NCBI GenBank assembly: GCA_021810905.1
Contig: JAJZQH010000017.1
Span: 1-42,804 of the forward strand
Direction: 5' to 3'
DNA: 42,804 nucleotides
Source of the DNA: a bacterium
Lineage (GTDB): Bacteria; UBA10199; 2-02-FULL-44-16; JAAZCA01
Shown: in pieces, positions 1 to 42,804 of the stretch
How the letters are laid out: the number at the start of each line of letters is the position of its first letter
Position numbering within the stretch: position 1 is the stretch's first letter
The notes under the pieces: generated by a model
What the model saw: the letters and a program-made list of their open reading frames with translations, nothing else
What the model was told of the DNA's origin: nothing
The model's database searches: none
Position numbers and translations under genes: made by a program

Positions 1-2960
1 GATGAGCTGAGAGACGGATTGGCAAAATATCTCAAAGGAGAAAATGTTGCAGAAGGTCTGCATTCGGGAAGCGCAAAGGCTGTGAGGGATAAAAACGGGG
101 TGATAGGAGACAGCGAGGATGAGCGTGAGTTTATACGCACTCTCTTTGAGAAGCGAAATTTAAACAAGATAGCGGCATTGTGGGTGAATGGATCGAATAT
201 CGACTGGCAGCTCTTGTATGGTGACGGAAAAGAAGCGCTGCATCGCGTTCCATTGCCTGCGTATCCGTTCAAGCGTGAGAGATACTGGATACCCGAGGGA
301 GCTGGAGAAGTATCGGTCAAAGGAGCACAGAGTCGGCTGCACGAGATGCTGGACAGCAACGAATCGACGCTAGGTGAGCAGCGATATCGGAAGGTATTAA
401 CGGGCAATGAGTATTATCTGCGGGATCACGTCGTTAGTGGAACCAAGACATTGCCCGGTGTAGTGTATCTGGAGATGGCGCGGCTGGCAGGGGATCTTGC
501 AGGCGAAGGATCGAAAATCAACCGCATAAGTGATGTCGTATGGCTGCAGCCGGTGCAGGTGGATGGCGGCAGGGCTGAAGTGTATGTGAATCTGCATCCT
601 GACGAAGGTTTTGTCGGATATGAGGTCAGCAGTGGAGCCGGCAATGGAGGAGATCGCATCGTCAATTCGCAGGGCAGGCTTGAGTATGGAATGCGCGATG
701 ACGCGAAAACGGAAAGAGTAGATATTGAGGCGATTCGGGCGCGATGTACAGAAAACAAAGATAAGGAATCAGTATACCGTCTTTCCAGATCGATGGAGCT
801 GGAATATGGTACAACCTTCCAGGCAATAAGCGGGCTTATATATAATGATAAAGAGGTTCTGGCGAAGTTGGAGCTTCCCGAGACGTTAAAGGGCGGTTTT
901 GACGAGTATGTCCTGCATCCGTCGCTTGTGGATGGAGCCTTGCAGTCGACGCTGAGCCTCATGGGAGCTGCAGGCGATAACCGGATATATGTCCCGTTTT
1001 CATTGGGCAAGGTGGAGATAGTAAGACCTCTGGTCGATCATTGCTACGCATATGCACGTTCGACGGATGGCGGCGTGGGCGGCATGAGGGAGTTTGATAT
1101 CGATATCGCCGATGAAGCAGGAAATGTGTTGGTGGGGATACTCAAATTTACCGTTAGGGAATACAGCAAAGAGATGGTGAAACCTGCCAAGAAGTCGGAG
1201 ACCCTCAACTATTTGAGCGAATCCTGGAAGGAATCCCTGCTGGACTCAGTTCATGAGGCGATGTCGGGTTCGGTCATGCTTATAGGCGGAAGCGAAGAGC
1301 TGCGTTCAACGCTTCGAGAGAAAATTGGTTGCGGTTGCCGTATGTTGCAAATCAAAAACGGCGGAGGTTATGAGAAATTGGAAGATGGTTTGTACGAGGT
1401 AAAGGCGGGAGTTAAGGCCGATTATCAGAGCGTGGTGGAGGATCTTGATAAGGAAGGTACTCCTCCGGACAAGATCGTCTATCTTTACGAGGGAATTGAA
1501 TTGGAGAGAGAAGACGGCGATGTCGGCGCTGCACTGGCGGGGTATATCTATTCGGTCTTTGGCATGACCAGGGCATTGATGATGGCAAAAGCGGGTGGAG
1601 ATGTGAAGATGCTGTGCGCATATCATGGAAATGGAGTGAATCCATATGTTGGTGGTCTGAGCGGATTTGGGCGCAGCGCGCACCTTGAGAACTCAAAATT
1701 CAACTACAAGATCGTGAGCGTGGGGGCGAATGCCTCCAATGCTGAACTCGCTGGAAGGCTGGTGGATGAGTTTGAAAGCTGGGATGTGAAGGATGTGGAG
1801 ATAAAGTACGATAGGGATAAGCGGTATAAGAGGATTCTTGAGAAAGTAGATCTTGAGAAAGAAAATGGTGGCGCGGCCAGCTTGAAGCAGGGCGGAGTAT
1901 ATCTGATCACCGGCGGAATAGGCGGACTCGGAGCGATCTTCGCGCGGCATTTATCGGCTACCTATAAGACGAAGCTTGTGCTGAGCGATGTGAGGGAGTT
2001 GGACGCCAGGGGAGAAGCTTTGCTGTCCGAGGTTTCCGGTTTGGGCGGTGAGGTATTGTATGTGCGCTGCGATGTGACAAAGCTCGACGATGTGATGGAA
2101 CTCGTCAAGAGAGCAAAGGAGCGGTTCGGTCGGATCGACGGGATCATCCATGCGGCGGGAGCGATCCGCGATTCATTCGTCATGAAGAAGAAGCGTGAAG
2201 AGATGGAGTTAGTGCTGAACGCCAAGATCTATGGGGCGATCAATCTGGATGCAGCGACGGCAGGAGAGGACCTGGAGTTCTTCGTTACCTTTGCGTCGAT
2301 TGCTGGGGTTATGGGGAACATAGGGCAGAGCGATTACGCCTATGCCAATCGTTTTCTGGATAATTTTGCCGAATGGCGCGAGGGCCTGCGCGACCGGAAA
2401 GAGAGGCAAGGCAGGACGCTGTCGATCGATTGGCCGCTATGGGCCGAAGGCGGCATGGCAGTGGGCGAGGAGACAAAAAAGTGGCTGAAGCAGATGCTGG
2501 GTATTGTCGTGTTGCCTACATCGGATGGCATCATGGCCTTCGAAGCCGCTGTTCGAGGTGCGAGAAGCCAAGTGTGTGTGGTCTATGGCGACGTGAGCAA
2601 GATGCAGACACTTGTTGGTACAGCTTCGGAAGAAAAAGCCGCTGCAGGCAATAATATCTCTGAAGCCTCTGTGCGGGAGATGGGCGCGCTTCTCTTTGAT
2701 AAAATACGGCTGGATATGGTGAAGATCGTAGCCGGGATCATTAAGGTTGATGAAAGCGATGTCGATATAGAAGCGGAGATGAGTGAATACGGATTCGATT
2801 CAATTAATATTACGGATCTCACGAATAAGATAAACATGAGATACGGCATCAATCTTACGCCGGCGGTATTCTTCGAACACGGTTCAATCGCATCCATGGT
2901 CCAGTATCTGCTGAAGGAGCAGAGGGCTGTTCTCAGCGATTATTATAAACTTGATGCCGG
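1..2960 (+). other. PKS module fragment: post-KS linker, DH, KR, ACP
   Basis: Bases 1-290 encode the linker behind a ketosynthase that lies upstream, ending in the YPF..RYW motif. The dehydratase follows at about 316-1170, with catalytic His at 427-429, the glycine and proline of HxxxGxxxxP at 439 and 454, and Asp at 931-933. The ketoreductase, with its structural half, covers about 1190-2600: NADPH loop TGGIGGLG at 1909-1932, Ser at 2296 and Tyr at 2335. It keeps the final Asp of the LDD-type motif (IRD), which favours a B-type alcohol. The ACP covers about 2670-2940 with the phosphopantetheine Ser at 2800-2802 (GFDSI). A module of this kind would leave a trans double bond. Confidence 0.88.
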
Positions 2961-5900
2961 AATTGAAACGAAGGCTCCGGTCAAGGTTGAGGAACCAGAG
3001 GCGTTGCCGCCCATACGCTCCAGGTTCAGGCGCTTTGAACCGGCGACGGCAAGCGTGATGCCTGCTGAGGATCCAATAGCCGTTGTCGGGATGAGCGGTG
3101 TATTCCCTCAGTCAACTGATCTGGATGAATTCTGGCGCCATCTTGAGGCATGCGATGATCTGATAACCGAAGTGCCTCCGGATCGCTGGGATTGGAGGGA
3201 ATATTACGGCGATCCGCAGCTGGAGGGAAATCGCACTAAATCCAAGTGGGGCGGGTTCATGAAGGAAGTCGACAAGTTCGACGCTCCATTCTTCAAGATA
3301 TCTCCTCGCGAGGCCGAATTGATGGATCCGCAGCAAAGGATCTTTCTGGAAGTTGTTTGGAAGACCATTGAGAATGCCGGTTACTCCCCTTCGGCATTAT
3401 CCGGAAGCAGGACGGGTTTGTTTGTTGGCGTGGGTTCTGTTGATTACTATGAGTTGCTCAATGAATTGAAAATACCCATCGAGGCATATACTTCCACGGG
3501 GTGGACGCATTCAATATTAGCCAATCGCATATCATATCTTCTGAATCTGCGCGGTCCCAGCGAACCGATAGATACGGCATGCTCTAGCAGTTTGATAGCG
3601 ATACATAGAGCCGTCAGGGCCATACATGATGGCGACTGCGATATGGCGATAGCAGGCGGTGTGAGTGTCATGTTGACGCCGACATTGCATATTTCGTTCA
3701 GCAAGGCGGGAATGTTGAGTGATGACGGCAGATGCAAGACCTTTGATAAGAGCGCAAACGGATACGTGAGAGGTGAAGGAGCTGGAGCCGTCCTGCTCAA
3801 GCCATTATCCAGGGCGATCAGTGATGGAGATCATATCTACGGAATTATCCGCGCTACTGCGGAAAACCATGGGGGGCATGTCAGTTCGCTGACGGTGCCT
3901 AATCCAGTGGCCCAGGCTGAATTGCTCGTCGATGCGTATGGCCGCGCGGGAATAGAGCCGTGGAGAGTGGGATACGTCGAGTGCCATGGAACCGGTACGC
4001 CGCTTGGAGATCCTGTAGAGGTGAACGGTCTGAAGAAGGCGTTTGCGGATTTGTATGGCAAATCTCATATGGAATTCAGCGGAGAGGCGTATTGCGGGTT
4101 GGGAACAGTAAAGACGAATATAGGCCATTTGGAAACTGCGGCGGGTATAGCTGGCGTAGTAAAAGTATTGTTATCGCTGGAGCATAAAAAACTTCCGGGC
4201 GCCGTGCATTTTCACGAATTGAATCCGTACATAGAGCTCAAGAACAGCCCGTTTTATATCGTGGACAAAACGCAGGAATGGAAACCGTTGCAGGATAGAA
4301 ATGGTAAGGAGCTTCCCCGTGTTGCCGGCGTGAGCTCCTTCGGATTCGGCGGTGCAAACGCGCATGTGGTGATAGAGGAATATGATGATTCGAGGCGTAA
4401 GGCGCAGGGCATAAGGCATGCGGATGATGGGGAGAGACTTATCGTTTTATCGGCCTCGGATAAGGAGCGATTGCAGGATTATGTTAAGGAGATTGCGGCA
4501 TATCTGAATGACCTTTCCTCGTCAGAAGAGGAGGCCATCCGGCCGGCGCTTCGCGATATAGCTTATACGCTGCAGGTGGGCCGCGAGGCAATGGAGGAGC
4601 GCCTGGCTGTTGTAACGAAGAATATAGATGGGTTGAGAGAGGCATTGGCGAAATATCTTAAAGGGGAAAGCGTAGCGGAAGGCATGCATACCGGAAACAC
4701 GAGGGGCGCCAGGGATAAAAATGGCGTTATAGGAGATAGTGAGGATGAGCGTGCGTTCGTTCGCACTCTGTTCGAGAAGAGAAATTTAAACAAGATAGCC
4801 GCATTGTGGGTGAATGGTTCAAATATAGACTGGCAGCTCTTGTACGATGTCAATAAGGAAATGCTGCGTCGCATAGCGTTACCGACGTATCCTTTTGCGA
4901 AAAAACGATTCTGGCTAGGAGAGCGTGCTCAAAGTCATGCGTATGCAGTCGGAAACGATGCGTATAATCGTCATAAGGTAAAGGTCGTTTTAGATAAAGT
5001 CGGTGATCATGCCAGTGCCGATAATAGTTACCGTTTATCGAGCGAGACGATTGAGCCGGCCGTGCGATCAGCTCCTTCGGAACTTCATCAGGGAATAAAA
5101 TATAAGATGGAGAACGCTGGGCGGTCTGTAGCGAATGTTATTACAAAGGCTATTTCGCAAATACTGTACATCGATGCAGAAGAGATCGATGAAGAGACAA
5201 AATTTGTGGACTTGGGTTTGGACTCCATAACAGCAGTGGAAGCTGTAAAAAACATTAATGAAGCGTTGAGCGTCAATTTACAGGTTATCAAATTATATGA
5301 CTACAATACCATCAAGAGCCTGGCAAAGTATCTTATTTCAGAATACCAGACTTCTCTATCTACGGACATGATGAGGCATGTTGCATCTGTAAATGATCTC
5401 TCCGAAATTATAGATCTGGGAACGTCCATGCGACGAGTAGTACTTACCTCGGTTGGCAATAATGATAATGTTGAAACAGGCAACATTGATGTAAATGAAG
5501 TGTGCGCAGACGTTCAGAGAACTGGGATTTTCGAAGCGACTCAACATAGTGTTGATGGTGAGAGTATGAAACGATTTGCCGGGAAGGTGATCAGGGAAAC
5601 AATCTCTGGAGTTTTGTATGTCGAAGATGATGATGTTGATGATGAGACAAAGTTCGTTGATCTGGGTCTGGATTCAATTACTGCGGTGGAGGTGGTCAAG
5701 AGGATTAACGATGTTCTCAATATCAATTTGCAGGTGATTAAATTATATGACGTCAACAATATAACCGGTCTAATCGCATATCTTGTTGAGACATTCGCAG
5801 ATAAGATCAGCTGCTATTGTCGTGAATATGGCAATTTGCAAAGTGATGAGATTGAGAAAATGGCAGCCAGCGATGTTGTTAATAATCGTCAGGCGTTAAT

Positions 5901-8900
5901 TCATGAACATATAGCTGACAATGATATTTCCCCAGTATCAACAGTACTGACTCCTGCCTATCAAAGTCCAAGATCATCAAGAGACATTGCTGTAATAGGA
6001 ATCTCGGGAAGATTCCCTGGTGCAAATGATGTAGATAAGTTCTGGGATAATCTTGCTAACGGTGTTGATTCAATAACGGAAATACCGGCCGAGCGCTGGG
6101 ATTTCCATAAATATTATGATGCAGATCCATCAAGTGAACATAAAACGTATTCGAAGTGGGGTGGATTCGTTGATGATGTTGATAAATTTGATCCCTTGTT
6201 CTTTAGCATCTCTCCTGCAGAAGCGGAATATATGGATCCGCAGCAGCGTCTATTTTTGGAGGAAAGTTGGAAGGCGCTGGAAGATTCCGGATATAATGCA
6301 AAAAAAATGTCTGGTGTTAAATGTGGTGTCTTTGTTGGGGTCGGTCAGGGCGATTACGACTATAATCAGGCGGGATTTATAGATGGACTGTCATCCCGAA
6401 CATTATTGGGTATGAGTACATCGATACTGTCTGCCCGCATTTCATATATGTTGAATCTGAAGGGACCTAGCCTCGCTATTGAGACTGCGTGTTCAAGTTC
6501 ATTGGTTGCAATCCATGAGGCGTGTCAGAGTATAATTAATGGCGAGAGCGATCTTGCATTGGCAGGCGGAGTTTTCGTCATGTGTACGCCAAAAATGCAT
6601 ATTATGACTAGCAGTATGGGCATGTTGTCTCATGATGGAAGGTGCAAGACCTTTGATAATAGCGCAGACGGTTTTGTACCTGGTGAAGGTGTCGGTGTGA
6701 TTGTGCTGAAACCCCTGCTTAAGGCGATCGATGATTGCGATAACATCTACGGCGTCATCAAAGGGTCTTGTATTAATCAGGATGGAGCAACGAATGGCAT
6801 AACTGCACCCAGCGGTGAATCACAGACGTCGTTGGAGCTCGAAGTCTATAAGAAATATGAAATTAATCCAATGACCATTAGCTATGTAGAGGCACATGGA
6901 ACTGGGACTAAACTTGGGGACCCTCTGGAGGTGCAAGCAATAAATAGGGCTTTTAGCGAATATGTGGCTGAGAAACAGTATTGTGCAATAGGTTCCGTCA
7001 AGACAAATATAGGTCATTCGCTGACGGCAGCAGGAGTTGCTAGCGTAATCAAGGTCCTATTATGTTTGAAACATAAATCGTTGGTTCCCTCAATTAATTT
7101 TTTACATCCAAACGAACATATAACATTTCGTGATACGCCTTTTTATGTAAATACGGAGTTCAAGAAATGGGCCAATATCTATGGCGACCATCGCAGGGCT
7201 GCAATTAGTGCATTTGGATTCAGTGGAACGAACTGTCATATGGTTCTTGAGGAATATGTAGACGATAGAAAACGCGGCTCTGCTGCAAATCCGGGCCCCT
7301 TTATATTTACATTGTCTGCGAAAAATCAAAGCAGCCTGAGTGAGTACGTCAAAAAGACGCGCGAGCATATATTGTCGAAAGAGTTGCATCTTTCACTCGC
7401 TGATTTGGCATATACAATGCAAATTGGTAGAGAATCTATGGATGCACGTCTGGCTGTGGTGGTGAATGATCTCGGAGAGTTGAACAGCAATCTGGAGAAA
7501 TATCTTCGTGGTGAAAAGAATGTTGAGGGTTTGCATATAGGAAATGCGAAGGCCGTCGAGGACAGGAATGGAATAATAGGAGACAGCATTGAGGAGAAGG
7601 AATTTATACGGAATCTGTTTGATAAAAGAAATTACAACAAATTGGCCGCGCTATGGGCGGGTGGTTCAGAGATGTATTGGCAGATGCTCTATAGGGATAG
7701 TGAGAACTGTCCGCATCGAATATCATTGCCTACATATCCGTTCAAGCGTGAGCGGTATTGGATCCCCGAGAGTACTGGCGAGGCGACTGTCAGAGGAAGT
7801 CAGGGACGCCTTCATGAGCTGCTGGACAGCAACGAGTCCACGTTGGGGGAACAGCGGTATCGGAAGGTATTGAGCGGCAACGAGTATTATTTGCGCGATC
7901 ACGTTGTAGGCGGCACTAAAATATTGCCAGGCGTAGCGTATCTGGAGATGGCGCGGTTGGCGGGTGATCTTGCGGGCGAAGGTTCGAAGGTCAGTCGAAT
8001 AAGTGATGTAGTATGGCTGCAGCCGGTGCTGGTGGATGACGGAAAAACGGAAGTGTCCGTGACACTGTTTCCGGGCGAAGGTTTTGTCGAATACGAGGTG
8101 AGCAGTGGAGGCGAGCGCGCCGTCAATTCGCAGGGCAGGCTTGAGTATGGAGAAAGAGCAGAGGGATCGATCGATCGAATAGATATGGAGGCGGTACGAG
8201 CGCGGTGTACAGAGAGGATCGGCAAGGAGTCCTTATACCGAAGATTCGGAGAGATGGGTTTGAATTACGGGCTCAGCTTCCAGGCGATACAGGAGCTGAA
8301 CCATAACGACGAAGAAGTATTGGCGAAGCTTGAGTTGCCCGAATCGTTGAGGGACGGTTTTGGGGAATATGTGCTCCATCCATCGTTGATGGACGGCGCA
8401 CTGCAGTCGGTGGTGGGATTGATGGGCGATGCAGGCGAAGCGATATACGTGCCTTTTTCGCTTGGAGAAGTTGAGATAACCAAGCCGCTGGAGGAGAGGT
8501 GCTATGCGTACGTGAGAATAGCCGAAGGCAGCGAGAGAAATGCAAAGCAGTTTGATATTGCGATAGCAAATGAATCCGGAGACGTTCTGGTTCGGATTAA
8601 GGATTTTGCGGTGCGGCAGTACAGCCGTGAGAAGGTGAAGGCTGCGGAGGATACAGAGAGATTGGTGTATCTGCGAGAGGATTGGGCGGAGTCATCACTG
8701 ACATCCACGTCCGAGCCAATAGCAGGCACCGTATTGTTGATGAGCAGCAGCGAAGGCGTGATGGGGAGTATTCGAGGGCTGGTTGGCGATAGAGGGAACA
8801 TCATACAAGTCAAATACGGTAAAGGTTTCAAGGAAACCGGTGATGGAATATACGAAGTGAAGGCGGGAGATGAGGAGGATCATAGGCGGTTGGTCGAGAC

Positions 8901-11900
8901 ATTACACGGAAGGAATATCCATCCCGATAAGATCGTTTACGTATGGAAGACATCACGATTTGGAGAAGGTGAAAAGGATGTAGGGAAGAGTCTGGAGCGT
9001 GAGCTATATTCAATGCACAGCCTCACTCGTGCATTGATGGAGGGAAAGCCGAGGGAAGAGATAAAGTTTCTGTGCATGAACAGGTGTGAGGGATTGAATC
9101 CGCTGGCAAGCGCTTTGAGCGGTTATGCGCGTGGCGCCAATTTAGAGAATCCGAAGTTCAAATATAAAATCATATCAACGGATGCCGAAGTTGATGATGA
9201 TTATTTAGCCAAAAAAATGGGTCTGGAGTTCAGTAACTGGGGCGATGTTGGTGTGACAGAAATTCTGTATGAAGGGGGATTGCGATACCAGAGAAATCTG
9301 GAAGAGATGAACTTAAAGCCAGCTGATGAAGCCGGGGCGGGCCTTAAGGAAGGAGGAGTTTATGTGATCACAGGTGGTATGGGCGGGCTCGGATTGATGT
9401 TTGCCCGGCATTTGTCGCATCGGTACAAAGCCAGACTTATATTGAGCGGGCGGCGCGATCTTGATGGGAAGATAGAGAATGATTTGGCCGCGATAAACGG
9501 TTTGGGAGGCGAAGCCATATATGTGAGATGCGACATAACAAAGAGTGAGGAAGTTGGTGAGCTTCTTCGCAACGGTCGTGAGCGATACGGGAGAATAAAC
9601 GGAATAATCCATGCAGCAGGGGTATTGCATGATTCATTCATAACGAAGAAAACTCGCAAGGAGATGGAATCGGTAATAGGTCCGAAGGTATATGGTACGA
9701 TCAATCTGGACGCAGCTAGCCGCGGCGACGATCTCGATGTTTTCGTGCTATTTTCATCGTTGGCCGGAATTGTTGGGAATGTAGGGCAGACCGATTATGC
9801 GTATGGAAATCGGTTTATGGATAATTTCGCGGAGTGGCGAGAGCTGCTGCGCAAGGAAGGAAAGGTTCGCGGCAGGACCGTCTCCATCGACTGGCCGTTG
9901 TGGGAAGAGGGCGGGATGCATGTCGATGAGGAGAGTAAAAAGTGGCTGAAGGAGACGATGGGGATGATAGCGCTTCGTTCCGACGACGGAATTGCGGCGT
10001 TTGAGCGCGTATTGATGGGTGTAACGGGCCATGTGTCGGTATTCTTCGGTAACGCGCAAGGTATAGAAAAGCTGGTGCGAAAAATCGCGGTAGAGAGGGG
10101 AACGGCTAAAGAGCAGGCCCCGGAAGGAATGGCCAAGGGGATGAATGTCGAATTGCTCGGTAAAGTGCGCAAGGATACATTGAAACTGGTGTCCGAGATA
10201 TTGAAGGTGAAGGAGAACGACATTGATATAGAAGCCGACATGAGCGAGTACGGATTCGATTCAATAATGATCACGTCATTCGCCAATAAGCTCAACGGCA
10301 AATACGGGATCGAGTTGAGGCCAGCGGTATTTTTTGAGCATGGATCTATTGGCTCGCTAGTGGGTTATCTGATTGCCGAATACTCAGATAAGCTGATGGA
10401 TCATTATGAAATTGATCGAGTGAATATAATGGCGCCGCATGTGACGCCTCCAGAATCCGCGCAGGGGAAAATCGCGAAGGAGCAATTCAGGCGGAGTCGT
10501 TTTTTCAATGAACGTGTCTCTCCAGCGGCCGGCTCTGCAAATGAACCGGTGGCCGTTATAGGCATGAGCGGTGTGTTTCCACAGTCGTCTGATCTGGATG
10601 AATTCTGGCACCATTTGGAAAGGTGCGACGATTTGATAACCGAAATACCGCCCGATCGCTGGAACTGGAACGAATATTACGGCGATCAAGCGAAGGAAGA
10701 AAATAAGACAAAGGCCAAGTGGGGCGGGTTCATGAAAGAGGTGGACAAGTTTGACGCGACATTTTTCAATATCGCCCCTCGCGAAGCAGAGTTCATGGAC
10801 CCGCAGCAGAGGATCTTCCTGGAAGTCGTTTGGAAGTGCATAGAGGACGCCGGGTATCGGGCGAAATTATTATCCGGCACAAAGACGGGATTGTTCGTAG
10901 GAGTATCGTCCAGCGATTATAATGAAGTATTGCAGAGGGCGGGCATTAACATCAATGCGCACATGCCTACAGGGCTGGCGCATTCCGTTCTGGCAAATCG
11001 TATATCGTATCTGTTGAATTTACGGGGACCCAGCGAACCGATCGACACCGCGTGTTCCAGCAGTCTCATATCCATACATAGAGCGGTGCGCTCAATACAG
11101 GATGGCGACTGCGACATGGCTATCGCCGGCGGCGTCAATGTCATCTTGACGCCTATGCTGCACATAGCGTTCAGCAAGGCCGGTATGTTGAGCGAGGATG
11201 GTAGGTGCAAGACTTTTGATGCAAGCGCCAACGGTTACGTGCGTGGAGAGGGGGCCGGTGCAGTCCTTCTCAAGAAATTATCAAAGGCGATAAGCGACGG
11301 CGATCATATATACGGCGTAATTCGCGGAACGGCTGAGAATCACGGCGGCCATGTCAGCTCTTTGACCGTACCCAACCCCATCGCTCAGGCCGAATTGCTG
11401 GTGGATGCGTATGGTCGCGCAGGCATAGAGCCATGGCGTATTGGATATATCGAATGCCACGGGACTGGCACTTCATTGGGCGATCCAGTTGAGGTGAACG
11501 GTTTGAAGCGCGCGTTCGCAGAGATGTATCGCAAGATGGGCAAGGAGTTCAGCGGCGTTGCATATTGTGGATTGGGAACCGTGAAAACGAACATAGGACA
11601 TCTTGAGGCATCCGCCGGTATAGCAGGATTCATTAAGGCGTTGCTGTCGATGTGGCATGGGGAGCTGCCAGGGGTAGTACATTTCAAGGAATTGAACCCT
11701 CAGATCGAGATATCCGGGAGTCCTTTCTACATAGTCGATAAGTCGATGAAGTGGGAACGATTAAGGAATGCGAGCGGGAGGGAATTGCCGCGAGTACTGG
11801 GAGTGAGTTCATTCGGTTTTGGAGGCGCAAACGCGCACATTGTAGTGGAGGAATACTGGAACGAGAATGAGGCCCGGCAGCAGCTTGAGGGGCAACCTGA

Positions 11901-14900
11901 GATCGTGCTGTTATCGGCAAGAGACAAGGAGCGTCTGAAGGAATATGCGCGGGAATTGTTAGCGCATCTTGACTCACCAGAGGCAGGTGAACGGCGTCTC
12001 AATGAGAATAATCACGAACCTGTTTTAAGGGATATAGCATACACCCTGCAGGCAGGCCGAGAGGCGATGGATGAAAGGCTGGCAATTACAACTGGAAGCG
12101 TTGATGAGCTGAAGGAAAAGCTTCGTAAATATCTGGGCGGGGAAGAGTATCTTGACGGGCTGCATGTCGGAGATGTCAACGCCCTTAAAGATAAACGTGG
12201 AATCATTGGGAACGGAGAAGAAGACAGACATTACATACGTGAACTGTTTGAAAGACGAAATTTAGACAAGTTGGCAGGGCTGTGGGTGAACGGGGCGGAT
12301 ATCGATTGGGACTCATTGTATCGGGATCAGGCATCCAGGCCGCAGCGGGTATCGTTGCCCACGTATCCCTTCAAACGCGAGCGCTACTGGGCGCGAGATA
12401 ATATCGTGGGAAAATCAGAAGCAACAGCTGATGTACGGAAACAGCAGGTTGTTTCTTTAAAAACTCATGGAGAGGACCTCGGCAAGGCAGCTGAAGCAAG
12501 GAGGATAAGTTTAACTAAGCCAGCCGGTGCATACCCGCAGACGCATGAGGATACATATAAACCGGTGATCGCCGAGGCGGGCGGCGAAAGCTACGGTACT
12601 ATAGAATCAGTCGTGAGACGCGAATTGGCAGGCATCCTCTTTAGAGATGCCGAGAGTATCGATGATGACAAACCGTTCGCTGAGTACGGCATGGATTCAA
12701 TCATGGCGGTGGAGTTTTTAAATAAACTGAATGACATATTTCACACGAAGATCCCTGCAAACAAATTGTATGATTTTCACACGGTCGGTAAGATGGCGGC
12801 ATATCTTCATTCGCTGACGAAGGATATGAATGTAACGGAGTTGAAACAGGACGGTTTGATGCATGAAGAAGGAATAAACATTGACGATGCTGAAGCGCGT
12901 GACACGGCAATAGCCGTAATCGGCATGTCTGCGAGATTTCCTGGCGCGAGGAATGTAGATGCCTATTGGCAGAATCTGATGACGGGCAAGGACTCCGTGC
13001 GGGAAGTCCCGAAAGAACGCTGGGATCCGGCGCAATATTATGATTCAGACCCGAAGGCGCCCAATAAAACTATCAGCAAATGGGGCGGTTTTCTCGATGA
13101 CATAGATGAGTTTGATCCTCTTTTTTTCAGCATAGCTCCGTCAGACGCGGAACTGATGGACCCCCAGCAGCGTCTTTTTTTAGAGGAGGCTTACAGTGCG
13201 CTGGAGGATGCAGGTTATTCACGAAAAAAACTGAATAACGTCAAGTGTGGCGTGTACGTCGGCGTAATGAATAACGACTACATGTCTCTTCTTAAGAGAT
13301 ATATCGGGATTGAACAGCCTGTGGGTGAATTGCTCGGAAATTCTAATTCCATACTGGCTTCCAGGATAGCGTATTTTTTGAATCTAAAGGGACCTGCAGT
13401 TCCCGTTGATACTGCATGCTCATCATCGTTGCTTGCGATACATATGGCCTGCAGATCCCTGCTTGATGATGAGGCTGAGATGATGCTTGGCGGCGGTGTA
13501 ACTCTGTATATTACGGAAGAAACGTATATAATGATGAGCAAGGCGGGCATGCTGTCTCCGGTGGGCAGGTGCAAGACGTTTGACAACGAGGCTGATGGTT
13601 TTGTTCCGGGTGAAGGCGCAGGATTTGTTGTCTTGAAAAAATTATCCAACGCAATCAGGGATGGAGATCATATTTACGGTGTGATCAAGGGGTCCGGTAT
13701 TAATCAGGATGGAAAAACCAATGGCATTACCGCTCCAAGCGGTGAGGCGCAGAAGGAGTTGGAGCTCGAAGTATATAGAAGATACGGGATTAATCCGGAG
13801 ACTATAAGTTATGTTGAGGCGCATGGGACCGGCACCAAATTGGGCGACCCGATTGAAGTGGCGGCGTTGACCGAGGCGTTTCGAGAATACACCGATAAGA
13901 AACAATATTGTGCGATCGGTTCCGTGAAAACGAACGTCGGCCATACATCTGCAGCAGCAGGTGTTGCGGGTGTGATCAAAGTCCTGCTGAGCATGCAGCA
14001 TAAACTGATACCTCCATCGATCAATTATACGGAACCCAATGAGCACATAAATTTCAAGGACAGTCCTTTTTATGTAAACACAAGGCTCCAGAAATGGGAG
14101 CCTGCGTACGGGTCCTTGCGCCGCGCGGCGGTCAGCGCGTTTGGATTCAGCGGGACTAATGCGCATCTGGTTCTCGAAGAATATCCGAATATTGAGGAGA
14201 AAGCTGGGCTGACGGGAAAGTCTGGAGGCTCTTCGCTGATTATTTTGTCAGCGAGAAGCATGGATGGATTGAGTGATTATGTGAAGAGGATGGCGGACTA
14301 TATAGAGACAAAATGCGAGGGAGTCGCTGGTGAAGAATTGCATCCTGATCTGGAATCTATCGCTTACACATTACAGGTAGGCAGAGACGCAATGAGTGAA
14401 CGATTGGCGATTGTTGCGAATACGATCGATGAGTTGAAGTTAAAGCTGGTTAAATACCTGCAAGGCGACACGAATATAGAAGGGCTGCGCAGCAGTGCTG
14501 CTGATACTGTGAAGGCGAAACCGGCAATTCCTGGAAAAAGCGCGGAGGACAGGGAATATATTCGGCAGTTGTTTACAAATGGCAATCTGGACGAGTTGGC
14601 GGAATTATGGGTGAGCGGTTCCGATATCGACTGGGAGACGGTTTACAGGGATCGGACGGTAATGCCGCGGAAGATATCCCTGCCCACGTACCCTTTCAAG
14701 CGCGAGCGGTACTGGATTCAGGAGACGGCTGGAAAGGCCGTTGCTGGTGCATTTGCAAGACTGCATGAATTGCTGGACAGCAATGAATCAACGTTGAAAG
14801 GACCACGCTTTCGCAAGACATTGAACGGTGATGAATATTATCTGCGCGATCATGTAGTCGGCGGCTCCAGGGTGTTGCCGGGCGTAGTGTATCTGGAAAT

Positions 14901-17900
14901 GACGCGCGTTGCTGCCGACCTTGCAGGCGAAGGCTCCAGGGTAAAACGCATTAGGGATGTAATGTGGCGACAGCCGGTGCGAATTGATGACGATAAGATG
15001 GAAGTTTATGTGAGCCTGATTCCCGGTGATCAAAACGTTGTTTTTGAGGTGAGCAGCCGCAGGGGCGGCGCAGGAGAAAGGGTAATCAACTCGAAGGGCA
15101 TGATAGAGTATGGAGACTGTCGTGCCGCTGGTGGAGATCGTATCGATCTGGAAGCGATACGAGGCAGATGCGTGCAGAAAATGAGTTCCGAGCAGTGTTA
15201 TGGCATATTTAAAGATATCGGTTTGCTCTACGGACCCAGTTTTCAGTCGATACGCGAATTAAGGTTTTGTGATGAAGAGGCTTTGGGAGAACTTGTACTG
15301 CCCATGAGCATGAAACAGGGGTTTGGAAAATACGTATTACATCCGTCGCTCATGGATGGGGCTTTGCAGTCCGTGATGGGATTGATGGATGATACGACTG
15401 GCGGGACGTATGTACCATATTCATTGAGAGACCTTGAAATCATAAAACCGCTGGAAGAGAGGTGCTATTCGTATGTTAGAGCTGCCGAGGGTGGAACTGA
15501 AGCAGAGAAACGATTTGATATACTGATCGTAAATGAATCAGGGGAGATATTGATACGCATTAACGGATTTGTAACACGGTTATACAGGAAGAAAATGGCG
15601 GAGCGGGTAATTCCGGACAGCGAGGTCATTTGTCTCGGCGAGAAATGGGAGGAGACAGATGCGGCCGGCGATCGTGAACCGATAACGGGGAGTTTATTGC
15701 TTGTGGGGGGGGATGAAAAGGAGCGGGCGGTTTTGCAGGGAATGCTGGGCAATAGAGGACGAGTAATTCATGTGCGGTATGGAATAGAGTACAGAGAGTC
15801 GGAAGATTGGATATATGCAGTACGGCCTGGAGAAAACGACGATTATCGACGCATGATTGAGTCATTGAGTGCGAAGGATATTCGTCCTGAAAAAGTTGTC
15901 TATTTGTGGGGATCTGGAGATTTTATAAGTGAAATTAAAGAGGTGCAAGACGGTCTGGAACGAAGTTTTTATTCATTATGCGGATTGACGCGAGCGTTGA
16001 TGGAAAAGGGGCCCGGGGCGATTGCAAAGATCGCGTGTGTAAACATGGGAAGTGGTGTTGATCCGGTATTCAGCGGAATCCGCGGATTTGCGAGGAGCGT
16101 AAATTTAGAGAATGCCAGGTTCAAATTTAAAAACGTAACTTTGGGACCGGATGTCCTGTCTGAGGAAATGGCTAAAGTGGTTGAGGATGAGCTCGAGTTG
16201 TGGAGCGATGGATTCGCAGAAGTGAAATATGAAGGCGGTAAGAGATACGAACGAAGATATAAAGATGTGGGTACCGGTGAATCTGATGGTGGCGGTGCAA
16301 GTCTGAGGTGTGGTGGGGTTTACGTAATCACCGGGGGTATGGGCGGACTTGGAAAAATCTTCGCTGAATTTTTGTCGAAAGAATATCAGGCAAAACTTGT
16401 GTTGAGCGGAAGGCGGGAAATAGATGAGAAAGTGGAGATCGAGTTGGCGGAGATCGGTGCGCTGGGAGGCGAAGCTGTATATGTGAAGTGCGATGTAACA
16501 AAGCGCGATGAGGTGATGGAGTTATTGGATGCCGGACGTAAACGGTTTGGGAGAATAAATGGAATTATCCACGCGGCAGGGGTGCTGCGCGATGCATTCT
16601 TGATGAAAAAAACCCGTGAAGACATGGAATCGGTAATCGGCCCCAAGGTATATGGTGCAATCAATCTGGATGCGGAGAGCAGAGGAGACAGTCTGGATAT
16701 CTTCGTATTATTTTCATCGATAGCCGGCGTTATGGGTAACGTGGGACAGACCGATTATGCTTACGGGAATCGGTTCATGGATATTTTTGCCGAATGGCGA
16801 GAGGCGTTGCGATCTGATGGTAAGGCATCAGGCAGGACGATATCCATCGATTGGCCGCTATGGGAAGAAGGCGGGATGATGGTTGATGATGAGACGAAGA
16901 ACTGGATGAAGATCAAATTTGGTATGAATCTGCTTTCAACCGCCAATGGCGTTGATGCCTTCAAGAAAGCAATTTCTTGTCATGATTCACATATGGTCGT
17001 CCTCGAAGGGCAAGCGGAGAGGATAAAACAGCGGTTGGGTATTGGCAGATCAGTATTGCCGGGAAAGGCTGCGGAGGGTACGGGCGGGGCGAAGTCGGAC
17101 GTGGTTTCAGAAGATGGTCTGCTGGCGGGAATTGAAAAAGACCTTCTTGGACTGTTTGCGGAGTTGTTGAAAATGAATGTTGATGACCTGGATCCTGAAT
17201 CAGAACTGTCAAGGTATGGCATGGATTCGATAAAGATGATGCAGATATTAAATCGCGTGGATTCTCTGTACGGCGTAACGGTTGATCCTGGTTCCGCGGC
17301 GATGAAACCTACGATTCGACAACTTGCTGGATTCCTGGTCACTGAATGTCATGTGAAAGCGCTTGCGAATACCCGTGCGGGTGATGTCGGACAATTCCGT
17401 GATGTTTTGGAATTACGCAGCCTGAAAGATCCTGAGATTCATTCTCTCGGCCGATATGCAGAAGAAGAACAGATGTGGCGGAAGATGTTGCTGCTGGATG
17501 ATGGCGAAGCTGCAGACAACTCGCGCTTAAACGATTTCAGGGCAAGAAGGGGCTTTTTATTGCCGGTATTTCGTTCATTCTCAAGGGTGCTCTGGAGCCT
17601 TGATGTTGTGGGTGTGGAGAATCTTCCTGATGCGCCTTTTATTATGGCGCCAAATCATGCGAGCCATTTTGACGGGCTCTGGGTCATCAGCCAGTTAAGC
17701 AGTAAACTGAGGGCCGCCATCTTTGGCATCGGCAAAAAAGAACTGCTCGAAAAGCATGCCACGAAGTTTTTTGCTTCCATGGGCAATTTGATACCTATCG
17801 ACCGCACTGGTGATTTTATGCCTGCCCTTCGCGCCGGCGCTCAGGTGCTACGGAGCGGTAGAATCCTGATTCTGCATCCCGAAGGCACACGAACCTCTGA

Positions 17901-18207
17901 TGGAAACATGCTGCCGTTCAAGTCTGGCCTGGGTATACTTGCCATGGCGTTGCGCGTTCCCGTGGTTCCCATCGGCATCAGCGGTTCTTTTGAAGTCTTT
18001 CCGAATAAAATCCTTACGCCCAGGTTGATCAGGTGGTCTAAGCTGTCGCGGTATCATATTAACGTAAGGCTGGGAAAACCCGTCAGGATTGAGGACGAAA
18101 TAAGAAGTGGTGCGTTGGATGCTAATTCCGCCACAATTGCAGAGGACTTTACAAAACTCCTTCACGACAGGGTCGCGGAGTTGCTCCAATGCGCGTCCCC
18201 ATCTTGA
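1..18207 (+). CDS. Trans-AT modular polyketide synthase with C-terminal PlsC acyltransferase domain (5' end outside window)
   Basis: The frame is open from base 1, and the first residues match the post-ketosynthase linkers found later in the protein, so the gene starts upstream and the TTG at 19 is not a real start. Order seen: (KS linker)-DH-KR-ACP, KS-ACP-ACP, KS-DH-KR-ACP, KS-ACP, KS-DH-KR-ACP, PlsC. All four KS have the DTACSSS/ETACSSS cysteine and both histidine motifs (HGTGT, N-I/V-GH). All three DH have HxxxGxxxxP plus the DGALQ aspartate. All three KR have TGGxGGLG and the S/Y catalytic pair. There is no GHSxG acyltransferase, so malonyl units must be loaded in trans. Each KS is followed by a linker ending in YPF..+R(Y/F)W, typical of trans-AT enzymes. 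There is no thioesterase and no ER. The 3' end overlaps psd by 59 bp, tail to tail. GC is lower than in the flanks. The assembly-line class is certain; the product is unknown. Confidence 0.95.
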   Translation, partial: DELRDGLAKYLKGENVAEGLHSGSAKAVRDKNGVIGDSEDEREFIRTLFEKRNLNKIAALWVNGSNIDWQLLYGDGKEALHRVPLPAYPFKRERYWIPEGAGEVSVKGAQSRLHEMLDSNESTLGEQRYRKVLTGNEYYLRDHVVSGTKTLPGVVYLEMARLAGDLAGEGSKINRISDVVWLQPVQVDGGRAEVYVNLHPDEGFVGYEVSSGAGNGGDRIVNSQGRLEYGMRDDAKTERVDIEAIRARCTENKDKESVYRLSRSMELEYGTTFQAISGLIYNDKEVLAKLELPETLKGGFDEYVLHPSLVDGALQSTLSLMGAAGDNRIYVPFSLGKVEIVRPLVDHCYAYARSTDGGVGGMREFDIDIADEAGNVLVGILKFTVREYSKEMVKPAKKSETLNYLSESWKESLLDSVHEAMSGSVMLIGGSEELRSTLREKIGCGCRMLQIKNGGGYEKLEDGLYEVKAGVKADYQSVVEDLDKEGTPPDKIVYLYEGIELEREDGDVGAALAGYIYSVFGMTRALMMAKAGGDVKMLCAYHGNGVNPYVGGLSGFGRSAHLENSKFNYKIVSVGANASNAELAGRLVDEFESWDVKDVEIKYDRDKRYKRILEKVDLEKENGGAASLKQGGVYLITGGIGGLGAIFARHLSATYKTKLVLSDVRELDARGEALLSEVSGLGGEVLYVRCDVTKLDDVMELVKRAKERFGRIDGIIHAAGAIRDSFVMKKKREEMELVLNAKIYGAINLDAATAGEDLEFFVTFASIAGVMGNIGQSDYAYANRFLDNFAEWREGLRDRKERQGRTLSIDWPLWAEGGMAVGEETKKWLKQMLGIVVLPTSDGIMAFEAAVRGARSQVCVVYGDVSKMQTLVGTASEEKAAAGNNISEASVREMGALLFDKIRLDMVKIVAGIIKVDESDVDIEAEMSEYGFDSINITDLTNKINMRYGINLTPAVFFEHGSIASMVQYLLKEQRAVLSDYYKLDAGIETKAPVKVEEPEALPPIRSRFRRFEPATASVMPAEDPIAVVGMSGVFPQSTDLDEFWRHLEACDDLITEVPPDRWDWREYYGDPQLEGNRTKSKWGGFMKEVDKFDAPFFKISPREAELMDPQQRIFLEVVWKTIENAGYSPSALSGSRTGLFVGVGSVDYYELLNELKIPIEAYTSTGWTHSILANRISYLLNLRGPSEPIDTACSSSLIAIHRAVRAIHDGDCDMAIAGGVSVMLTPTLHISFSKAGMLSDDGRCKTFDKSANGYVRGEGAGAVLLKPLSRAISDGDHIYGIIRATAENHGGHVSSLTVPNPVAQAELLVDAYGRAGIEPWRVGYVECHGTGTPLGDPVEVNGLKKAFADLYGKSHMEFSGEAYCGLGTVKTNIGHLETAAGIAGVVKVLLSLEHKKLPGAVHFHELNPYIELKNSPFYIVDKTQEWKPLQDRNGKELPRVAGVSSFGFGGANAHVVIEEYDDSRRKAQGIRHADDGERLIVLSASDKERLQDYVKEIAAYLNDLSSSEEEAIRPALRDIAYTLQVGREAMEERLAVVTKNIDGLREALAKYLKGESVAEGMHTGNTRGARDKNGVIGDSEDERAFVRTLFEKRNLNKIAALWVNGSNIDWQLLYDVNKEMLRRIALPTYPFAKKRFWLGERAQSHAYAVGNDAYNRHKVKVVLDKVGDHASADNSYRLSSETIEPAVRSAPSELHQGIKYKMENAGRSVANVITKAISQILYIDAEEIDEETKFVDLGLDSITAVEAVKNINEALSVNLQVIKLYDYNTIKSLAKYLISEYQTSLSTDMMRHVASVNDLSEIIDLGTSMRRVVLTSVGNNDNVETGNIDVNEVCADVQRTGIFEATQHSVDGESMKRFAGKVIRETISGVLYVEDDDVDDETKFVDLGLDSITAVEVVKRINDVLNINLQVIKLYDVNNITGLIAYLVETFADKISCYCREYGNLQSDEIEKMAASDVVNNRQALIHEHIADNDISPVSTVLTPAYQSPRSSRDIAVIGISGRFPGANDVDKFWDNLANGVDSITEIPAERWDFHKYYDADPSSEHKTYSKWGGFVDDVDKFDPLFFSISPAEAEYMDPQQRLFLEESWKALEDSGYNAKKMSGVKCGVFVGVGQGDYDYNQAGFIDGLSSRTLLGMSTSILSARISYMLNLKGPSLAIETACSSSLVAIHEACQSIINGESDLALAGGVFVMCTPKMHIMTSSMGMLSHDGRCKTFDNSADGFVPGEGVGVIVLKPLLKAIDDCDNIYGVIKGSCINQDGATNGITAPSGESQTSLELEVYKKYEINPMTISYVEAHGTGTKLGDPLEVQAINRAFSEYVAEKQYCAIGSVKTNIGHSLTAAGVASVIKVLLCLKHKSLVPSINFLHPNEHITFRDTPFYVNTEFKKWANIYGDHRRAAISAFGFSGTNCHMVLEEYVDDRKRGSAANPGPFIFTLSAKNQSSLSEYVKKTREHILSKELHLSLADLAYTMQIGRESMDARLAVVVNDLGELNSNLEKYLRGEKNVEGLHIGNAKAVEDRNGIIGDSIEEKEFIRNLFDKRNYNKLAALWAGGSEMYWQMLYRDSENCPHRISLPTYPFKRERYWIPESTGEATVRGSQGRLHELLDSNESTLGEQRYRKVLSGNEYYLRDHVVGGTKILPGVAYLEMARLAGDLAGEGSKVSRISDVVWLQPVLVDDGKTEVSVTLFPGEGFVEYEVSSGGERAVNSQGRLEYGERAEGSIDRIDMEAVRARCTERIGKESLYRRFGEMGLNYGLSFQAIQELNHNDEEVLAKLELPESLRDGFGEYVLHPSLMDGALQSVVGLMGDAGEAIYVPFSLGEVEITKPLEERCYAYVRIAEGSERNAKQFDIAIANESGDVLVRIKDFAVRQYSREKVKAAEDTERLVYLREDWAESSLTSTSEPIAGTVLLMSSSEGVMGSIRGLVGDRGNIIQVKYGKGFKETGDGIYEVKAGDEEDHRRLVETLHGRNIHPDKIVYVWKTSRFGEGEKDVGKSLERELYSMHSLTRALMEGKPREEIKFLCMNRCEGLNPLASALSGYARGANLENPKFKYKIISTDAEVDDDYLAKKMGLEFSNWGDVGVTEILYEGGLRYQRNLEEMNLKPADEAGAGLKEGGVYVITGGMGGLGLMFARHLSHRYKARLILSGRRDLDGKIENDLAAINGLGGEAIYVRCDITKSEEVGELLRNGRERYGRINGIIHAAGVLHDSFITKKTRKEMESVIGPKVYGTINLDAASRGDDLDVFVLFSSLAGIVGNVGQTDYAYGNRFMDNFAEWRELLRKEGKVRGRTVSIDWPLWEEGGMHVDEESKKWLKETMGMIALRSDDGIAAFERVLMGVTGHVSVFFGNAQGIEKLVRKIAVERGTAKEQAPEGMAKGMNVELLGKVRKDTLKLVSEILKVKENDIDIEADMSEYGFDSIMITSFANKLNGKYGIELRPAVFFEHGSIGSLVGYLIAEYSDKLMDHYEIDRVNIMAPHVTPPESAQGKIAKEQFRRSRFFNERVSPAAGSANEPVAVIGMSGVFPQSSDLDEFWHHLERCDDLITEIPPDRWNWNEYYGDQAKEENKTKAKWGGFMKEVDKFDATFFNIAPREAEFMDPQQRIFLEVVWKCIEDAGYRAKLLSGTKTGLFVGVSSSDYNEVLQRAGININAHMPTGLAHSVLANRISYLLNLRGPSEPIDTACSSSLISIHRAVRSIQDGDCDMAIAGGVNVILTPMLHIAFSKAGMLSEDGRCKTFDASANGYVRGEGAGAVLLKKLSKAISDGDHIYGVIRGTAENHGGHVSSLTVPNPIAQAELLVDAYGRAGIEPWRIGYIECHGTGTSLGDPVEVNGLKRAFAEMYRKMGKEFSGVAYCGLGTVKTNIGHLEASAGIAGFIKALLSMWHGELPGVVHFKELNPQIEISGSPFYIVDKSMKWERLRNASGRELPRVLGVSSFGFGGANAHIVVEEYWNENEARQQLEGQPEIVLLSARDKERLKEYARELLAHLDSPEAGERRLNENNHEPVLRDIAYTLQAGREAMDERLAITTGSVDELKEKLRKYLGGEEYLDGLHVGDVNALKDKRGIIGNGEEDRHYIRELFERRNLDKLAGLWVNGADIDWDSLYRDQASRPQRVSLPTYPFKRERYWARDNIVGKSEATADVRKQQVVSLKTHGEDLGKAAEARRISLTKPAGAYPQTHEDTYKPVIAEAGGESYGTIESVVRRELAGILFRDAESIDDDKPFAEYGMDSIMAVEFLNKLNDIFHTKIPANKLYDFHTVGKMAAYLHSLTKDMNVTELKQDGLMHEEGINIDDAEARDTAIAVIGMSARFPGARNVDAYWQNLMTGKDSVREVPKERWDPAQYYDSDPKAPNKTISKWGGFLDDIDEFDPLFFSIAPSDAELMDPQQRLFLEEAYSALEDAGYSRKKLNNVKCGVYVGVMNNDYMSLLKRYIGIEQPVGELLGNSNSILASRIAYFLNLKGPAVPVDTACSSSLLAIHMACRSLLDDEAEMMLGGGVTLYITEETYIMMSKAGMLSPVGRCKTFDNEADGFVPGEGAGFVVLKKLSNAIRDGDHIYGVIKGSGINQDGKTNGITAPSGEAQKELELEVYRRYGINPETISYVEAHGTGTKLGDPIEVAALTEAFREYTDKKQYCAIGSVKTNVGHTSAAAGVAGVIKVLLSMQHKLIPPSINYTEPNEHINFKDSPFYVNTRLQKWEPAYGSLRRAAVSAFGFSGTNAHLVLEEYPNIEEKAGLTGKSGGSSLIILSARSMDGLSDYVKRMADYIETKCEGVAGEELHPDLESIAYTLQVGRDAMSERLAIVANTIDELKLKLVKYLQGDTNIEGLRSSAADTVKAKPAIPGKSAEDREYIRQLFTNGNLDELAELWVSGSDIDWETVYRDRTVMPRKISLPTYPFKRERYWIQETAGKAVAGAFARLHELLDSNESTLKGPRFRKTLNGDEYYLRDHVVGGSRVLPGVVYLEMTRVAADLAGEGSRVKRIRDVMWRQPVRIDDDKMEVYVSLIPGDQNVVFEVSSRRGGAGERVINSKGMIEYGDCRAAGGDRIDLEAIRGRCVQKMSSEQCYGIFKDIGLLYGPSFQSIRELRFCDEEALGELVLPMSMKQGFGKYVLHPSLMDGALQSVMGLMDDTTGGTYVPYSLRDLEIIKPLEERCYSYVRAAEGGTEAEKRFDILIVNESGEILIRINGFVTRLYRKKMAERVIPDSEVICLGEKWEETDAAGDREPITGSLLLVGGDEKERAVLQGMLGNRGRVIHVRYGIEYRESEDWIYAVRPGENDDYRRMIESLSAKDIRPEKVVYLWGSGDFISEIKEVQDGLERSFYSLCGLTRALMEKGPGAIAKIACVNMGSGVDPVFSGIRGFARSVNLENARFKFKNVTLGPDVLSEEMAKVVEDELELWSDGFAEVKYEGGKRYERRYKDVGTGESDGGGASLRCGGVYVITGGMGGLGKIFAEFLSKEYQAKLVLSGRREIDEKVEIELAEIGALGGEAVYVKCDVTKRDEVMELLDAGRKRFGRINGIIHAAGVLRDAFLMKKTREDMESVIGPKVYGAINLDAESRGDSLDIFVLFSSIAGVMGNVGQTDYAYGNRFMDIFAEWREALRSDGKASGRTISIDWPLWEEGGMMVDDETKNWMKIKFGMNLLSTANGVDAFKKAISCHDSHMVVLEGQAERIKQRLGIGRSVLPGKAAEGTGGAKSDVVSEDGLLAGIEKDLLGLFAELLKMNVDDLDPESELSRYGMDSIKMMQILNRVDSLYGVTVDPGSAAMKPTIRQLAGFLVTECHVKALANTRAGDVGQFRDVLELRSLKDPEIHSLGRYAEEEQMWRKMLLLDDGEAADNSRLNDFRARRGFLLPVFRSFSRVLWSLDVVGVENLPDAPFIMAPNHASHFDGLWVISQLSSKLRAAIFGIGKKELLEKHATKFFASMGNLIPIDRTGDFMPALRAGAQVLRSGRILILHPEGTRTSDGNMLPFKSGLGILAMALRVPVVPIGISGSFEVFPNKILTPRLIRWSKLSRYHINVRLGKPVRIEDEIRSGALDANSATIAEDFTKLLHDRVAELLQCASPS
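3067..5800 (+). other. PKS module: KS-ACP-ACP (tandem carriers)
   Basis: KS covers about 3067-4385, with Cys at 3580-3582, His (HGTGT) at 3985 and His (NIGH) at 4126. A linker ending in YPF..KRFW follows. Two similar carrier proteins come next, about 5100-5345 (Ser at 5224) and 5560-5800 (Ser at 5674), both with LGLDSITAVE. No reductive domain is present, so the beta-keto group is kept, processed by a neighbouring or trans enzyme, or beta-branched. Tandem ACPs are common at beta-branching modules of trans-AT enzymes, but the tryptophan often seen after the Ser in such carriers is absent here. The KS belongs to the same subgroup as the one at 10.5 kb. Confidence 0.85.
5980..10385 (+). other. 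PKS module: KS-DH-KR-ACP
   Basis: KS covers about 5980-7258 (ETACSSS, Cys at 6490-6492). The DH covers about 7800-8630 with catalytic His at 7900 and an intact HPSLMDGALQ motif. The KR ends near 10075 and has TGGMGGLG and a QTDYAYGNRF tyrosine motif. The ACP Ser is at 10261-10263 (GFDSI). The DH and KR are very close to those of the first module (for example, the DSNESTLGEQRYRKVL stretch is identical), pointing to recent internal duplication. The KS belongs to the other subgroup (NQDG..NGITAPSG), shared with the KS at 12.9 kb. Confidence 0.88.
10545..12830 (+). other. PKS module: KS-ACP
   Basis: KS covers about 10545-11855, with Cys at 11053-11055 and intact HGTGT and NIGHLE histidines. Its sequence (AENHGGHVSSLTVPNP) groups it with the KS at 3.1 kb. 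The linker ends in YPFKRERYW near 12390. One ACP follows, with Ser at 12697-12699 (YGMDSI). There is no modifying domain, so the beta-keto group is expected to persist unless a domain of the next module or a trans enzyme acts on it. Both histidines are kept, so nothing in the sequence marks this KS as non-elongating. Confidence 0.85.
12904..17350 (+). other. Terminal PKS module: KS-DH-KR-ACP
   Basis: KS covers about 12904-14180 (Cys at 13417-13419). The DH covers about 14750-15580 with catalytic His at 14851. The KR ends near 17030 with TGGMGGLG and QTDYAYGNRF. The ACP covers about 17120-17345 with Ser at 17227-17229 (YGMDSI). With DH and KR but no ER, the chain handed to the C-terminal domain should be a 2,3-enoyl thioester, unless an enoyl reductase acts in trans. 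Confidence 0.87.
17560..18190 (+). other. PlsC/AGPAT-type acyltransferase domain at the PKS C-terminus
   Basis: All four glycerolipid acyltransferase blocks can be read. Block I is the catalytic NHASHFD (H-x4-D) at 17653-17673. Block II is GNLIPIDR near 17780. Block III is PEGTRT at 17878-17895. Block IV is VPVVPIGI near 17960. The domain is about 200 residues, the normal size, and is in frame with the ACP through a charged linker of about 70 residues (17350-17560). Family members move an acyl group from ACP or CoA to the hydroxyl of glycerol 3-phosphate or lysophosphatidate. Here it occupies the position of a releasing thioesterase, so it probably off-loads the polyketide onto a lipid acceptor. 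The acceptor is inferred from the neighbouring genes, not proven. Confidence 0.9.
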
Positions 18208-19063
18208 TCGTCGTTTCCAGGCCCTTGCGTCTGTTGGCTATCAGGTCTTCGTCGAAGACGACTTTGTCTTTTTCCAGTACGATCACTATGGATGAACCGC
18301 CGATTTCGAAATAGCCCTGCTCCTGGCCGCGCACTACCGGTCCGGCATTATAAGTCTCAACAATTTTTCCCACTATTGTAGCCCCGATTGGGATGATGAG
18401 CATCCTGCCGAAGCCATCTGAATTGAACTCGACGATATCGCGCTGATTGCGGCAGAAGATCGCGGGGTCGTACTCAAGGGCCTGGCTGCTGACAGAGTCC
18501 AGATGGCCGGGAATGCGCCTCGGCGCGTCAGCATTTCCTCCGTCCGGAAAATGAAATCGATGATAATCTGCGGGCGCCAGACGAAAGATCGCAATGCTGC
18601 CGCCTTCATATCTCTTTGCCTTTGTATCATCCTCGATCAATTCGCCCAGAGTATAGCTGCCTCCCTTGATGAAAAGACGTGTCCCCTGCAAGGCGGGCGT
18701 AATCGTCATGGAACAGTCGGCAGGCGATATCAGCAGAGACGGGTCCGTCTGAACGGGTCTGGCATTGGCCTTCAATCTGCGGGTAAAGACTTCATTGCAC
18801 GATGCGTAATCCCCTAGCGGTTTTTCAGCTTCGCACATATCGATTCTGAATTGTTTTACGAATTTTTCCAGCTTCCGAGTGCCGACCTTGCGGCTGAACC
18901 ACCACCCGTAGATCTTGCTGATCAGGTGCCTGCGCACCAGCCTGCGCATAAGCTGCGAGCCGAATTCATCGCCGTAGAAGTATTGCAACAATCTGGTATC
19001 ATGCCGCTGCTCAGTAACTACAGCACCGGTCTCTCGATTGACGTATTGAACTATGGATGACAT
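18149..19063 (-). CDS. psd: Phosphatidylserine decarboxylase proenzyme
   Basis: Converts phosphatidylserine to phosphatidylethanolamine at the inner membrane using a self-made pyruvoyl group. The protein is 304 residues. The catalytic Asp (SPADCS, residue 116), His (DYHRFHFP, residue 168) and the self-cleavage motif near residues 255-258 are visible. The motif is GGSS instead of the usual LGST or GGST, with Ser257 the expected pyruvoyl precursor. The frame is open further upstream, but those extra 46 residues are encoded by the palindromic repeats at 19090-19196. The ATG at 19063 has a GGAG about 11 nt ahead and begins the conserved YVNRETG region, so it is preferred. The gene lies downstream of pssA on the same strand, and its 3' end overlaps the PKS gene by 59 bp. 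Confidence 0.93.
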   Translation of the reverse strand: MSSIVQYVNRETGAVVTEQRHDTRLLQYFYGDEFGSQLMRRLVRRHLISKIYGWWFSRKVGTRKLEKFVKQFRIDMCEAEKPLGDYASCNEVFTRRLKANARPVQTDPSLLISPADCSMTITPALQGTRLFIKGGSYTLGELIEDDTKAKRYEGGSIAIFRLAPADYHRFHFPDGGNADAPRRIPGHLDSVSSQALEYDPAIFCRNQRDIVEFNSDGFGRMLIIPIGATIVGKIVETYNAGPVVRGQEQGYFEIGGSSIVIVLEKDKVVFDEDLIANRRKGLETTIKMGTRIGATPRPCREGVL

Positions 19064-19089
19064 TGCCAAAATCGCTCCATGAGATGATT

Positions 19090-19196
19090 CCCCGCAGCTT
19101 GCTGCGGGGTTTCCGCCACCCTCTCCCTTGAGGGGAGAGGGAAGGGTGAGGGTGATCGTCGATGTTGCCGGTGATACCCCGCGGCTTGCCGCGGGG
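19090..19196. repeat. Cluster of three intergenic palindromes between pssA and psd
   Basis: Three perfect or near-perfect hairpins lie in a row. At 19090-19109 an 8-bp stem CCCCGCAG closes a CTTG loop. At 19119-19141 a 9-bp stem CCCTCTCCC closes a TTGA loop. At 19177-19196 an 8-bp stem CCCCGCGG again closes a CTTG loop. The outer two are variants of one element in the same orientation. GC-rich palindromes of this kind are known as dispersed intergenic repeats in many bacterial genomes. Transcripts from pssA into psd must read through all three, so they may reduce or set psd expression. Confidence 0.85.
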
Positions 19197-19214
19197 AGCA
19201 TTCATTTGAGATTA

Positions 19215-19841
19215 TCACCAGAGCTTGAAGTCAATCGCGCAGAGCACGTAATAGATGAATATTATCGGAAATACGATGAACAACACCCATTTTTCGAATG
19301 CCGCTCCCTTTCGTATCGGAACCGCGCTCACCATGAGCGCGCTCAGGATGACTGCATAGATGGCAAGCGCAAGGGATTGTACCGTCGTATCGAATTCACG
19401 GACAAAGGCCCAGATGAAAAAGAGAATGCCCGCTGTATAGGGTACCGGCAGTCCCACGAAATACTTCTTCCCTTCGCGCTCGATGAGTCCTACATATGAA
19501 TAGCGCGCCAGTCTCAACACGGCTGCAAATGTGATCAGCAGGGCAAAGGGTATCATCCACGATTTGTTCGTGACTGAATAAATGAAAAAAGCAGGTGCAG
19601 CGCCGAACGCAATGGCGTCCGAAAGATTGTCCAGCTCCGCTCCGAATTCACTTACTATATTGAGTCTTCGTGCGACGAGGCCATCGACGCGATCGCACCA
19701 TATGCAGAGATAAAGAAAGACGAGCGATAATTCCGGCCTTCCGCGCATGACTGCAAACATCGATGCCAGGGCAAGTCCCAGGCCGGCCAGTGTGACGATG
19801 CCGGCGGGATTCAGCAGTCGAAATACGCTCGTCTCTTTCAT
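19215..19841 (-). CDS. pssA: CDP-diacylglycerol--serine O-phosphatidyltransferase
   Basis: Joins serine to CDP-diacylglycerol to make phosphatidylserine, the substrate of the downstream psd. The CDP-alcohol phosphotransferase signature D-x2-D-G-x2-A-R-x8-G-x3-D-x3-D is complete (DRVDGLVAR then G, D and D). The 208-residue protein has about six hydrophobic segments, as expected for the integral membrane (Bacillus-type) enzyme rather than the peripheral E. coli form. The ATG is preceded by GGGGGA at good spacing. A 151-bp gap containing palindromes separates it from psd. pssA next to psd is a common bacterial arrangement, so the pair could be the housekeeping copy. Confidence 0.93.
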   Translation of the reverse strand: MKETSVFRLLNPAGIVTLAGLGLALASMFAVMRGRPELSLVFLYLCIWCDRVDGLVARRLNIVSEFGAELDNLSDAIAFGAAPAFFIYSVTNKSWMIPFALLITFAAVLRLARYSYVGLIEREGKKYFVGLPVPYTAGILFFIWAFVREFDTTVQSLALAIYAVILSALMVSAVPIRKGAAFEKWVLFIVFPIIFIYYVLCAIDFKLW

Positions 19842-19883
19842 TTATTCCCCCGATATTTTGATTATCTGAGGACGATAAATATC

Positions 19884-19912
19884 TTGAATCGCATGTTTTC
19901 ACAAGTCATACT
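19884..19912 (+). promoter_or_regulatory. Candidate sigma-70 promoter for cdsA
   Basis: In the 106-bp gap between the divergent pssA and cdsA genes, TTGAAT (19884-19889) is followed after 17 nt by CATACT (19907-19912), each matching four of six consensus bases. On the opposite strand a perfect TTGACA (19912-19917 complement) faces pssA, but no convincing -10 box follows at 16-18 nt. Confidence 0.4.
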
Positions 19913-19947
19913 GTCAATATTTCGAGAGATTAACCGGGGGCATTTTC

Positions 19948-20868
19948 ATGGAACTCCATCCTCTCATGATCCGTGCAGCAGCACTTGTGGGGGCGATCTA
20001 CGGCGCCTTTCTCGTCATTTTTTTCCTGGGCTTCGTCGTCGGCCGTCGCGGACCTGACTGGGCCAGGATATTTTCGATCAGCTTCATCGTGATCATTCTT
20101 ATTGCCGTGCTGGCGCTGCCTCCACTGGCGCTCACGATCTTCGTGGCCGTGCTCGCCTTTCTCGGCGTCCGGGAGATCTGGTACGCCTCCGGATTCAAAA
20201 ACGTGGCCTACGTTCATCCTGTTTTCTATGCCTTCACGGCGATCGTATCGGTATTGATTCCTTTCCTGCTGCAGTTCCGTCCGTCGTGGTTTCACCCTTT
20301 CGCAATCCTCGTTCTGGCAGGACTCTTCAGCATCCCCGTCTTTCTCAGGGATGTGCACCTCGCCTTTGATCGCATCGCCCGCTCCATGGCCTGCATTATA
20401 TTGAGCATCCTTTTCTCCCACCTGGTCCTGTTGCGCGCCCTTCCGGCAGGGCTGGCCCTCTGCGTCACGGTAATTTTTCTCACCAATCTTGCCGATACGT
20501 CCGGCTATTTTTTCGGAAAACTCCTGAGAGGGCGGCGAAAGATGATCGAGGCCGTGAGCCCTGGAAAGACGCTGGCGGGATGTCTCTCTTCCATTCCCGC
20601 AACGCTTCTCTTGAGCCTGCTCTTCCGCTGGCAGCTCTTTCCCTCCGTGCCGGTCTGGTACGTGCTGCTGATGGCGCTGGTCATTAACGCCGGCGCGCAG
20701 ATCGGAGATCTGATATTTTCCGTGTTTAAACGCGATGTAGGCATCAAGGACTACAGCCAGCTTATTCCGGGACATGGCGGAATCCTTGACCGGTTCGACA
20801 GCCTCGTCGCCACGGCGCCGCTGGTCTATTGTTTTGTCACGATTCTGCCGTGGCCTGTCGCAGCGTGA
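19948..20868 (+). CDS. cdsA: Phosphatidate cytidylyltransferase (CDP-diacylglycerol synthase)
   Basis: Activates phosphatidate with CTP to CDP-diacylglycerol, the substrate of PssA. The 306-residue protein has about eight hydrophobic segments and the full C-terminal family signature S-x-x-K-R-x4-K-D...PGHGG-x-x-D-R-x-D near residues 255-282. The ATG has GGGGG about 8 nt upstream. It is divergent from pssA, so with psd the three genes cover phosphatidate to phosphatidylethanolamine. In many genomes cdsA sits with uppS and dxr. Its place here may mean a dedicated or extra copy, which cannot be settled from this window. The 3' end overlaps the convergent transporter gene by 43 bp. Confidence 0.93.
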   Translation: MELHPLMIRAAALVGAIYGAFLVIFFLGFVVGRRGPDWARIFSISFIVIILIAVLALPPLALTIFVAVLAFLGVREIWYASGFKNVAYVHPVFYAFTAIVSVLIPFLLQFRPSWFHPFAILVLAGLFSIPVFLRDVHLAFDRIARSMACIILSILFSHLVLLRALPAGLALCVTVIFLTNLADTSGYFFGKLLRGRRKMIEAVSPGKTLAGCLSSIPATLLLSLLFRWQLFPSVPVWYVLLMALVINAGAQIGDLIFSVFKRDVGIKDYSQLIPGHGGILDRFDSLVATAPLVYCFVTILPWPVAA

Positions 20869-22184
20869 GCTGAATGGTTATTGCGTTTGCTCATGATGAT
20901 GCATGAAACGATGAGCATGAGAAAAGGAATGGGGCCCATCAGCGCCATAATTCCGATGGCGGTTTTTTCTTTTAATGCCGCGTGCTGAAGCAGCTCCGGC
21001 TGATAATCTGTAAGTGAGAGCACTGCGCCGAGAATCCCCGCAGCGATGAGCATACCTGATTTTGTTGCAACGAGCCAGAGGCCGTAGGCGATGCCTTCGT
21101 GTCTGCGGCCCGTCGCGTTGTAATGCTCATCGATCACGTCCGGAAGTATGGCCCAGGGCAAAGTCGCCACTGCCGCGTACCCAAAGCCCACAGCCGCCAT
21201 GCCGACGAAGACCATACTCATTTCCCTGCCCGGAGCGAGAAGCGAGGTGAGGGTTGAGAACGTCCCAAACCAGAGCATTCCCAGGAGATAGCTCGTCTTT
21301 TTTCCGATGCGTTTTGATATCAGGACCCATAATGGAATCGAGAGGATGCTTGCGACGATACAGATGCCAAGCGCTGGAGACGTCATGTTTTCCCGATGCA
21401 GGACGTGTTTGAATAAATAGGGGACTGCAGCGGAGAGGAGGGTTACTGCCGTCATCGTCAGCAGCCATGAGATGAGTAAGGATACCAGACTCTTACTGGT
21501 CAGCGCCATCTTATGGCTGAAGAAGAGACCCTCTCTTGACGTGCCATCCACTGGGCTTGCCGATTCCCGAACTGTGAAAAACGTCATCAGGGTCGAGATG
21601 ATGATGATTGCTCCGAAGAGGATGCCTGTGGCGCGATAGCCTTCCAGCGCGGTTGGAAACAGGAGCTGCAGTGGCTGGATTGCCGCTCCGGCCAGCAGTG
21701 TCCCGACGGTAGCCCATCCGATGCGCCAGGCATTGAGCACGGTGCGCTGATGAGGATCAGGCGTGAGATCGACGGTCAACGCGGAATACGGAATCGTCAT
21801 CGCCGTGAAGAGAAGCGATACTACGAGGAAGGCCGTGAATTCCCACATGAAGATGGCAGCCTGGGACGTCAGGTGCGGCCCCCAGAAGAGGGCTGTAAAG
21901 GCAATGCCGGCGGGAAGGGCACCGAAGAGCAAAAACGGGCGACGCCTTCCCCATCTGGTCTGAACGTGGTTCGCGAAATATCCGAGGAACGGAGTCGCAA
22001 GTATTTCCACGACGCGCACGAGTCCGATGGCGATTCCCGCGAGCCCAGGTTCGAGATGCATGACATCGGTCAGATAGATGAAAAACCAGAACGAAGTTAC
22101 GAGTATGAAAAACGTGTTTCCAAAATCATAGGCGCCATAGCCGACTTTGAGACCGAGGGAGAGGGGATGAGGGGATGTTTTCAT
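20826..22184 (-). CDS. GPH-family (MelB-like) major facilitator transporter
   Basis: A 452-residue polytopic membrane protein with about twelve hydrophobic segments. The N-terminus (GYGAYDFGNTFF) and the loop after helix 2 (GYFANHVQTRWGRRRPF) are characteristic of the glycoside-pentoside-hexuronide:cation symporter branch. Members move sugars with Na+ or H+. The animal lysophospholipid transporter MFSD2A belongs to the same branch, so a lipid-related substrate next to psd-pssA-cdsA is conceivable, but no residue read here decides it. The start lies 5 nt after the VWA gene stop, with GAGG inside that gene's last codons, so the two are probably co-transcribed and coupled. The gene converges on cdsA with a 43-bp overlap. 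Confidence 0.85.
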   Translation of the reverse strand: MKTSPHPLSLGLKVGYGAYDFGNTFFILVTSFWFFIYLTDVMHLEPGLAGIAIGLVRVVEILATPFLGYFANHVQTRWGRRRPFLLFGALPAGIAFTALFWGPHLTSQAAIFMWEFTAFLVVSLLFTAMTIPYSALTVDLTPDPHQRTVLNAWRIGWATVGTLLAGAAIQPLQLLFPTALEGYRATGILFGAIIIISTLMTFFTVRESASPVDGTSREGLFFSHKMALTSKSLVSLLISWLLTMTAVTLLSAAVPYLFKHVLHRENMTSPALGICIVASILSIPLWVLISKRIGKKTSYLLGMLWFGTFSTLTSLLAPGREMSMVFVGMAAVGFGYAAVATLPWAILPDVIDEHYNATGRRHEGIAYGLWLVATKSGMLIAAGILGAVLSLTDYQPELLQHAALKEKTAIGIMALMGPIPFLMLIVSCIIMSKRNNHSAHAATGHGRIVTKQ

Positions 22185-22189
22185 GACAG

Positions 22190-25000
22190 CTAGAACCTCA
22201 GGATCAGCTCTATGATCTCATTCTCTCCCACGTCGACGTTGATCCATTTTTTGAGGGTTACCGACTGTTCCTCGTCGTGCCAGGAGGCTTCGACGTAGTA
22301 CTTGCCCGGTTCGATCTCGAAGATCTCCCAGTCGTCTCCGGTGACGCCGTTGATGAGTTCGCGGTCTGCCCCGTATTTGAAGACCTTGAAGTGGCAGGTG
22401 ATGATCTTGTTGTTAGGGCCGCGGCCTATTACTTTCAGTTTGCCAGCGGTGAATATCGCCTCGTGGCTGATCGTCTTTCCGTCCTCCACCTTGATGTCGC
22501 GGATCCAGATCATCGGCCTCATCTCGTCGCTCGTCGCAGTCATATCTGTGGCGAGCGCGTCGTAGATGCCCGGCGCCAGATCGAAGATCATCCAGTCGCC
22601 CGAAGGCGGAGCCTTTGCCACGACTTCGTCGGTGGCAGCGCGATATATCGTGAATTCGGTGCGCATCGGCTGTTCCTTGGCGTTGCGGCCGCGCAGCCTC
22701 AGCGTCCCGAGGACGAACTGTATGACCTGCTCTACGGGCTGCTGCGCCGTGATGACGACGTCGTTCACAGGCACCGAAGGCTTGGGCTCGAGTATGGATT
22801 TGATGCTCGACGCGACTATTCTGTAAGTGCCGGGAGGGATCTGCACCGTGACCGGCGTTCCCGAAGGCGATTGCGCATGCGCCAGTTCGAGCTGGGAATC
22901 CTGCTCGATCACGGAGAATTCCGCTGGGATGCGGTTGCCCTTGCCGTCGACCGCCGAGAGCGTGAGCGTGCCCATTTCGAATTTTGCGGTGATGTCGGTA
23001 GTCTCTCCGGAATTAATTGAGACGTCGGCGATCTTCGTGCGGGGGCTCGCGGTCATCTTGGGATCTTCGCCGACCACGAGCAGGTCGTACGTTCCTGGCG
23101 GCATCATGACCGACCCGCCCTCTGCGGGAAGCGCGCCGCTGGCAACTACCTGCTGCGTGCCTGCCTTGAATATCTGGAAGAGGAACGGGATGAAATCGTT
23201 CTGAGTGGTCTGGCCCTTGAGCGACAGAGTCCCCTTCTGGAACTTGAACGCGAGATCCAGGGCTACGCCCGGTTTCACGTCAATGCCATTCTCCACGACC
23301 GTAAACGATTCGGGTTGCGCCTCCGCGAGATCCGCGGCGATGTCATAGAGGCCGGGCGCAATGAAGAACGTCTTGGCTTCGGCGCCCGTCTCCGCCTGGG
23401 CGACCTGATCCTGCGTGTTTGCCTTGAAGAATCTGAACTTTGCCGGCACAAGCGCTCCATCCGTGCCCTGGGCGGAGAGGGTGATCTGTACGAGATCGAA
23501 TTCAATCGCCTGCTCCACCTTTGTAGTCGCCAGTATCTCGACTCCCTTCAGAATCTTGGAAGGCTTCTTTGTCTCGGCCGATTCAGCGTATTCTACGAGC
23601 ACGTCGTAGGCGCCGGGCGGGAGGCTCAGTAGTTTTGTGCCGATGCTCTCGCCGCGCCGCACGACCTCATTCGTGCCGGCCTTGAAGACGGATATTTTGA
23701 AGGGTATCGGCATTCCGCCCGCCGTTGCAGACATCTTGAGATTGTAGGGAATCGTGGAGTTGATCGCCTGATCCATTGCCGCGCGAAGTTCCGCGTCGTT
23801 GCGCGCGAGGAAGAATTGTCCATCCGTCGCCTTTGAAATGCATTCCAGTTTCGGCTGATCGTCTGGCGCTATGTCGAAGGCGATCACATGAACGATCGTC
23901 TTTGTCTCTCCCTCTTCAAGCTTCGCCGCGGCCGCGCACGGATCGCCTTCGCAGTTGTCAGAGCCGTCGGCCACGAGCACTATGACCCTGTCCGCGGCAG
24001 TTGCGATCGGGAAATCTTCCAGGGCTTTTGAGAGCGTGAACGCGATGGGGCTTGTGCCCTTCGGCACCGACTTGTCGAGGGCAGCGCGTATGCCGTCGAG
24101 ATCCGGCTCACCCATGCCGGCAACCAGTTCCGTGTCCTGACAATCTGCCGCGGACGCCTCCTGCTTTGAGCCGAAGAGCCGCACAGCGATATTGCGGGGG
24201 AAGTCCTGCTGCTGCGGTTTCATTTCCAATATGACGTCGTAGAGCGCAGTGCGCGCGATGTCGAATTTGGTCTGCGTGGTGGTGGAGAAAGGCGCACCCA
24301 TGCTGCCGGAGGCATCAAGTATCACTTCGATGTTTGTCCGCCCGGTCACGAGCCTGGGCTCGTAGGGCACTGGTTGGGCCTCTGCTGGAACAGCTCCCTC
24401 CGGCGCAGCGGTGATCTCTGGAGCCGGGAGGGCCGCGACTTCTCCGGGTTGTGCAGGCTGCCCTGCGGCAGGAATTTGCGCGGCAGGTGCCCCGGCCGGC
24501 AGCGTAGCCAATGGCGCGGGTGCCGCTGTCTGCGGCAGAGCGGGCGCCGTTGGCGCTGGAGTGGGCGGCGGCACGGCTTGAGCAGCGCCGGCAGCAGGCG
24601 CGGACGGCGGAACAGGACCGGTCGGAGCAGGCGGCAGCTCCTCTGATGGCACGGTCTGCGTCGTGGGCCCCGCAGGTGGCGCAGCCGGCGCAACAGCGGA
24701 CGGCTGCGGAGCAGCTGGAGCAGCACCTTCAGCGGCCGCTTCCGGCGCAGGCGGGAGCGTGATCGGACCTCTGGGCTGGGACGGCAGTTCAGGTTGAGCG
24801 GACGGGGCAGCCGGCTCCGGAGGTTTGGGCGGAAGTTCTGCAGGCGGCCCGAGCGTCGGGGCGGCAATAGCCTGTTTGGCCTGGGCCACAGGGGCCTGGG
24901 ATTTTCCACTCACCTTATTTTCAGCCGCCTGACGGCACGCGGAGACGGCGAGAATGACCATCAAAACGCTGAAAAGGAGGATAGAAGTCGGACGCTTCAT
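22190..25000 (-). CDS. Lipoprotein with von Willebrand factor A domain and six C-terminal beta-sandwich repeats
   Basis: The chosen start gives a signal peptide with lipobox VSAC (Cys22), so the 936-residue protein is probably a periplasmic or outer-membrane lipoprotein. Earlier in-frame ATGs exist at 25003, 25048 and 25078, and none has a clear ribosome site. Residues about 25-215 are a Pro/Ala-rich low-complexity stalk. The VWA domain follows with MIDAS motif DASGS (Asp229, bases 24302-24316), a GTSP threonine and a DGSDN motif. The rest (22193 to about 23747) is six tandem repeats of 85-88 residues. Each starts with GxLxL or a similar strand and carries a PPG-x-Y-D turn, resembling PEGA or carboxypeptidase-regulatory-like folds. 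The ligand is unknown. It probably displays a metal-dependent adhesion domain on a stalk. It is the first gene of a pair with the transporter. Confidence 0.88.
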   Translation of the reverse strand: MKRPTSILLFSVLMVILAVSACRQAAENKVSGKSQAPVAQAKQAIAAPTLGPPAELPPKPPEPAAPSAQPELPSQPRGPITLPPAPEAAAEGAAPAAPQPSAVAPAAPPAGPTTQTVPSEELPPAPTGPVPPSAPAAGAAQAVPPPTPAPTAPALPQTAAPAPLATLPAGAPAAQIPAAGQPAQPGEVAALPAPEITAAPEGAVPAEAQPVPYEPRLVTGRTNIEVILDASGSMGAPFSTTTQTKFDIARTALYDVILEMKPQQQDFPRNIAVRLFGSKQEASAADCQDTELVAGMGEPDLDGIRAALDKSVPKGTSPIAFTLSKALEDFPIATAADRVIVLVADGSDNCEGDPCAAAAKLEEGETKTIVHVIAFDIAPDDQPKLECISKATDGQFFLARNDAELRAAMDQAINSTIPYNLKMSATAGGMPIPFKISVFKAGTNEVVRRGESIGTKLLSLPPGAYDVLVEYAESAETKKPSKILKGVEILATTKVEQAIEFDLVQITLSAQGTDGALVPAKFRFFKANTQDQVAQAETGAEAKTFFIAPGLYDIAADLAEAQPESFTVVENGIDVKPGVALDLAFKFQKGTLSLKGQTTQNDFIPFLFQIFKAGTQQVVASGALPAEGGSVMMPPGTYDLLVVGEDPKMTASPRTKIADVSINSGETTDITAKFEMGTLTLSAVDGKGNRIPAEFSVIEQDSQLELAHAQSPSGTPVTVQIPPGTYRIVASSIKSILEPKPSVPVNDVVITAQQPVEQVIQFVLGTLRLRGRNAKEQPMRTEFTIYRAATDEVVAKAPPSGDWMIFDLAPGIYDALATDMTATSDEMRPMIWIRDIKVEDGKTISHEAIFTAGKLKVIGRGPNNKIITCHFKVFKYGADRELINGVTGDDWEIFEIEPGKYYVEASWHDEEQSVTLKKWINVDVGENEIIELILRF

Positions 25001-25280
25001 CATTATGAAGGGCAACTTACCACATGATTTTATTTTTGAAAACGCCATTGATGAAACGTGGAGCAATAGTGCAAGCAAGGCAGGTAGTCAGAATTCAGGA
25101 GCCAGAATTCAGAAGTCAGAATGACGACGCAAGCTGTTAGGGGCCTATTCTCATGCCATTCTGAATTCTGACTACTGAATTCTGACTTCTGCAGTTACGC
25201 TCCGTCAACATTTTGCAGCCTGGTGTCAAAATATTGCTGGTCATTCGGCCTCCGATAGGGTATTTTTTTACTCACTTTTT
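25001..25280. other. Divergent intergenic region between the VWA lipoprotein and histidine kinase genes
   Basis: This 280-bp gap holds a hairpin element with 7-nt periodic arms (25089-25191) and otherwise only AT-rich sequence. The kinase ATG at 25281 follows a T-rich stretch with no Shine-Dalgarno sequence. No strong promoter is evident; TTGCTG at 25234 with TAGGGT 16 nt later is a weak candidate for the kinase operon. Confidence 0.6.
25089..25191. repeat. Periodic-arm hairpin element 1 (7-nt units)
   Basis: The left arm has CAG starting at 25089, 25096, 25103, 25110 and 25117, exactly every 7 nt (CAGAATT-type units). The right arm has the complement CTG at 25161, 25168, 25175, 25182 and 25189, also every 7 nt. 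The arms can pair around a loop of about 38 nt. It sits between divergent genes, so it is not a simple terminator. Confidence 0.85.
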
Positions 25281-26498
25281 ATGGCGCTAAAAAGAGATAC
25301 ACACAAGAAATTCAATGAGTTAAGCCGCGAAGAGCTCGAAAAGAAGGCGAGCGTCCTGGCAGTGCGCGCCAAAAAACTGGAAGAGCTCGTGGAGATCATC
25401 TCCCGCGGCAAGTATATGTGGGAGTCTACCTTTGACGCCATAACGGCGCCGGTTCAGATCGTCTCCGGCGATTATGAAATCCTCCGCGCAAACCTTACGC
25501 TTGCATCGGTAAGCGGCAAAGATATCGCAAAGATCATCGGAAAACGATGTTACGAAGCCTTTGCCGGCAGGGATACGCCCTGCGAAGGATGTCCGCTGCG
25601 GGGGGCTCTGGAAAAGGACGCCAAAATCGTATCTCCCCTGGGCAACGAGATCGCCAGGCGCGACTTCGAGGCCTCTGCCTATCCGCTGACCGGCGGCGAG
25701 ACTCGGGGATCGGCGGTAGTATACTATCGCGACGTAACTGAGGAACGCAGGTTGCAGCGGGAGGTCATACAGCAAGAAAAGATGGCGGCCATTGGAATGC
25801 TCGCGGGCGGCGTGGCCCACGAGATCAATAACCCATTGGGCGGGATCCTGGCGTTTACCCAGCTCATGAAACGCAACGTCGGCGGTAACGAATCCATGCT
25901 CTCGGATCTTGAAGAGGTGGAACGCGCGGCCCTGCGCTGCAAGAAGATCGTGGCGGATCTTCTGGATTTTTCGCGAACGTCGAAGGATCGAGAGCGAGTC
26001 CTGGTGGACGTCAACGTCATACTTGAGAAGGTCTTTCCTTTCCTGCAGCGCGAAATGCGCTCCTACAACGTGGAGCTCGAATTCCGCGGGGAGCCGAGGC
26101 TTCCGCCGGTGCTGGCCAATCCCGACCGGCTCCAGCAGGTCTTCATAAACCTCATGACCAACGCCTGTCACGCGATGCAGAAGGGCGGCGCCCTTTTTGT
26201 CGAGACATCGAGCGAGTCGAACGGAAAGCGCGTGGTCATTCGAGTTAAAGACACGGGCCACGGAATATCCAAAGATATCTGCGACCGCATCTTCGATCCT
26301 TTCTTTACGACAAAAGAGCCAGGGAAGGGGACCGGACTCGGGCTCTCCATCAGCTACCGGATCGTAAAGGACCACGGTGGAGAGATAGGATGCAGCGCTG
26401 CGGAGGGCGGAGGCACTATCTTCACCGTGATGCTGCCGGCAGCGGATGATACGGATTCAAAAGTCAGAAGACAGAAGTCAGAAGACAGAAGTCAGTAG
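25281..26498 (+). CDS. PAS-domain sensor histidine kinase, NtrB-like
   Basis: Cytoplasmic sensor kinase of 405 residues with no membrane segment. Residues 10-42 look like a coiled coil. A PAS domain follows (about 45-155) with a cysteine cluster at 90, 101 and 104 (PCEGCP), which could bind a metal or sense redox state. The HisKA domain has phosphoacceptor His180 in [12 protein letters not shown]. The ATPase domain has the N box ([10 protein letters not shown]), [14 protein letters not shown] and GTGLGLSI. The last 12 or so residues ([14 protein letters not shown] region) and the stop codon are encoded by the repeat element at 26465-26564, so the C-terminus seems to have been altered by it. 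It is the first gene of a plus-strand signalling block and the likely partner of the activators behind it. Confidence 0.92.
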
Positions 26499-26564
26499 TC
26501 AGAATCCAGAAGAAGGCTTGTTCAGATGTCATTCTGAATTCTGTCTTCTGGATTCTGACTTCTG
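26465..26564. repeat. Periodic-arm hairpin element 2 (7-nt units)
   Basis: The left arm has CAG at 26465, 26472, 26479, 26486, 26493, 26500 and 26507, seven units of exactly 7 nt. The right arm has CTG at 26534, 26541, 26548, 26555 and 26562. The loop contains CTTGTTCAGATGTCAT, partly shared with element 3. The left arm overlaps the end of the histidine kinase gene, whose TAG stop is at 26496-26498. The right arm ends just before the ribosome site of the next gene. Confidence 0.87.
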
Positions 26565-26570
26565 AGTTTC

Positions 26571-26575
26571 GGAGG
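26571..26575 (+). promoter_or_regulatory. Shine-Dalgarno GGAGG that sets the start of the first activator gene
   Basis: GGAGG lies 5 nt before the ATG at 26581. An in-frame GTG at 26575 overlaps this site and would place the start inside its own ribosome site, so ATG 26581 is preferred. Confidence 0.8.
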
Positions 26576-26580
26576 TGTTC

Positions 26581-27972
26581 ATGGCGAGGATTCTCATAGT
26601 CGACGACGAGTCGGCCATCAGAAAGGCGCTCGAGCGATTCCTCGCGGGTGCGAATTACGATGTCCTTTCCGCCAAGGACGGCGAGGAGGCCATGGAAATA
26701 GTCGAGCGCGAGACAATCGATCTGGCGCTCGTCGATCTGGTCATGCCCAAGATGGACGGCGTGGAGCTGATACACCGGATGAAGCGCGCGCAGCCGGCCA
26801 TCGTGCCCATCGTGCTCACCGGATTCGGGACGATCACCTCAGCCGTGGAGGCCATGAAGGCAGGCGCGTATCACTACCTCACAAAACCGTTTGAGCTCGA
26901 CGACATAGCGGCTCTCATCGCGACTGCGCTGGAACATCGTCAGCTCAAGGAAGAAAACCGGCTGCTCAAAAAGGAACTTCGCGACAAATACCGCTTCGAG
27001 AACATGGTGGGCACCAGCGACGAGATGGCGTCCGTCTACGATCTGGTCGAGAAGGTGGCCGAGACCGATTCCACCGTGTTGATCACGGGTGAGAGCGGCA
27101 CGGGGAAGGAGCTTGTCGCGCGCGCCATTCATTATAATAGTCCACGTCGAGACAAGCCGCTGGTGGTCGTGAACTGCGCGGCCATTCCGGAGGAACTTCT
27201 GGAGAGCGAACTCTTCGGTCACATGAAGGGCGCGTTCACCGGAGCGATCGCAACGCACGCCGGCAGGTTTGACGCGGCCGACAGGGGCACGATCTTTCTC
27301 GACGAAATAGGCGACATGAGCATGAAGCTGCAGGTGAAGGTGCTTCGAGTCCTTCAGGAGCAACGCTTCGAACCGGTGGGATCTACGACGACCCACGAAG
27401 TGGATGTGCGGATCATCGCGGCAACGAATCAGGACCTCGATCGTGCGGTGCATGAGAGGAGATTCAGGGAAGACCTCTACTATCGGCTTAATGTGATCCC
27501 GATCCATATACCGCCTTTGCGCGAGCGCACGACCGATATCTCGCTTCTCCTTCACCATTTCCTGGAGAAATTCGCTTTCGGAAAGGAGCCAAAGAGTTTG
27601 ACGCCGGCGGCGCTGGAACGCCTTACGGCTTATTCATGGCCCGGCAACGTTCGCGAACTGGAAAACCTGATCGAGCGGATAGTCGTTTTGAAGAAAGACG
27701 ACGTCATCGATATCGCGGATCTTCCCGCAAAAATTCTGGGCAAGGCGCCGCCGGCGGCGCACGCTGCCGACGAATCAGGAGAGGTTACAATTCCCGAGCA
27801 CGGCATATCTTTCAAAAAAGCCGTGGGCGATTTCGAGACCAAACTGATCGAGGGCGCTCTGAAACAGACGGGCGGAAATAAAAACAAGGCGGCGACCCTT
27901 TTGCATCTGAACAGGACGACGCTCGTCGAGAAGATCAAAAAGAAACGGCTGGATATGTCGGAACAGGAATGA
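26581..27972 (+). CDS. NtrC-family sigma-54-dependent response regulator (first of three)
   Basis: A 463-residue activator with all three standard parts. The receiver domain has the acidic pair, phospho-acceptor Asp52 and Lys102 (TKPF). The AAA+ domain has Walker A GESGTGKE (170-177), the canonical sigma-54 contact loop GAFTGA (217-222) and Walker B FLDEI (near 239). A Fis-type helix-turn-helix lies at the C-terminus (GGNKNKAATLLHLNRTTL). Phosphorylation, probably by the upstream kinase, should allow ATP-driven opening of sigma-54 promoters; the targets are not visible here. The next activator gene follows at once. Confidence 0.93.
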   Translation: MARILIVDDESAIRKALERFLAGANYDVLSAKDGEEAMEIVERETIDLALVDLVMPKMDGVELIHRMKRAQPAIVPIVLTGFGTITSAVEAMKAGAYHYLTKPFELDDIAALIATALEHRQLKEENRLLKKELRDKYRFENMVGTSDEMASVYDLVEKVAETDSTVLITGESGTGKELVARAIHYNSPRRDKPLVVVNCAAIPEELLESELFGHMKGAFTGAIATHAGRFDAADRGTIFLDEIGDMSMKLQVKVLRVLQEQRFEPVGSTTTHEVDVRIIAATNQDLDRAVHERRFREDLYYRLNVIPIHIPPLRERTTDISLLLHHFLEKFAFGKEPKSLTPAALERLTAYSWPGNVRELENLIERIVVLKKDDVIDIADLPAKILGKAPPAAHAADESGEVTIPEHGISFKKAVGDFETKLIEGALKQTGGNKNKAATLLHLNRTTLVEKIKKKRLDMSEQE

Positions 27973-27983
27973 GGCGATGTCAG

Positions 27984-29396
27984 ATGCGCGAGACGCAGAA
28001 TCTTCTGATCGTCGATGACGACGATGCCATCAACAAAGTATTCGAACGCCTGTCCAAAGATCGCGGCTGGTCGTACGCGATCGCGAGGAGCGGCGAAGAG
28101 GCGCTGGAGCAGCTCGGGAGAGAGGTGTTCGAGGCGGCGGTCGTCGACATCAAACTCCCGGGATTCACTGGACTTCAACTGCTGGAGCACTTCAAGCGCA
28201 ACGGCATCAATGCCGAAGTCGTAATAATGACCGGCGTCGGTTCGGTGGAGACCGCGGTGGACGCCATGAAGAAGGGCGCGTACGACTACATCACGAAGCC
28301 TTTCGACGATATAGATCGCGTAGCGATTATTCTTGATAAGGCGATGGATCGATACCGGCTTACGCAGAAATTGCGCAAGCTGGAGCGGAAAGGCGCGGAC
28401 GAGATGTCCTATGAGGGAATCGTGGGACGCAGCCGGAAGATGCAGGAGGTCTTCGACATAATCGAAAACATCGCGCCCACCACCTCCACGATCCTCATAA
28501 TGGGAGAAAGCGGGACGGGCAAGGAACTCGTCGCGAGGGCGATCCACGTGCGCTCCCATCGCAGGGAAAAATCGTTCGTCGTGATCAACTGCGCGGCGAT
28601 TCCCGCGCATCTGCTCGAAAGCGAGCTGTTCGGCCACGTGAGGGGCTCGTTTACTGGCGCCATCGCCGATAAGAAGGGGCTCTTCGAAGAGGGCAACGGC
28701 GGAACGGTCTTTCTCGACGAAATAGGCGAGATGCCCCCTTCGCTGCAGGTGAAACTCTTGCGCGTGCTGCAGGAAGGCGAGCTCAGACCTGTGGGAGGCG
28801 TGGCCGAGAAGAGGGTGGACGTGCGGCTCATAGCTGCCACGAACCGGGATCTCGTGACTATGGTGCGCGAGGGCAAATTCCGCGAGGACCTCTTCTACAG
28901 GATCAATGTCATAGGCATACAGCTGCCACCGCTCCGGGAGCGGCCGGACGACATCCCGATACTGGCCTATCATTTTCTACAGAAGTACACTCATCGCATG
29001 AAGAAAAAGATCGACAAGATATCCGTCGACGCATTTCAGGCCCTGCAGAATTACTCGTGGGTCGGCAACGTGAGGGAGCTGGAGAACGTGATCGAGCGCG
29101 CCGTCGTCCTTGCGGGCGGAGATTCGATCACAGCTCAGGATCTGCCCGCCAAGGTGTTGTCCGAGTCGTTCTACCTCATGAGCGATGAAGGCGGATTCGA
29201 CATCACGAAATTTTCTTATCAGGAGGCCAAGAACCGCGCACTGGCGTCTTTCAACAAGGCGTATATCACGAGCCTGCTCAAGGAATCGCACGGCAATATC
29301 TCGTTCGCGTCGGAACGCGCCGGAATGGACCGCTCCAATTTCAAAAAACTCATCAAGCGTTACGGAGTGGACATAGGCGAGTACAGGGAGAAGTAA
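27984..29396 (+). CDS. NtrC-family sigma-54-dependent response regulator (second of three)
   Basis: A 470-residue activator with receiver Asp55 and Lys105, Walker A GESGTGKE (174-181), Walker B FLDEI and a C-terminal Fis-type helix. The sigma-54 contact loop reads GSFTGA (221-226) instead of GAFTGA. An alternative ATG at 27969 overlaps the previous stop (ATGA) and would add five residues. ATG 27984 has GAGG 9 nt ahead and starts just before the receiver's first strand, so it is preferred. The two genes are clearly one transcription unit. Confidence 0.92.
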   Translation: MRETQNLLIVDDDDAINKVFERLSKDRGWSYAIARSGEEALEQLGREVFEAAVVDIKLPGFTGLQLLEHFKRNGINAEVVIMTGVGSVETAVDAMKKGAYDYITKPFDDIDRVAIILDKAMDRYRLTQKLRKLERKGADEMSYEGIVGRSRKMQEVFDIIENIAPTTSTILIMGESGTGKELVARAIHVRSHRREKSFVVINCAAIPAHLLESELFGHVRGSFTGAIADKKGLFEEGNGGTVFLDEIGEMPPSLQVKLLRVLQEGELRPVGGVAEKRVDVRLIAATNRDLVTMVREGKFREDLFYRINVIGIQLPPLRERPDDIPILAYHFLQKYTHRMKKKIDKISVDAFQALQNYSWVGNVRELENVIERAVVLAGGDSITAQDLPAKVLSESFYLMSDEGGFDITKFSYQEAKNRALASFNKAYITSLLKESHGNISFASERAGMDRSNFKKLIKRYGVDIGEYREK

Positions 29397-29428
29397 AAAA
29401 AACGGCAAGCAAACTTGACAGCTGCCAG

Positions 29429-29516
29429 CAACGTAAACAACGCAAGCAAGGCAAACAACGTTGTGAATACCTTGTTCAAATCAACTTGTCATATCACGCG
29501 TTGCTAGCGTTGCTGG
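29429..29516. repeat. Periodic-arm hairpin element 3 (9-nt units)
   Basis: In the 143-bp gap between the second and third activators, left-arm units CAACGTAAA, CAACGCAAG and CAAGGCAAA start at 29429, 29438 and 29447, with CAACG at 29456, an exact 9-nt period. Right-arm units CGTTGCTAG and CGTTGCTGG start at 29499 and 29508. The loop carries TTGTGAATACCTTG, also found (inverted, with one extra G) in element 4, and CTTGTTCAAAT, shared with element 2. Confidence 0.83.
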
Positions 29517-29539
29517 CTCAGTATTAAGAAAGGCGGCAG

Positions 29540-30925
29540 ATGGAGAAGAACTCATTGCTCATAGTGCACGACGGCAAGGAGTTGCCCGCATCCCTGCAGA
29601 AAGAGCTGGGCGCTATGGGCGCGCGGCTCGTTGTGACTCAGACCAAACGGGAAGGGTGGCCTTTTGACGCGGGCAGCGTGGATTGCGGCGTGCTGGTGCT
29701 CTCATCCGAAGACGCCAGCGGCTCGCCCGTGCTCATCGAGCGCATGAGGCGGGTGGACGACAATCTGCCGGTGATCGTCATAGCGAGATCCAAATCGCTG
29801 GATTCGGCGATCTCCTCGATGAAGGCCGGGGCTTACGACTATTTCACGCTTCCGGTCGACGGCGAGAAGCTCATGCACGCCGTGCGCAACGCCGTTCATA
29901 TGTACGGCCTCACGAAGAGGATTTTCCTCCTGGAGAGCCAGATGGGATGGCGCAACGGGCTCGACGACATCGTGGGCCAGAGCAACGCCATGCAGGAGAT
30001 ATTCTCCATGATCACGATGGTGGCGAAGAGCAACGCCACGGTGCTCATCACGGGTGAGAGCGGCACGGGCAAGGAGCTCGTGGCGAGGGCAATTCACAAT
30101 CACAGCGCCCGTTGCAGGCGGACCTTCCTGGATATCAACTGCGGCGCGATTCCCAGGGAATTGCTGGAGAACGAACTCTTCGGCCACGAGCGCGGCGCGT
30201 ATACGGGCGCCGACAAACGCTACGTCGGGAGCTGCGAGCGGGCGGACGGCGGTACTCTTTTTCTGGACGAGATCAGCGAGATGGATCCGCTGCTCCAGGT
30301 GAAGCTGCTCCGCTTCCTGCAGGAGCGCAGTTTCGTGCGGGTCGGAGGCAACGAAGCCATAAAAGTGGACGTGCGCATCATCGCCGCTACAAACCGCGAC
30401 ATAGGCCGCGAGGTGGATGAAGGGCGCTTCCGCGAAGACCTCTATTACCGCCTCAACGTGGTTCCCGTTCATATACCGTCGCTCAGGGAACGCAGGGAGG
30501 ATATCGCGCTGCTCGCGAAGCACTTCCTTGACAAGTATTCGTCCAGGAACGAAAAGATCTTCCTGGATTTTGCGCCGCAGGCCATGGATGCCCTCGTGGC
30601 GTATGACTGGCCCGGCAACGTGAGGGAACTTGAAAACACCATCGAACGCGTGGTAGTGCTGCATAACGACAGCAGGGTGAAGATTGCGCATCTGCCGCAG
30701 GCCCTGGTTCAGGAAGGACGCAAACGCGAACCCCGCTCGGCGACGGCCGACGCTTCGATGGCGCCGCTGGACGGCGGAAGGATAGTGCCGCTTGATCTTG
30801 TCGAGAAATACGCAATTGAGTCCGCCCTCAAGAGATGTCTGGGGAACGTCGCCGAGGCGGCAAGAAAATTGAAGATCGGACAGGCGACATTGTACAGGAA
30901 GATCAAGCAGTACGGACTCAAGTGA
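29540..30925 (+). CDS. Sigma-54 activator with a degenerate (non-phosphorylatable) receiver domain
   Basis: A 461-residue protein. The receiver fold is recognisable, but the key residues are gone: the first acidic pair is HD (10-11), the acceptor position is Val53 (VDCGVLVLSS) and the conserved Lys is Leu104 (FTLP). The output domains look intact: Walker A GESGTGKE (172-179), a sigma-54 loop with Tyr in place of Phe (GAYTGA, 219-224), Walker B FLDEI, and a C-terminal Fis-type helix (GNVAEAARKLKIGQATLYRKI). It is therefore probably controlled by something other than phosphotransfer, such as protein binding or abundance. The start has AAAGG 6 nt upstream. It is the third activator in a row. Confidence 0.93.
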   Translation: MEKNSLLIVHDGKELPASLQKELGAMGARLVVTQTKREGWPFDAGSVDCGVLVLSSEDASGSPVLIERMRRVDDNLPVIVIARSKSLDSAISSMKAGAYDYFTLPVDGEKLMHAVRNAVHMYGLTKRIFLLESQMGWRNGLDDIVGQSNAMQEIFSMITMVAKSNATVLITGESGTGKELVARAIHNHSARCRRTFLDINCGAIPRELLENELFGHERGAYTGADKRYVGSCERADGGTLFLDEISEMDPLLQVKLLRFLQERSFVRVGGNEAIKVDVRIIAATNRDIGREVDEGRFREDLYYRLNVVPVHIPSLRERREDIALLAKHFLDKYSSRNEKIFLDFAPQAMDALVAYDWPGNVRELENTIERVVVLHNDSRVKIAHLPQALVQEGRKREPRSATADASMAPLDGGRIVPLDLVEKYAIESALKRCLGNVAEAARKLKIGQATLYRKIKQYGLK

Positions 30926-30934
30926 CTTAAAGAC

Positions 30935-31085
30935 GTACGTTAGTACGTTAGTACTTTGGTACGATGGTACAAAACCTAAAAACCGTACGATGGTACTCTG
31001 GTACGATCGTACAACATCAGTGTCGTTTCAAGGTATTCCACAAGATTTTGTACTAGAGTACTATCGTACCAACGTACTAACGTAC
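30935..31085. repeat. Periodic-arm hairpin element 4 (GTAC every 8 nt)
   Basis: GTAC occurs at 30935, 30943, 30951, 30959 and 30967, again at 30985, 30993, 31001 and 31009, and then at 31050, 31058, 31066, 31074 and 31082. Within each block the spacing is exactly 8 nt, and the four bases between GTACs vary. The first and last blocks are largely complementary (GTTA, GTTA, TTTG, GATG against GTTA, GTTG, GATA, TCTA when reversed). The loop at about 31013-31049 contains CAAGGTATTCCACAAG, related to the loop of element 3. It fills the gap between the third activator and the STAS gene. Confidence 0.9.
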
Positions 31086-31110
31086 CACATGAAATTCACT
31101 GGAGGAACAG

Positions 31111-31449
31111 ATGAATATCGACGTAAAGCAGCAGGGCGACATTCAGGTCATGCATTGCGACGGCAGCCTCGACGCTGACAGCGTTACAGCGTTCAAGAAG
31201 GTGGCATACGATCTCGTGGGCGCGGGTTCCACACGATTCGTGATCGATTGCCACAATCTCACGTTCATAGATTCGATGGGGCTTGGAGTTCTGATCTCTC
31301 TGCTGCGCCGCGTGCGGCAGCGCAACGGCGACGTGAAGGTCGCGGGCTTAACCGATGAGGTAAAGACGATCTTCGAGATCACGCGTTTGCACAGACTCTT
31401 CGAAGTCTGCTCGGACTGGAATGCAGCCGTGCGTCAGTTCGGAAAGTGA
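31111..31449 (+). CDS. STAS-domain anti-sigma factor antagonist (RsbV/SpoIIAA-like)
   Basis: A single STAS domain of 112 residues. The phosphorylatable serine is Ser55 in the conserved FIDSMGLGVL motif. Unphosphorylated family members bind an RsbW-type kinase and release its target; the kinase inactivates them by phosphorylating this serine. GGAGG lies 5 nt before the ATG. The next two genes encode matching kinase and phosphatase partners, so this is the switch protein of a partner-switching module. Confidence 0.93.
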   Translation: MNIDVKQQGDIQVMHCDGSLDADSVTAFKKVAYDLVGAGSTRFVIDCHNLTFIDSMGLGVLISLLRRVRQRNGDVKVAGLTDEVKTIFEITRLHRLFEVCSDWNAAVRQFGK

Positions 31450-31471
31450 TCGGCGGGGCTCTCCTTCCCTT

Positions 31472-31879
31472 ATGACAAAACCGTTTCGCTGCTCGTTGAC
31501 CATACGAAGCGACACTCGCTATCTTGCGCCTCTGCGCGATTTTGTGCGCGCGGCAATAACCTCCGCCAGCTGCCACATGGACGGCCGGGTAATCACGTCG
31601 CTTTGCATGGCGCTTGTCGAGGCGGTCGACAACGCCATCGTACACGCGCACGGGCGCCGCAAGTCCATGCCGATCGGCGTCTCTCTTTTGATAAAGGACA
31701 AAGAGGTGAACCTTGAGGTGGTTGACATGGGCTCCGGGATCAGCCACCTTTCCTTTGCGGAGCCTTCGCCGCTGTCGTGCGGCGGCAGAGGGCTCTTCCT
31801 GATCAGAAGCGTTATGACAAGCGTCGCGAGCAGCACGGGCAAACGCGGGCACAGGCTCAGGATGGTGCTTCGAATATGA
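31472..31879 (+). CDS. RsbW-like serine kinase / anti-sigma regulatory factor
   Basis: A GHKL ATPase of about 135 residues with the N box (EAVDNAIVHA), DMGSGI and GGRGLFLI motifs of the RsbW/SpoIIAB group. It probably binds the upstream STAS protein, phosphorylates it, and holds another protein (classically a sigma factor) in the alternative state. The start is uncertain: ATG 31472 begins the family's conserved first strand but lacks a good ribosome site, while ATG 31421 would overlap the STAS gene by 29 nt. The stop overlaps the next start (ATGA at 31876-31879). No sigma factor gene is adjacent. Confidence 0.85.
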   Translation: MTKPFRCSLTIRSDTRYLAPLRDFVRAAITSASCHMDGRVITSLCMALVEAVDNAIVHAHGRRKSMPIGVSLLIKDKEVNLEVVDMGSGISHLSFAEPSPLSCGGRGLFLIRSVMTSVASSTGKRGHRLRMVLRI

Positions 31880-33135
31880 AATCAAAGACCTCAATGGATG
31901 CAGTGCGCGAACTCTCCCAGGCCATAGCCGGCGCCGTGGATCCGGCGCAGGTCTATGAACTCGTGCTGGACGTCGTGGCGAAATTCCTGGGCGTCGATAA
32001 GGCGTCGATCATGACCTTTGATCCGGAGCGCGGGGTGCTGCGGGTAGCCGCGGCTCGCGGCATGGATACGGAGATCATACGCAAGGCGGTGGTGAGGGTG
32101 GGAGAGGGGATATCCGGCCGCGTCTTCGCAAGCCACGAACCGCTTCTCATCAACGATATCCAGGCGGAAGAAACCGGTCCCGGCCGCGAGCGCTATCGAA
32201 CGCGTTCTCTGATATCCGCGCCGGTGACGTGCTTTCCCATGAAAGTGGGCGATGAACCGCTGGGCGTCATCAACGTGACAGACCGCGCCGACGGAAAGGC
32301 CTTCACCAAGGACGATCTCAGGCTGCTCACCATACTCACGAACCAGGCAGCGGCGTATCTCCATATCGTGAGGCTTTCAGAGGAGCGCGCCAGCACGGAG
32401 CAGCTGAGGCAGCAGCTGGAGATCGCGAGACAGATACAGTACAAGCTCCTGCCCCAGGAGCCGCCCGCGATAGAGGGTCTGGACGTCGCGGGACGTCTCG
32501 TGACCGCAGAACGCGTTGGAGGCGATTATTACGACTGCTTCCTCACCGAGGCAAGACGGCCGTCATTCGTAGTGGCCGACGTCTCCGGCCACTCCATCGG
32601 CGCGGCGCTTATCATGGCCGCGTTCCGCTCGGCCATACGCGCACAGCGCGACGCGGATTATTCGCCGGCCATCCTCTCGCAGCGGATCAATTCGATACTC
32701 TACGAAGATCTCTTCCAGGCCGAACAGTTCATATCGATGGTCTATCTGCAGTACCTGCGAGCCCGCCAGCTGATCCAGTTTACGACCGCGGGCCATCCGG
32801 CGCCCATAGTGTGGAGGTGCGCGGACAAACGGTTCGATGACGTGGGCACGGGCGACTCTCTCCTGGGAATTGAACCGCGGGGCGTCTTCCACGAGCGGCA
32901 GATGGTCGTCTCGAAAGGCGACGTGATCCTCCTCTACACGGACGGCGTGATCGAAGCGGCCGCGCGCGGTTCTTCAGACCGTTTCGGGAGAGAGAGGCTG
33001 CTTGAGTGTCTGGGCGATGCGGTGGTAGGGAGCGCGCGACAGATCGTTGATGTAGTTGTCGAGACGGTGCAGGCCTTCGTGGATCCGGATAAACCTCGCG
33101 ACGACATCACCGCCCTGGCGATCAAGGTTGTGTAA
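31876..33135 (+). CDS. GAF-domain PP2C-type serine phosphatase (RsbU/SpoIIE-like)
   Basis: A 419-residue protein with an N-terminal GAF sensor domain (about 20-165), a short coiled linker rich in Glu, Arg and Gln, and a SpoIIE/PP2C domain. The phosphatase metal-binding motifs are visible: RVGGDYYD, VADVSGHS, LYTDGV and the C-terminal DDITAL. It should remove phosphate from the STAS protein in response to a ligand or redox signal sensed by the GAF domain. The ATG at 31876 overlaps the previous stop by 4 nt, implying coupled translation. The frame is open upstream, but that part is antisigma-gene sequence in another frame. Confidence 0.92.
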   Translation: MKSKTSMDAVRELSQAIAGAVDPAQVYELVLDVVAKFLGVDKASIMTFDPERGVLRVAAARGMDTEIIRKAVVRVGEGISGRVFASHEPLLINDIQAEETGPGRERYRTRSLISAPVTCFPMKVGDEPLGVINVTDRADGKAFTKDDLRLLTILTNQAAAYLHIVRLSEERASTEQLRQQLEIARQIQYKLLPQEPPAIEGLDVAGRLVTAERVGGDYYDCFLTEARRPSFVVADVSGHSIGAALIMAAFRSAIRAQRDADYSPAILSQRINSILYEDLFQAEQFISMVYLQYLRARQLIQFTTAGHPAPIVWRCADKRFDDVGTGDSLLGIEPRGVFHERQMVVSKGDVILLYTDGVIEAAARGSSDRFGRERLLECLGDAVVGSARQIVDVVVETVQAFVDPDKPRDDITALAIKVV

Positions 33136-33149
33136 AGTTCGGAGGTGGC

Positions 33150-34370
33150 GTGAATTATCAACAGACTCTGGAATTCCTTGAAATACTGCAGCCGCGGGCC
33201 ATGCGCCTGGAACTGGCGCCTCTCGCGGAGGCATGCGGCATCATGGGCAACCCGCAGGAACAGTGGCCTTCCGTTCACATCAGCGGCACGAACGGCAAGG
33301 GCTCCACTTCGGCGTTCCTTGCGAGCATCCTTGAACAAAGCGGATATCGGGTGGGGCTATATACGTCGCCTCACATCGTCGATCTGAGGGAGCGAATCCA
33401 GGTCAACCGCCGGATGATAAGCGAGGGGGAACTTACCGGTCTCGTGGAGCGGATACGCGAAGCGCTGCCTGACGATCGAACGCTCACGTATTTCGAGTTC
33501 ATGACGCTCGCGGCCTTTCTCCATTTCGTGGATGTGCACGTCGACATAGCCGTACTGGAGACCGGGCTGGGAGGGAGGCTGGACGCGACGAATATGGTCC
33601 AGCCCAAGGTTGCCGTGATAACGCCGGTCTCGCTCGACCACATGCAGCATCTGGGCGCAACGCTGCGCGAGATCGCCATTGAAAAGTGCGGGATCATAAA
33701 GCGCGGAGTGCCGACCGTTGTGGCGTATCAGCCCCCCGAGGTCATGGAGGTGGTGCGGCGGATATGCGACGACGTCGGCTCGCCCCTGTGCCTCGCCACG
33801 CCGGACGAGATAAACGTGCCGCTCGGCCTTTCCGGCGAACATCAAAAGCAGAACGCGGCTTGCGCGGTTGAGGCGGCGCATCTGCTGTCACAGGCCGGGT
33901 TCCATATCGGGAAGGTGGACGAGGCCTTGGCCGCAACAAGGTGGCCCGGCCGCCTGGAGACCGTGCATGAATCCCCGCGCGTTATACTCGACGGCGCGCA
34001 CAACGTGGCAGGGGCCGAGACGCTGGCGTCTTACGTGCACGGCACGGTCGACCGAGATCGAGCCGTGCTGGTCATAGGCGTGCTGGCGGATAAGGACGTG
34101 GCAGGGATGCTCAGGCAACTGGCTCCCAATTTTCGCGAGATCATCTGCGTGCGCGCCCCGTCCCATCGAGCCGCGTCTCCCAAGGATATCGCAGCCGCAG
34201 CCCGATCCTCAGGCGCTCACATCACGATAGACGACGATCTCTCGGGAGCTCTTACGCGCGCGCTCCCCCGCATGGGTGCGAACGATACGATATTCGTCTC
34301 CGGTTCGCTCACGGTCGTGGGCGAGGCCAAGAGTTTCTTCGCAAAGGCGGGCAGTGCGACTCCGCGATGA
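33150..34370 (+). CDS. folC: Dihydrofolate synthase / folylpolyglutamate synthase
   Basis: Adds glutamate to dihydropteroate and to folates, using ATP. The 406-residue Mur-ligase-type protein has the P-loop GTNGKGS (46-52), the metal/folate motif LETGLGGRLDATN and the C-terminal ILDGAHN motif. The start is a GTG at 33150 with GGAGG 4 nt upstream. It follows the phosphatase gene by 14 bp and precedes polA by 15 bp, so these housekeeping genes may be read from the signalling operon. Confidence 0.95.
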   Translation: MNYQQTLEFLEILQPRAMRLELAPLAEACGIMGNPQEQWPSVHISGTNGKGSTSAFLASILEQSGYRVGLYTSPHIVDLRERIQVNRRMISEGELTGLVERIREALPDDRTLTYFEFMTLAAFLHFVDVHVDIAVLETGLGGRLDATNMVQPKVAVITPVSLDHMQHLGATLREIAIEKCGIIKRGVPTVVAYQPPEVMEVVRRICDDVGSPLCLATPDEINVPLGLSGEHQKQNAACAVEAAHLLSQAGFHIGKVDEALAATRWPGRLETVHESPRVILDGAHNVAGAETLASYVHGTVDRDRAVLVIGVLADKDVAGMLRQLAPNFREIICVRAPSHRAASPKDIAAAARSSGAHITIDDDLSGALTRALPRMGANDTIFVSGSLTVVGEAKSFFAKAGSATPR

Positions 34371-34385
34371 CTGACAGGTGCCACT

Positions 34386-37100
34386 GTGACCGCCGAAAAA
34401 AAAACCCTCTATCTCATCGATGGCGCAAATTATGTCTTTCGCGCCTATTACGCGATCCGCGCTCTCTCCACTTCCCGCGGTTTTCCCACCAACGCGCTCT
34501 ACGGCTTTGCGCAGATGCTTTTGAAGCTCGTGAGGGAGGAGAAGCCCGACTATATGGCCGTGTGTCTGGATACGGTCGAGCCCACGTTCCGCGACGAGCT
34601 CTACGAGGATTACAAGGCGAACCGAAAGGAACCGCCGGACGATCTGGTCCAGCAGTTTCCCTATGTCGTCCCGCTCATCAAGGCGCTTGGCATCCCTGTT
34701 ATAGAAAAGCCGGGTTTTGAGGCCGACGACATCATCGGCACCCTCGCCGCGCGCCATGCGTCCGAAGGTCTGGATGTGGTACTCGTCTCCGGCGATAAGG
34801 ACCTCATGCAGCTGGTTGGTCCTAACGTCACCATCCTCGACGAGATGAAGGAAATCAGGGCAGGCAGGGCCGAGGTAGAGGCCAGGTTTGGAGTGGGGCC
34901 GGAAGGCGTCGTTGAGGTCCTGGCCCTCTCGGGAGACCAGTCGGATAATGTGCCTGGCATCCCTGGCATCGGTCCCAAGACTGCAATGAAACTCATCGCG
35001 GAGTATGGAAGTATCGATGAGGTCATAGCACATGCATCCGAGATAAAAGGTTCGGCAGGAAAGAAGATCGTTGAGCATGCGGAACTTGCAAGACTCTCAA
35101 AACGCCTGGTTACTATAGATACATCCGTTCCTGTAAACGTAGAGCTTAAGGATCTTGTGCTCCGTGGACCTGATAAAGATAAGGCGAGGGAGTTGTTCAA
35201 AGAACTTGAATTTTCGAAGCTTCTTGACGAACTCGCCCCTGAGAAATCACTCTCGTTTGAAAAGTATCGCCTCATAACCGAAGAAAAAGATTTAAAGAGC
35301 GTAATTAACTCAATAATAAATAAAAAGATATTGTCCATAGACCTCGAGACCACATCCCTGGATCAGATGCAGGCCCGGATCGTGGGGTTTGCGCTCGCGT
35401 GGGAACCTGGAATGGCTGCCTACGTCCCGGTCGGACATTTGACTTCGGGCTCTCTCAAGGCCGCGGGTAGCTCGGGCGAGCTCTTTGACATGCCAGGACA
35501 AGGCCAGTTGCCGAGGCGGGTCGTGGACGATCTGCTCAGGCCGATCCTCGCCGATCCGGAGATAAAAAAGATCGGCCAGAACCTAAACTATGACCTCACG
35601 ATCCTGCGGCGAGAGGGTTTTGTGGTGGAGGGGGTCGATTTTGACACCATGCTCGCCTCATATCTCCTGGACCCGGCGGGCAGCCACGGGCTCGATTCCA
35701 TGGCGAGCACGTATCTGGGGCACAGGACGATCCACTATGAGGATGTGACGGGCAAGGGCAAGGCACAGAAGAATTTCGCCGAGGTCGAGCTAGACGTGGC
35801 CAGGGACTACGCGTGCGAGGATGCTGATGCGGCCTTGAGGCTCGCGGCCCTGTTCCGGGACCGCATCGAGCAGGAGGGGCTTGCCGAACTCTTCTATAAG
35901 ATGGAGATGCCACTGCTTTCGGTGCTGGTGGATATGCAGCTGGCGGGAATCAAGGTCGACCGAGAGCAGCTTGCGGCCCTGGGCTCGGAGTTCGGCTCGG
36001 AGTTGGCAACGCTCGAAAAGCAGATCCACGCCATCGCCGGCATGGAGTTCAACATCAACTCCCCGAAACAGCTGCGCGAGGTGCTCTTCGACAGGCTCAA
36101 GCTCAAAAGCTCGCAGCGCACAAAGACCGGGCCCTCCACGAGTCAGGAGGTGCTCGAGGAGCTCGCCGCCCACCACGAGCTGCCGGCGCTGATCCTGCGG
36201 TGGCGCTCGCTCGGCAAGCTCAAGTCCACCTACATCGATGCGCTGACGAAGATCATGGATCCGGCGACGTCACGCATACATACGACCTTCAACCAGGCGA
36301 CCGCTGCAACGGGCCGGCTTTCTTCATCAGATCCGAATCTGCAGAATATTCCGATCAGGAGTGAGGAGGGTAGGCGGATACGCGAGGCATTTGTCGCCGA
36401 TGAGGGGAATCTACTCATATCCGCGGACTATTCGCAGATCGAGCTGCGCGTGCTGGCGCACATGTCCCGCGAACCCGCGCTTTTGGAGGCGTTCGGCCGC
36501 AACGAGGACGTGCACGCGCTCACGGCCTCCGGGATCTTCGGCGTGTCTATCGATAAGGTGAGCCGCGAGCAGCGCGCCATAGGCAAGACCGTGAACTTCG
36601 CCACCATCTACGGCCAGACCGCATACGGCCTCTCGCGGCAGCTCGGCATCAGCCCTGCGGAGGCTTCAGAGTACATCGACAACTATTTTCTCAAGTACCC
36701 CCGGGTCGCGGCGTATCGCGAGGAGGTGCTCGATCGCGCGCGCAGGGAGGGAAAGGTCACGACCCTCTTCGGACGGCGGCGGTTCTTCCCGGACATAGAG
36801 AGCGCAAACGGTCAGCTGCGCCAGCTCGTCGAGCGCATGGCCTTCAACACGGTCTTTCAGGGGACGGCCGCGGACATCATCAAGCGCGCGATGATAGTAG
36901 TGCACGAGGGGTTGCCCGACGTATCGTCGGGCGCCAGGCTCCTGCTGCAGGTTCATGATGAGCTCGTGGTCGAGGCGCCGGAAGGGGACGTAGAGAAGGT
37001 CGGATCGTTTGTGAAAAAAGAGATGGAAGCAGCAGCCTCGCTAGACGTTCCACTGCTCGTCGACGTAGGCAAAGCCCGCAACTGGGCAGAGGCACATTGA
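34386..37100 (+). CDS. polA: DNA polymerase I
   Basis: A 904-residue repair and replication polymerase with all three activities visible. The 5' nuclease (about 1-290) is followed by a 3'-5' exonuclease with DLETTS near residue 317, NLNYDL and the YACEDAD motif, so proofreading looks intact. The polymerase domain has motif A SADYSQIELR (near 679), motif B RAIGKTVNFATIYG and motif C QVHDELVVEAP. The start is GTG with AGGTG upstream. Bases about 35240-35340, at the junction of the 5' nuclease and exonuclease domains, are clearly more AT-rich than the rest. The gene converges on the metallopeptidase gene with a 21-bp gap and no visible terminator. Confidence 0.97.
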   Translation: MTAEKKTLYLIDGANYVFRAYYAIRALSTSRGFPTNALYGFAQMLLKLVREEKPDYMAVCLDTVEPTFRDELYEDYKANRKEPPDDLVQQFPYVVPLIKALGIPVIEKPGFEADDIIGTLAARHASEGLDVVLVSGDKDLMQLVGPNVTILDEMKEIRAGRAEVEARFGVGPEGVVEVLALSGDQSDNVPGIPGIGPKTAMKLIAEYGSIDEVIAHASEIKGSAGKKIVEHAELARLSKRLVTIDTSVPVNVELKDLVLRGPDKDKARELFKELEFSKLLDELAPEKSLSFEKYRLITEEKDLKSVINSIINKKILSIDLETTSLDQMQARIVGFALAWEPGMAAYVPVGHLTSGSLKAAGSSGELFDMPGQGQLPRRVVDDLLRPILADPEIKKIGQNLNYDLTILRREGFVVEGVDFDTMLASYLLDPAGSHGLDSMASTYLGHRTIHYEDVTGKGKAQKNFAEVELDVARDYACEDADAALRLAALFRDRIEQEGLAELFYKMEMPLLSVLVDMQLAGIKVDREQLAALGSEFGSELATLEKQIHAIAGMEFNINSPKQLREVLFDRLKLKSSQRTKTGPSTSQEVLEELAAHHELPALILRWRSLGKLKSTYIDALTKIMDPATSRIHTTFNQATAATGRLSSSDPNLQNIPIRSEEGRRIREAFVADEGNLLISADYSQIELRVLAHMSREPALLEAFGRNEDVHALTASGIFGVSIDKVSREQRAIGKTVNFATIYGQTAYGLSRQLGISPAEASEYIDNYFLKYPRVAAYREEVLDRARREGKVTTLFGRRRFFPDIESANGQLRQLVERMAFNTVFQGTAADIIKRAMIVVHEGLPDVSSGARLLLQVHDELVVEAPEGDVEKVGSFVKKEMEAAASLDVPLLVDVGKARNWAEAH

Positions 37101-37121
37101 AGAAGCCGAGCGACGAACCTG

Positions 37122-38486
37122 CTAATATGGCGAGATGAAGGGTCCTGCAAAGTCCGGGAAGCTATTGGCCAATGCATCGCCACCTTGGTCAAGATAGCAT
37201 GCGGCGGCTTCAATCCAGGTATCGGTGTGGAGGGAACAGGGAACTGGATCGCTCTCAGGTCGGGCAGATATGGCATCGCGATCCTGGGACATCACGTATC
37301 GATACTCTGCTTCGGTGATAAAATTCCCTTGAGCGAGGAGCTCGATTTTTTGAGCGAAAATTGGCGATCTCTCGACGAAGCTGCGTACTTCGTTCGGATA
37401 TTTTCGAATGCAAGATATTGTAAGAAAAATATCTTGCGATGGACTCATCGTTGCCCAGCTGTGCACCAATCCTGCTGCGTCCAGTTCTGAATCGGTCACC
37501 CGCGTTTTTTCCGGGTCGATCCTGCCATAAACATCTCCGGCAACAGCCTGCCATTCTGTAATGAATTTCGCGTTGGCCTCAGGATCCGTCACCTGTTCGT
37601 ACTGCTCTTTGCTGATATAATGTTCATCCTTGAGCCACGACAACTTGTCGCATATGATCTTGGACTTCGATGCAAGAAATCTCACGTATCCAGGACACGT
37701 ATAGACTTCAGCAGTGAGTTCGGAAATATCTTCTTCCGGGCTTTTCAACGAATATTCAGATACCACGCCTCGTTTGGTCAGCCATTCAAGCAACGCTTCA
37801 CTTCCAACATCTACGTTGTCCAATTTCTTACCGAGATAGATATCTCCAGCCATATCTTTCCATCGTTTTATGCTCGAGGAAGAAATTCGACCGGTGTGGG
37901 TATGTGCAGCTTCATGAAAGAATGTAATGTCGAATTCAAGGTCACCACGAAAGATTTTTATCCAGCCGAAAAGGGAATCGGCTCGACCTACAGCATCAGG
38001 ATTGTCGTTCAAGTGAGAACCGCGCAGATCGATGAGATTGATGCGGTCTGCAAGTTCAGGGGTGAGCTCTTTGAAGAGGCTTTGAGCCCATGCCAGGCGC
38101 CACGTCTGCATGTCCTGTGATTCCGATCTTGGAATGGCTTCAACTGCGGTGTCGGAAGCGAATACGGAAACAGATGCTGGGCGATCAATATCCCGGAAGA
38201 GATCGTTGACGCGGATGTTGTCCGACGCCTCATAGCCAGCGATGACATGATTGCCATCGCGGATGATCTCTATTTCCTCGAGAGAATCTATCGCAGGATC
38301 AATGTCTGAACGAGTGGAGTGATTCACGATGACAGCCTTCCCTACCTCATTATTGTAGAGACAGAGTGGGCTATCAGGTAGAGACGTACATGCAGAGCCA
38401 TATTCGTATCTCTCGCCGGTCAGCTCCTCGACGAGCTCTTGTTGCTCCGGCGTAAGGCGCTTCATATAAGAGATATCTCGCACCAT
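37122..38486 (-). CDS. Putative HExxH zinc metallopeptidase-like protein with internal duplication
   Basis: A 454-residue protein of no family I can name. The motif FFHEAAHTHTG (HEAAH, 191-195) followed by EDISELTAE (Glu256 and Glu260) fits the two His and one Glu zinc ligands of a gluzincin peptidase. Residues 209-299 and 312-398 are two copies of one unit (W..xAGD(I/V)Y, G(V/L)V, SP..DI, P..VR, (Y/F)I(S/T)..(Q/E)Y). The second copy has lost the glutamates. No signal peptide or membrane segment is seen, so it may act in the cytoplasm. The start is uncertain: ATG 38486 or 38465, neither with a good ribosome site. GC is lower than in polA and the FHA gene beside it, suggesting transfer. Confidence 0.75.
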   Translation of the reverse strand: MVRDISYMKRLTPEQQELVEELTGERYEYGSACTSLPDSPLCLYNNEVGKAVIVNHSTRSDIDPAIDSLEEIEIIRDGNHVIAGYEASDNIRVNDLFRDIDRPASVSVFASDTAVEAIPRSESQDMQTWRLAWAQSLFKELTPELADRINLIDLRGSHLNDNPDAVGRADSLFGWIKIFRGDLEFDITFFHEAAHTHTGRISSSSIKRWKDMAGDIYLGKKLDNVDVGSEALLEWLTKRGVVSEYSLKSPEEDISELTAEVYTCPGYVRFLASKSKIICDKLSWLKDEHYISKEQYEQVTDPEANAKFITEWQAVAGDVYGRIDPEKTRVTDSELDAAGLVHSWATMSPSQDIFLTISCIRKYPNEVRSFVERSPIFAQKIELLAQGNFITEAEYRYVMSQDRDAISARPESDPVPCSLHTDTWIEAAACYLDQGGDALANSFPDFAGPFISPY

Positions 38487-38637
38487 AAGAGGTCATCTCT
38501 ATTATCGGCAGGAGAGGGGGCAAAGTTGCGTGTGAAATGTTGATTTACGTAAAAGAGCGATTTTAAAAAATTAATACATTTCAACTGGTTGGAGTAAGAT
38601 CATCGTGGGTGCCGGCGACAGGCATAACGAAGCAAAG

Positions 38638-38661
38638 AAAAAGGCAGAGAGTGCCTCTGCC
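38638..38661 (-). terminator. Rho-independent terminator of the FHA gene
   Basis: Read on the minus strand, a 7-bp perfect stem (GGCAGAG with CTCTGCC, 38643-38649 and 38655-38661) closes a 5-nt loop and is followed by five U residues (38638-38642). It lies about 50 nt past the stop of the FHA gene. Confidence 0.75.
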
Positions 38662-38669
38662 CTTTCACG

Positions 38670-38706
38670 CGTTGCTGGCTTTGCTTGCGTTTCTCGCCTT
38701 GCTGGC
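38670..38706. repeat. Periodic 9-nt repeat arm (element 6)
   Basis: Units CGTTGCTGG, CTTTGCTTG, CGTTTCTCG and CCTTGCTGG start at 38670, 38679, 38688 and 38697, an exact 9-nt period with the same consensus as the right arm of element 3. A partial complementary arm (CGAAGCAAAG) lies near 38627-38637, beyond the terminator hairpin, which then forms the loop. It is immediately downstream of the FHA gene stop. Confidence 0.75.
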
Positions 38707-38710
38707 GGGT

Positions 38711-39706
38711 TTACACCTGGAACTGCATGATGCAGTCGCCCACGCGGATCTCGTCGCCGTTTGAGAGTACGTGTTCCTCAACCCGCTGGCCGTTGACGTA
38801 CGTGCCGTTCGAGCTGTTGAGATCTATCATTACATATTCGCTTCCCTGTTGCTGAATCTGGGCGTGCTGGCGCGATACCTTGGCATCCCTGATAGTGATC
38901 GTGTTGGAATCGGCGCGGCCCAGCGATATGGTGCCCTTGAGAGAATACGCGGCCCCTGCATCGTCGCCGTTGATGATGACCACGCGGCCGCGCCGCACTG
39001 CCGGTTCCGGCTCCGCCTGGACGGCGCCCTCAGGCCCCTTTGCCGTGGCGCTCTCTTCAATGGACGGCATCGTGTGGTCGACATCCGTGGTGCCGAAATA
39101 ATCAGGACCGCCCTGCTCGATGACGTAACCCGCGGCATCCGTGAGAGGCTCTGCTTCATGCGGCGCCGGTGCGAAGCCCGACGGCTCGGCGATTTCCGAG
39201 ATCTCTTCCTTTTCCGGCTGTTTTTCCTGGGGTGCGAAGAGCCCGGGTTCGTCCTTGTAGATCGCTTCGTAGCGGTGGATGTTACTGTTTACCGCGGAGA
39301 GGACCGTTTCGAATTTGCTGATTTTCTCCTGCTCGCCGCGGGCCTGGTTCTGGTACTCTTCCTCATTGAATTCGCCGAGCGTGTGCCGGAATTTTATCTC
39401 CTCCAGCGTCTGCCTGTGCTTATCAAGGTCGGTTACGATCTTTGCGCGGGTTTCGTGCAGCTTGCCGAGTTCCTCGTCAACCTCGGTCTTTTTCTTGAGG
39501 ACCGCCTCCGTGACGACCTTGAGACGCGCCTTGTAATCCGTGCGCACGCGATCGTAGACGGAGGGTGAGACCTGGCTCTTGTTCTCTTCGATCTTCGCCA
39601 GGCGGTCGCGGATTACGCGCCATTCTTCCTTGGATTGTGTAGCTTCATCGAGCAACGTCTGATTTATCGGGAAATCGATTACCGCTTCAGTGTTTGTGTC
39701 GTCCAT
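38711..39706 (-). CDS. FHA-domain protein with N-terminal coiled coil
   Basis: A 331-residue protein. The first 150 or so residues are highly charged and helical (coiled coil). A Pro/Glu-rich linker follows, and a C-terminal forkhead-associated domain (about 240-331) has the conserved GRADSN, SRQHAQI and NSSNGTYVNG motifs that bind phosphothreonine peptides. There is no signal or membrane segment. ATG 39706 is chosen because GGAGG (complement of 39715-39719) lies 8 nt upstream; two earlier in-frame ATGs at 39727 and 39730 lie upstream of that site. It probably acts as a reader or scaffold in Ser/Thr kinase signalling, but no kinase of that type is in the window. A terminator follows. Confidence 0.9.
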   Translation of the reverse strand: MDDTNTEAVIDFPINQTLLDEATQSKEEWRVIRDRLAKIEENKSQVSPSVYDRVRTDYKARLKVVTEAVLKKKTEVDEELGKLHETRAKIVTDLDKHRQTLEEIKFRHTLGEFNEEEYQNQARGEQEKISKFETVLSAVNSNIHRYEAIYKDEPGLFAPQEKQPEKEEISEIAEPSGFAPAPHEAEPLTDAAGYVIEQGGPDYFGTTDVDHTMPSIEESATAKGPEGAVQAEPEPAVRRGRVVIINGDDAGAAYSLKGTISLGRADSNTITIRDAKVSRQHAQIQQQGSEYVMIDLNSSNGTYVNGQRVEEHVLSNGDEIRVGDCIMQFQV

Positions 39707-39826
39707 GCCCGAATCCTCCAGTTTCATCAAAAATGTCGGAAAAAAGTCGGCGAATCCTAGAGGAGCAGGCGCCCACGGTCAACAGAAAATACGAGGTTCG
39801 GAGCTAACGCCACCGGGAGGCTCCGT

Positions 39827-39938
39827 GCCACAAAGTACGCGGATCACTCCGCCCTCCCGGCGAATGAGTCGACACGGAGTAAAACCAAGATGATCAGGCT
39901 AACGTCGGGACACTTGCCTGTGCGTTCCCGTTCATTCG
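39827..39938. repeat. Dispersed intergenic repeat, copy A
   Basis: It shares a series of blocks in the same order and orientation with 42658-42767: GCCACARAGTACGCG, CTCCG, CGGCGAAYGAGTCGACAC, GGCTAACGTYGGGRCAC and GCGTTCCCGTTCRTT. The blocks between them have diverged. No coding potential or transposase accompanies it. Confidence 0.75.
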
Positions 39939-40053
39939 GCGGTAGGGCGGGATAATCCGCTTGCTATGTACCACTCCGCTGGTTGTCGCCATGTGATAAC
40001 GCGTTGTTCATTTACATTGCGCAGTGTGCTTTTCTTGGTGGAAGAGTTGTCTG

Positions 40054-40080
40054 TTGCAGTCGGGCGATGTTTTTTATACT
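40054..40080 (+). promoter_or_regulatory. Weak candidate promoter for deoC
   Basis: TTGCAG (40054-40059) and TATACT (40075-40080) lie 26 nt before the deoC start. The -10 box is good, but the 15-nt spacing is shorter than the usual 16-18 nt. Confidence 0.3.
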
Positions 40081-40105
40081 TTTACGCGATCCGGAGGAGG
40101 GAATC

Positions 40106-40750
40106 ATGGAACTTGCGAAATATATCGACCACACGGCGCTCAAGCCCGAGACTACGCCTGCCGACGTGGAGCAGCTCTGCAAAGAGGCTCTGGAGTATCG
40201 CTTTGCCGCGGTCTGCGTGAATCCCGTGTATGTGCCGCTGGCAGCCCGCATGCTCAAGGAGAGCGGCGTGCTTACCGCCACGGTGGTCGGCTTTCCGCTC
40301 GGGGCCTCGGCCTCCGAGATCAAGGCGCACGAGGCGGCATATGCGATAGAGCAGGGCGCAGGCGAGATCGACATGGTCATGGCGATAGGCCTCTTCAAGG
40401 GCGGCGACCGTGCCGCCGTCGGTAGGGACATAGCAGCCGTTGTGAAGGCTGCAGGAAATCATCCAGTGAAGGTCATCATCGAGACGTGTTTTCTCGGGAG
40501 GGACGAGATCGTTGAAGTATGCAGGATCGCGGCTAACAACGGGGCGGCGTTCGTCAAGACTTCCACCGGCTTCGGCCCCAGGGGCGCCTCCGTCGAAGAC
40601 GTTATCGCAATGAAAGAGGCGGTTGGGGGGCGATGCCATATCAAGGCTAGCGGCGGCATACGCACGCGAGAGCAGGCGCTCGCCATGATCGCCGCGGGGG
40701 CCACGCGCATCGGCACATCGGCAGGGGTCAGCATTGTAAAGGGAGCGTGA
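40106..40750 (+). CDS. deoC: Deoxyribose-phosphate aldolase
   Basis: Cleaves 2-deoxyribose 5-phosphate to glyceraldehyde 3-phosphate and acetaldehyde in deoxynucleoside breakdown. It has 214 residues, the usual length. The Schiff-base lysine (FVKTSTGF), the second lysine (IKASGGIR) and the acid Asp in EIDMVM are all present. ATG 40106 has a strong GGAGGAGGG 5-13 nt upstream; the open frame further upstream is intergenic. The stop codon (40748-40750) lies inside the first unit of repeat element 5. The next gene, a nucleoside phosphorylase, acts in the same pathway. Confidence 0.95.
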   Translation: MELAKYIDHTALKPETTPADVEQLCKEALEYRFAAVCVNPVYVPLAARMLKESGVLTATVVGFPLGASASEIKAHEAAYAIEQGAGEIDMVMAIGLFKGGDRAAVGRDIAAVVKAAGNHPVKVIIETCFLGRDEIVEVCRIAANNGAAFVKTSTGFGPRGASVEDVIAMKEAVGGRCHIKASGGIRTREQALAMIAAGATRIGTSAGVSIVKGA

Positions 40751-40825
40751 ATCGTGAATCGTGGTTCGTGGTTCGTAAAAACCTGAGGGTGTTACGATAC
40801 ACGATTCACGAATCACGAATCACGA
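40746..40825. repeat. Periodic-arm hairpin element 5 (7-nt units)
   Basis: The left arm is CGTGAAT at 40746 and 40753, then CGTGGTT at 40760 and 40767, an exact 7-nt period. The right arm, 40801-40825, read on the other strand gives CGTGATT, CGTGATT, CGTGAAT and CGTGTAT. The loop is about 25 nt. The element begins inside the last codons of deoC and ends 9 nt before the next gene. Confidence 0.87.
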
Positions 40826-40834
40826 AACTTCTGA

Positions 40835-41671
40835 ATGGATATCACAAAATACTTCCAGTTCGTTGACGAGGCGGCTGTATGGCTTCGCGGCCGCATATCG
40901 ATTTCACCGCGCGTCATCGTCGTTCTCTCCGCAGGGCTGGACGGATTCCTCAAGGCGATAGAACAACCGGTGAAAATCGCTTCGAGCGATATCCCTCATT
41001 TTCCGCGCTCCAGGACGGAGGGGCATGCCGGGGTCCTCACGTTCGGCAACGTGAAGGGCGTTCCGGTCGCGGCGCTTGCAGGCAGGTTCCACTATTACGA
41101 GGGGCATGCGGCATCCGATGTGATCTTTCCGTATTTCGCGCTTGCCGCACTCGGCGCCGAGGCTCTCGTCGCCACCAACGCGGCAGGCGGCATCAACAAG
41201 TCCTTCCAGCCCGGCGAACTGATGCTCGTCACGGATCATATCAATATGATGGGCATGAACCCTCTCGTGGGTCTTGCGGTACAGCGCGCTGAGAATCAAT
41301 TCACGGACATGACGAATGCGTACGACAAAAGGCTGCGCGAGCAGGCTGCCGCAGTTGCAAAGGGGCTTGGCATAAATCTCAGGGAAGGCGTCTATCTGGC
41401 GGTTTCAGGTCCGAGCTACGAGACGAAGTCGGAGATCCGCGCATTCAGGGCGATGGGCGCAGACGCAGTTGGGATGTCGACCGTGCCTGAGGTGATAGCG
41501 GCGAACTTCCTGGGTCTCAAGGTGCTCTGCTTTTCATGCATCGCTAACGCGGCGGCGGATCTGCACGAAGGGGCCATCTCCCACGCCGAGGTGCTGGAAG
41601 CGATGAAGAATCTATCGCCGAAAGTCGTGAGCCTGCTCGAGGGTGTCGTTGGAGAGATAGGGTCGAGATGA
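40835..41671 (+). CDS. Purine nucleoside phosphorylase, trimeric PNP family
   Basis: Phosphorolysis of purine nucleosides to base and (deoxy)ribose 1-phosphate. The 278-residue protein aligns along its length with the trimeric family: GRFHYYEG, ATNAAGGIN, GPSYE, MSTVPEV and the Asn of CIAN are kept. The N-terminal phosphate loop, normally GSGLGG, reads SAGLDG (32-37), so the serine that contacts phosphate (Ser33 in the human enzyme) is Ala33. The residue before the base-binding Asn is Ala instead of Thr. It may have altered kinetics or substrate. No ribosome site is visible, and the repeat element immediately precedes the start. The stop overlaps the next gene by 4 nt. Confidence 0.88.
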   Translation: MDITKYFQFVDEAAVWLRGRISISPRVIVVLSAGLDGFLKAIEQPVKIASSDIPHFPRSRTEGHAGVLTFGNVKGVPVAALAGRFHYYEGHAASDVIFPYFALAALGAEALVATNAAGGINKSFQPGELMLVTDHINMMGMNPLVGLAVQRAENQFTDMTNAYDKRLREQAAAVAKGLGINLREGVYLAVSGPSYETKSEIRAFRAMGADAVGMSTVPEVIAANFLGLKVLCFSCIANAAADLHEGAISHAEVLEAMKNLSPKVVSLLEGVVGEIGSR

Positions 41672-42564
41672 AGATAGTCATCGGAACGCGCAAGTCGCAG
41701 ATCCCGCTGATACAGTCGCGGAGCGTGGCGCAGCTGCTTTCGCAGGCTGGGGCGGACGTCGAGATCCGGCCGATCGAGACGGTGGGAGACACTCTCGACG
41801 TTGCGCTCGAGGATCGCGGCGGTTCTAGCGTATTCGTGAGGGAGATCGACGAGTCGCTCATTAAAGGGGAGATCGACGTCGCCATTCACGACATGAAAGA
41901 CGTAGCCGTGACGCTGCCGGAGGGAGTAGCCATTGCCGCAGTGCCGGAACGCGTCGATCCACGTGAGGCGTTTGTATCCACGCAAAGCCGCAAACTGTCG
42001 TCACTTGCAAAGGGCTCCCGCATTGGCGTTTCCGGGCCGTGCCGTGCGGTACAGCTGGCGCGCCTGAGGCCGGACGCGGAGATCGTATTTCTATCGGGCG
42101 ACGTCGAGGCAAGGCTGCGCGCCCTCTCCGCCGGAGAGATCGATGCGATAGTCATGTCTGCGGCAGGGCCGCTGCGCATAGGCGTGCCCAAGGTGATCGC
42201 GGAGTATCTGCCGGTGGAGAAGATCGTCCCGAGGGCGGGACAGGGTGCGCTCGCGGTTGAGGTGCGCTCCGAAGCGCGTGAGCTGGTTGCGTTCGTTAAG
42301 AAGGCCTGCCACCACCGCGCATCCGGCGTTACCGTCCTGGCCGAGCGCGCTTTCGTGCGCGCTCTCTCCGCCATGCACGGCGCAATCATAGCGGCAAATG
42401 CGGATATCAAACCTTCTGGTCTTTTGCTGACGGGGCTTATCGCCTCTGAAGACTGGACTATGTTCGCAGTGGAGCGCGAAAGCGGCCCGCTGGAAGCGGC
42501 TTCGTCCGCAGGCACAAAACTCGCCGAGAAGATGGTCTCTCATCTCCAAAAGAAAGCACAGTAG
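41668..42564 (+). CDS. HemC-like protein lacking the dipyrromethane-cofactor cysteine
   Basis: A 298-residue protein that aligns without gaps around the key regions with hydroxymethylbilane synthase (porphobilinogen deaminase). GTRKS, HDMKD (Lys77 and Asp78), AGQGALAVE and AERAF are recognisable. The cysteine that carries the dipyrromethane cofactor (GGCQ in E. coli) is His237 (AMHG). Two cofactor- or substrate-binding arginines are also replaced: SSLRR reads SGPCR (Cys125) and LRGN reads LSGD (Ser143). The catalytic Asp is kept. It is probably a paralogue with another role, or a very divergent enzyme. ATG overlaps the PNP stop by 4 nt, so the two are translationally coupled, in an operon with deoC. 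Confidence 0.82.
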   Translation: MKIVIGTRKSQIPLIQSRSVAQLLSQAGADVEIRPIETVGDTLDVALEDRGGSSVFVREIDESLIKGEIDVAIHDMKDVAVTLPEGVAIAAVPERVDPREAFVSTQSRKLSSLAKGSRIGVSGPCRAVQLARLRPDAEIVFLSGDVEARLRALSAGEIDAIVMSAAGPLRIGVPKVIAEYLPVEKIVPRAGQGALAVEVRSEARELVAFVKKACHHRASGVTVLAERAFVRALSAMHGAIIAANADIKPSGLLLTGLIASEDWTMFAVERESGPLEAASSAGTKLAEKMVSHLQKKAQ

Positions 42565-42804
42565 TAATCAGTTGTTCCCCAATATCGTTACCGAGTCGCG
42601 CGAGCAACGTGCTGCGGAGCGTACCGTCCCTCCTCTCTGCCAAGATGCGGGCTACGCGCCACAGAGTACGCGTGGGCTCCGTCCCCTCGGCGAACGAGTC
42701 GACACCGAATGATTATCAACGCATGTGGCTAACGTTGGGGCACGTGCTATCGCGTTCCCGTTCGTTTCTATGTAAGGAGTCAACCTCCAATCCGGCACCG
42801 ACGT
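42565..42804. other. Intergenic tail of the window
   Basis: 240 bp after the HemC-like gene. It contains copy B of the dispersed repeat and, at 42774-42779, a Shine-Dalgarno-like AAGGAG. No start codon at usable distance falls inside the window. No terminator hairpin with a T-run is seen after the HemC-like gene. Confidence 0.5.
42658..42767. repeat. Dispersed intergenic repeat, copy B
   Basis: Second copy, in direct orientation, of the element at 39827-39938. The best-kept blocks are CGGCGAACGAGTCGACAC, GGCTAACGTTGGGGCAC and GCGTTCCCGTTCGTT. Together the two copies bracket deoC, the phosphorylase gene and the HemC-like gene. Confidence 0.75.

Follow-up and report, generated by a model that had tools for sequence, protein, structure and literature searches.

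The locus described here raises the question of how a modular polyketide synthase (PKS) that carries a glycerolipid acyltransferase (PlsC) domain at its C-terminal end releases its chain. Chain release from PKSs usually occurs by hydrolysis, cyclisation or reduction. The analysed stretch of DNA (the window) covers positions 1 to 42,804 of contig C8. It belongs to the genome of an uncultured bacterium, which amounts to 2.98 Mb on 21 contigs and is 99.5% complete by markers. We consider it likely that the chain on the last ACP is released by the PlsC domain onto a glycerophospholipid precursor, giving a polyketide-tailed phospholipid.

Modular organization and trans-AT character of the PKS

Frame 1 of the window runs without interruption from base 1 to the stop codon at 18205-18207. 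As the window starts where contig C8 starts, the KS of the first module and all upstream sequence are missing from the ORF. The features of the PKS part are as follows.

1..18207, + strand: 5'-truncated trans-AT PKS-PlsC ORF of 6068 aa, with open frame, Pfam domains and intact active-site motifs
3070..3816, + strand: N-terminal half of the first KS in the window (PF00109), with Cys in DTACSSSL followed by HGTGT and NIGH
5224..5676, + strand: tandem ACPs of the KS-ACP-ACP module, Ser codons at 5224 and 5674 (motif check)
12907..14028, + strand: N- and C-terminal domains of the last KS (Pfam), with all three catalytic residues
14764..15591, + strand: DH of the last module (Pfam), with DHVVGGSRVLP and HPSLMDGALQ
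16315..16869, + strand: KR of the last module (Pfam), with active Ser and Tyr and a B-type motif D

Pfam scan of the ORF gave the module order (KS missing)-DH-KR-ACP / KS-ACP-ACP / KS-DH-KR-ACP / KS-ACP / KS-DH-KR-ACP-PlsC, with 4 KS and 6 ACPs in total. The motif check identified the catalytic Cys-His-His in all four KS, HxxxGxxxxP and D-x3-Q in all three DH, and the NADPH, Ser and Tyr motifs in all three KR. HMG-CoA synthase, which would serve beta-branching at the tandem ACPs, was not found in the genome.

The ORF thus has several KS modules without an integrated AT, as in modular trans-AT PKSs. No AT domain is present in any module seen (PF00698 is absent from the ORF), and RhiE-type KS linkers were detected by the Pfam scan. 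At the end of contig C9 of the same genome, a PksD-like acyl hydrolase and a HetI/Sfp-like PPTase adjoin a PKS start, so that an acyl hydrolase and an Sfp-type PPTase are situated near PKS genes. These results support the trans-AT assignment made in the initial annotation, and we infer that contigs C9 and C8 are part of one cluster. The PksD-like protein falls in the acyl hydrolase clade (E 1.2e-90 to 8AVZ) and shows GSSM where GHSL is expected, a replacement typical of acyl hydrolases (PMC11775670). Because of this replacement, the protein, which is the sole PF00698 match of the assembly, is probably an acyl hydrolase rather than a malonyl-AT. A malonyl-AT was not found in the assembly, in which the cluster is interrupted by contig ends; it may be encoded in a portion that is lacking here.

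On contigs C9 and C3 the assembly stops within the first part of a KS, and the two ends are exactly identical over 127 bases. Such an end is what k-mer assembly leaves when it breaks in a repeat; at least two PKS genes therefore open with the same KS start.

L034:1-510 (C9): PKS start at contig end, protein beginning MGGxLGKxxRKxxK
L035:19500-19934 (C3): PKS start at contig end, protein beginning MGGxLGKxxRKxxK

This short basic N-terminus might form a membrane-binding helix. Contig C9 also encodes a biotin ligase, a BioY-like protein and an acetyl-CoA carboxylase of 1875 aa. A phosphoglycerate-mutase-like metalloenzyme of 299 aa (L034:1509-2408), with a family match in its C-terminal part only, lies between the acyl hydrolase and the PPTase.

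The terminal ACP-PlsC fusion and its relatives

The 3' end of the ORF is organized as follows.

17128..17343, + strand: last ACP, Ser codon 17227-17229 (DSI), pLDDT of about 86-94 in the model blocks
17344..17583, + strand: ACP-PlsC linker, partly disordered, pLDDT below 50 at didomain residues 90-100
17584..18204, + strand: PlsC/LPLAT domain with H-x4-D, IPIDR, PEGTR and VPIGI blocks

The reading that the last ACP continues in frame into a complete PlsC domain was confirmed by the open frame, by the PF01553 (Acyltransferase) match at 17602-17982 and by the location of all four blocks (NHASHFD at 17653-17673, GNLIPIDR at 17782-17805, HPEGTRT at 17875-17895 and VPIGISG at 17965-17985). The PF01553 match scores 78.8 bits against a cut-off of 23, far above chance. 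The absence of a thioesterase, also noted initially, holds for the part of the line present on the contig, whose start truncates the ORF. The last ACP is closest to the ACPs which end the other DH-KR modules of the ORF (34% and 27% identity).

The didomain was modelled from a 42-row alignment with a pLDDT of 87.2 and a pTM of 0.84. Its fold search returned Thermotoga maritima PlsC (5KYM) first. Further acyltransferases of the glycerolipid and LPLAT-fold kinds followed, including PatA and the lipid A enzymes, and carrier proteins came after these. The same PlsC is the best solved-structure match by sequence (E 2.5e-12), while the ACP part matched two carrier proteins. The H-x4-D and PEGTR blocks together with the PlsC fold place the domain in the PlsC/LPLAT family. 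Among curated models, TIGR00530 (AGP_acyltrn) matched with 71.1 bits, under its cut-off of 102.95, and the acyl-[ACP]-phospholipid O-acyltransferase (Aas) model with 65 bits, also under cut-off. Aas of E. coli acylates lysophospholipid. As the curated names divide between AGP acyltransferase and Aas, both under cut-off, the predicted acceptor is either LPA or a lysophospholipid.

In a tree of PlsC domains, the window domain and a stand-alone ACP-PlsC protein from genome G027 form a pair (99/85), the gene of which adjoins an AMP-ligase gene. The wider clade, with moderate support (80/92), contains AMP-ligase-ACP-PlsC proteins of Aquificota and Nitrospirota. In these proteins the carrier beside PlsC is presumably loaded by the ligase; by analogy, the assembly line would take the place of the AMP ligase in the window protein. 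In a plausible history, the last PKS module acquired a PlsC of the carrier-adjacent kind by fusion. As read from sequence among loci L061-L075, L079, L119 and L120, the AMP-ligase-ACP-PlsC proteins of Aquificota and Nitrospirota have about 820-930 aa, and SDR-AMP-ligase-ACP-PlsC proteins of about 1400-2100 aa occur in Myxococcota, Acidobacteriota and others. Both kinds apparently form a family of acyl-carrier-loading phospholipid acyltransferases.

Phospholipid genes and acyl-chain metabolism of the host

Three phospholipid genes are situated beside the PKS.

18149..19063, - strand: psd, phosphatidylserine decarboxylase (TIGR00163 121 bits, above cut-off; PF02666)
19215..19841, - strand: pssA, PS synthase-like CDP-alcohol phosphatidyltransferase (PF01066 57.5 bits; TIGR00473 90.9 bits vs cut-off 107)
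19948..20868, + strand: cdsA, phosphatidate cytidylyltransferase (PF01148 175 bits; NF008635 101 bits)

The psd gene is convergent with the PKS ORF and overlaps its end, and PssA has the signature DG..AR...G...D...D. Together PlsC, CdsA, PS synthase and PS decarboxylase would constitute an unbroken path from LPA over PA, CDP-DAG and PS to PE. A reverse ORF of 281 aa opposite cdsA (19930-20775) matched no family and was not retained as a gene. The window genes that were scanned yielded no glycosyltransferase. Positions 25281-33135 hold, in a row, the genes of a sensor kinase, three NtrC-type regulators, one STAS protein and a 452-aa regulator-like protein.

At E 1e-10, psd was found in two of 45 genomes (the host and 44 others of its class), the second being a weak match in G037, and the PKS is likewise almost missing from the 44 relatives. 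GC3 is 0.52 in the PKS, 0.60-0.61 in pssA and psd and 0.70 in cdsA; most other window genes have about 0.69-0.76 and a symporter gene 0.65. The rarity of psd and the low GC3 of psd, pssA and PKS suit a joint acquisition. By composition, psd and pssA appear to have come in together with the PKS, or in a similar manner, next to a resident cdsA of host-like composition. Elsewhere the host genome encodes a PlsB-like protein and at least one other PlsC-like protein.

Within the genome, clear KS domains occur solely in this PKS and in the fragments at the C9 and C3 contig ends. The remaining weak KS match was found to be a thiolase and not a KS. Two relatives of the same class, G001 and G028, possess a fungal-type FAS I adjoining the same large acetyl-CoA carboxylase. 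This synthase combines SAT, Fas1 helical, MaoC, AT, ACP, KR and KS in one chain and was located as follows.

L050:2071-17465 (G001): fungal-type FAS I
L056 (G028): fungal-type FAS I
L051 (G025): fungal-type FAS I

Other genomes of the class have KS matches in frames of 3800-6450 aa, and G016 contains a modular cis-AT PKS frame of 4810 aa starting with an AMP-binding domain along with a PUFA-synthase-like pair (L053, L058). In G002-G008, which belong to the same family and order as the host, the KS matches are weak and cover a short thiolase-type stretch, and the large carboxylase is absent; these organisms may import fatty acids. Since its only clear KS domains are those of the PKS, the host has no obvious user of the carboxylase other than the PKS. 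One could suppose that the PKS is the cell's own acyl-chain synthase in place of a type II FAS or fungal-type FAS I, and that a line of fixed length, fed by a carboxylase of the FAS I-associated type, puts a lipid tail in PA and then PE. We regard this proposal as rather improbable. From the part seen, the PKS is not likely to be a source of bulk membrane fatty acid because it has no ER domain and contains unreduced modules.

Proposed chain release and comparison with known systems

The transfer reaction, its acceptor and its end product are envisaged as follows. The final module (KS-DH-KR-ACP) would load the last ACP with an acyl chain which is probably 2,3-unsaturated. The fused PlsC would esterify a hydroxyl group of a glycerophospholipid precursor with this chain. 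The likeliest precursor is 1-acyl-glycerol 3-phosphate, which the PlsB-like host protein could provide, or else a lysophospholipid. Release and lipid assembly would thereby be a single step yielding phosphatidic acid with a polyketide tail, and CdsA, PS synthase and PS decarboxylase would convert it to a polyketide-bearing phosphatidylethanolamine. Direct release as a lipid ester had been proposed initially; the proposal is now backed by the psd, pssA and cdsA neighbours and by the ACP-PlsC ancestry, and the release step and acceptor keep their inferred status. Against it, the gene is truncated and no malonyl-AT was found, the wider PlsC clade has moderate support, psd and pssA are convergent and share no operon with the PKS, and a single metagenome-type assembly is the only one in which the fusion was observed.

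An ester natural product instead of a phospholipid would arise if the PlsC domain esterified the polyketide to some other alcohol, such as a sugar, a glycolipid or a second metabolite. Acylation of such other alcohols is a reaction of LPLAT-fold enzymes, for example PatA. The fold matches here include PatA as well as lipid A acyltransferases, and with the TIGR00530 and Aas-type matches under their cut-offs the family does not fix the acceptor. PlsC nevertheless ranked first by both sequence and fold, and the adjacent genes are psd, pssA and cdsA with no glycosyltransferase among the scanned genes of the window, so this outcome appears unlikely. Slightly less probable still is that the domain releases no polyketide and draws its acyl groups from scavenged fatty acids, as ordinary acyl-ACP or acyl-CoA, for lipid synthesis or for attachment of the PKS to the membrane. 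LPLAT enzymes are membrane-associated, and with no other clear KS in the genome the membrane acyl chains may be imported; yet the genome already encodes other enzymes of the PlsC and PlsB kinds, and transfer in cis is indicated by the placement of PlsC immediately after the last ACP, the visible part of the line containing no further release domain.

The fusion could also stem from an assembly or sequencing error, or the domain could be inactive. The single assembly, with contigs that break inside PKS repeats, would allow for this. We hold it to be very improbable, as the frame is open across ACP, linker and PlsC, the ORF has no internal repeat of at least 40 bases, ACP-PlsC fusions recur in other genomes and all motifs are intact.

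Release onto a glycerophospholipid precursor may be compared with several known systems. The AGPAT domains of myxobacterial PUFA synthases, which the initial annotation gave as precedent, are valid as such and too narrow, since aryl polyene clusters and a trans-AT PKS with a DHAP-using terminal domain also belong here. The PUFA synthase Pfa3 has a C-terminal AGPAT domain which presumably puts the finished chain on LPA (PMC6731297), and both systems are thus PKS-like megasynthases with a 1-acylglycerol-3-phosphate acyltransferase-type domain. The Pfa3 system is iterative and cis-AT, with tandem ACPs in another subunit and a PUFA product, whereas the window protein is modular, has no AT in the part seen and carries PlsC directly behind the ACP of its last module. 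Its KS-DH-KR-ACP modules with PS-DH domains also differ from the PUFA synthase layout (PfaA/Pfa2-like KS-AT-ACPs-KR; Pfa3-like KS-CLF-FabA-type DH). The gladiostatin PKS is likewise a modular trans-AT PKS with a terminal non-thioesterase domain, an AfsA-like (PBS) domain which releases the chain onto DHAP, in vitro with an ACP-PBS didomain (PMC7756379). A three-carbon phosphate acceptor is thus shown for gladiostatin and predicted for the window protein. There, the AfsA family forms a butenolide from 3-keto thioesters, while the C-terminal domain of the window ORF is PF01553 and not AfsA, with a phospholipid ester as predicted product.

Aryl polyene clusters encode a discrete lysophospholipid acyltransferase, ApeD (PMC8253772), and here too an LPLAT is proposed to attach a polyketide-type chain to a lipid of the membrane; those enzymes are unfused and accompanied by thioesterase, glycosyl/acyltransferase and transport genes, unlike the fused PlsC of the window. 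T. maritima PlsC is similarly free-standing and monofunctional. The closest relatives of the window PlsC are Aas-type acyl-ACP synthetase/phospholipid O-acyltransferases, including the AMP-ligase-ACP-PlsC proteins, in which PlsC lies beside a carrier or ligase. Their acyl group would derive from free fatty acid via the AMP ligase, that of the window protein from the PKS, and no PF00501 is present in the ORF.

The initial annotation had suggested looking for further proteins with KS and LPLAT domains. No other megasynthase with KS and PlsC came up in the 80 best loci from a pattern-limited scan of 84,980 species genomes, among 385 genomes, among the matches listed for 179 genomes of another phylum (probably Myxococcota) or among the best plasmid matches. 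A frame of 1875 aa with a PlsC match in G018 was considered as a relative and is not a PKS as read from its sequence. A literature search, which was incomplete, found no description of a trans-AT PKS with PlsC at its end.

If release onto a glycerophospholipid precursor is true, a modular line with a terminal PlsC would directly link the programmable synthesis of a chain with the assembly of phospholipids. It would also predict a class of polyketide-tailed membrane lipids which extract-based screens would miss. The ACP-PlsC didomain is small and can be tested in vitro, and it could perhaps be reused for designer phospholipids.
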